The notes beneath the pieces were generated by a model. The model was not told where the DNA came from and ran no database searches. It saw only the letters and a program-made list of their open reading frames with translations. The translations under genes were made by a program, and so were the position numbers. Source: a virus. From it: 40,373 nt of DNA. Positions 1 through 40,373 of this stretch are shown here, one piece after another. Every line of letters starts with the position of its first letter. Position 1 is the stretch's first letter. Location: IMG/VR virus record IMGVR_UViG_3300017737_000019, positions 1-40,373 of that record. The stretch is one strand, 5' to 3'.

Positions 1-153
1 CATTTACAGTCTGATGAGTATAAAGAGAAAGTAGCAACTAAAATTAACAAGAAGATAGACATACCATTTGTAAGTGAAGAAAAAGAACAATTGTTTTTTG
101 AAAAGATTGTTGATTTAGTTACAGATATTGTTGAAGGCATAGTAAAGAAGTAA
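1..153 (+). CDS. Partial small protein upstream of endolysin (C-terminal part)
   Basis: Frame 1 is open from the first base to a TAA at 151-153, giving the last 50 residues of a protein whose start lies outside the window. The visible part is charged, rich in Lys and Glu, and ends in a probable amphipathic helix (FFEKIVDLVTDIVEGIVKK). The stop overlaps the ATG of the next gene as TAATG, the close coupling seen throughout this phage. No family is recognised. Its place directly before a cell-wall peptidase suggests a lysis-related or virion-accessory role, which is inference only. Confidence 0.6.
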   Translation, partial: HLQSDEYKEKVATKINKKIDIPFVSEEKEQLFFEKIVDLVTDIVEGIVKK

Positions 154-551
154 TGCCACGCTTTGGTAAAAGGTCAAAAGAAAGATTAAAAGGCGTTGAT
201 AGCCGTTTAATAGATGTTTTAAATGAAGTTGTAAAGTACTTTGACATAACAGTAATAGAAGGACTTAGAAGCCAAGAAAGACAAAACAAGCTAGTAGTAG
301 AAGGTAAAAGCAAAACTAAGTTTGGTAAACACGTGCAAGGTAAAGCAGTAGACATTGCTCCATACCCTATAGATTGGAACGCAAGAGATGATTTTCATTA
401 TTTAGGTGGATTTGTTTTAGGTGTAGCCTCAAGAATGGGCATTGATGTAAGATGGGGGGGTGATTGGTCGGATTCCAGTTTAAGTAAGAACGCTAGGACA
501 ACAAAAGATAACAATTTTGATGACTTAGTTCACTTTGAAATAAAGGAATGA
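153..551 (+). CDS. M15-family cell-wall peptidase (endolysin, VanY/T5 endolysin-like)
   Basis: A 132-aa single-domain protein with the zinc-peptidase pattern of family M15: H60 and D67 in GKHVQGKAVDIAP, then D124 and H127 in DLVHFE near the C-terminus. H60, D67 and H127 are the expected zinc ligands and D124 the catalytic acid. Members cleave peptidoglycan stem peptides (D-Ala-D-Ala or L-Ala-D-Glu bonds), and phages use them as endolysins. The size matches T5-type endolysins, which are also single M15 domains. There is no signal peptide, so release would need a holin; none is recognised in the window, though the truncated gene upstream or one beyond the edge could serve. Start and stop overlap or nearly touch the neighbours (TAATG upstream, 3 nt gap downstream). 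Confidence 0.88.
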   Translation: MPRFGKRSKERLKGVDSRLIDVLNEVVKYFDITVIEGLRSQERQNKLVVEGKSKTKFGKHVQGKAVDIAPYPIDWNARDDFHYLGGFVLGVASRMGIDVRWGGDWSDSSLSKNARTTKDNNFDDLVHFEIKE

Positions 552-554
552 AAT

Positions 555-1316
555 ATGACCATAAAAGAGCGTGTTGTTGTCTTTCCAGACACTCACTTTC
601 CAAATCACGATGAAAAGGCTTTTAAATGTGCTTTAAAAGTATTGAAAGAAGTAAAACCTTCAGCATTTTTATTATTAGGCGATACAATTGATGGCGAATC
701 AGTTTCCCATTGGCAGTGGTCAAAGAAAAAAAGACCACCGCTTGAATACCAACTTCCAGCTATTAAAAAAGAAATTAAAGAAGGTAATAAAGGACTTGAC
801 AGAATTGATAAAGTCTTGGATAGCATTAATTGTACCAAAAAACAATTTGCGCAAGGAAACCACGAACTCTGGTTCGATCACTTCGTACAAGAAAACCCAT
901 ACCTTGAACATTTTGGCTCAAGACGAGCTTTTAAATTCGATGAACGTGGATATGAATGGCACAAATATGGTGAAGTCTTTAAAGTGTTTGGAAGCAAATT
1001 ACATGCTTACCATGGAGGACACTATATGGGAATTGCCCATGCAAGAACTCACGCCTTACAGTTGGGATGCAACATCATCTATGGGCACACTCACGACTCC
1101 CAAAAAGCAACCATTACTCACATCTCAGGGTCACACATGGCATATTCAATGGGATGCTTAACTGATATGACTAAAGATTATTTAAAAGGAAGACCTACAA
1201 ACTGGAGTCATAACGTTGGCATTGTAGATATTTTAAATAATGGAAATTTTAACTTAGTAGTTCTTGATATTACTGATGGAGTTACAACATACAATGGAAA
1301 AGTAATTAGTGCCTAA
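555..1316 (+). CDS. Calcineurin-like metallophosphoesterase
   Basis: A 253-aa protein with all the metal-binding motifs of the calcineurin-like phosphoesterase fold in order: D12-T-H14, G42-D43, G101-N-H-E104, H153 in AYHGG, and G177-H-T-H180. The full set implies an active dinuclear-metal phosphoesterase. The substrate cannot be read from sequence; relatives act on phosphoproteins, cyclic nucleotides, nucleotides or nucleic-acid ends. It lies between the endolysin and the tail protein in the late operon, so it is made late and may be a virion or lysis-stage factor. An SD-like AAGGAATG precedes the ATG. The next gene begins inside its last codons. Confidence 0.85.
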   Translation: MTIKERVVVFPDTHFPNHDEKAFKCALKVLKEVKPSAFLLLGDTIDGESVSHWQWSKKKRPPLEYQLPAIKKEIKEGNKGLDRIDKVLDSINCTKKQFAQGNHELWFDHFVQENPYLEHFGSRRAFKFDERGYEWHKYGEVFKVFGSKLHAYHGGHYMGIAHARTHALQLGCNIIYGHTHDSQKATITHISGSHMAYSMGCLTDMTKDYLKGRPTNWSHNVGIVDILNNGNFNLVVLDITDGVTTYNGKVISA

Positions 1317-4300
1317 AGAACTATTTGAAATAAAAGCATTTGAAACTGGCAATATTTACAACGCAGACGATAGAGATATTCCAGATGATGCTGCAGTATA
1401 TAGTGAAAACATAGACCCTTATGCACAGTCAGGTTCGTTAATGGCTATACAAGCAGATGCAACTGCTATTAAATCAGCTGTAGATGCAAAACGTATGGCG
1501 ATGATAAATAACAATGGTACACATCAATTAGCTTATATTGATAATAGTGATGGTTATTTAAAGCAAATAGCAGACGTATATACTGGAAGCCCTGCAATTA
1601 CTAATTTAGTAGAAAGTAATTTAGGGTCTGGAACAATTCCTGCAATGCAAACTAATAACAAAGAAGTGCATATAGGTTTAGGTCAAACTAAAGATGCTAA
1701 ATGGGTAGGCAATATACCGCATGGGCAATTTGGAGGTTCTGCTCCAAGTGGATTACAAGCAGAAGACGCTGAATTAATAGCTCCTAGTCCATTTCCACTT
1801 ATGCATACTATTGTGAATGATGCTACAAATACATATGCGTATGGAATTAGCCAAAATGGAACGTATGTTTATAAGTTTAATGTAAGTACAGGTAGGCTTA
1901 TAAAAAGGTCTGATTATTACTTTACTAAAACAAGAGCTATGTGTTTAGCTAGTGATGGACATTTATGGGTATTAGATGAAATAAGTACTAATATAAAAAT
2001 TATAAAAATTGATCCAACAGATATGGATTCAATGATTATAACAAGCGTTAATGCTTTTACAAACGACCAATCAGTAACAGATTGCATTGATATTGATGAC
2101 CATTTATGGTTGAGTTGCAATATTGAAACTGATAATTCTGTATCTGGATTTTTATATAATACTCTTAAATCTGGAATTGTAAGCGGTGCAACAATATCAT
2201 TTACAGATAGAACTCCTTATTTAGGAGCAAGTGGAGGCACTGTATCTGAAGGTAGTTGGACAAATACAAGTGGTACTTCAATACTTCCTACTTTTAACAT
2301 TCCTAAATTAGCATTAAGTGAGCCTGCTAATAGTCAACATTATTGTGGCATAATGATGCACGTAACAACTGATGGAAGTACTACTAATTCTGTAAAGTTT
2401 TGTAAAGCAAATACTGGTACTCCTGCTTATGGAACTACAACTACTTGGTATTATCAAATGATTCATAAAGATAATACTGCAGACCATGTCGACCACAAAG
2501 CAAATGGAGGAGAAGGGGGTAAAGTAAGACCTTTAATTTCTACAACTACTGTACCTTCTGAAATGTATTGCGCTAAAGGCAGCGATAATTCTACTAATTT
2601 ATTTTTATCTCAAAAAGGGTCAGGTAGTACTTCAACGTTATCTACTGTTACAAAACCACAATTTTCACAAACAAACGGAACAAATATAACAAAAAGTTCT
2701 ATAGCGGCAAGTAGAGATTTAGAGGGAATGGTTGGTGATGCTACAGCAAATAACTACAATTTATTTTCTAGTAGTGGAGCAGTAAGATGGGCAACATCTA
2801 ATGGAAGTACAGTAATAGCTAAAAAAGAAGGTGAAGTAGATTTATCGTTTACAGTAAATAGTAATGTTGCTGGAACAATAAATGGAGGTCATAGTCATTT
2901 TTATGCTACTTCTTTTATATATGATGGCTATCAAGAGTCGCCACTAGCTCCTTGGCAATTAGAAACTGGAATAAGTGGGTCAAATGTTTCAATAAATGTA
3001 AAAATAGATTTATATACTGCTACGTTAAACAAAAGAATTAGTCATATAAATTTATACAGGTCATCCCCTGGAAATACTTCTACTCAGCCAACTGGGTTTT
3101 TTAGATTAATAAAAACTGTTTCATTAAAATATGGATGGTTACATACAGATACAAATACAAGCAATCCCAATTGGGGGAATTATTATACTAAAACTGTGCT
3201 TGATACTGGTGTTTCCTATTCTTCATATGAATCAAGAACAGGCATATCAGAAGCACTGCTTAACACAATACCTAAATATGGTCTTAGTGCTAAAGTAAAT
3301 AATTTTTTATACATAACAGATTGTTCGCATATAGACATAGATGACGCAACTAATTATCTGTTTAAATCTAGACCATTTAATTTTGATCAGTTTAACTGGG
3401 CTAAAGACTTTTTATTACTACCTAATAAAGCTACTGCAATAGAATCGTTTAATGGCAGACTGTATGTGTTTTCTGAAAATGAAACCTATGTAGTTAATCC
3501 AGATGGTATGTATATAGAAGATACTATAAAAGGCATAGGGTGTAGAAATCAAAATGGAGTAGTGTCTTCAGAAATAGGTATGTGTTTTATAGATAAAAAT
3601 AGTATCTATCTGCATAATGGACAGGGTATAAATGATATAGGTGCTAAAATAAAAAAAGCACATCAAGTAGATGATACGTATAACTCGTACTCAACTTTAG
3701 AAAAGTTGTGCAATTATAGTGCCAATGACTACACTGGAGACATTGTGATTGCGTATGACTCCTATCGCAAAGCTTTTTGCTTTATGTATACTTATAAATA
3801 TCTTACATCTAGTAGTTTTACACATAGTTGTAATTTAAACAATAACGACACTACTATAACTTGTGACGTTGCAAATTCAAACATTGCTCCAAATCAAGTA
3901 GTGACAGGAAATCATATTCCTGCAGATACAAAAGTTGCTAGTGTTGATAATGATAATAGATTTGATATAAATAATAATGCAACAGCTACAGCTGTTTCAA
4001 CGCTTACATTTACTACAAACACAACATATTACGTGCCTCAGTGTTTAGTGTATACAGTACCTAAAAATAGATGGGATGTGTGGAATAGAACTAATAGCAG
4101 TACTACTACAGATTTTAATACGTATGGAGCAGTGCATGGTAAAAACAATGAATTATTTGTATCTGATACTGACAATGGATTAATCCAACCTTTTGACCCT
4201 ACAAATTCTACAAGATTAGATAATTTTAAATGGTATAGTAAAAAGTTTACTATGGGTGACTCTACTGCAGATAAAAAAATATATAAAGCTGAGATATTAT

Positions 4301-4488
4301 CAGAAGATAATAGCCCTACAATAACTCTTAATACAATTGAAAATAGTTCTAGTTATACAGCATTGTCTGATAAAAAGATTGCACGACACGCTCAAGTAAA
4401 GATTGCAGTTACAGGAGATTCAACTGCAACAGTAGATGCATTGCGTTTAGTATTTAGAAGACTTAGAAGAACAAAGGATATGTCGTGA
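1309..4488 (+). CDS. Large tail protein (P22 gp10/nozzle-like, beta-rich)
   Basis: A 1059-aa protein starting with GTG at 1309, which overlaps the metallophosphoesterase stop by 8 nt. It is rich in Ser, Thr, Asn and Gly and poor in helix-forming stretches, as expected for a beta-structural virion protein. The segment around residues 710-780 (FNGRLYVFSENETYVV followed by an IGCRNQNGVV-type stretch) is typical of the large podovirus tail hub or stabilisation proteins that close the portal channel. The C-terminus is basic (FRRLRRTKDMS). It sits directly before small fibre-like and ejection proteins. Assignment as the tail nozzle rests on context and sequence character; a receptor-binding role for the Ser/Thr-rich middle is also possible. 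Confidence 0.6.
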   Translation: MPKELFEIKAFETGNIYNADDRDIPDDAAVYSENIDPYAQSGSLMAIQADATAIKSAVDAKRMAMINNNGTHQLAYIDNSDGYLKQIADVYTGSPAITNLVESNLGSGTIPAMQTNNKEVHIGLGQTKDAKWVGNIPHGQFGGSAPSGLQAEDAELIAPSPFPLMHTIVNDATNTYAYGISQNGTYVYKFNVSTGRLIKRSDYYFTKTRAMCLASDGHLWVLDEISTNIKIIKIDPTDMDSMIITSVNAFTNDQSVTDCIDIDDHLWLSCNIETDNSVSGFLYNTLKSGIVSGATISFTDRTPYLGASGGTVSEGSWTNTSGTSILPTFNIPKLALSEPANSQHYCGIMMHVTTDGSTTNSVKFCKANTGTPAYGTTTTWYYQMIHKDNTADHVDHKANGGEGGKVRPLISTTTVPSEMYCAKGSDNSTNLFLSQKGSGSTSTLSTVTKPQFSQTNGTNITKSSIAASRDLEGMVGDATANNYNLFSSSGAVRWATSNGSTVIAKKEGEVDLSFTVNSNVAGTINGGHSHFYATSFIYDGYQESPLAPWQLETGISGSNVSINVKIDLYTATLNKRISHINLYRSSPGNTSTQPTGFFRLIKTVSLKYGWLHTDTNTSNPNWGNYYTKTVLDTGVSYSSYESRTGISEALLNTIPKYGLSAKVNNFLYITDCSHIDIDDATNYLFKSRPFNFDQFNWAKDFLLLPNKATAIESFNGRLYVFSENETYVVNPDGMYIEDTIKGIGCRNQNGVVSSEIGMCFIDKNSIYLHNGQGINDIGAKIKKAHQVDDTYNSYSTLEKLCNYSANDYTGDIVIAYDSYRKAFCFMYTYKYLTSSSFTHSCNLNNNDTTITCDVANSNIAPNQVVTGNHIPADTKVASVDNDNRFDINNNATATAVSTLTFTTNTTYYVPQCLVYTVPKNRWDVWNRTNSSTTTDFNTYGAVHGKNNELFVSDTDNGLIQPFDPTNSTRLDNFKWYSKKFTMGDSTADKKIYKAEILSEDNSPTITLNTIENSSSYTALSDKKIARHAQVKIAVTGDSTATVDALRLVFRRLRRTKDMS

Positions 4489-4736
4489 TAAGTAAAAAAC
4501 GTTCACAAAAAGTAAACGATAACAATTTACAAAGAGTTGTAGACAAGATTTATGATGATTTAAACGAGCTTATTAGTGCAGTAAATAGTAAAGATACTGT
4601 TACGGATAAAGAAGAGTCGTCAGGTAAAGAAGGTGACATTAGAGTAGTTAGGTCTAAAGATGGCACTGCATATGAAATTCAAGGACGTACAAGCGAAGGT
4701 TGGGCTAAAACGTCATTAACATTAAATACAGAGTAG
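4485..4736 (+). CDS. Small tail-associated protein
   Basis: An 83-aa protein starting with GTG at 4485 that overlaps the previous stop as GTGA, a coupling arrangement. The N-terminal half (residues 1-45) is helical and charged. The C-terminal half carries KEGDIRVVRSKDGTAYEIQG and a TSEGWAK segment, a short beta-hairpin style seen in phage fibre and baseplate accessory proteins. No enzymatic motif is visible. It is probably a minor virion or fibre-attachment protein; the function is inferred from position between the tail hub and the ejection proteins. Confidence 0.6.
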   Translation: MISKKRSQKVNDNNLQRVVDKIYDDLNELISAVNSKDTVTDKEESSGKEGDIRVVRSKDGTAYEIQGRTSEGWAKTSLTLNTE

Positions 4737-4745
4737 GAGGCAATT

Positions 4746-5606
4746 ATGCCAACAGAATTTGTACCACAATCAGTTACTGCAAATACATCAATTCCTTTTA
4801 GAGCAGGCGGACAACCTGTAGGGAATATGTTTAATAGTGGAATAACAGGAAGATTATTTCAAGGTGGTAAAGCATTATACGGATTAGCATCAGGCAACCC
4901 TAAAGCAATGTTAGGTGGGGCATTAGGTTTACTTGGAATGCATAAATCTGGTAAAGCAGCTAAATTAGTAAATCATGATTTTGATTATGGACATAAAACA
5001 AGTCAGTACGATCAAAACCAACAAATGAATGCTTCAATGAGTAAAATGGGTGGATTAGGAGATGAGTTTTCTCAAAGCTATCGTCAAATGCTAAATCCTG
5101 GCTCACAGTACAATAATAGATTATTTCAAAACCTTAGACAAAACGTAGCAGACACAGGAAATCAGACTGTTAATCAAATGAACAATGCAATGGCTTCAAG
5201 AGGTATGACTGGAATGGGAGGCGTTTTTGATGCAATCCAAAATAGAGCAGGTGGAGAAGCATATAGTCAAGGTATGCAAGGTATTATGAATCAATCTGCA
5301 CAACAAGCAGGGCAATTTGGGCAACTTGGTTTAGGAGCGTATCAACAAGCTGGTGGACTTGCTAGTCAAGCAGATGCTAGAGCATTGCAAAACAATCAAT
5401 TTAATGCTGGCAGTGAAAATCAATACGAACAATTTTTAGCTGAATCAAACTATAACCAAGATATGAACAATGCTAACACTTTGAACAATATGAATGCTCA
5501 ACAAGGCGCAGGGTTAATGGGCATGGCTGGTAATATTTTAGGAAGTTTGTTTAACAAACAAGCACCAATGGCGCCAAATGGCGGAGTAATTAAAAATTAT
5601 ACCTAA
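4746..5606 (+). CDS. Internal virion / DNA-ejection protein, Gln/Asn/Gly-rich
   Basis: A 286-aa protein with a strong AGGAGG site before its ATG. Residues 25-75 are glycine-rich and hydrophobic (LFQGGKALYGLASG, GGALGLLGM), followed by a long low-complexity Gln/Asn/Met/Gly region (residues 80-255) and a second hydrophobic segment near residues 257-272 (LMGMAGNILGSLF). This layout of helical low-complexity sequence between membrane-active segments is typical of ejected podovirus proteins such as P22 gp7/gp20 or T7 gp14. Family membership is not certain from sequence alone. It is the first of three consecutive candidate ejection proteins, with the 478-aa and 3374-aa products following. Confidence 0.62.
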   Translation: MPTEFVPQSVTANTSIPFRAGGQPVGNMFNSGITGRLFQGGKALYGLASGNPKAMLGGALGLLGMHKSGKAAKLVNHDFDYGHKTSQYDQNQQMNASMSKMGGLGDEFSQSYRQMLNPGSQYNNRLFQNLRQNVADTGNQTVNQMNNAMASRGMTGMGGVFDAIQNRAGGEAYSQGMQGIMNQSAQQAGQFGQLGLGAYQQAGGLASQADARALQNNQFNAGSENQYEQFLAESNYNQDMNNANTLNNMNAQQGAGLMGMAGNILGSLFNKQAPMAPNGGVIKNYT

Positions 5607-5646
5607 CCCATATAGTTAATAAAATTATAATAGGAGTATTTATATC

Positions 5647-7083
5647 ATGGCATTAAAAGATTCAAAAATGTTTGATTTAGGATATGGCAATCTTCTTGCT
5701 GGTATTCAACGTGGTCAAGACAAAGCAGATAGGGCTCGTGAAAGAGCAGAAGACAGAGAGTTTACTCGTGAACAAAAAAAGCAAGACCAAGAGTTTTCAA
5801 AGTCTGAACGCATTGAAGGTCAAGAGTTTGCTAAAAACGAAGCTGAGTTAAATAGAACTCAAGAAACATCTGTAGTTGGACAAAAAGGCGATATAACAAG
5901 TAGGCAAATAATTGAAAAAGCAGAGCAACAAAAAATATTAAATCAACAAATAGGCAATATTGATATATCTAAAATAAGAACTCAAGCTCAGTTTAATAAA
6001 GTTATGCAAGATGCAAAAATGAAATTTCAAGGAAAAGAAGGAGATAAGAATAGAACTTTAAAAAGTCAATTATTAGACACAGAAATTACCGCCAGAGAAA
6101 CACAATGGAGAGCTCAACTTAATAGTACAGAAAATTTAGCTACCGAAGCTAGACAACATGAAAAATGGTTAGCTGAATTTAAACAAACTGGAAATGAAAA
6201 ATTATTAAGAGAAAGATTTACTTTTGATGCATCTGAAAGTGCATTAGGTAGAGAATCAAGTGCGTTAGCTTTAGATAAAAAATTAAGTGCAAGTGCTTTA
6301 TCTGATCAATTAAGAATAAAATCTAACGAAGCAATTAATAGTGCAAACATTATAGCTACTGCAGCTGAAAGTGTGTTAAAAAGAGCGCATGATAAAGGTA
6401 TGTCAAAACAAGAAGCGCAACAAAGAGCAGATAATTACAAATTAAAACTTAAAGATGATTTTGATTTTTATAAAAAACAAGGCACACTTGGTTTAGAATT
6501 AGCTAGAATAGGTAAAGAACAAGAAGCTGATAAAACGTATTCATTTGACCCATCTTTTACAAATAAATTGTACGAAGAAACAGGTTTAATGGGGTTTGAT
6601 GAAAATGAAATTTTAGCAGATTTTAGAGGTGATGCAGAAGACCCTAAAAAACCTAATATTTTTTCTGGACTTGCTACAAATGTACAACAAGTAATGCAAA
6701 CTTCTTCTGACAATCCTCAAAGACAAGAAGTGTTAAATGCATTAATAAAAGCACAAGAAAGGTTTTCTGACCCAAGATTTTATGATTCAGGAGCAGACAG
6801 AACTATGGGTCACTCAAATGAAGCTTTTTCTAATTTAAAAGGCATTCAAAACCTTATGCAGTTAATGGGAGAAAAAGGGATTCAATCAATTAAACAAATT
6901 GACCCAAATGCTAACGATAGTGGTTATAGTGAAAATATGCTTGGGCCAGTAATGCCTACTATTAATGCAGCAGGTTCTGCAACTTATAATGCAACACAAG
7001 ATGTTATTAATTCTTTAATTCAAAATTATCAAGAAAATAAGAAAAATAAGACAATATATCCTGATATGCTTATTGGCTCTTAA
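5647..7083 (+). CDS. Internal virion / ejection protein with coiled-coil N-terminus
   Basis: A 478-aa protein with a TAGGAG site before the ATG. Residues 20-80 are highly charged with Arg/Glu/Lys/Gln heptad-like repeats (DKADRARERAEDREFTREQ), and long helices continue to about residue 290, so an extended coiled coil is likely. The rest is hydrophilic without recognisable catalytic motifs. Together with the preceding 286-aa and following 3374-aa proteins it occupies the position of the ejection-protein trio of P22-like podoviruses. It probably forms part of the internal core or trans-envelope channel; this is inference from context and composition. Confidence 0.6.
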   Translation: MALKDSKMFDLGYGNLLAGIQRGQDKADRARERAEDREFTREQKKQDQEFSKSERIEGQEFAKNEAELNRTQETSVVGQKGDITSRQIIEKAEQQKILNQQIGNIDISKIRTQAQFNKVMQDAKMKFQGKEGDKNRTLKSQLLDTEITARETQWRAQLNSTENLATEARQHEKWLAEFKQTGNEKLLRERFTFDASESALGRESSALALDKKLSASALSDQLRIKSNEAINSANIIATAAESVLKRAHDKGMSKQEAQQRADNYKLKLKDDFDFYKKQGTLGLELARIGKEQEADKTYSFDPSFTNKLYEETGLMGFDENEILADFRGDAEDPKKPNIFSGLATNVQQVMQTSSDNPQRQEVLNALIKAQERFSDPRFYDSGADRTMGHSNEAFSNLKGIQNLMQLMGEKGIQSIKQIDPNANDSGYSENMLGPVMPTINAAGSATYNATQDVINSLIQNYQENKKNKTIYPDMLIGS

Positions 7084-7087
7084 ATAA

Positions 7088-10000
7088 ATGGATCAAAATC
7101 AACTCGCACAATACATAAATGCGTATCGTGTTAGTCCTCATCTTTTTAATGACGATGAAGTAGACGAACTTACTAAGTACGCTAAAGAAGCTAATATCAA
7201 CTTCAATAGAAATATGGATGTTGAGGAAAGCAAACAATCTGGTGTTGTAAGCCAATTTATAGGTGGAGTAGCCGAAGGGTTTCTTGGGCCATTAAACATT
7301 TTTGGTGGCTCTACTAAAGACCCTGTTACATCTGCGCAACAAATATCTAGAAGCATTGGTAGTCTAATTGGTTTTGTTCCTGGGCTATTAGGTGGCCCTA
7401 TAAAAGCAGGTGGAACACTTGTAGCTAAAGCAGGTAAAAAAGTATTAGGTAGAAAGATTGAAGCAATTGGTGGAGCGTTAATGCTTGAGTCTATTCCAAT
7501 ACGTGCTGCTAATAAAATTCTTGGTAAGGAAGTGGGTGAAGGAGTACTTGCTAAATACGGAGGCAATGCAGGGCAAATAGCAGATAGTTTTTTAAAAGGC
7601 AATACTGTTATGGGCAATGTTGCGCAATCAGCAGTTCATCTTGGTACTGCTAGTGCAGTTAGTGAGTTTTGGAAAGGCCCTGATGCAGTAAAAGATAGCT
7701 TTATACATGGTGCTATAGCAGGCGGTGCATTTGGCACTATAGGAAACTATAAACTACTTATAGAAAAAGCAATAGGCGCACCTAGTCCTATAGTAAGAAA
7801 GTTTGCTGAAAGTAAGCTAAGAGAAGGTATTGCAAAAGGGTTAGCAGGAAGTGCATTTCAAGGTGGTATGGCTACAATGCATGGTGCTGATACTGCAACT
7901 CAAATATATGAATATGCATTAGGGGCATATTTTGGCTCTGTACACCCATCGGTACATCAAAAAATAGGTAGAGAGTATTTTAATAAATATAGTGCTGATA
8001 GAAGTAAAATGAATTATAAAATGCTTGAAGACCCTGAATTTAATTCACTTCCTAGTGATGCTAGAGCAGAAGTTAAATCTATACATGATAAATACGTTGG
8101 TGAAAGATTTGACCAAGTAGCTAAAACAATGAATGGCATTGACCCTTTTGATGTTAGTAAGGGAGCGCAAGAATTAAGAAATGCTTTTGCTGAAGAGAGA
8201 TACGAAAATTATAGTACTCGTAATAAAAAGTCTAGAGAAGACATGACTGCCAAAGATGAACTTGAAGCGCAAAAAGAAATTGTTGCTGAACATGAAGAAC
8301 TAGGCAATATTATTCAAGAAGGTACTCGTATTGGAGAAGAAATTGCTACAATTAAACCAGACAAACTTGAAGGTGAAACTAAGCGTATATACGATACACT
8401 GACTAAAGAACAAGTAGAGCAGATAAAAGAAGGCAATTACGATTTAATCTATAATGAGTTTGGTAAACGTAATGAGTTTTTTAGTGAACTAGAAAACAAA
8501 TACACAGGACAAGATTTTATACGTCAACATGAAGACGCTAGAATACAATCTGAATTAGATAGTGACCCTGTATTACGTAGGTTTTTTAATGATGTAAATA
8601 CACAAGTACAATCTAAAGAAGGCAATGAATTAACGCATTTAGAAATAGCAGATAAAGTAGTTAAGGCAAATGAACTTGTAAAAAAGAAACTAGGTGAACA
8701 AAAAGAAAGACAACAAACAGGTGAAAGCTTAGAAAAATCATCTGCAGGTATGAAAGTAGGCGATAATTTTAACGCAAATTTTAAACAAAAAGTTAGAAGG
8801 TTTGAATCAGATTCTAGTTTAGAGCCAGGTAAATCAGTAGTTGGTAGAATATTTAAAAATGGAGATATTTTAGTTTATGAAGGCACTAAAAAACTTAATT
8901 CTAAAGAACGTAATAAACTTATTAAAAAAGAAATATCAGAAGCTGAAAAACAATGGTTTCAAACAGAAAAATCATTAATAGAAGGAGGTTTTAGTAAGGA
9001 ACAAATAAGCAAAGCAAAAAATAAAATACCAGAACTACGCTCTGATTATTTAAAAAATAGAACTAAAAATTTAAAAGAACAAGAAACTGGAAAAAATACT
9101 AAACTAGAAAAAACTACATCTAAAGAAGACGCTAAACTTTTAGAGATAAAAAATAAAATAGCTTCATTGAGAAAAAAAGATGGAAGTATTAGTAAGGAAG
9201 ATTTACCAGAACTTCAAAGATTGCAAAAAGAAATAGTTAAGCGACAAGGATTTTTAAATACAGATACAACAGGCAGTAAACAACGTATTCAAAATATAAA
9301 ACCTGAAAAAATGCCATTGATTGATAAATTAGTAGAAAAAGAAATAACTGATGGCATAAGAAAAAACAAAAACCCAGATAGTGTGCAAAATAAAGTAGCT
9401 GAAATATTGAAAAGCGAAGGCATGTATGTATCAGATATGAATACATTATCATTATATATTAAAAACAGAATAAATAATGGGGAAACAATAGGTAATAATA
9501 AAGAATCATTTGGTGTGTGGAGACAAGGTGAAACAAGTAAAATCAAACAATCTCCTAAACAAACAGACCCACTTAAACAAGAATTTGACAGATATGAACT
9601 ATTTAAAAATGAGGTATATAAAGAGTTAGCTGTTAAGCCTACTGATACTATAGATAGAGCATTAACTCAAAGCTATGAGCGTTTTAGACAGAATAAAAAG
9701 CAATACCATAGTGCATTTGATTTAGATAGCGGTCAATTAAACAAAATAGAAGAGTATTCTAATAATGTACGTAAGGTTTTATCTCACCCTATGCTTCCGC
9801 ATGAAAAAATATATAAGCATGGTAATACTTATGTGATAGATGAAATCATTCAAAATGGTAAATCATATGATCCATTAGCTACAAAAATCCGTTTTGAGAA
9901 CAATGAATTAATTGTTGACCATATATTGTCTCCAGAAAAAATGGCTGACCTTATGGTTCAAGTAGCTAAAAAAACTAAAAGTCAATACATATGGACACCT

Positions 10001-13000
10001 GAAAAAGACAAAGGTAAGCTTATAGTTCGTACTTATCATCCTAATACTAAAAAAACAAAATTAAATGATATTTTAAAAACAAAAAAAGAACGTAAACATT
10101 TTACGTTTGACCAACAAGAGTTTTTAAAACTTACAGGTATTGATAAATTAGGTTCAAAGTCTAAAAAAATGTGGAAAGAACTACACGAAGATATGTTTAA
10201 AAGTAACTATCTATATGACCCTAAAGGTCAGTTTAAAAGTGCATTAGACTTAGTTAAACGTAGTAGTTTACTTTCAAGTAAAGATTATGCATTAAATGCT
10301 AACAAATTTAAAGATTTTACTCCAGACGGAAAATTAGATGTTATTTTTGTTGATGATGTTGCAAGTGCAAAAGACCCAAACAATCCTATTAAGCCTGAAA
10401 CATACAACGTTAAACGAATTGGTAAAGATGGTAAGGAAGTTGTTGAAAAAAGAGTACATGAAAGTGACGTAGATGGTTATATAGTACTTCATACTGAATT
10501 ATTTAATAAAATAGTAAAAGACATGGGGTTAGACCCTACAACATCCCACATTAAGCCTACTATAGCTACAGAAATAGATGGCAAGTTATTTTTATTAAAA
10601 GGCGGAATACATCCCTCACAAAAAGGATTTGATGCAGTAATGCCAAATAAAGGTAGTATGATTGTTATGACATCGGCTGCTAAAGTAAATCCTGGCAAAA
10701 CTTATACTGCATATCCAAATAAGAAAAATGAGTACAAATTTTATAAAGATGGTAAAGAAACAATACCTGAAACAACAAAAATTAATATAGATGATTTACG
10801 AATTAATTTTGGAGTATATGGAGATAAACACGCTTTAAGCCCTGTATCAATTAAAAGACAGATGCATAGCACTCTTGCAGGATTAAATATAACTGCAAAA
10901 CAACAACAAGCATTAATGCAAATATTTAAAGATTCTTATTTAGGCATTGAAAAACAAAATAAATACGTACAAGAAATGCTTGATAATCCTAACTTAAAAG
11001 TACCTGCAGATTTTAACATTAGCAGAATAGGGCATAAACAAGTAGCCGATATTTTAAATAGCAATTCAAAAAGCCCTGTAGTTAAAAAATTAGTAGATGA
11101 TATATTTAAAATAAATAGTGAGCGTAAACGAAGCGAGTCTTCAGAAATTGATGACATTGATTTAATGGAATCAAAGAATTACGCTGATAGAATTGCAAAA
11201 GAATTTAAAGACACAGATTATAATGCATTGGCAGTACGCTTTTTAGAAGACCAATCAGGAAACTTTAACGATGCAGTATTGCGATACGTTACAGATAAGT
11301 ATTTAAATCCTCAATACGATTTTAGTGCATCTTCATGGGTAGCTGGTAATCATGCTTTGTTTAAAAATAGATTACCTAATAAAGAAATTAGAGAAGATCA
11401 TTTTATGCTTGGTCATAGTATGAAAGATATGAAACACAAAGAATTTGGCACACTTGAAAGAGCTTGGAATGCTTTTCAAGCAATAAAAAAAGATGGTTTT
11501 AAAACAGCAAAAGGAAGTGTTTATATTTTAGAAAAAGGAAATAAAACAACTAGAACTAAAGCAAAAAGACCTGAACATAAAGATTTTGGACTAAAAGAGA
11601 CATCTCTTGCTACTGTGTATTTGACAAAAGATCAAGCGATGCGATTAGCAAGTAAATTTGGTGTACTTAATGCTAATGGTAAAAAATCATTGTCTTTATC
11701 AAAAGATGGTATTTCAGTAAATGGAAAACTTTATGGTGGAGCTGTTAAACCTAAAAAAGGTTTAATGCCTCTTGAGATATGGCAAAAAGATGGGCAATTG
11801 TCAAAATATCATTTGGGGAATAAAATTACTGAACTTTTAAAAGGTGCTAATAAAAAAGAAATACAAAAATTTAAAGACGAACATTTACGTATTGCAGTAA
11901 TGCGTGTACCTAGTCCTGATATTAGTGGTACTAGAGTATTGTATTTTGATGGCTTTACAGGAAAGAAAAATGGTGCATATGATTATGGTACTTATCTTAG
12001 ACAAAAAGACCATTTTAATATTGATGGTGCTGATGTAGATGGTGATAAAGTATTTTTATATCAAGGTATGCCTAAAGAATATTTAGATGGCGTTTATGCT
12101 AAGAAAAACAATTTAGAGCGCAAAGGCATTGCAATTGAAAACAAAGCTAAAAAAAATGACCAATTATATAGTAAAACAAAAGACCCTGTAGCATATAAAA
12201 AAGAATTAGAATACATTAATAGCAGTATATCTCAATACATGCCTAATGCATTAATTCGTTCAGGTAGGTCTGCTAAAATAGGCAAAGATGGTATGGGTAC
12301 AATTGTATCTGCAAAAGAATATTTAAATATCATTTTTAGTGACCTTATAAATAAAGGCGGAATGAAAGAATTTAAATTAAAAAGCAAAGGTGAGGTCTAC
12401 GGAGTTTTAAAAACAGGAGGAATGGATAAAAAAATTCTTGAAAGAGAAAATGGATATAAAGACCATTCGTTAGAAACTTCTTCAAGAACTGCTGATTCTA
12501 GTGGTTATTATAGGCTTATTGATGCTTATAAAATGACAGATATATTATTAAACAAAGGTATGCCTTACGCAAGAGTAATGTTGTTTAAAGGTAAAAAACC
12601 AATGCTAGATAGTAATGGTAAGCAAATAAGTCGTAAGCCAAGCTATGGGGATTTACGAAATATTGAAGAATATGCTGATTTATTTAGAGTTAAGAATAAT
12701 TTATATCGCAGTAAAAATCAAGAAGGTAAAAGACCGAATTTAGATGCAGTGCAAAATAATTTGCGTGCATTTAGCGAACTTAATATAAAGCACCAATCTA
12801 GCCTTACTGAATTAGGAAGTGCATTTGGCAAACCTGAAAATTTAATTAATACAAATTTAATACGACCTGAAACTATTAATTTTAATAAATACAATCGTTT
12901 TGTACGTGAGTTTCAAGGAGGTTTTAAAGACCCTAGTTTATTAAAATTTATTCGTAGAATGAAAATTACCATTGTTCCTGATTTGGGTCAACGCAGATAT

Positions 13001-16000
13001 GATAAAACAGATAGTAAAAAACCTGTAAAAGAAACTACATATAAATCAAATGATCTTATGGACGCTACAAGCGTATTAATTCAAAACAAAGCTGGTGAGC
13101 GTTTATATAACGACATGATTAAAAATGGTTATAAAGAAGCAGACTTTATTGAGTTTGCAGACAGAATATCATTAGAGGCAATTAGTTCTAAAGATGATTA
13201 TGCAAAAATACGTTCTATTGACCCTTCATTACGTAAAAATAAAAAAGTACGTACTACTGAAGACGCAGAAGAACAAATAAGGGCAAGGCGTAATGAAATA
13301 TACGAAACTGCAAAAGAATTAGGCATAAGTCCTATCAATGCATCTAGATATTTTGATATGTATATGCTTGGCAGTTTATATCCTCAAACTAGAACGCAAA
13401 AAGAATTACGCATTGTACACGAAAATAAATTAAAAGAAGCTCAAAAAGCTCCTAATACATTGCGTAATGGCAAGTTTAATAAAAACAAGCAATTAACTAT
13501 TAAAAGATTAACAGAAGAATTAGATAATTTTAAAAAATATTACAATAAAACAAGTAGGCATAATTATCCATATCTAAGTAATGAAATACCAAACTCTAGT
13601 AAACGATTTTTTATGAATACGTTTAGTCAAATTTTTGATAAAGCAGTTATGCCTAAGATAAAAACAGAAGTTGAAAAAGCTAGTGTAAATCCTGTTATGG
13701 ATAACGTTAATAAAAAAGGAGCTGAAACAACTCAACAAAAAGACCAAGGAATAAAAGAAAAGTTTGAAGAATTATTGCCACATAAAAATCTTTTTGATTT
13801 AAAAGTATCAGATAAAAGCACTAAAGTACCCGCAGATGTAAAAGCAGATGCTAAACGTATTGTAGAGGCATTTAAAAAGTTTCCAGAACATTCATTAGAT
13901 GATATAAATGGCATGTTTATTGACATGATTAAAGATAGAGATAGAGTTGGATATGGTATTGAAGAAGCTACTTATGCAGATTTAAAACATTTTGCTAATG
14001 CATTGGAAGAGATTGTTTACAATAGACCTAAAGGCGATAAAGTTTCTTGGGCTGATAAATATTTATTTCCTCAACGGGTTGCAGAAAAACAATTTACACA
14101 TGATTTTAGCATTCCAGTAGTTAAGGAAGTCAATTTTAGAGATGCTAAAGGTAAGCTTGGCAGAACAAGTATTAAAGTGCCATTAGGTACAATGCAACAT
14201 TTACAAAATAGTTTTGGTAGTATTTATACTCTTCAAAATATAGTTACAAATATTGCACAAGAAGAACGTGATGCATTTTTTACATGGCGCGCTCCTATAC
14301 TAGACAAACCTAATGGAGTTGGTGAAGCTAATAGGTTGCATCAAGCAGCAATGACTAGGTGGCTTAGAAATGAAGGCAAAAGCGAACTTGACAAAGAATA
14401 CAATTGGAAAGAATGGAAAGAAAACGAAGCATTATATAATTCATTAAAAAACAATACATACGATACAATTGTTAAAGGGCAAAGAATTGAAGTAACTGGT
14501 GAGAAGTTAATGCGTACTATTGCAGAGCAAAACGATGCATTTTTAACTAAAGTATATAATGGGTTAGTTAAATCAAATTTAGATTTCAGTTTAATAGATG
14601 TGTATTCGTTATCTGGAGAAAAAGGTCAAACACCTAATTACGAAGCGTTTAACAAGCAAAATAGTTTTATGAAATACAACGCTAAAACAGGCAGAGTAAA
14701 TCTTGAATTTTTAGAAAACAAATATTTAAAACCTTTAGCAGAAAATGGAAGACACATATTAAAACAATTAGGTAAAAATGGATTTACAGCTGAATTATTA
14801 GGTCGTATACGTTACGAACAACAATTAGAATCCTTTGCAAGTAAAAAGCCTTTAAATCAGCAAAAAGCATATAGAGAAAGATATAGACAAAAATTTAAAT
14901 TAAGTGATAGTATAGAATTTGAAGGGTATAGAGACAATGGCACTTTTTTTAAAGGTGTTGGTGAAGTTAAAGGTAGATATTTCCCACGAATGTTTCATGG
15001 CGATACAAAAGCAAGTAAAATTAAACTGCAAACGTTTATGGAAAATAAGCGTATAGAGTTAAGAAAACAGTTAGAACAAAAATATACATATGATCCATCG
15101 CTAACTAAAGAACAACGTGAAGCTAATTCAAAAATACCAATAGATAAACGTTTTGAGTTAAAGAATAGTGATTTTAAACGAATTGAAAATACAACAACTC
15201 AAGAATCACAAGACGCTATGTATAAACAGATTATTAATGAAAAGATAGCTGAACTTGAAACAATGTTTGAAGCACAATTAGGTAAATCATTAACATTAGA
15301 TAATGGTAGTGGGCAAGAAGGTGCTGATTATTTATGGTCAAAATATCAAAATAAAGAACACGCTGAAAGGCAAGGTCACTTTTCAAAACCTGGCAGTGGT
15401 CAGTCAAGAGGTGAAGAGCCTATGCCTGGAGCTAGTTATGATTTTAAAGTAATTGAAGCTTATCAAGAACAATGGATTAATTCATTTTTTAAAAATGCTA
15501 CATCATTAATAGGTAAAAGAGCAATAGATAGGTACGTTGAGTTAAATCCATTAAAAGACAAAGAAGCTACAGAAGGTTGGGCTAATCTTATGAGAGATTA
15601 TACTACAGATGTATTAGGTCAGCCATCTATGTATAATCCTAAAACATTTGGACTTAAAAAAGCAGAAATTGCAAAATACGAAGCAATTATCAAAGCATAC
15701 GACAGAGAAAGAAAAGGTAAAAAACTTAAATTTAAAACAGTAGAAAAAATATTTGAAAATAGAGCTGAAGATATAGCTCAAAAAATGGCTCAAGGCAAAG
15801 AGTTTACAATATCTGATGCTATGAAAGAACGTGCTGAATCTGAATTAGCAAAAAACAAAAAGTTTCAAACATGGGATAAACGGTTATTTTATTACGTAAC
15901 AGATGAAGCTGGAATTAATGCTTTAGATAAAGTAAGTACAAAACTATGGGGTAGAAAAGATAAACCTAAATTACCTTTTTATGGAGAACTACCAAAAAGT

Positions 16001-17212
16001 CCAGAAGCTAGAAGACAAACACTATCAAGAATATTGCATAAAATAGGAGCATCAGAAGCTAAATGGCAGTTAATTACATTGTTATCACACCCTAAAACAG
16101 CAGTAGCTAACATGTTTGGCGGTAGTCACAATACAATAGCAAGTGCAGGTTTATATAATTTTGCTACTGCATCTTTTAACAAAAAACGTTTATTAGCTAC
16201 CACATTTAAAGGAACAAAACTTAATGATGGTACTGAAATAACAACATCAGAACATTTACGTAGGTTTGCTGAAGAAAGTGGAGCGCATGAAACGTTTTAC
16301 GTAACAGAAGCATCATTAGAACGTAAGTTTGCAGGTAAAGAAGCAAAAGAGTTTGTAAGAGAAGTTCAAGAAAGCCTTAAAAACAACGCTAATCTTTCTG
16401 AAGCTGATGTTTTTTCCATTGCTAAGAAATATAAAGTAACAGATGCTATTACTAACATTGCTGCAATACCAATGCGTATATCTGAGAAAAAATTAAGAAC
16501 AGATAGTTTCTTTGCACACTATTTAAACGCATATAACAACCTTAAAGATTTTATACCAAACATTAAACACAATGATCCATACGTTATTAATATGGCATTA
16601 AAAGGAGTAGAAGCAACACAGTTTTTATATCATAGTGCATTTAGACCTAATTATAGTAGAACTGCAATTGGTAAAATGATGACACGTTTTCATCCTTTTG
16701 CATGGAACTCAGTACGTTTTAGAAGGCAAACATATCAACGTGCTGCTAGGTATGGATTTAAGCCAGGAACTGATTCTTTTAATAAATTTAAACGATTAGC
16801 TACATTAGATATGTTTGCATTATCATTAGCTAATATGTTTACTAGTAGCGTTTTTGATGCAACAGTACCACCTCCGTTAAATTGGATGCAAGATACTGCT
16901 GATTGGCTTTTTGGTGATGAGCGTGAAAGAGAAAGAGCTTTCTTTTCTTCATGGCCTCATCCTGTATTAGCACCATTACAAATAGTAACTCCACCTATTG
17001 CTAGATACCCTATGACATTAATTAATGCTACTATTAATGGCAATTGGGAACGTTTTGCAGATTATTATTTATATACGTTTTTTCCATTTGGAAGGTTAGG
17101 ACGTAGTGTAGTTAAAACAATGGAAACACCTGAAATGTGGGTAGAGCAAATGACAGGCATACCTATACATGGCATTGGCAGAGAAAAAAGAAATCTAGTA
17201 GAATCTGAGTAA
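7088..17212 (+). CDS. Giant 3374-aa virion protein with RNA-polymerase-like (DxDGD) core
   Basis: One uninterrupted frame of 3374 codons, a quarter of the window, beginning 5 nt after the previous stop with no clear SD. Residues 55-230 hold Gly/Ala-rich hydrophobic stretches suited to membrane insertion. The middle carries three ordered motifs: D1129-G1130-Y with K1156-P and L1170-K1171-G-G; R1606-V-P1608-S-P; and G-A-D1649-V-D1651-G-D1653-K. This order and spacing resemble the two double-psi beta-barrels of multisubunit-type RNA polymerases, where a lysine-bearing barrel precedes an RxP...DxDGD barrel (DFDGD in beta', YonO and crAss-like virion RNAPs). Near the C-terminus H3001-PKTAVANMFGG resembles domains of giant phage 'polyvalent' proteins. 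Position after two ejection proteins implies it is packaged and injected. The polymerase call is a motif-level inference; DxDGD could instead bind calcium in a structural protein. Confidence 0.6.
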   Translation: MDQNQLAQYINAYRVSPHLFNDDEVDELTKYAKEANINFNRNMDVEESKQSGVVSQFIGGVAEGFLGPLNIFGGSTKDPVTSAQQISRSIGSLIGFVPGLLGGPIKAGGTLVAKAGKKVLGRKIEAIGGALMLESIPIRAANKILGKEVGEGVLAKYGGNAGQIADSFLKGNTVMGNVAQSAVHLGTASAVSEFWKGPDAVKDSFIHGAIAGGAFGTIGNYKLLIEKAIGAPSPIVRKFAESKLREGIAKGLAGSAFQGGMATMHGADTATQIYEYALGAYFGSVHPSVHQKIGREYFNKYSADRSKMNYKMLEDPEFNSLPSDARAEVKSIHDKYVGERFDQVAKTMNGIDPFDVSKGAQELRNAFAEERYENYSTRNKKSREDMTAKDELEAQKEIVAEHEELGNIIQEGTRIGEEIATIKPDKLEGETKRIYDTLTKEQVEQIKEGNYDLIYNEFGKRNEFFSELENKYTGQDFIRQHEDARIQSELDSDPVLRRFFNDVNTQVQSKEGNELTHLEIADKVVKANELVKKKLGEQKERQQTGESLEKSSAGMKVGDNFNANFKQKVRRFESDSSLEPGKSVVGRIFKNGDILVYEGTKKLNSKERNKLIKKEISEAEKQWFQTEKSLIEGGFSKEQISKAKNKIPELRSDYLKNRTKNLKEQETGKNTKLEKTTSKEDAKLLEIKNKIASLRKKDGSISKEDLPELQRLQKEIVKRQGFLNTDTTGSKQRIQNIKPEKMPLIDKLVEKEITDGIRKNKNPDSVQNKVAEILKSEGMYVSDMNTLSLYIKNRINNGETIGNNKESFGVWRQGETSKIKQSPKQTDPLKQEFDRYELFKNEVYKELAVKPTDTIDRALTQSYERFRQNKKQYHSAFDLDSGQLNKIEEYSNNVRKVLSHPMLPHEKIYKHGNTYVIDEIIQNGKSYDPLATKIRFENNELIVDHILSPEKMADLMVQVAKKTKSQYIWTPEKDKGKLIVRTYHPNTKKTKLNDILKTKKERKHFTFDQQEFLKLTGIDKLGSKSKKMWKELHEDMFKSNYLYDPKGQFKSALDLVKRSSLLSSKDYALNANKFKDFTPDGKLDVIFVDDVASAKDPNNPIKPETYNVKRIGKDGKEVVEKRVHESDVDGYIVLHTELFNKIVKDMGLDPTTSHIKPTIATEIDGKLFLLKGGIHPSQKGFDAVMPNKGSMIVMTSAAKVNPGKTYTAYPNKKNEYKFYKDGKETIPETTKINIDDLRINFGVYGDKHALSPVSIKRQMHSTLAGLNITAKQQQALMQIFKDSYLGIEKQNKYVQEMLDNPNLKVPADFNISRIGHKQVADILNSNSKSPVVKKLVDDIFKINSERKRSESSEIDDIDLMESKNYADRIAKEFKDTDYNALAVRFLEDQSGNFNDAVLRYVTDKYLNPQYDFSASSWVAGNHALFKNRLPNKEIREDHFMLGHSMKDMKHKEFGTLERAWNAFQAIKKDGFKTAKGSVYILEKGNKTTRTKAKRPEHKDFGLKETSLATVYLTKDQAMRLASKFGVLNANGKKSLSLSKDGISVNGKLYGGAVKPKKGLMPLEIWQKDGQLSKYHLGNKITELLKGANKKEIQKFKDEHLRIAVMRVPSPDISGTRVLYFDGFTGKKNGAYDYGTYLRQKDHFNIDGADVDGDKVFLYQGMPKEYLDGVYAKKNNLERKGIAIENKAKKNDQLYSKTKDPVAYKKELEYINSSISQYMPNALIRSGRSAKIGKDGMGTIVSAKEYLNIIFSDLINKGGMKEFKLKSKGEVYGVLKTGGMDKKILERENGYKDHSLETSSRTADSSGYYRLIDAYKMTDILLNKGMPYARVMLFKGKKPMLDSNGKQISRKPSYGDLRNIEEYADLFRVKNNLYRSKNQEGKRPNLDAVQNNLRAFSELNIKHQSSLTELGSAFGKPENLINTNLIRPETINFNKYNRFVREFQGGFKDPSLLKFIRRMKITIVPDLGQRRYDKTDSKKPVKETTYKSNDLMDATSVLIQNKAGERLYNDMIKNGYKEADFIEFADRISLEAISSKDDYAKIRSIDPSLRKNKKVRTTEDAEEQIRARRNEIYETAKELGISPINASRYFDMYMLGSLYPQTRTQKELRIVHENKLKEAQKAPNTLRNGKFNKNKQLTIKRLTEELDNFKKYYNKTSRHNYPYLSNEIPNSSKRFFMNTFSQIFDKAVMPKIKTEVEKASVNPVMDNVNKKGAETTQQKDQGIKEKFEELLPHKNLFDLKVSDKSTKVPADVKADAKRIVEAFKKFPEHSLDDINGMFIDMIKDRDRVGYGIEEATYADLKHFANALEEIVYNRPKGDKVSWADKYLFPQRVAEKQFTHDFSIPVVKEVNFRDAKGKLGRTSIKVPLGTMQHLQNSFGSIYTLQNIVTNIAQEERDAFFTWRAPILDKPNGVGEANRLHQAAMTRWLRNEGKSELDKEYNWKEWKENEALYNSLKNNTYDTIVKGQRIEVTGEKLMRTIAEQNDAFLTKVYNGLVKSNLDFSLIDVYSLSGEKGQTPNYEAFNKQNSFMKYNAKTGRVNLEFLENKYLKPLAENGRHILKQLGKNGFTAELLGRIRYEQQLESFASKKPLNQQKAYRERYRQKFKLSDSIEFEGYRDNGTFFKGVGEVKGRYFPRMFHGDTKASKIKLQTFMENKRIELRKQLEQKYTYDPSLTKEQREANSKIPIDKRFELKNSDFKRIENTTTQESQDAMYKQIINEKIAELETMFEAQLGKSLTLDNGSGQEGADYLWSKYQNKEHAERQGHFSKPGSGQSRGEEPMPGASYDFKVIEAYQEQWINSFFKNATSLIGKRAIDRYVELNPLKDKEATEGWANLMRDYTTDVLGQPSMYNPKTFGLKKAEIAKYEAIIKAYDRERKGKKLKFKTVEKIFENRAEDIAQKMAQGKEFTISDAMKERAESELAKNKKFQTWDKRLFYYVTDEAGINALDKVSTKLWGRKDKPKLPFYGELPKSPEARRQTLSRILHKIGASEAKWQLITLLSHPKTAVANMFGGSHNTIASAGLYNFATASFNKKRLLATTFKGTKLNDGTEITTSEHLRRFAEESGAHETFYVTEASLERKFAGKEAKEFVREVQESLKNNANLSEADVFSIAKKYKVTDAITNIAAIPMRISEKKLRTDSFFAHYLNAYNNLKDFIPNIKHNDPYVINMALKGVEATQFLYHSAFRPNYSRTAIGKMMTRFHPFAWNSVRFRRQTYQRAARYGFKPGTDSFNKFKRLATLDMFALSLANMFTSSVFDATVPPPLNWMQDTADWLFGDERERERAFFSSWPHPVLAPLQIVTPPIARYPMTLINATINGNWERFADYYLYTFFPFGRLGRSVVKTMETPEMWVEQMTGIPIHGIGREKRNLVESE

Positions 17213-17354
17213 TTCCACCCCTAGTACCACCCTTATTTTTTTATATTAATAATTTATACTAAATTAAATCGTGTAATATTGTAAATGTAGGAGGCTTGTC
17301 ATAGCCACTAAGTGTATAAAGTAGAGTTTGTTATGGTTATTTATATGAGGGAAA

Positions 17355-17371
17355 TGCAGTCTTAGACTGCA
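17355..17371. repeat. Perfect palindrome TGCAGTC-TTA-GACTGCA next to attP core
   Basis: A 7-bp stem with 3-nt loop whose right arm contains the left anticodon-stem half (CTGCA) of the attP core. It could give extra integrase contacts or extrude as a hairpin. It is not part of the tRNA homology. Confidence 0.6.
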
Positions 17372-17413
17372 ATGGGGTTGCAGGGGTCGCAGGTTCAAAT
17401 CCTGTCGCTCCGA
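17367..17413 (+). other. attP: attP core: 3' half of tRNA-Pro(GGG)
   Basis: The sequence folds as the 3' half of a tRNA. The anticodon stem is CTGCA (17367-17371) with TGCAG (17379-17383), and the 7-nt loop ATGGGGT has anticodon GGG at 17374-17376, T33 and purine 37. It is followed by variable loop GGGTC, T-stem GCAGG/CCTGT with loop TTCAAAT, then the 3' acceptor strand CGCTCCG and discriminator A at 17413. No D-arm or matching 5' acceptor strand (CGGAGCG) lies upstream, so this is a fragment, not a gene. Tyrosine integrases that cross over in the anticodon loop carry exactly this piece so that the target tRNA is rebuilt after integration. The anticodon-stem inverted repeat around a 7-bp loop would be the core sites. 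Confidence 0.85.
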
Positions 17414-17488
17414 CTCTCGACAAAACTGCTTTTTTTACTTTTGGCATTATGGCTCATAGCCACATCATAGCCACAAAAGGAGTGATTT

Positions 17489-18397
17489 ATGCCTTTAAAA
17501 GAGAATTTGGTCAAAGATCAATGGGGTAATATATATTATCGAAAGCAGATTGATAAAAAGCGCATTATTTTACCTGCTTATACTAAAAAAGATAAAATAG
17601 CCAATAAGTTGCATTCAGCTTTAGAGTACCAAGCTTTAAATGAATACTACAATCCAAAAGTAAGAGTAGATAACATTAGTTTTAAAAAGCTTGTTAAGCT
17701 ATTCTTAAATGATAAAGAGAATAATTCAAAATGGGCTAATGCAACAAAAGAAACATATACATATGTATTAAAAGCATATGTTAAAAACGGAGTATTGCCA
17801 AAAAATAAACAAACAGCAGTAGGGTACATCGCTAGAATAAATGCATGTATTAATTGGGGTACACGTAAAAAGTACAATACAAAAGAAAAGCTTAGAAAGA
17901 TTCCAAAAAGAATAGGAAGAACTAGAGTTTTTAATGATAAGGAATTAGCTTTAATAATGAACAGTCATCCTAATGCTGATTTACAAGAGTTTTTTAACTT
18001 TGCTTATTATACAGGTGCAAGACGTGGTGAGATATGTAATCTTAAAGCACAACAAATACATCCTACATATATTGAAGTAAAAGGCAAATCAGATAAGCGT
18101 ATTATTAAATTAAATAGTCAAGCTAGACACATACTGTTTTCTAGAGAAAAACTATGGGGCTACAAAGGTGATTTTGTGAGTAAAAAGTTTAAGGCATACC
18201 TAAGGCAGCTTAACATAAAAGACGCACAATTTCATGACCTACGCAGGACATTTGGCTTTAATCTTATTAAAAAGGGATTACCTATTTACACAGTTAGTAA
18301 ATTGTTAGGGCATAGCAGTATTAACATAACAGAAAGCCATTATGCTCCTTTATTAGTAAGTGACATTGAAGAATTTAAGTTGCCTACTGGCAGTTAG
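17489..18397 (+). CDS. int: Tyrosine site-specific integrase
   Basis: A 302-aa tyrosine recombinase with the complete catalytic set: R178 in YYTGARRGEI, K200 in the beta-hairpin (VKGKSDKR), H249-x-x-R252 in HDLRRTFG, H275 in LLGHSS, and the nucleophile Y285 in ITESHYAPL. The N-terminal ~60 residues look like an arm-binding domain and residues 63-140 the core-binding SAM-like domain. It integrates and, with a directionality factor, excises the phage genome at the adjacent attP in tRNA-Pro. AAAGGAG precedes the ATG. The gene is transcribed rightward and converges on the leftward early operon, overlapping the last gene of that operon by 14 nt. No excisionase is recognised; one of the small leftward genes could serve. 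Confidence 0.95.
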   Translation: MPLKENLVKDQWGNIYYRKQIDKKRIILPAYTKKDKIANKLHSALEYQALNEYYNPKVRVDNISFKKLVKLFLNDKENNSKWANATKETYTYVLKAYVKNGVLPKNKQTAVGYIARINACINWGTRKKYNTKEKLRKIPKRIGRTRVFNDKELALIMNSHPNADLQEFFNFAYYTGARRGEICNLKAQQIHPTYIEVKGKSDKRIIKLNSQARHILFSREKLWGYKGDFVSKKFKAYLRQLNIKDAQFHDLRRTFGFNLIKKGLPIYTVSKLLGHSSINITESHYAPLLVSDIEEFKLPTGS

Positions 18398-18725
18398 GGC
18401 AAGTTACATTAGGTTTAGGCAATCTATCGTAATTGTCCCAATATTGAACTGCTTTTATTTTTCTGTGTTTAATTGGTTTTAAAAAAAAGTTCCACGTTTT
18501 ATTGCAAATTGTACACTTTTGAAGTGGGTAACGACTTTCTTTTATTTTTCCTAAAGCACGTACACTGTTAATGTGTCTTATATATGCTTTATCAAACCAT
18601 TCTTCGCTAAAATAATGTTGTAATGTTAATATTTCAGCTTTTGTTTTTGATTCGTATTCCTCTTGTACGAATCTATCTCTGGAAATCCGACCCTCAAGCA
18701 TATAGCTCTCAGGTCGGTTTTTCAT
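18384..18725 (-). CDS. Small zinc-ribbon protein
   Basis: A 113-aa protein with CTIC (C71, C74) and CPNC (C109, C112) near its C-terminus, a four-cysteine zinc ribbon with a 34-residue loop. The N-terminal 60 residues are charged and helical. It shares the arrangement CxxC-x-K-x-W ... Y-x-D-x-x-P ... CxxC-terminus with the 74-aa product at 19068-19292, so the two are probable paralogues. AAAGGAT lies before the ATG. It is the last gene of the leftward operon. DNA binding or protein adaptor activity is plausible for the fold, but no function is assigned. Confidence 0.75.
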   Translation of the reverse strand: MKNRPESYMLEGRISRDRFVQEEYESKTKAEILTLQHYFSEEWFDKAYIRHINSVRALGKIKESRYPLQKCTICNKTWNFFLKPIKHRKIKAVQYWDNYDRLPKPNVTCPNCQ

Positions 18726-18729
18726 TTTG

Positions 18730-18876
18730 TTATCCTTTAGTTAAGTACTTTTTTATTCTTTCTGCTAATATAGACACTAATAAAAGCATCATAAATAACG
18801 ATATAACCCATATTAAGGCAGCAATACCAAGTATAAATAAGTTTGCTATCCATTCAGCCACATTAAGAACTAGCAT
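18730..18876 (-). CDS. 48-aa membrane protein
   Basis: An ORF of 48 codons reading MLVLNVAEWIANLFILGI and continuing through a long hydrophobic stretch (residues 10-38) to a basic tail ending RIKKYLTKG. One long or two short membrane helices with a positive C-terminus are predicted. It begins 14 nt inside the end of the upstream 18863-19054 gene and stops 4 nt before the zinc-ribbon gene start, fitting the tight packing of this operon. Early-operon membrane microproteins can act in superinfection exclusion, excision control or lysis; which applies is unknown. Confidence 0.6.
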   Translation of the reverse strand: MLVLNVAEWIANLFILGIAALIWVISLFMMLLLVSILAERIKKYLTKG

Positions 18877-19054
18877 TATGTTTATACGTTCTGTAATTAT
18901 TTATTTTTACTATTAGGTCTTTACAGTCTTTCATTAATATAGGTTTTAATGTTCCTATCTTAGATAAAAAATCTCTAGACTCTTTTAATAATTCTCTTAG
19001 TTCATTATTTTGCTCTTCAAGAATTAGCATTTGTTCGTTTTCAGGTATTTTCAT
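18863..19054 (-). CDS. Small coiled-coil protein
   Basis: A 63-aa product. The start at 19054 (MKIPENEQMLIL) is chosen because AAGGAAAGACG lies just upstream; the frame stays open to a GTG at 19093, which lacks such a site. Residues 7-45 form a leucine/glutamate heptad region (LILEEQNNELRELLKESRDFL), so a dimeric or trimeric coiled coil is likely. No enzymatic motif is present. The stop overlaps the start of the 48-aa membrane protein. Confidence 0.6.
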   Translation of the reverse strand: MKIPENEQMLILEEQNNELRELLKESRDFLSKIGTLKPILMKDCKDLIVKINNYRTYKHNASS

Positions 19055-19067
19055 ATATCGTCTTTCC

Positions 19068-19292
19068 TTATTTGCATTTTTTACATTGTTCACGTTTTAC
19101 TCCATATGTAGGCATATCTTCATATTGGATAAATTTCTTTTTACTACTAAACCAATCGTTTTGCCATACTTTTTTACAGTCTACACAGTACTTTAATGCA
19201 CATCTTTGTAGAGATCGTTTTTTTCTTACGTTAATTGGCTTTCTACTTACTTCGTTTGAAGTTTGTATATACCAAGGGTTTTTTATTTCCAT
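19068..19292 (-). CDS. Small zinc-ribbon protein (paralogue of 18384-18725)
   Basis: A 74-aa basic protein with YCVDC (C36, C39) and QCKKCK at the extreme C-terminus (C70, C73), forming a zinc ribbon. An extra C31 precedes the first pair. The CxxCKKVW start and the C-terminal CxxC match the 113-aa zinc-ribbon protein downstream. No SD is visible. Instead a strong pseudoknot-like hairpin (19304-19365) ends 11 nt before the start codon on this strand, so translation may be controlled by RNA structure. Confidence 0.65.
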   Translation of the reverse strand: MEIKNPWYIQTSNEVSRKPINVRKKRSLQRCALKYCVDCKKVWQNDWFSSKKKFIQYEDMPTYGVKREQCKKCK

Positions 19293-19303
19293 AATTTTTA
19301 AAT

Positions 19304-19365
19304 AAAGGGCATGGTAGCTTTCACCATTAAGACAAGGAGCTAATTTTATAGCCTTTTTGCCCTTT
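19304..19365 (-). ncRNA. Candidate structured 5' leader / tRNA-like element
   Basis: On the minus strand AAAGGGC (19359-19365) pairs with GCCCTTT (19304-19310), 8 bp counting the flanking T-A. Inside lie GCTA/TAGC and, directly abutting the 3' strand, ATGGT-GAAAGCT-ACCAT with a 5-bp stem and 7-nt loop. The loop AGCT can pair with an upstream AGCT, giving a possible pseudoknot. The geometry recalls a tRNA acceptor plus T-arm without an anticodon arm, or a small pseudoknot riboswitch. It ends 11 nt before the zinc-ribbon start codon. No known class is recognised. Confidence 0.45.
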
Positions 19366-19371
19366 AAATGT

Positions 19372-19496
19372 TTTGAGACTCATGGCGCCAACCATACATT
19401 AACATTCATTTATACAACAATTTCATTTTACCACAACCTACAATAGGCCTTTCGTAGTTTAATGATTTATAAAAAAAGTTAAATATGAGTCTCAAA
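19372..19496. repeat. 12-bp inverted repeat TTTGAGACTCAT / ATGAGTCTCAAA
   Basis: Perfect arms at 19372-19383 and 19485-19496 flank a 101-bp non-coding spacer that contains a candidate leftward promoter. The arms could be a repressor-binding pair or the closing helix of a longer RNA. The rest of 19293-19499 shows no convincing ORF. Confidence 0.6.
19409..19436 (-). promoter_or_regulatory. Candidate leftward sigma70-like promoter
   Basis: On the minus strand TTGTGG (19431-19436) and TATAAA (19409-19414) are separated by 16 bp. Transcription would start near 19402, read through the hairpin leader and serve the last four small genes of the early operon. Confidence 0.35.
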
Positions 19497-19499
19497 TTC

Positions 19500-19691
19500 T
19501 TATTTTTTATTTCCTGCTTTTATTTTTTCATTTTCCTCAAACGTAGGTTGACCTAAATGTCTCCAAATGTCATCCATTATTGATTTGCCATCATTAGACA
19601 TTCTATCTCTATCAAGATATTCTAAATCATTTAATAATTGCATTAACCTTTGAGTTAGTTCACTTCCTATATTTGCTTTTAGTTTTTGCAT
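19500..19691 (-). CDS. Small protein of unknown function
   Basis: A 63-aa helical, charged protein (residues 7-40 ELTQRLMQLLNDLEYLDRDR). No family is recognised. Its ATG overlaps the upstream gene's TAA as TAATG, supporting it as a real coupled gene. Downstream is the 207-nt regulatory gap, so it is the last gene of the main early replication cluster. Confidence 0.6.
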   Translation of the reverse strand: MQKLKANIGSELTQRLMQLLNDLEYLDRDRMSNDGKSIMDDIWRHLGQPTFEENEKIKAGNKK

Positions 19692-19957
19692 TAGTCACAA
19701 TTTCCTGTAGTACAAACACCGCCTTGAGCAGCAATAACTTGGTCTTGCGTAACATTTCTATCTATAGCTCTATTTAAGTCTGTTATTTTAGATTGAGCAT
19801 CACGAACAACATCGCCAATCTTATTTAACAAGTTACCTTCTTTATCCGTTTCGTAAAGAGCAGTTTGAATTGCTTTTAACTCTTCTAAAGTCAGTTCAGG
19901 TTTAATTACATGAACATTTTTAGTTATTACTTCTGTTTTAGTTTCTATTTCTAGCAT
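19691..19957 (-). CDS. Small helical protein with C-terminal cysteines
   Basis: An 88-aa protein with AAAGGACAT before its ATG. Residues 20-72 are predicted helical, and the C-terminus reads GGVCTTGNCD, a terminal C-x4-C pair that could bind metal or form a disulfide. The family is not recognised. It is coupled by stop/start overlap to the following 63-aa gene. Confidence 0.6.
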   Translation of the reverse strand: MLEIETKTEVITKNVHVIKPELTLEELKAIQTALYETDKEGNLLNKIGDVVRDAQSKITDLNRAIDRNVTQDQVIAAQGGVCTTGNCD

Positions 19958-19969
19958 TTTATGTCCTTT

Positions 19970-20239
19970 TTATGAGTATTCTATTTCTATGTAATCTATT
20001 TCGTTTATATGAAATACGATTCTTTCACTTATTTTATCTAAACTAGGATTATTACAACCTTCAGTTTGTCCTTTTAAATCAACCCACATATATCTATGAA
20101 CTCTTTTTGACATCCATACAAATTCTATATTGTGAACATTATAGCGTTTTCCATTTTTTAATGTTATGTGATTAATGTTGTTTGTTTCAAAAATCAGTTC
20201 AAGATATGCTTGAGATAGGTTGCTATTTTCTTCTAGCAT
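19970..20239 (-). CDS. Small protein of unknown function
   Basis: An 89-aa protein of mixed alpha/beta character ending in an acidic strand (IDYIEIEYS). AAAAGGATAATT before the ATG overlaps the last codons of the nuclease gene, giving close coupling. No catalytic or binding motif is apparent. The setting among recombination genes suggests a replication-associated accessory role, which is inference only. Confidence 0.6.
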   Translation of the reverse strand: MLEENSNLSQAYLELIFETNNINHITLKNGKRYNVHNIEFVWMSKRVHRYMWVDLKGQTEGCNNPSLDKISERIVFHINEIDYIEIEYS

Positions 20240-20241
20240 AA

Positions 20242-20544
20242 TTATCCTTTTAGTTTTTTTAATAAGGTTAAGAAAATATTTATATTCATAAGAGCGTAGG
20301 TATCTCCACGATCTTCTCTGAATGCTACTATATCTGTATGCTCACATTTTAAAAATGAAGCTATCTTTTTTCTACGCTTTGCTTGAACTGTATATTCTTC
20401 TACTGTACAGTCTACTTCTTCATGGAGCCCTAATGATTGACCATTAGAACCCCATGCACGTACAGCTTTTAAACCAAACTCTTTAGCTTGATTTACAATT
20501 TCACGTTCAAAAGCATTGCCTTTTTGTTTACTTGGACTTGCCAT
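20242..20544 (-). CDS. Hjc-like PD-(D/E)XK nuclease (Holliday-junction resolvase type)
   Basis: A 100-aa protein with the compact archaeal Hjc-type layout: KGNAFEREIV (E13), then D45 in EEVDCTV, then Q54-A-K56 as the (E/Q)xK element, followed by a basic helix KRRKK. E13, D45 and K56 would form the metal site. Relatives in phages resolve branched DNA during recombination or packaging. It lies among ERF, SSB and primase genes, as expected for recombination-dependent replication. It overlaps the next upstream gene by 17 nt. The exact substrate (Holliday junction or other branched DNA) is not determined by sequence. Confidence 0.72.
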   Translation of the reverse strand: MASPSKQKGNAFEREIVNQAKEFGLKAVRAWGSNGQSLGLHEEVDCTVEEYTVQAKRRKKIASFLKCEHTDIVAFREDRGDTYALMNINIFLTLLKKLKG

Positions 20545-20749
20545 ATTTTTTTCTTTCGTGTTTTAGCTTAATTAAATAAGCAGTTAAATAAATAATAGCA
20601 TCAAGAACTTCTTCTAATGTTTCTTCATAGAAGTCTCTACCATCATACAATGGTAGAGGCCCTCCATATCTATCTGCACCTAAATGCAATCTTGATTCTA
20701 TTTTTTTTATTAATTCACTTCTTACGTCTAATTCATTTACAGAAGCCAT
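20528..20749 (-). CDS. MazG-like NTP pyrophosphohydrolase-type small protein
   Basis: A 73-aa protein with GADRYGGPLPLYDGRDF, then EETLEEVLDAIIYLTAYL. The E-E-x2-E-E-x2-D-A helix resembles the metal-binding helix of all-alpha NTP pyrophosphohydrolases (MazG/dUTPase-2 superfamily), commonly carried by phages to adjust nucleotide pools. It is shorter than a full MazG domain, so it may be a minimal homo-oligomeric form. The overlap with both neighbours places it firmly in the operon. Confidence 0.5.
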   Translation of the reverse strand: MASVNELDVRSELIKKIESRLHLGADRYGGPLPLYDGRDFYEETLEEVLDAIIYLTAYLIKLKHERKKYGKSK

Positions 20750-20955
20750 TTATTCCACCTATGTAGTGTTATACTTATTTCCATAGGGCCTACACCAAAA
20801 CCTGCAGTAATGTGTTCGCCATTTGTTGAATGTATTCCTATAGTTAAGTTGATTATCCAAAGAAGAATAAGGGATGTCATAGCACCCCTTTCTTCTTGCT
20901 TGTATTTAAATGCAATAAGTCCATCAGCTATATTTAGCCTCACACTTGTTCCCAT
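20737..20955 (-). CDS. Small protein, possible membrane segment
   Basis: A frame of up to 72 aa from an ATG at 20955. Two other starts are credible. GTG at 20943 overlaps the primase stop as GTGA. ATG at 20880 is preceded by GAAAGGGGTG, the best SD, and gives a 47-aa product starting MTSLILLWIINLTIG, which resembles a signal or membrane helix. The common C-terminus is beta-like (AGFGVGPMEISITLHRW). The function is unknown, and the presence of alternative starts is the notable feature. Confidence 0.5.
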   Translation of the reverse strand: MGTSVRLNIADGLIAFKYKQEERGAMTSLILLWIINLTIGIHSTNGEHITAGFGVGPMEISITLHRWNKWLL

Positions 20956-22721
20956 CTAAATGTTTTCGGTTGAAACTCGAATTGTAATTTCATTTTATTC
21001 TCATCTCGTGATTTCTTACTAACAACGTAACGAGTCATTTTATCTCGTTCACCACTTATCATAATAACTTTATCAGCTTTTTGAACAACAGTCATACTGC
21101 CTTTAGCAGCAGTCATTTCAGCTGAGCCATTTCTAGCACCATCTTTATTCATGTGATGAACACCTATAACAATTAAATCTTGAGTGATTGCAATTGTTTT
21201 AAGTGTGTTGATAATCTTATTCATACGTTCAAAGTCATTATATACATTATCTACATTAATGTCTTCGGTAGTGTCAACTACGAGTATTTTTGGTTTTATT
21301 TCTGCTATTTGTTTTTCTAGTCTACTCAATTCAATTGGATCACTTAATACCGATATTTGTTTAAACTCTCTACCAAGGTTTGATTTTTGTTCTTCATTAA
21401 TTGCTTCAGCAACTGCTTTTTCTTTTGGTAAACTGTGAGTTATTTGACAAAAACGTCTAAACATTAAATGATGATGTAATTCAAGACTTAAATACAAACA
21501 AGTAAGATTTGGTAGGTTAGCTACGAGGTTTTGTACAAACGCAGTTTTACCTAAACCTGTATCTCCAAGCAAAATAACTAATTCACCAGGGTAGACAGTA
21601 TATTTCTGACCTTCTCTAGGAAGTTTCCATATTTCACCAAAATCAAACGATTTATCTGTAAAATCTTGTTTAATGTAATCTTGGTAAGAAGATTCCATTT
21701 GTTTTGAGTTTTTAATATTTAAAGAATAATCCTTACGTTTGTAATAAATGCATTTTGTACTGCACCATTGTGACATAATAGGGTCATCACATCCGTATTG
21801 ATAACCTTCTTTAAATACTTGCTTTGAGCATGATTGCGATTCTTTATCTAAGCCAGAATATGTTTTTAATGCAACTTCTACAATTTCTTGTGGAGTCCCA
21901 TTTCTTCTAAGCCAAGATGCAATGCGCATCATAGTTTCATTTCTCTGTCCTTGAATAGGCCCAGCGTGATATGCTTTTTGCATACAGGTAACAATAGCGT
22001 TAGGGTCACCTTTTATCTTATGTAATTTTGCAGTTAAAGGAATTGATGCTCTCATTGGTTTTTTAATTAAATGAGAAAGCATTGTATCTACTTCGACATA
22101 TTCATCAAACCAAAGACCATGTTCTTTGTAAGGTTTAGATGCCACGTGTTTAATGTCAGTCATATCCCAACTAAAAAGGTCTTCTCTGTCTATTTTTGTT
22201 TTATAGAGTCCTGATTTTTTATTAATAGTTCCACCTGCACGAATCAATCTTGGTTTATCAAAGATATTATCAGCTTCAGGAAATATTTCTGCAATTGTGG
22301 TTTTAACAGTAGTAGGAAGATCAACACCAGATTCAAATCCAAATACATCAGCTAGATGTACATGAAATCCTGTACCACTATACCATATAGTATAGTAATC
22401 ATCTGGAATGTTGTAATTATTAACCAACTCTTCAGTAACAAAATACCGCATTAGATTAAGCAGTTCTTCGTTTTCTAAACTTCCTTTATCAAAGTCTAAA
22501 ATGATTTGATTAATGTTAGCTAACCCACTATAGTTTTGTATTGTTCTAGTTTTATCTATATGTGTTTTAAGATTTGCATCAAAACAATACCAACTATAAT
22601 ACACTTCACTATTATCTTCTACTTTACTGATAAAGTCATGCAGTTGATGTAACTGCATAACTTTACCACGATTACTAACAGATGGAGAGGCTACTTCTAC
22701 AAACTGTTTTTTAATGTCCAA
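20940..22721 (-). CDS. Bifunctional AEP primase - DnaB-like helicase
   Basis: A 593-aa fusion. The N-terminal half is an archaeo-eukaryotic-type primase: ILDFDKG gives D76 and D78, SGTGFHVH (115-122) is the second motif, and RAGGTINKKSGLYK (161-174) the third. A cysteine group follows (C298, C311, C320, C324), likely a zinc or iron-sulfur site. The C-terminal half is a RecA/DnaB-type ATPase with Walker A GDTGLGKT (386-393), Walker B ILVVD (D483) and a DnaB-style VHHMNKDG segment. It would unwind the fork and lay primers, so it is the core replication enzyme. No DNA polymerase gene is visible, so the host replicase is presumably used. It overlaps both neighbours. Confidence 0.88.
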   Translation of the reverse strand: MDIKKQFVEVASPSVSNRGKVMQLHQLHDFISKVEDNSEVYYSWYCFDANLKTHIDKTRTIQNYSGLANINQIILDFDKGSLENEELLNLMRYFVTEELVNNYNIPDDYYTIWYSGTGFHVHLADVFGFESGVDLPTTVKTTIAEIFPEADNIFDKPRLIRAGGTINKKSGLYKTKIDREDLFSWDMTDIKHVASKPYKEHGLWFDEYVEVDTMLSHLIKKPMRASIPLTAKLHKIKGDPNAIVTCMQKAYHAGPIQGQRNETMMRIASWLRRNGTPQEIVEVALKTYSGLDKESQSCSKQVFKEGYQYGCDDPIMSQWCSTKCIYYKRKDYSLNIKNSKQMESSYQDYIKQDFTDKSFDFGEIWKLPREGQKYTVYPGELVILLGDTGLGKTAFVQNLVANLPNLTCLYLSLELHHHLMFRRFCQITHSLPKEKAVAEAINEEQKSNLGREFKQISVLSDPIELSRLEKQIAEIKPKILVVDTTEDINVDNVYNDFERMNKIINTLKTIAITQDLIVIGVHHMNKDGARNGSAEMTAAKGSMTVVQKADKVIMISGERDKMTRYVVSKKSRDENKMKLQFEFQPKTFRWEQV

Positions 22722-22966
22722 GTATTTTCTCCGTATTTCATTTCTTGGTCTGTTAATTGAAGACCGCTATCACGTAACAAATGAGATTCTTGGTTGCGTA
22801 AGCGTCTAAACTCACGTTCTACTGTGGAAGGGAGAACACTACGTTGATGCCAACTTTTTATAAACTGAACACAATCAGTTTGTATGTTGTGATTAGCTAT
22901 TGTTGAACCATCAGATTGATTACCTAACCATTCAATAATCATATCAGATATTTTAACCCTAGCCAT
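22697..22966 (-). CDS. Small protein, possible helix-turn-helix
   Basis: An 89-aa protein between SSB and primase. It overlaps the primase start by 25 nt and its ATG overlaps the SSB stop (TAATG). VLPSTVEREFRRLRNQES resembles the recognition end of a winged helix: a Pro-Ser-Thr-Val turn followed by an arginine-rich helix. Such proteins act as helicase loaders, origin binders or regulators. The assignment is tentative. Confidence 0.6.
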   Translation of the reverse strand: MARVKISDMIIEWLGNQSDGSTIANHNIQTDCVQFIKSWHQRSVLPSTVEREFRRLRNQESHLLRDSGLQLTDQEMKYGENTWTLKNSL

Positions 22967-23616
22967 TAGAAAGGCATCCCATCGTCTTCAGCTTCAATCT
23001 GGATTCCATCGTTTTCAGCTTCAAATGCAGCAGCATGTTTATCTGTTGGCGCATATTCTTCTGATGACCATTTAGCTTTTTCTTCTTCTGCGTGTGCATA
23101 TTTTCCTGGAACGTAATCATGTTGCTCTTTGTCTTTAAACATTTCAAGCCATTCAGTACGTAATACATTTGCACCTTCTTCAACAGTTTTTACTGTTTTC
23201 CAAAAGTTTCTATATGTACCTGTAGTTTCATACTCAGCACAAACTAGTGAGCGTCCAATTAAATCAGCTTTTACTTCATCTCTAAAATCATCACCTTTAT
23301 CATTTAAAGCTGTTAATGGGTCAACGCCTGTTGCTTCAATAAACTTTTTAATATAAAAGCTACCGCCTTGCCCAACTGTTTTACTTGTTCCGTAATCAAC
23401 TGCTACGTCTTGTTCTTTTTCATGATTACCCGCTAACCAAAACTTTTTTGCCCATTGAGATGATTCATTTTTAATATGAGCAATTAAGTGAATATCTTGG
23501 TTGTAAGTATTATTTTCATTTACAGTAATATCTTCAATAGTATAAACATCAAAGTAAACTCCTTTTGGATATTGACTAGATGAACTTTTACTGCTTTGTT
23601 TTTTAGGCTTAAACAT
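22966..23616 (-). CDS. ssb: Single-stranded DNA-binding protein
   Basis: A 216-aa protein ending in an acidic tail with the tip DDGMPF, the aromatic-capped peptide that bacterial and phage SSBs use to recruit partners. Residues 15-150 have strand-rich OB-like character, although no close match to E. coli SSB is evident; it is closer in style to phage T7 gp2.5-type proteins. AGGAG precedes the ATG, and the start overlaps the ERF stop (TAATG), pairing annealase and SSB as in many phage recombination modules. It coats ssDNA during replication and recombination. Confidence 0.8.
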   Translation of the reverse strand: MFKPKKQSSKSSSSQYPKGVYFDVYTIEDITVNENNTYNQDIHLIAHIKNESSQWAKKFWLAGNHEKEQDVAVDYGTSKTVGQGGSFYIKKFIEATGVDPLTALNDKGDDFRDEVKADLIGRSLVCAEYETTGTYRNFWKTVKTVEEGANVLRTEWLEMFKDKEQHDYVPGKYAHAEEEKAKWSSEEYAPTDKHAAAFEAENDGIQIEAEDDGMPF

Positions 23617-24401
23617 TATTTCTTCTCCTGTTTTGTTTTATTATATTTTGCAATTGCTCTTTCAAGTAAGTGTTCAGTCCAACCATTTTCATCTAAAGCA
23701 TCAGTTGAATCTTGTTGACCTGCTTCAGCAAACTTTTTAGTCCATTCTGCTATGATCTTTTTACCAACTTGTTTTGTTCTTTTGTGGCCTTCTTTAGCAT
23801 CTTGAATACGTATTTCTGCTTCAGCAGTACTTATGACATATCCATCTATTGCAATTTTCTTAAGTGCAAGTTTATCTTTTGGTATTGTATTAGCATCACG
23901 AGCAAGTCTATCTATTTTAATAGATTGGTCTTGAGTAACACATCCTTTTAACACAGGTGAACCATTGTGATGCATTTCTGTTCTGTTATCCATACTATCA
24001 GGGTCACGAGTATCGTCAATAGCAAATAAGCCATTACAAGCATATTTACGAGCATACGTACTAGCAGTACCTGACATTTGTGGGTCATCCATACCTCTTT
24101 TATTAACTGCTTCACGAGCTAATGCAGTTGCATTTATTTCATCTTCACCATCAGATAGAGTTACTGTAGCTTCTATGTAATTCAAACCATTTGAACCAAT
24201 TAGCTTATCTGTCATTCTTATATTAAGATTCGTTTGCTCTAATAATGGTTTTACATTTTCCAATATATCACTAAGAGTGCGATAATCGAATTTTGCAAAA
24301 TCATTTTTATGTGCTTTATCCACTTTTAAAGTGCTTTGTATAAACATTAACTTTTCATCAATGTTGTTAAATTCCAGTTCTTCTGGGTTTTTTATTGCCA
24401 T
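23616..24401 (-). CDS. erf: ERF-family single-strand annealing recombinase
   Basis: A 261-aa protein. Residues 109-126 read MSGTASTYARKYACNGLF, the hallmark of ERF-superfamily annealases, followed by an acidic DDTRDPD. The N-terminal domain (15-135) has the expected alpha/beta pattern; the C-terminal part is helical and Lys-rich (KYNKTKQEKK). P22 Erf is the founding member, consistent with the P22-like packaging genes here. It anneals complementary ssDNA and may circularise terminally redundant genomes after entry. AGGAGAAAC lies before the ATG. Confidence 0.88.
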   Translation of the reverse strand: MAIKNPEELEFNNIDEKLMFIQSTLKVDKAHKNDFAKFDYRTLSDILENVKPLLEQTNLNIRMTDKLIGSNGLNYIEATVTLSDGEDEINATALAREAVNKRGMDDPQMSGTASTYARKYACNGLFAIDDTRDPDSMDNRTEMHHNGSPVLKGCVTQDQSIKIDRLARDANTIPKDKLALKKIAIDGYVISTAEAEIRIQDAKEGHKRTKQVGKKIIAEWTKKFAEAGQQDSTDALDENGWTEHLLERAIAKYNKTKQEKK

Positions 24402-24580
24402 TTATTTAGTTTCTCCTGTTTTATTATATCTATGTAACATCCAAATACTTCACTTTGGGTTTTATCTTTACTTTCTATTTCATAATGACAAAATTCTATG
24501 CCATCATGCGTTTTGTAACCATCTTCACAAATTCTTGAACAATTGGCACATACTGCTAAATCTGAATAATACATATTCAT
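24392..24580 (-). CDS. 62-aa zinc-binding protein
   Basis: The start at 24580 (MNMYYSDLAV) is chosen because AAGGGGGAG lies 9 nt upstream; the frame is open to 24646 but without an SD. The product has CANCSRIC (C11, C14, C18) and C31, C48, a treble-clef or zinc-ribbon-like cluster. It overlaps the ERF start by 10 nt. The function is unknown. It is one of at least four small Cys-rich proteins in this operon. Confidence 0.6.
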   Translation of the reverse strand: MNMYYSDLAVCANCSRICEDGYKTHDGIEFCHYEIESKDKTQSEVFGCYIDIIKQEKLNKWQ

Positions 24581-24651
24581 ATCGAATTGCTCCCCCTTGA
24601 TAAACATTAACCATGACGTTAAATATATATAAGTAAGAGGGAGCATTCAGA

Positions 24652-25377
24652 TTAGCACAAAGCCATTGCGTTATCGTGCAATGATATGTGTCTTTCCAAA
24701 ATTTTGTTTGGAGGTGTAGTTTTTAGTGACTCTGTACAGGCATTGTATAAGCTCCATACTGTGTTTGAATCAAACTCTTCATGCGAAGGTTTAAACCATT
24801 CTTTTTTAGCTTTTTGCATTTGTCTAGGAGTCATATCGCCATTTATAAATAAACGACCAAGGAACTCTCCAGCTTCATCTTTATACAATGTTCTATCTTT
24901 CATTGCTTCAGAATCTTCTGTTAGATTTTGAAAATTGTCTATGCCTCTATAAAGTGTAGCCATAGTTTTTTCTTCAATATCATTCCATACGTTTTTTGTA
25001 TGTTTTCTCATGTAGGTGACTTCGCCACGAAACATAAGGTTGTCACATACAAAGATTTGCGCTCCTGAACAAAAGCCATTGCTCATTGATTTGTCATAAC
25101 TAGAACGAATACCAATTGCATAACCCATTTCTGGATTTGATTGTGATTCGTACTGCAAGACTGCAAACATTCTTTGGTCTTTATTTTCACCACCACTTAA
25201 TGCATACTGATCTTTTGAAAAAGAATATTCATTAAGCAGTCTGTCTGCTATTTTTCTCGTATTTACTACCAAGTCTTCATATCCAACTGGTATATACGTA
25301 TCGGTTTGTTTTGGAAGGGGAACGGATGCAACTTCATCTAAAGTTGCTATTCGTCCACCACAGTGTGTCATTATCAT
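24652..25377 (-). CDS. DUF932-family protein
   Basis: A 241-aa protein with the pattern of the DUF932 phage/plasmid family: GIRSSYDKSMSNGFCSGAQIF, then VCDNLMFRGE, then long helices. Its biochemical role is not established. It is frequent near recombination and replication genes in phages and plasmids. Here it sits between a zinc-ribbon microprotein and the ERF-SSB module, in the same leftward operon. A ~70-nt gap separates it from the 62-aa zinc protein downstream. Confidence 0.8.
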   Translation of the reverse strand: MIMTHCGGRIATLDEVASVPLPKQTDTYIPVGYEDLVVNTRKIADRLLNEYSFSKDQYALSGGENKDQRMFAVLQYESQSNPEMGYAIGIRSSYDKSMSNGFCSGAQIFVCDNLMFRGEVTYMRKHTKNVWNDIEEKTMATLYRGIDNFQNLTEDSEAMKDRTLYKDEAGEFLGRLFINGDMTPRQMQKAKKEWFKPSHEEFDSNTVWSLYNACTESLKTTPPNKILERHISLHDNAMALC

Positions 25378-25383
25378 AATTTT

Positions 25384-25542
25384 TTATCGTTTAGCATATT
25401 CATAATAAAATGGCATTATTATCATACCACATTCTGTATCAATGCATTTCCATATATCAAATGTTCTGTCACCATCATTTTCAGCATCTTTTTCAAATTC
25501 AAGTAAGCTTTGACAATGAGGACATGTACGTTCTTGTTCCAT
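25384..25542 (-). CDS. 52-aa zinc-ribbon protein
   Basis: A short ORF starting MEQERTCPHCQSLLEF. C7 and C10 (CPHC) with C33 and C38 (CIDTEC) form a zinc ribbon. AAAGGAAAC lies 8 nt before the ATG, and the stop falls 6 nt before the DUF932 start, so it is convincingly part of the operon. Small CPHC ribbons commonly bind nucleic acid or RNA polymerase; no specific role is assigned. Confidence 0.75.
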   Translation of the reverse strand: MEQERTCPHCQSLLEFEKDAENDGDRTFDIWKCIDTECGMIIMPFYYEYAKR

Positions 25543-25562
25543 AATGTTTCCTTTGAAAGTTT

Positions 25563-25613
25563 GCCCCGTTACAGGCTGTAGAGTAGTAGAGTTGAGGTAA
25601 GGTGCAACGGGGC
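25563..25613. repeat. 8-bp inverted repeat GCCCCGTT / AACGGGGC
   Basis: Perfect arms at 25563-25570 and 25606-25613 enclose 35 nt in the gap between the first operon gene and the zinc-ribbon gene. There is no U-run after it on the minus strand, so it is not a simple terminator. It could be an attenuator or mRNA processing structure after the first early gene. Confidence 0.55.
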
Positions 25614-25634
25614 TGTAGGTCGGATTACCAGAGT

Positions 25635-26006
25635 CTAGTTCTTCGTGAGTTTCAATCGAGTACTAGCGTATGTGTATAACTGTCTTTTTAAATACACATC
25701 AGACTTATCTGTTTTAGATAGTTTGTTGTATATATACGACTCATTGTATCCTAAGACATATCTAAGATTGTCTTTGTATTTGTGTAATTGTCTTTTGCTC
25801 ATCATTCTTATTTCAATAATTTGATTAGCATATGTTTTTCCATAAGTTTGTGACCTTGCTAGTTCTGTATCACGATGAAGGTCAGTAGATATGGCATTTT
25901 TGAATAATGTACCTAATGTTTTAATAGGTAATTCAGTTTGTCTAAAAGCATTAAGTTTTTCAATGGTTGAATAGTTTAAGCTTTCTTTTAATGGTGCGTT
26001 TATCAT
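25635..26006 (-). CDS. First gene of the leftward early operon, unknown function
   Basis: A 123-aa basic protein (Lys/Arg/Tyr-rich C-terminus YLKRQLYTYASTRLKLTKN) with AAAGGAACAAAC before its ATG. No family is recognised. As the first gene after the early promoter, divergent from the HTH-PAS regulator, it takes the place of a Cro-like or antitermination regulator in lambdoid phages, but no clear HTH is visible. Confidence 0.65.
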   Translation of the reverse strand: MINAPLKESLNYSTIEKLNAFRQTELPIKTLGTLFKNAISTDLHRDTELARSQTYGKTYANQIIEIRMMSKRQLHKYKDNLRYVLGYNESYIYNKLSKTDKSDVYLKRQLYTYASTRLKLTKN

Positions 26007-26112
26007 GTTTGTTCCTTTGTTAGTTTAGTTATAATTATACATAAATGCAACCTTTGTATATTAAAAATACACAAAAAGTTGATATTAATGAATAAATTGA
26101 GTAAAATTTGTT
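26007..26112. promoter_or_regulatory. Divergent early promoter and operator region
   Basis: An AT-rich gap between the leftward operon and the rightward regulator. A TATAAT (minus strand, 26034-26039) lies within the palindrome TATAATTATA (26030-26039). An imperfect 23-bp palindrome spans 26053-26075, with outer arms TTTGT / ACAAA and inner TATT / AATA, covering the expected -35 region of the leftward promoter. It is the best candidate operator for the divergent HTH protein. The -35 element itself is poor, so activation is also possible. Confidence 0.55.
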
Positions 26113-26835
26113 ATGAGTATAGATAATATGATAGAGTGGTTGAAGAAAACTGAAGTACCACTCACTTCCATTTCTAAAAAAACCAATATTAGTCGAAAGA
26201 CATTATATAATTGGATTAATGGTGGTGTTGTTAGGCCAAGGTCTTATCAAAAAGTTTATGATGCTTATAAAGATCAAATTAATCTGATAAATACAAATAT
26301 AACGGTGGAAGGAAAAGAAAAAATGGAAGCCCAATACATTATTGATTTGCAAAAAGAAAAAATTGAACGATTGGAACAAACTATTGCTAAGCACAAATCA
26401 ACGCCAATACAGTCAACTGTATGGGATAGTCTTCAATATGATTATACTGTAAAGTTATCTATTTCATTTAAAAACTTTAAAATGGGAAGAACTATTTTAG
26501 AAGTGGGTAATAAAGAACGAATATCTGAGGTATTAGGATATTCAATTCAAGAAATTAATGACTTTTGGGATATAGGTGTGTTATATACAAATTTTAAATC
26601 TCATCCCGTTGATGCTATTCTTTCTAAAGAAACTAAAAAAGAAATAGACAAGCAAGTATTATCTCTTCCAAATATTTTTGAAGCACTAAAAGATATGTTA
26701 GGTAATCATTACATTCCGCAACCAATTACGTACATATCTAAAGACAAGTCTTTTGTACATTCAATATCGTATAATAAAGTAGATTGGAGAAATAAAATAG
26801 TTGAATCAAAAGTACAGTTTTTGTTAAACGATTAA
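26113..26835 (+). CDS. HTH - coiled coil - PAS-like transcription regulator (candidate lysogeny repressor)
   Basis: A 240-aa protein. Residues 18-37 (LTSISKKTNISRKTLYNWIN) form a helix-turn-helix. Residues 66-95 are a Glu/Lys/Leu coiled coil suited to dimerisation. Residues 100-240 resemble a PAS fold: VLGYSIQEINDFW, HPVDAIL, then paired strands ITYISKDKSFVHSISY and a final strand. It is the only rightward gene between two leftward clusters and faces the early promoter, as CI does in lambdoid phages. There is no LexA-type S24 peptidase domain, so induction would not follow RecA-driven self-cleavage. A ligand, redox or protein cue sensed by the PAS-like domain is the inferred alternative. Confidence 0.72.
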   Translation: MSIDNMIEWLKKTEVPLTSISKKTNISRKTLYNWINGGVVRPRSYQKVYDAYKDQINLINTNITVEGKEKMEAQYIIDLQKEKIERLEQTIAKHKSTPIQSTVWDSLQYDYTVKLSISFKNFKMGRTILEVGNKERISEVLGYSIQEINDFWDIGVLYTNFKSHPVDAILSKETKKEIDKQVLSLPNIFEALKDMLGNHYIPQPITYISKDKSFVHSISYNKVDWRNKIVESKVQFLLND

Positions 26836-26877
26836 GTGGCTCCGTAACCCAATTAGGGGAATTTTACACAGAGCCAC
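26836..26877. terminator. Nested hairpin between convergent genes
   Basis: GTGGCTC (26836-26842) pairs with GAGCCAC (26871-26877), with inner GTAA/TTAC and CCC/GGG pairs, immediately after the regulator stop and before the end of the convergent ParB-like gene. Position suggests a bidirectional terminator, but neither side has a clear U-run, so it may instead protect mRNA 3' ends or act by Rho-independent pausing. Confidence 0.4.
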
Positions 26878-26899
26878 CACGCACCATTACCTACAGCAA

Positions 26900-28552
26900 T
26901 TAGTATTGTCGTATTGAATCTGAACCACTGCCTTTATTTGTAAATAATAACTCTTTACGAGGTATTGATTTATATGTTTTAGAGGCTGCATTGTCAACTG
27001 CTTCAGCTTTTGTTTTTGGCAAACTATTCTTAGTCATTACAGCTAATTCATCTTTTGAGAAAGCTTTAAAATATTCTTTACGAATATCTGTTTCTTCAAT
27101 AAAAGCATTTTCAACTATAATGTATGGAAGATCAAGTTTTAAAGCATTTAACAATTTTCCAATTGTGCTAAAATTGGCATTTGTCCAATGTTTATCAAAC
27201 CAGTGTTTTGTCATATTAGTTAACAACTCTTCGTCTGTTTTAGATGTAGCTATTGGATGGTTTTTAAACACTTCAGTTGGATAAGGTTTGTCTATGACTA
27301 AACCAATGCCTAAATCGTGAATTAACCAATTTAATACAATGCGATTATTGTCTTTATCTCTTGCATTTGTATCAACATTTGCACGTACATAATCACAAAC
27401 AAATGGTTTAGCCCATTTATTTACTTTATTGTATTTAAGTTGGTCAGGGTCTTTTTCTTCAGCTTTTTCTTCATAGTATTCATCATCTTTATCCTCTTTT
27501 GTAATTGCAGTTTTAACAATAGTTACATATAGTTTAGAGTTAAATACATCACCATTCCATGCTTGTATGATTATATTGCTAAATGGTACACTTGTTTCTT
27601 TTTTAATATTAGATTTAAGCGTACTTACTTTGTTTGCAAAATCAAATGATATAGAATTTCTATTATCATCATTTAAAACAGGGCAATCATCTAAATATTG
27701 ACCAATTGCAGTTTCACTGAGAAATACTTCTTGTAGAAACTCTTCGTTATCACAGAACTGATCTTTAGCGAACTCTTCAAACAATACATTGTCATATACA
27801 GGAACCATGTCTGCTTTTTCTTCACAAGCTCTGAATGTATCTTCACCTATAACATCACAAATGTATTTCCATTTAGTTTCATCTGATTCTAGGTTTGAAG
27901 CTAAATCAGTTAAGAACTCTTCTAAGTTATCATTAGTTGTATTATTCCAAGAGTAATCATCTAAAAACTCTACAAAATCATTATATTCTGCTGATTTTAC
28001 GCCTAATTTATCTACTGCAAGAATTTGTTGACTCATTGATGATTTAGATATTTCTTTTAACATAGGAGACATTAAAGTCATGTCTACCTTTTTTTTTGCA
28101 AGAAAATCCTTTATCAAGAAATGAATATTACATAAAGCTAATGCAGTGTCTACCCAAGCTATGCTTTTACCAAAATGAGAAGACAAAGCTTTACGTGTAG
28201 TAATAGCACCTTGTTCAACTAAATGGTCTATAGCAAAACTAGCATCTAAATGACTCATAGGTACTGTAAACATATTAGTAGATACTTGTTTAGTTATGTC
28301 ATCAACTTGCCCATTTGATTCAAAAGCTGGTATTTCTATAAGCTTTAAATCTTTTGCAATTTGCACACGTTGGTGACCATTAATAATAACATTTTCACCT
28401 TTATCATTTACACGATAAGTAATAGGTGTTTGTATGCCAATCTTAGCAATATTAGATTTTAACGCTTTATATTCAAGTGATTTCTTGCTTACTGTATTTG
28501 CTCTGACGTTACCTTCAGAGATTAGTTTAATTACTGGTATTGTGTTGTTCAT
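26900..28552 (-). CDS. ParB-like protein
   Basis: A 550-aa protein whose first ~90 residues match the ParB/Srx N-terminal domain: ALKSNIAKIGIQTPITYRV, then VIINGHQRVQIAKDL with G59-H-Q-R62 in the position of the ParB GxRR nucleotide-binding box. Residues 95-200 resemble the helical KorB/ParB DNA-binding region. The remaining 350 residues are acidic and helical and not recognised; they are longer than in plasmid ParB. No ParA partner is present. It may bind DNA as a CTP- or ATP-dependent clamp for regulation, or be a nuclease as in some ParB-fold phage proteins. AT-rich codon use matches the neighbours. Confidence 0.78.
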   Translation of the reverse strand: MNNTIPVIKLISEGNVRANTVSKKSLEYKALKSNIAKIGIQTPITYRVNDKGENVIINGHQRVQIAKDLKLIEIPAFESNGQVDDITKQVSTNMFTVPMSHLDASFAIDHLVEQGAITTRKALSSHFGKSIAWVDTALALCNIHFLIKDFLAKKKVDMTLMSPMLKEISKSSMSQQILAVDKLGVKSAEYNDFVEFLDDYSWNNTTNDNLEEFLTDLASNLESDETKWKYICDVIGEDTFRACEEKADMVPVYDNVLFEEFAKDQFCDNEEFLQEVFLSETAIGQYLDDCPVLNDDNRNSISFDFANKVSTLKSNIKKETSVPFSNIIIQAWNGDVFNSKLYVTIVKTAITKEDKDDEYYEEKAEEKDPDQLKYNKVNKWAKPFVCDYVRANVDTNARDKDNNRIVLNWLIHDLGIGLVIDKPYPTEVFKNHPIATSKTDEELLTNMTKHWFDKHWTNANFSTIGKLLNALKLDLPYIIVENAFIEETDIRKEYFKAFSKDELAVMTKNSLPKTKAEAVDNAASKTYKSIPRKELLFTNKGSGSDSIRQY

Positions 28553-28766
28553 TTATTTCCTTTGCTATTCGTTTATTAATTGATTTTATACTAACAGTTT
28601 TTTTTGAATTAAGATGTTCAGAATGATGATGTATAGATATTGTCCATTCTAAGGCATCCATAAAACCATCTAAATAATCCTGATTAGGTTTTTTTACTCC
28701 AAAAGCTCTAGATTTCATTAATTGTACTAACTTTAAAAGTATTTCACTTTTTGTTTTTCTTTTCAT
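28527..28766 (-). CDS. Small basic protein of unknown function
   Basis: A 79-aa protein, strongly Lys/Ser/His-rich, that overlaps the start of the ParB-like gene by 26 nt. Residues 28-46 (QDYLDGFMDALEWTISIHH) form an amphipathic helix. The ATG overlaps the stop of the upstream 44-aa ORF as ATGA. No family is recognised. Confidence 0.6.
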   Translation of the reverse strand: MKRKTKSEILLKLVQLMKSRAFGVKKPNQDYLDGFMDALEWTISIHHHSEHLNSKKTVSIKSINKRIAKEINEQHNTSN

Positions 28767-28897
28767 TTATAACTACCTTCAATGAATAGATCTATTTTCT
28801 GTTGTATGTATGCTAGTTCGTTATCTAACTCTATTTTTCTTTCTAACGCTTTACTTGTTAGAAGCTTTTTTTTAACTTTGTTTTTTGTTTTATTCAT
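28763..28897 (-). CDS. 44-aa coiled-coil microprotein
   Basis: An ORF starting MNKTKNKVKKKLLTSK, with a basic N-terminus and a helical ALERKIELDNELAYIQQKIDLF segment. Its TGA overlaps the next ATG (ATGA), which supports translation. No good SD is visible, so it may be re-initiated from the upstream 55-aa gene 21 nt away. Confidence 0.5.
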   Translation of the reverse strand: MNKTKNKVKKKLLTSKALERKIELDNELAYIQQKIDLFIEGSYK

Positions 28898-28918
28898 ATT
28901 TTGTAAAGTGGTAAAATA

Positions 28919-29086
28919 TTATTCCTTTTTATTTTCTTTATACTTTTCCATATCTTTAAACAATACTTTTCTTAATTCACTATATCTATGTGATTGTAAT
29001 AGTATTATGTAAAAACTTATTCTATTGGGTTTATATCCGTATAATAGACCCATGTTTTCAGGTGTTTTTATTTTATTTTTACTCAT
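28919..29086 (-). CDS. 55-aa basic protein
   Basis: An ORF starting MSKNKIKTPENMGLLYGY with AGGAGCATTAA directly before its ATG, the best SD in this stretch. It ends in a Lys/Glu-rich tail. It is the first gene of the small cluster that leads into the ParB-like gene. The function is unknown. Confidence 0.6.
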   Translation of the reverse strand: MSKNKIKTPENMGLLYGYKPNRISFYIILLQSHRYSELRKVLFKDMEKYKENKKE

Positions 29087-29168
29087 TTAATGCTCCTGTT
29101 TTGTATGTGTAAGGTTTAGAGAGGGCAAATTTGCATAAGTATATGTTATTGTTATACTTACGTGTTTT

Positions 29169-29203
29169 TTGACAGGACAAAAATGTCCTCTTTAGTAATT
29201 AAT
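29169..29203 (+). promoter_or_regulatory. Candidate rightward promoter overlapping an AGGACA/TGTCCT operator
   Basis: TTGACA at 29169-29174 is a consensus -35. With an 18-bp spacer the -10 would be TAGTAA (29193-29198), placing the start near 29205, exactly where the next structured element begins. The palindrome AGGACA-AAAA-TGTCCT (29174-29189) lies in the spacer and lacks a following U-run, so it reads as an operator rather than a terminator. Confidence 0.45.
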
Positions 29204-29204
29204 A

Positions 29205-29310
29205 GGGATGAGTTTTACAGTTACGCACGAACGGACTTAATAACTTATTTAATCTATTTGATAAGCTCTGCTAAATCAAACCACGAGTTTTAATCTCGTA
29301 AACTCATCCC
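29205..29310 (+). ncRNA. Candidate structured RNA I (tRNA-like ends)
   Basis: GGGATGAGTTT (29205-29215) pairs with AAACTCATCCC (29300-29310), an 11-bp closing helix. Directly against the 3' strand lies ACGAG-TTTTAAT-CTCGT (29283-29299), a 5-bp stem with a 7-nt loop placed like a tRNA T-arm. A further stem ATCAAA/TTTGAT lies inside. No standard D-arm or anticodon arm can be drawn, so this is tRNA-like at most. The strand is chosen from the promoter upstream; the stems also form on the minus strand. Confidence 0.45.
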
Positions 29311-29323
29311 ATTAGCTAATATT

Positions 29324-29433
29324 TTAGCCTATCATTTAATCTTAACTGTATACGCTCAAAGAACACACCAATGCTGTTAGTGTTTTTAGTCTAGACTTTG
29401 GTACATTGAGTCGCAGGAGATATGATAGGCTAA
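29324..29433. ncRNA. Candidate structured RNA II
   Basis: A perfect 12-bp inverted repeat, TTAGCCTATCAT (29324-29335) with ATGATAGGCTAA (29422-29433), closes 86 nt that contain nested CTCAA/TTGAG, CAAAG/CTTTG and AACAC/GTGTT pairs. No ORF fits. The strand is unknown. It is adjacent to and similar in scale to element I. Confidence 0.42.
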
Positions 29434-29443
29434 TTAATATAAA

Positions 29444-29492
29444 GGGCAGCCACATCATGCGGAATCCATGACTGCCCAGACCAAGGAGGTCT
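29444..29492. ncRNA. Candidate structured RNA III / terminator pair
   Basis: GGGCAG (29444-29449) pairs with CTGCCC (29472-29477), enclosing TCATG-CGGAATC-CATGA. A second hairpin AGACC-AAGGA-GGTCT (29478-29492) follows immediately. The pair could end a rightward transcript from 29205, although only TAATTTAT follows, a weak U-tract. Confidence 0.42.
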
Positions 29493-29584
29493 TAATTTAT
29501 CCATTCATCATATATTGCAACGATTGCTATTACATACATGCTGATTGCTAAAACTGTTATAAGTAATTGCATTAATATAATCAT
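29492..29584 (-). CDS. 30-aa single-pass membrane microprotein
   Basis: An ORF starting MIILMQLLITVLAISMYVIA: one hydrophobic helix (residues 1-24) followed by a short acidic tail, YDEWIN. Its ATG overlaps the TGA of the upstream 67-aa gene as ATGA, which argues for coupled translation. Very short membrane proteins of this kind in phages often modulate host membrane enzymes or exclusion; no function is assigned. Confidence 0.5.
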   Translation of the reverse strand: MIILMQLLITVLAISMYVIAIVAIYDEWIN

Positions 29585-29784
29585 GAGTATTGTTCCTTAA
29601 TTTGATTAACTATTGCACTGTTATAAAACAACCAATAAAGCTGTTTTTTACTGCGTTTTTTAACCTTGTATAATGGTTCATTAGTGCGTTGATGAAACCA
29701 CTCTACAAGCTGATATTTATGACGATACAAGCATTGCATTTTTTTACCTGCTATTTTTTTAGTGTAGGGATTAAATAGATACAC
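29581..29784 (-). CDS. Small basic protein of unknown function
   Basis: A 67-aa frame from a GTG at 29784; an internal ATG at 29739 (MQCLYRHKYQLVEW) is an equally credible start with a weak GCAGG site. It is rich in Lys, Tyr and Trp, and the C-terminal half has a KKRSKKQLYWLFYNS stretch of a type common in small phage proteins. It is coupled to the following 30-aa gene. No family is recognised. Confidence 0.55.
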   Translation of the reverse strand: MYLFNPYTKKIAGKKMQCLYRHKYQLVEWFHQRTNEPLYKVKKRSKKQLYWLFYNSAIVNQIKEQYS

Positions 29785-29819
29785 CTAATCACTAGGACTA
29801 AGTGTATCTATGGGAAGAA

Positions 29820-30182
29820 CTATCTCTCTTGAACAGTACTAAACCTTGATAAGCCTTTCCTATCATTGATTGGTTCAGGTCGAACAACCTTATAAATAGT
29901 TGTAAGAAAGCCACCATTAGAACAACTGGCTTCCACTATATCATCAGAGAAATGGTAGTTGTTCTGCATATCTAACAGGCTTTCACGAACCTCAGCACGC
30001 TCATCCTCTGTATGCCAGATTTTGATGAGCTTAGCATTAGCTACCTGAGTAGCAAATCTATCATCGCTCATATCATTGATAGATTCGTGACTGATTTCAC
30101 CAGTCTTGTGGTTAACAGTCACATTAGATTGAGTAGATTTATACTCAGCATTAGCACTATGTATATGTATATCTAATTTCAT
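29820..30182 (-). CDS. Hypothetical phage protein
   Basis: A 120-aa hydrophilic protein with AAGGAATAAGACA before the ATG. The N-terminal 45 residues look strand-rich (MKLDIHIHSANAEYKS, NVTVNHKTGEISHES), and the C-terminal part has another strand pair followed by a basic tail. No family or catalytic motif is recognised. GC content is slightly higher than that of its neighbours. It is the first leftward gene after the structured 30.2-30.4 kb gap. Confidence 0.6.
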   Translation of the reverse strand: MKLDIHIHSANAEYKSTQSNVTVNHKTGEISHESINDMSDDRFATQVANAKLIKIWHTEDERAEVRESLLDMQNNYHFSDDIVEASCSNGGFLTTIYKVVRPEPINDRKGLSRFSTVQER

Positions 30183-30212
30183 TGTCTTATTCCTTATCTT
30201 AGTTAATTAACA

Positions 30213-30228
30213 GTGGCGTTTGCGCCAC
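30213..30228. repeat. Hairpin GTGGCG-TTTG-CGCCAC
   Basis: A 6-bp GC-rich stem with a tetraloop in the leader of the leftward 120-aa gene, on the left flank of the larger structured element. No U-run follows, so it is probably a leader structure rather than a terminator. Confidence 0.55.
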
Positions 30229-30247
30229 CACAACGAGGGCGTACCAT

Positions 30248-30406
30248 CTTTGAATTGGGTATGGCAGATAACTACAGCAAGTAATCGTGAGGTGTTTAAG
30301 TAGTGTAGTAAGCTATTTAAACTGGCCTGTATGTATACTGCAAGTAGACAGTTTAAACAACGGAGTAAACTCAACACGATTACACGTCGGCATGCCCAAT
30401 TCAAAG
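30248..30406. ncRNA. Candidate structured RNA IV: three nested perfect helices
   Basis: The outer helix is CTTTGAATTGGG (30248-30259) with CCCAATTCAAAG (30395-30406), extended through a T-G wobble and ATG/CAT to 16 bp. The middle helix is GTAATCGTG (30281-30289) with CACGATTAC (30375-30383). The inner helix is TTTAAACTG (30316-30324) with CAGTTTAAA (30349-30357). Three long helices at matching depths in 159 nt are very unlikely by chance in coding sequence. The strand is uncertain: a poor leftward promoter (TTGATC...TAATAT) lies to the right. Nothing else recognisable is present in 30183-30479. Confidence 0.5.
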
Positions 30407-30500
30407 GGGGTAGGGGTACTGTATATTACCCACACACATTCTAGATCAAATTTTTAAAAGTGGGGTAGAGACAAGCGCATTGCAATTCATATCTTTCTTT

Positions 30501-30725
30501 ATGTCAAGAAAGTATTTTAATCCCAATACAGGTATTCTATCAGAGTTTAACAATGAGGAAAACGATTGGGTTGATTGCAATATAGATAATACAAATATTG
30601 AAGAGTTTTTACTTTTACGAGATTATATCTTAGCTGAAATGCAAATTGAATCAACAATAGAAATGCAATATGACGACTATGAAGTGCAATATGAAAAAAA
30701 ATTAAAAAAAGTGTTGCAAAACTAG
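30501..30725 (+). CDS. Small acidic protein upstream of terminase genes
   Basis: The start at 30501 (MSRKYFNPNTGILSEF) gives 74 aa; the frame also opens with a TTG at 30480. Neither has a clear SD. The product is acidic with Asp/Glu/Asn runs and ends in a Lys-rich helix. No family is recognised. It is the first rightward late-side gene before the repeat block and small-terminase candidate. Confidence 0.5.
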   Translation: MSRKYFNPNTGILSEFNNEENDWVDCNIDNTNIEEFLLLRDYILAEMQIESTIEMQYDDYEVQYEKKLKKVLQN

Positions 30726-30742
30726 GTGTAACGGATGCTTTT

Positions 30743-30822
30743 TATACAGTATATATACAGTATAGTATATAACCAGTATTATTATACTACGTATAATAAT
30801 ACAGTAAAGTATATATACAGTA
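30743..30822. repeat. TATACAGTA repeat block around a 12-bp hairpin
   Basis: TATACAGTA occurs at 30743, 30754 and 30814, with the variant AATACAGTA at 30798. A 15-bp direct repeat AGTATATATACAGTA lies at 30748-30762 and 30808-30822. Between the two copies is a perfect hairpin, G plus TATTATTATAC, loop TAC, GTATAATAATA plus C (30776-30802). The block lies immediately before the small-terminase candidate. It could be a packaging-initiation site, late promoter or operator cluster. Confidence 0.6.
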
Positions 30823-30828
30823 GTTCTG

Positions 30829-31593
30829 ATGGATTATTTAACTAGAAAGTTAAAAATAAACAATTATCAGGATGTAACCTACCCTGTATATACCAAAAAA
30901 GAAGCAATCGAGAAACAAGTTGCCTATAAACCTTGGAAAGAATGTAAAGCAGGGGATTATGGCATTACCGATGATAACTATATTGGAGAATGTATTGCAA
31001 AGAACCATTATAAGAATGGAATTGAGTTACAATTTGTCTTTGGGCGGATGTGGTTAAACGATAGAGCAAGGTTATTATACGAACCAAGAAGAGAATCTGG
31101 TAATTATGCAACTGTGTCATCGGAATCTTGGGAGTACATAGAAGGGAAACATGGCAGAACGCAACGAGCAGTAGATATTTACACAAGAATGCTGCTTAGT
31201 GGTCAGGGCATAAATTGGTCAATTATTGGAAAAGCCTATAGACCAAAACAAGAAAGACCAGATTTATCAGCAAAAAGATTATTTAAACAGGAGACTGTCA
31301 AACAAATGGTAGATAAAAAAATAGATAAAGCTTTACAAGAGCGTGGTATAGCAGAAGGCGATGTTTTAGATGTAATTGCTGACGCAATTGGTCTTGCAAG
31401 AGTCAAAGAAGACCCAGGAACAATGTTGCGTGGGGCAGAACAATATATACGCATATTAGACATGCTCCCTAAAAAAGCAGTACAAACAGATACAATGCAA
31501 ATTGATATGACAAGTCAAATCGTAGATCAAATTGCAAAAGAAGAAAAACGAGTAAAACTTGAACAAAAGAAAGAAATAACACATGATGGATGA
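30829..31593 (+). CDS. Putative terminase small subunit
   Basis: A 254-aa protein two genes upstream of the large terminase. The C-terminal half reads like a small-subunit DNA-binding and oligomerisation region: LSAKRLFKQETVKQMVDKKI, then RGIAEGDVLDVIADAIGLA, then a helix ending LDMLPKKAVQ and a charged tail. The N-terminal half (1-110) is not recognised and makes the protein longer than P22 gp3 (162 aa). It would select the packaging start site, perhaps the adjacent TATACAGTA repeats. No SD is visible before the ATG. Confidence 0.6.
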   Translation: MDYLTRKLKINNYQDVTYPVYTKKEAIEKQVAYKPWKECKAGDYGITDDNYIGECIAKNHYKNGIELQFVFGRMWLNDRARLLYEPRRESGNYATVSSESWEYIEGKHGRTQRAVDIYTRMLLSGQGINWSIIGKAYRPKQERPDLSAKRLFKQETVKQMVDKKIDKALQERGIAEGDVLDVIADAIGLARVKEDPGTMLRGAEQYIRILDMLPKKAVQTDTMQIDMTSQIVDQIAKEEKRVKLEQKKEITHDG

Positions 31594-31774
31594 GAACAGA
31601 GGTTTAGATTCAATTGATACACGCCCTATATGGCTCAAAAAACGCATTCTTTTAAAATACATAGATGAAGACCAAATGGAACTATTTTATTCGATTTTAA
31701 AGACAATTGCGGAAGAAAACGGAATTAAAGTGGAAGATGGTGAAGCAGATTACGTATTAGGTACTGATTATTAA
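31583..31774 (+). CDS. Small acidic protein between terminase subunits
   Basis: A 63-aa protein starting with tandem ATGs and overlapping the small-terminase stop by 11 nt. It is acidic and helical (KYIDEDQMELFYSILKTIAEE). No family is recognised. Position suggests a packaging accessory protein. Confidence 0.6.
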   Translation: MMDENRGLDSIDTRPIWLKKRILLKYIDEDQMELFYSILKTIAEENGIKVEDGEADYVLGTDY

Positions 31775-31816
31775 CAAACGCACACAAACTCATACTGGTT
31801 AAGTAAAATACAAAAG

Positions 31817-33310
31817 GTGTCAGCAAAAGTTAATAATAAAACTATTTTAAGCAAATTGAAGCAAGATATGGTTCTTTTTGGTAAAATAGCTATGCCTCAG
31901 ATGTTTTCTGTGCCATCTCCGCAGTTTCATTACACAATATCAAAAGATTTGCTTGATAGTGAAAAAAAGCAAATTAATATTATCGCCCCCAGAGGTCACG
32001 CTAAAAGTTCAATCGTAGGTGGTGTCCTCCCTATGTACCATTTAATGTTCGATGAAGGAAAAAAGCTAATTGTCTTAGTATCTCGAACTCAAGACCATGC
32101 TGTAAAGCTTTTAGGTACAATAAAAGATTGCTTAGACTATTCTCAACAGTTTCGGCAATTGTTTGGTTATTGGGGGCAACATTCTGCACGAAGTTGGGCA
32201 AAAGCAGAAGTGGAGCTAAAAGATGGTTCTATGATAATCTGCAAAGGAACAGGACAACAGTTAAGAGGTATTAAAGTAGGAAACCAACGACCTACGCTTA
32301 TTATTGTTGATGACCCCGAAGATGAAAACAACACTAAAACCGCTGAAGCTATGGAACATAATCTTAGATGGCTTTTACAATCAGCAGTTCCATCAGTTGA
32401 CCCGCAAAAAGGGAGAATTATTGTTATTGGCACTCCTCAACACGAAAGATGCTTAGTTGAAACATTAAAAGTAATGAAAGGGTGGACAAATAGAGTTTTT
32501 AAGCCAAATATAGAAAAAAACATCTCCCTGTGGGAAGAATGGTGGCCTGTAAAAAAATTAATACAAAAAAAAGAAGAATTAGAGTCAATTAATAGACTTT
32601 CTGTGTTTTACAGAGAATATATGTGTGAAATTGTTGGTGACGAAGATCAATTGTTTAAAAAGGAAGATATTCAACATTATGAAGGCAAATTGCGTTTTAA
32701 TAAAGAAGGAAATGCAATGTTAGACCTTACAGAGCTAGATGGTGAGAAAGTTGACGAATCTGTACCAATTAATATTTTTACAGGCGTTGACCCAGCTTCT
32801 AGCGTTAAACAAACTGCAGATTATTCTGTAATTTTTAATTTAGGGGTAGATGATAAAGGTAGGAAGTTTGCATTGCCTTATTACAGAAAACATGCAAAAC
32901 CACTTGCTTTAGCTGAAGCTATCGTAGATAACTTTAGAATGTATCGCAGTACTAAAACAAGAATTGAATCTGTTGGGTATCAAGAAATGTTACGTCAATA
33001 CGTTCAAATGAGATGTGATGAAGAAGGGTTATACATTCCTGGCTTAAACATAAAAGAAAATCCCAGAAGTAGTAAATCTCACCGATTAGAGAGTTTGCAA
33101 CCCTCTTTTGCTAAAAAAGAAATATTTATTATGAAAAACATGCAAAACCTTGAAGATGAGATGCTTTTATTCCCACGAGGTAAGCATGATGATATTTTAG
33201 ATGGATTATATTATGCATTTAAAGGTTCATATAAACCTCACCATGAAGACGCTGAAATTCCTACGCTTGGAACAAAGTGGCTTCAATCAAATGACTGGCA
33301 AATAACTTAA
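31817..33310 (+). CDS. terL: Terminase large subunit
   Basis: A 497-aa packaging motor. Walker A lies at A57-PRGHAKSS (58-65), Walker B at LIIVDDPEDE (D165, D166 and E169), and the coupling motif at IVIGTPQHE (202-210). The C-terminal RNase H-fold nuclease has D325 in FTGVDPASS and D458, D459, D462 in KHDDILDGLYYAF. Length matches P22 gp2 (499 aa). It cuts concatemers and drives DNA into the prohead, probably by headful packaging. It starts with GTG at 31817; the only SD-like AAAAGG touches the start codon, so initiation may be weak. Confidence 0.95.
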   Translation: MSAKVNNKTILSKLKQDMVLFGKIAMPQMFSVPSPQFHYTISKDLLDSEKKQINIIAPRGHAKSSIVGGVLPMYHLMFDEGKKLIVLVSRTQDHAVKLLGTIKDCLDYSQQFRQLFGYWGQHSARSWAKAEVELKDGSMIICKGTGQQLRGIKVGNQRPTLIIVDDPEDENNTKTAEAMEHNLRWLLQSAVPSVDPQKGRIIVIGTPQHERCLVETLKVMKGWTNRVFKPNIEKNISLWEEWWPVKKLIQKKEELESINRLSVFYREYMCEIVGDEDQLFKKEDIQHYEGKLRFNKEGNAMLDLTELDGEKVDESVPINIFTGVDPASSVKQTADYSVIFNLGVDDKGRKFALPYYRKHAKPLALAEAIVDNFRMYRSTKTRIESVGYQEMLRQYVQMRCDEEGLYIPGLNIKENPRSSKSHRLESLQPSFAKKEIFIMKNMQNLEDEMLLFPRGKHDDILDGLYYAFKGSYKPHHEDAEIPTLGTKWLQSNDWQIT

Positions 33311-33355
33311 TGGGGTAGCAACGAGCATTCTGAGGTTAATAATTTTTCCTCCAGT

Positions 33356-35536
33356 ATGCCCCACACCAAGAACAAAGTTGTAACCGAGTCTGAAAAACTT
33401 TTAGACCAATTTCATGGCGAAAGAGCTGAATGGGCAATTCAGGCCATGGAAGATGACGAGTTTAGAAACAATCAGCAATGGAAAGCTAGTCATGTTAATA
33501 CATTAAAACAAAGGTCGCAAAGTCCTATTGTTGATAATGTTGTTCACCCTGCTGTTGAACAAGCAAAAGCTCTAATTACTGCAAACAAACCAAAATTCCA
33601 ATCTACAGGTAGAGACGATAGCGATATTAAGGTTGGTAGAATATTTTCAGACATCATGTCTTATATCTGGGATAAGTCAAATGGCAATGTACAGATCAAA
33701 CAAGTAATTGATGATTATTATGTAAAAGGTATGGGGGTCATTCAGGCTTATGTTGACCCAATGAAAGATTTTGGACGTGGGGAAGTATGCATACATAGCA
33801 TTGACCCGCTTGATGTATATATAGACCCAAATAGTAGAGATACGTTTTGTAGAGATGCATCTGATATAATTATTGCAAGATTATTTACAGAAAAACAATT
33901 AAAACAATTATATCCGCAAGTAAATCCAAAAACAATGGAAACATCTGCAAATGACAGATACCCTGCTATGTCACGTGAAGGAACAGAAAGTCAAAGCATC
34001 GGCCCAATGTCAAATGACACTTATTCTACCGATACTAAGTATTACGAGGTTATTGATAGGTATAAAAAAGAAAAGCATAAATATTTTCACGTATTAGATA
34101 CTTTAACAGGACAAGAAGTTGTTTTAAATAAAAAAGGCTATGCTGAATACGAGCAAGAACAAGCCATTAAAATGACTAACGCTGAAGGTACAAATTACGT
34201 TACAGAAAAAGCAAGTGTAGCAGAGTTAATTGGTGTTTATGAAGCTACAGGCGGTATCTATCACTATATGGAAGATTTGCAAACTGGTCAACCAACAATG
34301 ATGCCAGGGCCTGAACATGAAGAAGCAATACCTAATAGTGGGCATCAAATTGAAATTATAACAAAAGCTGATTTAGTTGAATTAGGCATTATTATTGCAA
34401 ATAAAATTAAAACAGATAGAATAAGAAGGATTCTTTGCGCAGGGGGAAATCTATTATATGATTACATAATGGATATTGATGAATATCCAATAGTAACATT
34501 AATGAATAGGCATAATCGCAATCCATTCCCAATGAGCGATGTTCGTTTTGTAAAGCCAATTCAAGAATACGTTAATAAAATTACTTCATTAATTATTGCT
34601 CACGCATCTAGCTCAACCAACACAAAACTATTAATTCCAAGAGGTTCAATGAATCGTAGGCAATTAGAAGAAGAGTGGGCAAGAGCAGGTACAGGCGTAA
34701 TTGAATTTGACCCTGAACTTGGAACACCAATTGTAGCAGGGCCGATACCGCTACCTAACGAATTATACAAAAACAGAGAAGATGCAAAACAAAGCATATA
34801 TCATATTCTTGGCATTCACCCTTTACAACATGGCGACCCATCTGCCGCTCCAAGCACTTACAAAGGCACTGTGGCTATTGATGAATACGCTCAACGAAGA
34901 ATTAAATCAAAAATTGACGATTTGGATGAAGCATTAAATCAAATTGGCAAAGTAATCGTTCAATTAATTCAGCAAACATACACTGATGAAAAAGTAGTTC
35001 GAATTATGAAACCAGATGGCCGATTAGCTGAAGCGACTATGAATCAACCTATTTATGATGATTTTACAAATGAAATTATTGGACGTGTTAATGACGTGAC
35101 AATTGGAAAATACGATTTAATTGTTGTTAGTGGCTCAACGCTTCCATCAAACAGATGGGCAAGATTTGATTATTACATGACCTTGTATGAAAAAGGCATT
35201 ATTGATGCTCAAGAAGTATTAGAACAAACAGAAGTAGCAGATACAGAAGGCGTTATGCAACGAACAAGCATTATTCAGCAACAACAACAAATGATTCAGC
35301 AGTTAGAAGAAGAACTTAAAAATACTAAGGGCGATTTACAAACTGCACAACGTGAATCAACGCACGATAGAAAACGTGTTGAAATAGAAAAATTTAAAAC
35401 AAAGCTGAACTCATCTTCAAATAAGAATGAGTCTGCAAGTAAGCTATTTGAAGCTCGATTAAATGACGAGTTGCGATTAGCTAAAGAAGATTTAAGACGA
35501 GAAGAATCAAACCAAGGAACTATTGCTGTTGATTAA
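33356..35536 (+). CDS. Portal protein (P22-like)
   Basis: A 726-aa protein, the same length class as P22 gp1 (725 aa). Typical portal features include NNQQWKASHVN near the N-terminus, a GMGVIQAYVDPMKDFGRGEV stretch with IDPLDVYIDPNSRD (residues ~120-165), and a Gln-rich coiled-coil barrel region near the C-terminus (IIQQQQQMIQQLEEEL, ~640-660). It forms the dodecameric DNA channel, binds terminase during packaging and later the tail adaptors. It is followed by the scaffold and coat genes. No strong SD lies near the ATG. Confidence 0.9.
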   Translation: MPHTKNKVVTESEKLLDQFHGERAEWAIQAMEDDEFRNNQQWKASHVNTLKQRSQSPIVDNVVHPAVEQAKALITANKPKFQSTGRDDSDIKVGRIFSDIMSYIWDKSNGNVQIKQVIDDYYVKGMGVIQAYVDPMKDFGRGEVCIHSIDPLDVYIDPNSRDTFCRDASDIIIARLFTEKQLKQLYPQVNPKTMETSANDRYPAMSREGTESQSIGPMSNDTYSTDTKYYEVIDRYKKEKHKYFHVLDTLTGQEVVLNKKGYAEYEQEQAIKMTNAEGTNYVTEKASVAELIGVYEATGGIYHYMEDLQTGQPTMMPGPEHEEAIPNSGHQIEIITKADLVELGIIIANKIKTDRIRRILCAGGNLLYDYIMDIDEYPIVTLMNRHNRNPFPMSDVRFVKPIQEYVNKITSLIIAHASSSTNTKLLIPRGSMNRRQLEEEWARAGTGVIEFDPELGTPIVAGPIPLPNELYKNREDAKQSIYHILGIHPLQHGDPSAAPSTYKGTVAIDEYAQRRIKSKIDDLDEALNQIGKVIVQLIQQTYTDEKVVRIMKPDGRLAEATMNQPIYDDFTNEIIGRVNDVTIGKYDLIVVSGSTLPSNRWARFDYYMTLYEKGIIDAQEVLEQTEVADTEGVMQRTSIIQQQQQMIQQLEEELKNTKGDLQTAQRESTHDRKRVEIEKFKTKLNSSSNKNESASKLFEARLNDELRLAKEDLRREESNQGTIAVD

Positions 35537-35561
35537 CAAATAGTCCTTATAGGAGAAATAA

Positions 35562-36500
35562 ATGTCTGAACAAACACAAACCTTGAATGCTGAAGCAAAC
35601 GAACCTGAATATTTTGATTTAGGAGGAAATGCGCCAATTCAAGAAAGTGGAATAGGTGAGGAAGCAGTTCCAAATCCTGTAGATCAGTTGGAAGGCTATG
35701 ATGAAAGTCTAGCACCTCCAACATTTCAAAACTTAGAAGCCGTTTCTGATGGGGAAGCCCCAAAAGAAGACACTTCACGTTTTGAATACTGGCAGAGCAA
35801 ATACGACCAAAAGGCAAGTGAATACAACAAACTAGAAGACCAAATGGGCCAATATGAAAAAGTTGCACCAATTGCAAACTACATTCAAGAAAACCCTGAC
35901 ATCTTAAAAGGCGTTGCTAAATCACTTTCTGGAGATACCCCAACTGTTGCCGATAATAACGAACAGATGGCATCCCCAAAGAAACCAGTGCGTCCCGCTA
36001 AACCTGTCAATTACGACTCTTCTGAAGCTTACATGGATTCAGAAAGCGCAAGTTATAAGTATCGTGAAGCAATTGATAACTATAGAGACGAAATGATTGA
36101 TTATAGTGACCAAGCTGAACAATACAGAATAAGAGAATTAGAAGCAAAAGAAAATCAAATACGTCAAGCGCAACAACAATATGAAGCGCAACGTCAAACA
36201 GATAATACACGAAATGAACTTATGGGTAAGTATGGATATAGTCCTGACAAAGCTCAAGAGTTTTTGCAGTATTACTCTAGTCCTGATTCTTTAACGCTAG
36301 ACAATCTTGTTCGTTTAGATAAAATGCGCTCCGCACCAAGTCAAGCTGAAGTTGAGCAAAGGCAAAGAGCCGAAATGATGAAGCAAAAACAAAATACTTT
36401 GAATACGCCTCCACCCGCAGGGGTCGTGAGTGCCCAATCAGAGCCTCAAGTTAATGAGGAAGATGCTTTTAATCTCGGTTTGATGCGAAACAGAAGATAA
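35562..36500 (+). CDS. Scaffolding protein
   Basis: A 312-aa, strongly hydrophilic, acidic and Gln/Glu-rich protein with predicted long helices (residues 75-110 and 175-230) and a proline-rich linker near 130-150. The position between portal and coat, length close to P22 gp8 (303 aa) and composition all fit a scaffold. A good AGGAG site precedes the ATG. It would guide coat assembly and exit before or during packaging. The assignment is by context and composition, as scaffolds conserve little sequence. Confidence 0.78.
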   Translation: MSEQTQTLNAEANEPEYFDLGGNAPIQESGIGEEAVPNPVDQLEGYDESLAPPTFQNLEAVSDGEAPKEDTSRFEYWQSKYDQKASEYNKLEDQMGQYEKVAPIANYIQENPDILKGVAKSLSGDTPTVADNNEQMASPKKPVRPAKPVNYDSSEAYMDSESASYKYREAIDNYRDEMIDYSDQAEQYRIRELEAKENQIRQAQQQYEAQRQTDNTRNELMGKYGYSPDKAQEFLQYYSSPDSLTLDNLVRLDKMRSAPSQAEVEQRQRAEMMKQKQNTLNTPPPAGVVSAQSEPQVNEEDAFNLGLMRNRR

Positions 36501-36529
36501 TGGTTTAATTTTAACGGAGAAAACAAAAC

Positions 36530-37846
36530 ATGGCAAATAACGCAAAAACACTCGGCTCTTCAGGTGTATTATACACAGATAGACGAGATTTCTACATGCG
36601 CCCAAATGTTGTTAAAGAACTCTGGACTGACGTAACTCCTTTTACTACAGTTGTTGCTAACCAGCAAACAATTTCAGGATTAAAAGACCCTCAGTTCAAG
36701 ATGTTTGAACATCGCAACCCTTGGCAAAAACAATACTTTCAAACTAGCACAAGTAGTGCTTTAGCTGCTGATAACGCAGCTGACACTTGGGCAGTTACTG
36801 CAGGTTCAGTAGTTGGAATGGAAGGCGAAGGCGGAGATCATGGGTATAACAGTTGGATTGGACTTGAATGTGAAGTCTGGTCTGCTTTAACCCCAGGTTC
36901 TACTAAGCGAGGCGTAGTATTAATTACTGCTGTTGCAGGTAGTGGTTCAAGTGCAAACATAAGTGTTAAAAATATGGGAGATGCTCCATTTACTCCTGCA
37001 AGTGGCGACTACTTAGTAGTTGTTGGTAATGCTTATGGTGAAGGTACATCAGCTGGAACTGCTTGGAGCGATGAGCTATCAGTAGTTTATAACCAATGTC
37101 AGATATTTAAGACTCCTCTTCAAATTACTGGTACTCTTTTAGAGTCATCATTAAGAGGCGAGTCATCTGAGTTGGCTAGACTAAGAGATCAAAAATCACA
37201 AGAACATAAGATTCAAAAAGAACGTGCGTTCTTATTTGGACGTTCACCGATTAATACATCTGGTGGTTTTGATGATAACTCACTATCTGACGCAAATGGC
37301 AACATTGTTCGTTCTTGCATGGGAATTATCCCTGCAATTGAGAAACATGGTGCTAATTCAGGTGCTGACCAAAGTATATTCGAAATCTCAGAAGCAAGTT
37401 ACGCTTATGGTGATTTTGTAGACAATATGGAAAAAGTGTTTCAATACGTTCCTGAAGCAGGTGTTAAACGTGCTTTTTGTGGAATGGGTGCAATGAGCTA
37501 CTTTTCTAAAATGTCTGGTTCTTCTGGAATGGCAGGAAACTCAGGTTGGACTGTAAATCTAAGCGACATGAAACGTGATAGCTTAGGTTTTAACTACAGA
37601 GTCCTTGAGTCACCTCATGGAGCAATTCAGTTAATTCCAACTCCAGTTCTCAGAGAAGCGTACAACAAAACTATGCTTATTGTTTCAGATGAAAATCTGT
37701 TTCATGCACAGTATAGAGCGCCAAAGTTCCAAGCTAACATCTTAACTGATGATGCTTACGATGGTGTTAAAGACCAGTACATGTCTGATGAAGGAATTGG
37801 TGTTACACTAATTGAAAGTCACAAGCTATTTAACATCGTAGCATAA
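36530..37846 (+). CDS. Major capsid protein (HK97 fold, SU10/DUF5309-like)
   Basis: A 438-aa coat protein. LSVVYNQCQIFKTPLQITGT, then RDQKSQEHKIQKERAFLFG (residues ~185-240) matches the helix-rich middle of HK97-fold coat proteins of the SU10/DUF5309 type, and the C-terminal half carries the expected strand-rich P-domain/A-domain alternation. CGGAGAA lies before the ATG. It is the most abundant late product and follows the scaffold, as in P22. Confidence 0.85.
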   Translation: MANNAKTLGSSGVLYTDRRDFYMRPNVVKELWTDVTPFTTVVANQQTISGLKDPQFKMFEHRNPWQKQYFQTSTSSALAADNAADTWAVTAGSVVGMEGEGGDHGYNSWIGLECEVWSALTPGSTKRGVVLITAVAGSGSSANISVKNMGDAPFTPASGDYLVVVGNAYGEGTSAGTAWSDELSVVYNQCQIFKTPLQITGTLLESSLRGESSELARLRDQKSQEHKIQKERAFLFGRSPINTSGGFDDNSLSDANGNIVRSCMGIIPAIEKHGANSGADQSIFEISEASYAYGDFVDNMEKVFQYVPEAGVKRAFCGMGAMSYFSKMSGSSGMAGNSGWTVNLSDMKRDSLGFNYRVLESPHGAIQLIPTPVLREAYNKTMLIVSDENLFHAQYRAPKFQANILTDDAYDGVKDQYMSDEGIGVTLIESHKLFNIVA

Positions 37847-37858
37847 GGGAGGTTAATT

Positions 37859-38269
37859 ATGGCTAGACCTTATTTAGGTGGTTCAAATGCAGGTATAAAA
37901 GAGCTTACTGAAGCGTCAACTTTATCGTTGGCAGATAGTGGTAAGGTTTTTATGCTAAATCATGCAACAGAGTTTGCAACAACACTTCCAGCTCCTAGTA
38001 ATAAGGGTTGGGAAGGAACCTTTGTAGTAAAGGGAGCTCCATCAGGGGCTAACTATACTGTAGTTACTCCATCTGGAGCAATAATTGGTTCTGTAAGTGC
38101 TGGTGCAGCAGATGATGTAGCTGATACAAGTGATGGTAGTGATACTATTATTACTTTTGTTGGTGGTTCGTCAGTTGCTGGTGACTGGATAAAAATAGTT
38201 TCTGATGGCACTAACTATTACATAGTTGGTGGACTTGGAAAAGTTGCAGCTGGAATAACAATCAGTTAA
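37859..38269 (+). CDS. Capsid decoration-type protein A
   Basis: A 136-aa beta-rich protein, Gly/Ala/Ser/Thr-rich, preceded by a strong GGGAGG site. The C-terminal GDWIKIVSDGTNYYIVGGLGK aligns by eye with GNFIKLICNGNNWYVAGGMGI of the next gene, so the two are probable paralogues. The place right after the coat protein and the beta-sandwich character suggest a head decoration or fibre protein. Confidence 0.6.
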   Translation: MARPYLGGSNAGIKELTEASTLSLADSGKVFMLNHATEFATTLPAPSNKGWEGTFVVKGAPSGANYTVVTPSGAIIGSVSAGAADDVADTSDGSDTIITFVGGSSVAGDWIKIVSDGTNYYIVGGLGKVAAGITIS

Positions 38270-38285
38270 TACAAACTAAAAGAGT

Positions 38286-38304
38286 GAGGGGCTTTATGCC
38301 CCTC
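38286..38304 (+). terminator. Intercistronic hairpin GAGGGGC-TTTAT-GCCCCTC
   Basis: A 7-bp GC-rich stem with a 5-nt loop lies between the two decoration genes. CTCTTAC follows, not a U-run, so partial attenuation or mRNA stabilisation downstream of the abundant coat/decoration mRNA is more likely than full termination. Confidence 0.55.
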
Positions 38305-38322
38305 CTCTTACAAGGAAATATT

Positions 38323-38745
38323 ATGGAAAGCAAAAAAATAAAAGAATCAAGAGTAGTCACTAATGGAGAAACGCTATTATCTACAGATAGTGAAGATATT
38401 ATTTTTATGGAAGCATCGGAAGACGATGTTTTAATTAAACTACCAAAAGATTTAGTCTCAGGACAAACTTTTACCTTTATTCAATCAAATACATCAGGTG
38501 GCTCTACTTGTAGAATTACACCAATGGGTGCATCAAAAGTCATTGGATATGTTAGTCAGCAAGAAGGTGAAAATGGTGACCCAAGAATTGCTGATAGTTT
38601 AGTATCTGTTTTAGATGGAACAGATGGTAAATATATTCAGCTAGTCAAAGCAACAGGCCACCAAGGAAATTTTATTAAATTAATTTGCAATGGTAATAAT
38701 TGGTACGTTGCTGGAGGTATGGGAATTTTTAGTCATGAAGCCTAA
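38323..38745 (+). CDS. Capsid decoration-type protein B
   Basis: A 140-aa product. The start at 38323 (MESKKIKESR) is chosen because AAGGAAATATT precedes it; the frame opens earlier with a GTG at 38284, but that extension runs through the hairpin and has no SD. It is paralogous in its C-terminal half to decoration protein A. Acidic and beta-rich, it is probably another head surface protein. Confidence 0.62.
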   Translation: MESKKIKESRVVTNGETLLSTDSEDIIFMEASEDDVLIKLPKDLVSGQTFTFIQSNTSGGSTCRITPMGASKVIGYVSQQEGENGDPRIADSLVSVLDGTDGKYIQLVKATGHQGNFIKLICNGNNWYVAGGMGIFSHEA

Positions 38746-38833
38746 AAAGAAAACAGTAAAAAAGAAAGCGGTCAAACCGAGTAAAAAAAAAGATCCAGTT
38801 ATGGACGCTTTAAGAAAGCCTATTAAAATATGA
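38735..38833 (+). CDS. 32-aa lysine-rich protein
   Basis: An ORF starting MKPKKKTVKKKAVKPSKKK; 13 of 32 residues are Lys. It overlaps the upstream gene by 11 nt and the downstream ATG by 4 nt (ATGA), which strongly supports translation. So basic a peptide between decoration and adaptor genes could bind DNA or the acidic capsid interior. Confidence 0.65.
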   Translation: MKPKKKTVKKKAVKPSKKKDPVMDALRKPIKI

Positions 38834-39126
38834 CACATACAGAGCTAAACGCATACATTAAAAAAGTATTTCCAGATGAATCAGATGCTGATATAGCTCT
38901 GCATTTAACCGAGGCTTCTAGAGATTTTACTAGTAGGACAAAAATATTAGAAGGTATTGAAGAGTTTAATACTGCAGTTGGTCAACGATATTATGATTTA
39001 AATGATGTAGATGGAGATGGTAGTGAAACCGACCAAAGACATATTGTTGAAATAAATAGGGTTGAATACAATAATTATAGCATTGCAAGACTAGTTACGC
39101 CTCCTGATGAAACGGATATATCATAA
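38830..39126 (+). CDS. Head-tail adaptor, N-terminal part
   Basis: A 98-aa protein with the helix pattern of podovirus head-tail adaptor N-termini: LNAYIKKVFPDESDADIALHL, then EASRDFTSRTKIL, then RYYDLNDVDGDG, then VEINRVEYNN. It ends at VTPPDETDIS, where a typical adaptor would continue into a WWVER-type segment, which the next ORF supplies. So this is either a split adaptor or a gene interrupted by a frameshift. Confidence 0.68.
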   Translation: MTHTELNAYIKKVFPDESDADIALHLTEASRDFTSRTKILEGIEEFNTAVGQRYYDLNDVDGDGSETDQRHIVEINRVEYNNYSIARLVTPPDETDIS

Positions 39127-39563
39127 TGGCAAAAGCAGAAGCACAAAGTCACAATTGGTGGGTAGAGCGCAATAAAATTGCAATAGTTAAAACAACACTT
39201 TCTAGTGGAGCAAATTCATCTACATACGCAAGTCCAAATAGTGTAAAAACAATACGTCTTTATGTTTCTAGAAATGATTGGGATTTTAAAGCTAGTTCAG
39301 ATTCTGATGCAGATAAAATAAACAATGGCGACAGTCCTAGTTTTGATAAAATATATCATGTTGCATTAGCGTATTACACGCTTGCAAAATTATTTGAAAT
39401 AAGAGCTTCTGCAGATGAAGACCCAGAAATACTTGGGTTTGTTCAGCTTTGGAAAACTAAATATGAAGATTTAATAAGTAAGGCTAGAGGAACAACTAAT
39501 TCAAATAAAGTTGGTAGAGACTCTGGTTATTCTATTGTGCCCAGCGATGGGTTTTTATTTTAA
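39126..39563 (+). CDS. Head-tail adaptor, C-terminal part
   Basis: A 145-aa protein overlapping the previous stop by 1 nt (TAATG). It begins AEAQSHNWWVERNKIAIVKT and goes on to YHVALAYYTLAKLFEIRAS, the second half of the usual podovirus adaptor. Together with the preceding ORF it would make one ~240-aa protein. CGGA lies about 10 nt before the ATG, a weak SD. It is expected at the portal-tail interface. Confidence 0.68.
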   Translation: MAKAEAQSHNWWVERNKIAIVKTTLSSGANSSTYASPNSVKTIRLYVSRNDWDFKASSDSDADKINNGDSPSFDKIYHVALAYYTLAKLFEIRASADEDPEILGFVQLWKTKYEDLISKARGTTNSNKVGRDSGYSIVPSDGFLF

Positions 39564-39619
39564 CCAATATGACCATGAGATTAGTCACGCTCGGTAAGTC
39601 ATAAGCAAGGAGAAACAAG

Positions 39620-39928
39620 ATGGCAATTAATACATATTCAGTAAATGAAGCTAATAACGTAGGATTAGGACAAGTAGGGTCTGCTGTATTAGATGATGGT
39701 GAATCAGTAGCTAGTATCGGAAATAAAAAGGTAGTAGCAATAACAATGTTTGAAGATTGTACATTTACAACAATGACACAATCATCAGCAGATATAACTG
39801 GCACAGGAACATCTACACATGGCAACTCTTTAACTAGTTCTGATACAATACCTCAAGGGGTCACAATATTTGGTAATTGGAGTGCAGTCACTCTAGCTAC
39901 TGGTCTTTGTATCTGTTATTTAGGCTAG
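39620..39928 (+). CDS. Small virion-associated protein
   Basis: A 102-aa Ser/Thr/Gly-rich beta protein with an AAGGAG site before the ATG. SVASIGNKKVVAITMFEDCTF and later VTIFGNWSAVTLATGLCICY suggest a beta sandwich. The context between adaptor and lectin-type fibre suggests a decoration or fibre-base protein. No family is recognised. Confidence 0.6.
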   Translation: MAINTYSVNEANNVGLGQVGSAVLDDGESVASIGNKKVVAITMFEDCTFTTMTQSSADITGTGTSTHGNSLTSSDTIPQGVTIFGNWSAVTLATGLCICYLG

Positions 39929-39932
39929 ATCA

Positions 39933-40373
39933 ATGCTTGGATTAGCAGCAAGCCTAGCTAAAGGGGGAGCATCCCTCTTAACATACGTCAAGGACAACCT
40001 CAAGTTATACCTCGACTTCAAATCAAGTAGGTCAGACACACTTGCATTCCCATCAGAGGGTTCGACATCGTTTGATGGTAGTGATTATATAGATGCTTCT
40101 GTTTCTATATCTTCTGCAACAGATTGCACAGTTTCAGCTTGGGTTTTTCTTGATGCAACAGGAGCAGATAGATATTTATTTGATTTTAGAGTTTCAAGTG
40201 GGACTGGTTATATTTATTTAAGTAGTGCAAATCCCTCTGTCGTTAATAAATCAAGTGGAACTATATATGTTAATGGCAGTTCTGGAACTACTTCTATAAC
40301 AGCGGGAACTTGGAATCATATATGTGTTACAGGAATAAGTGTTGAATGTAGTAAAGTTATTATAGGCAGTCAG
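39933..40373 (+). CDS. Partial LamG/concanavalin-like fibre protein (runs off the window)
   Basis: An open frame from ATG at 39933 to the last base, 147 codons without a stop. After MLGLAASLAKGGASLLTYV it reads YLDFKSSRSD, then STSFDGSDYIDA, TVSAWVFLD and ITAGTWNHICVTG, the strand pattern of LamG/concanavalin-A-like sugar-binding domains that phages use in fibres and receptor-binding proteins. The glycine-rich start may anchor it to the virion. Its 3' end lies outside the window; it would precede the lysis genes at position 1 if the genome is circular. Confidence 0.78.
   Translation, partial: MLGLAASLAKGGASLLTYVKDNLKLYLDFKSSRSDTLAFPSEGSTSFDGSDYIDASVSISSATDCTVSAWVFLDATGADRYLFDFRVSSGTGYIYLSSANPSVVNKSSGTIYVNGSSGTTSITAGTWNHICVTGISVECSKVIIGSQ

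Follow-up and report, generated by a model that had tools for sequence, protein, structure and literature searches.

The window analysed here, a stretch of 40,373 nucleotides taken from an IMG/VR virus record, encodes a protein of 3,374 residues and raises the question of whether a phage of this kind carries its own RNA polymerase in the virion. Multisubunit-type RNA polymerases are known to be packaged by phiKZ-like jumbo phages, crAss-like phages and P23-45. An earlier note on this DNA had read a two-barrel RNA polymerase from D1129-G, K1156-P, LLK1171GG, R1606-V-P-S-P and GAD1649-V-D1651-G-D1653-K, all of which are found at these positions; the interval given for them, 10472-12049, indeed runs from the first base of D1129 to the last base of K1654. 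Since the 3,374 residues contain a single DxDGD and five R-x-P, one sequence proves little, and conservation is the test. From the comparisons described here, residues ~900-2050 quite probably constitute a single-chain two-barrel DNA-dependent RNA polymerase that is packed in the virion, injected, and employed to transcribe the first phage genes.

The giant gene and its neighbourhood

In the window, a plus-strand late block leads to the giant gene, which is followed by the integrase and a minus-strand replication block (Table 1). Synteny is observed among the relatives, which keep the lysozyme, the metallophosphoesterase, the tail gene, the giant gene, often the integrase, and then replication genes on the opposite strand; in every close relative that is informative, the giant gene is the last of the late block. 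In the distant subfamilies (L135-L189), no PHROG integrase adjoins the giant gene at the small number of loci examined, and temperateness is therefore claimed for the window's clade only. The phage had been called P22-like, which holds only loosely: its portal is remotely similar to P22-type portals, and the only clear PDB match of its capsid protein is a 'VP1' major capsid. The 286- and 478-residue products encoded directly upstream of the giant gene, which belong to no Pfam or PHROG family, are candidate small ejection proteins.

Table 1. Positions in the window of the giant gene, its parts and its neighbours.
Feature	Positions	Strand	Basis or remark
Lysozyme, metallophosphoesterase and tail/spike-like gene upstream of the giant gene	153..4488	+	conserved synteny
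Two genes (286 and 478 aa) directly upstream of the giant gene	4746..7083	+	partial conservation
Giant protein ORF, 3,374 aa	7088..17212	+	final gene of the late block
Conserved N-terminal part, residues 1-550	7088..8737	+	BLAST to relatives; invariant Gly positions
Variable linker, residues 553-830	8744..9577	+	comparison with relatives
Two-barrel RNA polymerase region as modelled, residues 960-2010	9965..13117	+	AlphaFold and Foldseek
First barrel, beta-like (DPBB-B/DPBB1), residues ~1120-1250	10445..10837	+	49/49 invariant residues; profile alignment
D1129-G1130	10472..10477	+	49/49 invariant
K1156	10553..10555	+	49/49 invariant
K1171, proposed counterpart of QDE-1 K743	10598..10600	+	invariance and profile alignment
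K1199 (SAAK), proposed counterpart of QDE-1 K767	10682..10684	+	invariance and profile alignment
Optional insert between the barrels, residues 1465-1592 (FKTAKGSVY..TTR domain)	11480..11863	+	alignment with relatives
Second barrel, beta'-like (DPBB-A/DPBB2), residues ~1595-1665	11870..12082	+	profile alignment to crAss virion RNA polymerase
R1606-V-P, RxP of beta'	11903..11911	+	49/49 invariant
Predicted catalytic loop D1649-V-D1651-G-D1653	12032..12046	+	Asp triad 49/49, 65/65
Long helix past the second barrel, residues 1719-1755	12242..12352	+	model secondary structure; conserved G1732, K1743
C-terminal domain, residues 2950-3374, most conserved part	15935..17209	+	63% mean column identity (alignment A4)
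Tyrosine integrase directly downstream of the giant gene	17489..18397	+	PF00589, E 5.4e-20; same site in many relatives
Terminase, portal, candidate scaffold and major capsid genes of the same late block	31817..37846	+	

Full-length homologs of the giant protein span 2,674-3,682 residues. Its N-terminal 550 residues contain glycine-rich helical stretches of the ejection-protein type and may function as such, while the C-terminal domain, which is more strongly conserved than the polymerase itself and matches no family in Pfam or PHROG, may bind the virion, the ejectosome or the membrane. The linker (553-830) is hypervariable and has been swapped even in orthologs whose remaining sequence is 80-90% identical. 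The insert between the barrels, a mobile module of pattern FKTAKGSVY...TTR...EIW...H.GN.I, is cleanly missing from two orthologs and absent from most relatives, and is the sole part of the giant protein with matches in phage records (PBC5 gp22, MT835534 and CRP-9 gp54). PBC5 gp22 is annotated as DarB-like; a DarB-like antirestriction identity was rejected for the giant protein, as all three matches are confined to the insert and the matching proteins have no DxDxD motif and do not match the polymerase part anywhere else. The cpYpsA SLOG family (PF12694) is matched by one relative (E 6.4e-12); the carrier is likely L096/L072, two handles for the same contig, where a long insertion with SLOG-like sequence stands upstream of the first barrel and is possibly a counter-defence or nucleotide-binding module. 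The polymerase appears, from these alignments, to accept foreign modules at such joints. For polyvalent proteins, in which effector modules are shuffled within a giant injected chain, the candidate signs here are the insert shared with PBC5 gp22 and the cpYpsA domain of one relative.

Elsewhere in the window, the replication block includes a DUF932-family protein (24652-25377, minus strand; PF06067, E 2.2e-8). A divergent gene pair lies at 25635-26835, and its plus-strand member encodes a 240-aa protein with a weak N-terminal helix-turn-helix below the Pfam cut-off, a candidate repressor of the early block. Three near-copies of TACAGTATATATACAGTA are found at 30745-30822, immediately before ORF 30829 and the terminase gene, and are candidate operator- or promoter-like elements; repeat and promoter scans of the early region of the window returned nothing convincing and no candidate early promoter.

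Conservation and fold of the two barrels

The closest relatives (L001-L004, 78-94% identity in the best segment) are too close to be informative for a conservation test. A search of IMG/VR with a DNA pattern for DGADxDGD collected ~25 giant proteins that share this motif block, mostly at 30-35% identity, along with three more remote ones, and a C-terminal profile search of IMG/VR viral contigs gave at least 244 relatives, the best 80 of which were retained, with 65 reading frames covering the polymerase region. The resulting alignment comprises 49 representatives and 1,051 columns, at 17-88% identity to the window. Twenty positions are invariant throughout, namely K1057, D1129, G1130, K1156, K1171, K1199, G1286, P1408, S1413, R1606, V1607, P1608, G1614, L1618, F1620, G1647, D1649, D1651, D1653 and D1803, and 11 of the 22 residues singled out in the earlier note are among them (hypergeometric p = 2.6e-15). 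The key lysines, RVP and the Asp triad are thus confirmed at the level of the family, whereas the GG after K1171, the S-P after RVP and the inner glycine of DxDGD vary; the note had overlooked K1199, which adds one more invariant lysine to the first barrel.

Because most representatives from the C-terminal profile entered the alignment through a loose R-x-P...D-x-D-x-D pattern, the triad is partly selected for in the 49 sequences; the lysines are unaffected, as is the count among relatives whose reading frame covers the site, where the triad is kept in 65 of 65, as DLDGD (27), DVDGD (25), DKDSD (8), DLDID (3), DNDGD (1) or DLDAD (1). The glycine position is occupied by G, S, A or I, and the DLDID of three relatives has the DxDID form of the proven crAss-like enzyme of phi14:2 (DFDID). 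DKDSD marks a subfamily (L139, L140, L154, L168, L170, L173, L174 and L177); if its members are active, the glycine of the classical motif would be dispensable. Comparison with the L080 ortholog gives an overall dN/dS of 0.14, with 0.04 for the first barrel and 0.06 near the Asp barrel; with L079 the corresponding values are 0.21, 0.14 and 0.05. Judged from the codon comparison with L080, purifying selection is strongest in both barrels. Synonymous divergence to orthologs is low near the catalytic loop (11870-12082; pS 0.17-0.21, compared with ~0.42 for the whole gene), which suggests recent recombination or constraint on the DNA itself.

PDB sequence searches with the single sequence and with profiles gave no direct match to any solved RNA polymerase, and the case therefore rests on fold and profile-profile comparison. 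An AlphaFold model of residues 885-2080 built from a 24-sequence alignment (pLDDT 74.7, pTM 0.72) has QDE-1 or RDR2 as all of its 17 best PDB matches (best E 1.1e-5). For the model of residues 960-2010 built from 49 sequences (pLDDT 80.6, pTM 0.79), the top Foldseek match in the PDB is the virion-packaged RNA polymerase of phi14:2 (6VR4; E 1.3e-5, prob 1.00); QDE-1, RDR2 and beta' chains from bacteria come next, and all 50 matches listed are two-barrel RNA polymerases. The top matches, 6VR4 and QDE-1 (E 1e-5 to 1e-3), span both barrels over ~1,000 columns, and no T7-like right-hand fold is found among the PDB matches listed for either model. In the BFVD library, the best matches are viral proteins (A0A516..., E 2.5e-23), with the crAss-like phage protein cr272_1 ninth. 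Global TM-scores against the named PDB matches are low (0.2-0.37) and the rmsd is large (14-22 A); the modelled domains appear to match in order rather than in whole-molecule shape, their arrangement either differing or being mis-modelled.

The order of the motifs is observed independently of the models. Aligned by HHalign to seven crAss virion RNA polymerases, the 49-member profile places RVP...GADVDGDK onto YRIP...GSDFDIDK (E 8.9e-6; score 59.4, against 19.8 for the best of 60 column shuffles and 22.1 on reversal). Taken alone, region 1100-1300 matches the lysine barrel of the crAss enzymes (E 2.9e-4; score 38.1, against 20.0 for the best of 150 shuffles, 14.0 on reversal and 17.3 with the crAss barrel excised). 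D1129-G is paired with D[GA], K1156-P with KP, K1171 with the lysine of HKNS/DKM/LKYS, and K1199 (SAAK) with that of the [AG]VK.G-type block, the K1171 column being partly a manual reading since HHalign gaps put this residue a few positions off. In QDE-1, the two invariant barrel lysines, K743 and K767, are 24 apart (PMC1750930); the spacing of K1171 and K1199 is 28 residues, and these two are therefore more likely to be the functional pair than K1156 and K1171. The fold search and the motif-by-motif alignment agree with the two-barrel reading of the earlier note, which had named the absence of two barrels, or Asp residues in a surface calcium loop, as speaking against it: the best PDB matches are the phi14:2 enzyme and QDE-1, both barrels align with those of crAss, and the fold matches span two double-psi beta-barrels, which would face one active cleft.

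After the Asp barrel, in the region of helix 1719-1755, no profile match to the crAss enzymes was found; this modelled helix is tentatively assigned as the bridge-helix element. No trigger loop was recognised in the polymerase region. The segment EASSRTADSSNYY (~1796-1808), considered as a bridge helix for its likeness to beta' TALKTANSGYLTRR, was dropped, the deep alignment keeping D1803 alone.

No Pfam or PHROG family was detected in the polymerase region, which has no match in 50,697 phage records (tblastn), and no relative was found in 84,980 prokaryote genomes searched for prophages by short-peptide seeding; such scans of collections rely on short seeds and can miss relatives. The giant-protein family was not found in the literature searched, and some of its members may already stand in the two-barrel survey of the P23-45 authors, who used the same DxDxD search and aligned 23 RNA polymerase families (PMC10770324).

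A proposed packaged polymerase and its alternatives

In the proposed mechanism, the first barrel (D1129, K1156, K1171, K1199) would hold the nucleotide and the RNA end through its lysines, while RVP and the DVDGD loop of the second barrel would bind the catalytic magnesium. The giant protein would belong to the ejection machinery carried in the virion and would enter the cell together with the DNA or before it; the enzyme would then transcribe the first genes from the incoming DNA, before or without the host RNA polymerase. We infer catalysis, the choice of template and promoter, packaging, injection and timing alike; packaging is likely by analogy, considering the genome position and precedent. 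Packaged single-chain two-barrel RNA polymerases that are injected and transcribe the first genes in this manner are known from phi14:2 and P23-45 (PMC10770324, PMC7886860), and the genes for polyvalent proteins and for the N4 polymerase also sit among late virion genes (PMC5512222).

The crAss-like virion enzymes, such as that of phi14:2 (annotated gp77, 2,180 aa, in KC821624), resemble the window enzyme in carrying the lysine barrel and then the Asp barrel in one chain of a giant virion-type protein, in the alignable motifs D[GA]..KP..K..[SG]xxK and R[IV]P..G[SA]DxDxDK, and in fold, where they are the best match. However, identity is ~10% with detectable homology limited to the two barrels, crAss genomes are ~90-100 kb with another gene order, and crAss-like phages have been described as unable to form lysogens (PMC8375218), whereas the window phage has an integrase and its enzyme lies within a 3,374-aa protein whose N- and C-terminal parts are unrelated. 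P23-45 gp96 likewise has a two-barrel RNA polymerase built into a giant virion protein (PMC10770324) and its R-P..GxDxDGD aligns, yet the profile match is weak and confined to the Asp motif, and the polymerase is N-terminal in a siphovirus tape measure of 5,002 aa. YonO of SPbeta, compared by description, is also a single-chain two-barrel DNA-dependent RNA polymerase of a temperate phage (PMC5467207), but of ~100 kDa, and no statement of its virion packaging was found in the literature. The N4-type enzyme of Schitoviridae is an ejected virion RNA polymerase of ~3,500 aa (PMC12633501), but its catalytic fold is of the T7-like single-subunit type and bears no relation to double barrels. QDE-1 and plant RDR2 share the fold and the Asp triad, but are cellular RNAi enzymes without ejection-type flanking parts.

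Among the alternatives, an active two-barrel RNA polymerase that is made during infection and not packaged is unlikely. P23-45 does possess a non-virion enzyme of the same class, gp64 (PMC10770324), but this known form is compact (616 aa), whereas the enzyme considered here sits inside a giant protein of 3,000-3,700 aa that closes the late structural block, together with a C-terminal domain conserved beyond the polymerase. It is more improbable still that the two barrels perform a different reaction, as a primase, an RNA-templated polymerase of the QDE-1 type or a DNA polymerase of the PolD type. QDE-1, which copies RNA and DNA templates, is indeed among the nearest folds, and the double barrel is common to PolD; against this, the nearest fold of the better model is a virion DNA-dependent RNA polymerase, PolD is absent from the 50 matches listed in either PDB search, and the phage has a DnaB-like helicase gene of its own, which weakly matches a primase family.

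That the region is a polymerase remnant retained as a structural scaffold of the ejection protein would fit the fast drift of overall identity and the largely non-polymerase make-up of the giant protein, but the invariant residues are exactly the catalytic ones, in 49/49 and 65/65 sequences, and the barrels have the lowest dN/dS against the closest ortholog, so this reading is very improbable. DxDGD is also present in EF-hand-like and other calcium loops, and a chance motif or calcium-binding loop in an unrelated fold could have produced it here; the fold search, the controlled profile alignment and the co-conservation of both barrels make this scarcely credible.

Novelty and biological meaning

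The earlier note had foreseen a new arrangement. The kind itself is known, since single-chain two-barrel virion RNA polymerases occur in crAss-like phages and in the tape-measure fusion of P23-45 (PMC10770324); what is new is the family, its small, integrase-bearing (apparently temperate) podovirus-like carriers, and the placement of the enzyme inside a giant ejection-type protein with swappable inserts. The window phage probably delivers a transcription enzyme of its own along with its DNA, as probably do hundreds of uncultured relatives. It appears rather likely that a two-barrel virion RNA polymerase housed in the ejection protein is carried by a lineage of small temperate podovirus-like phages that is widespread and uncultured. 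Pfam and PHROGs had missed this family, despite its at least 244 relatives in IMG/VR, and members of the window's clade carry an integrase.

With 49 sequences aligned for a two-barrel enzyme that has diverged deeply, the list of indispensable residues is sharpened to 20 of about 1,050, and data are added to the debate over the origin of cellular and RNAi polymerases. If the proposed reading is true, two-barrel virion RNA polymerases would be far commoner than the crAss and P23-45 cases suggest, and early transcription of these phages is predicted to be rifampicin-resistant. A lysogen-forming phage would then decide between lysis and lysogeny under transcription that had started independently of the host RNA polymerase.
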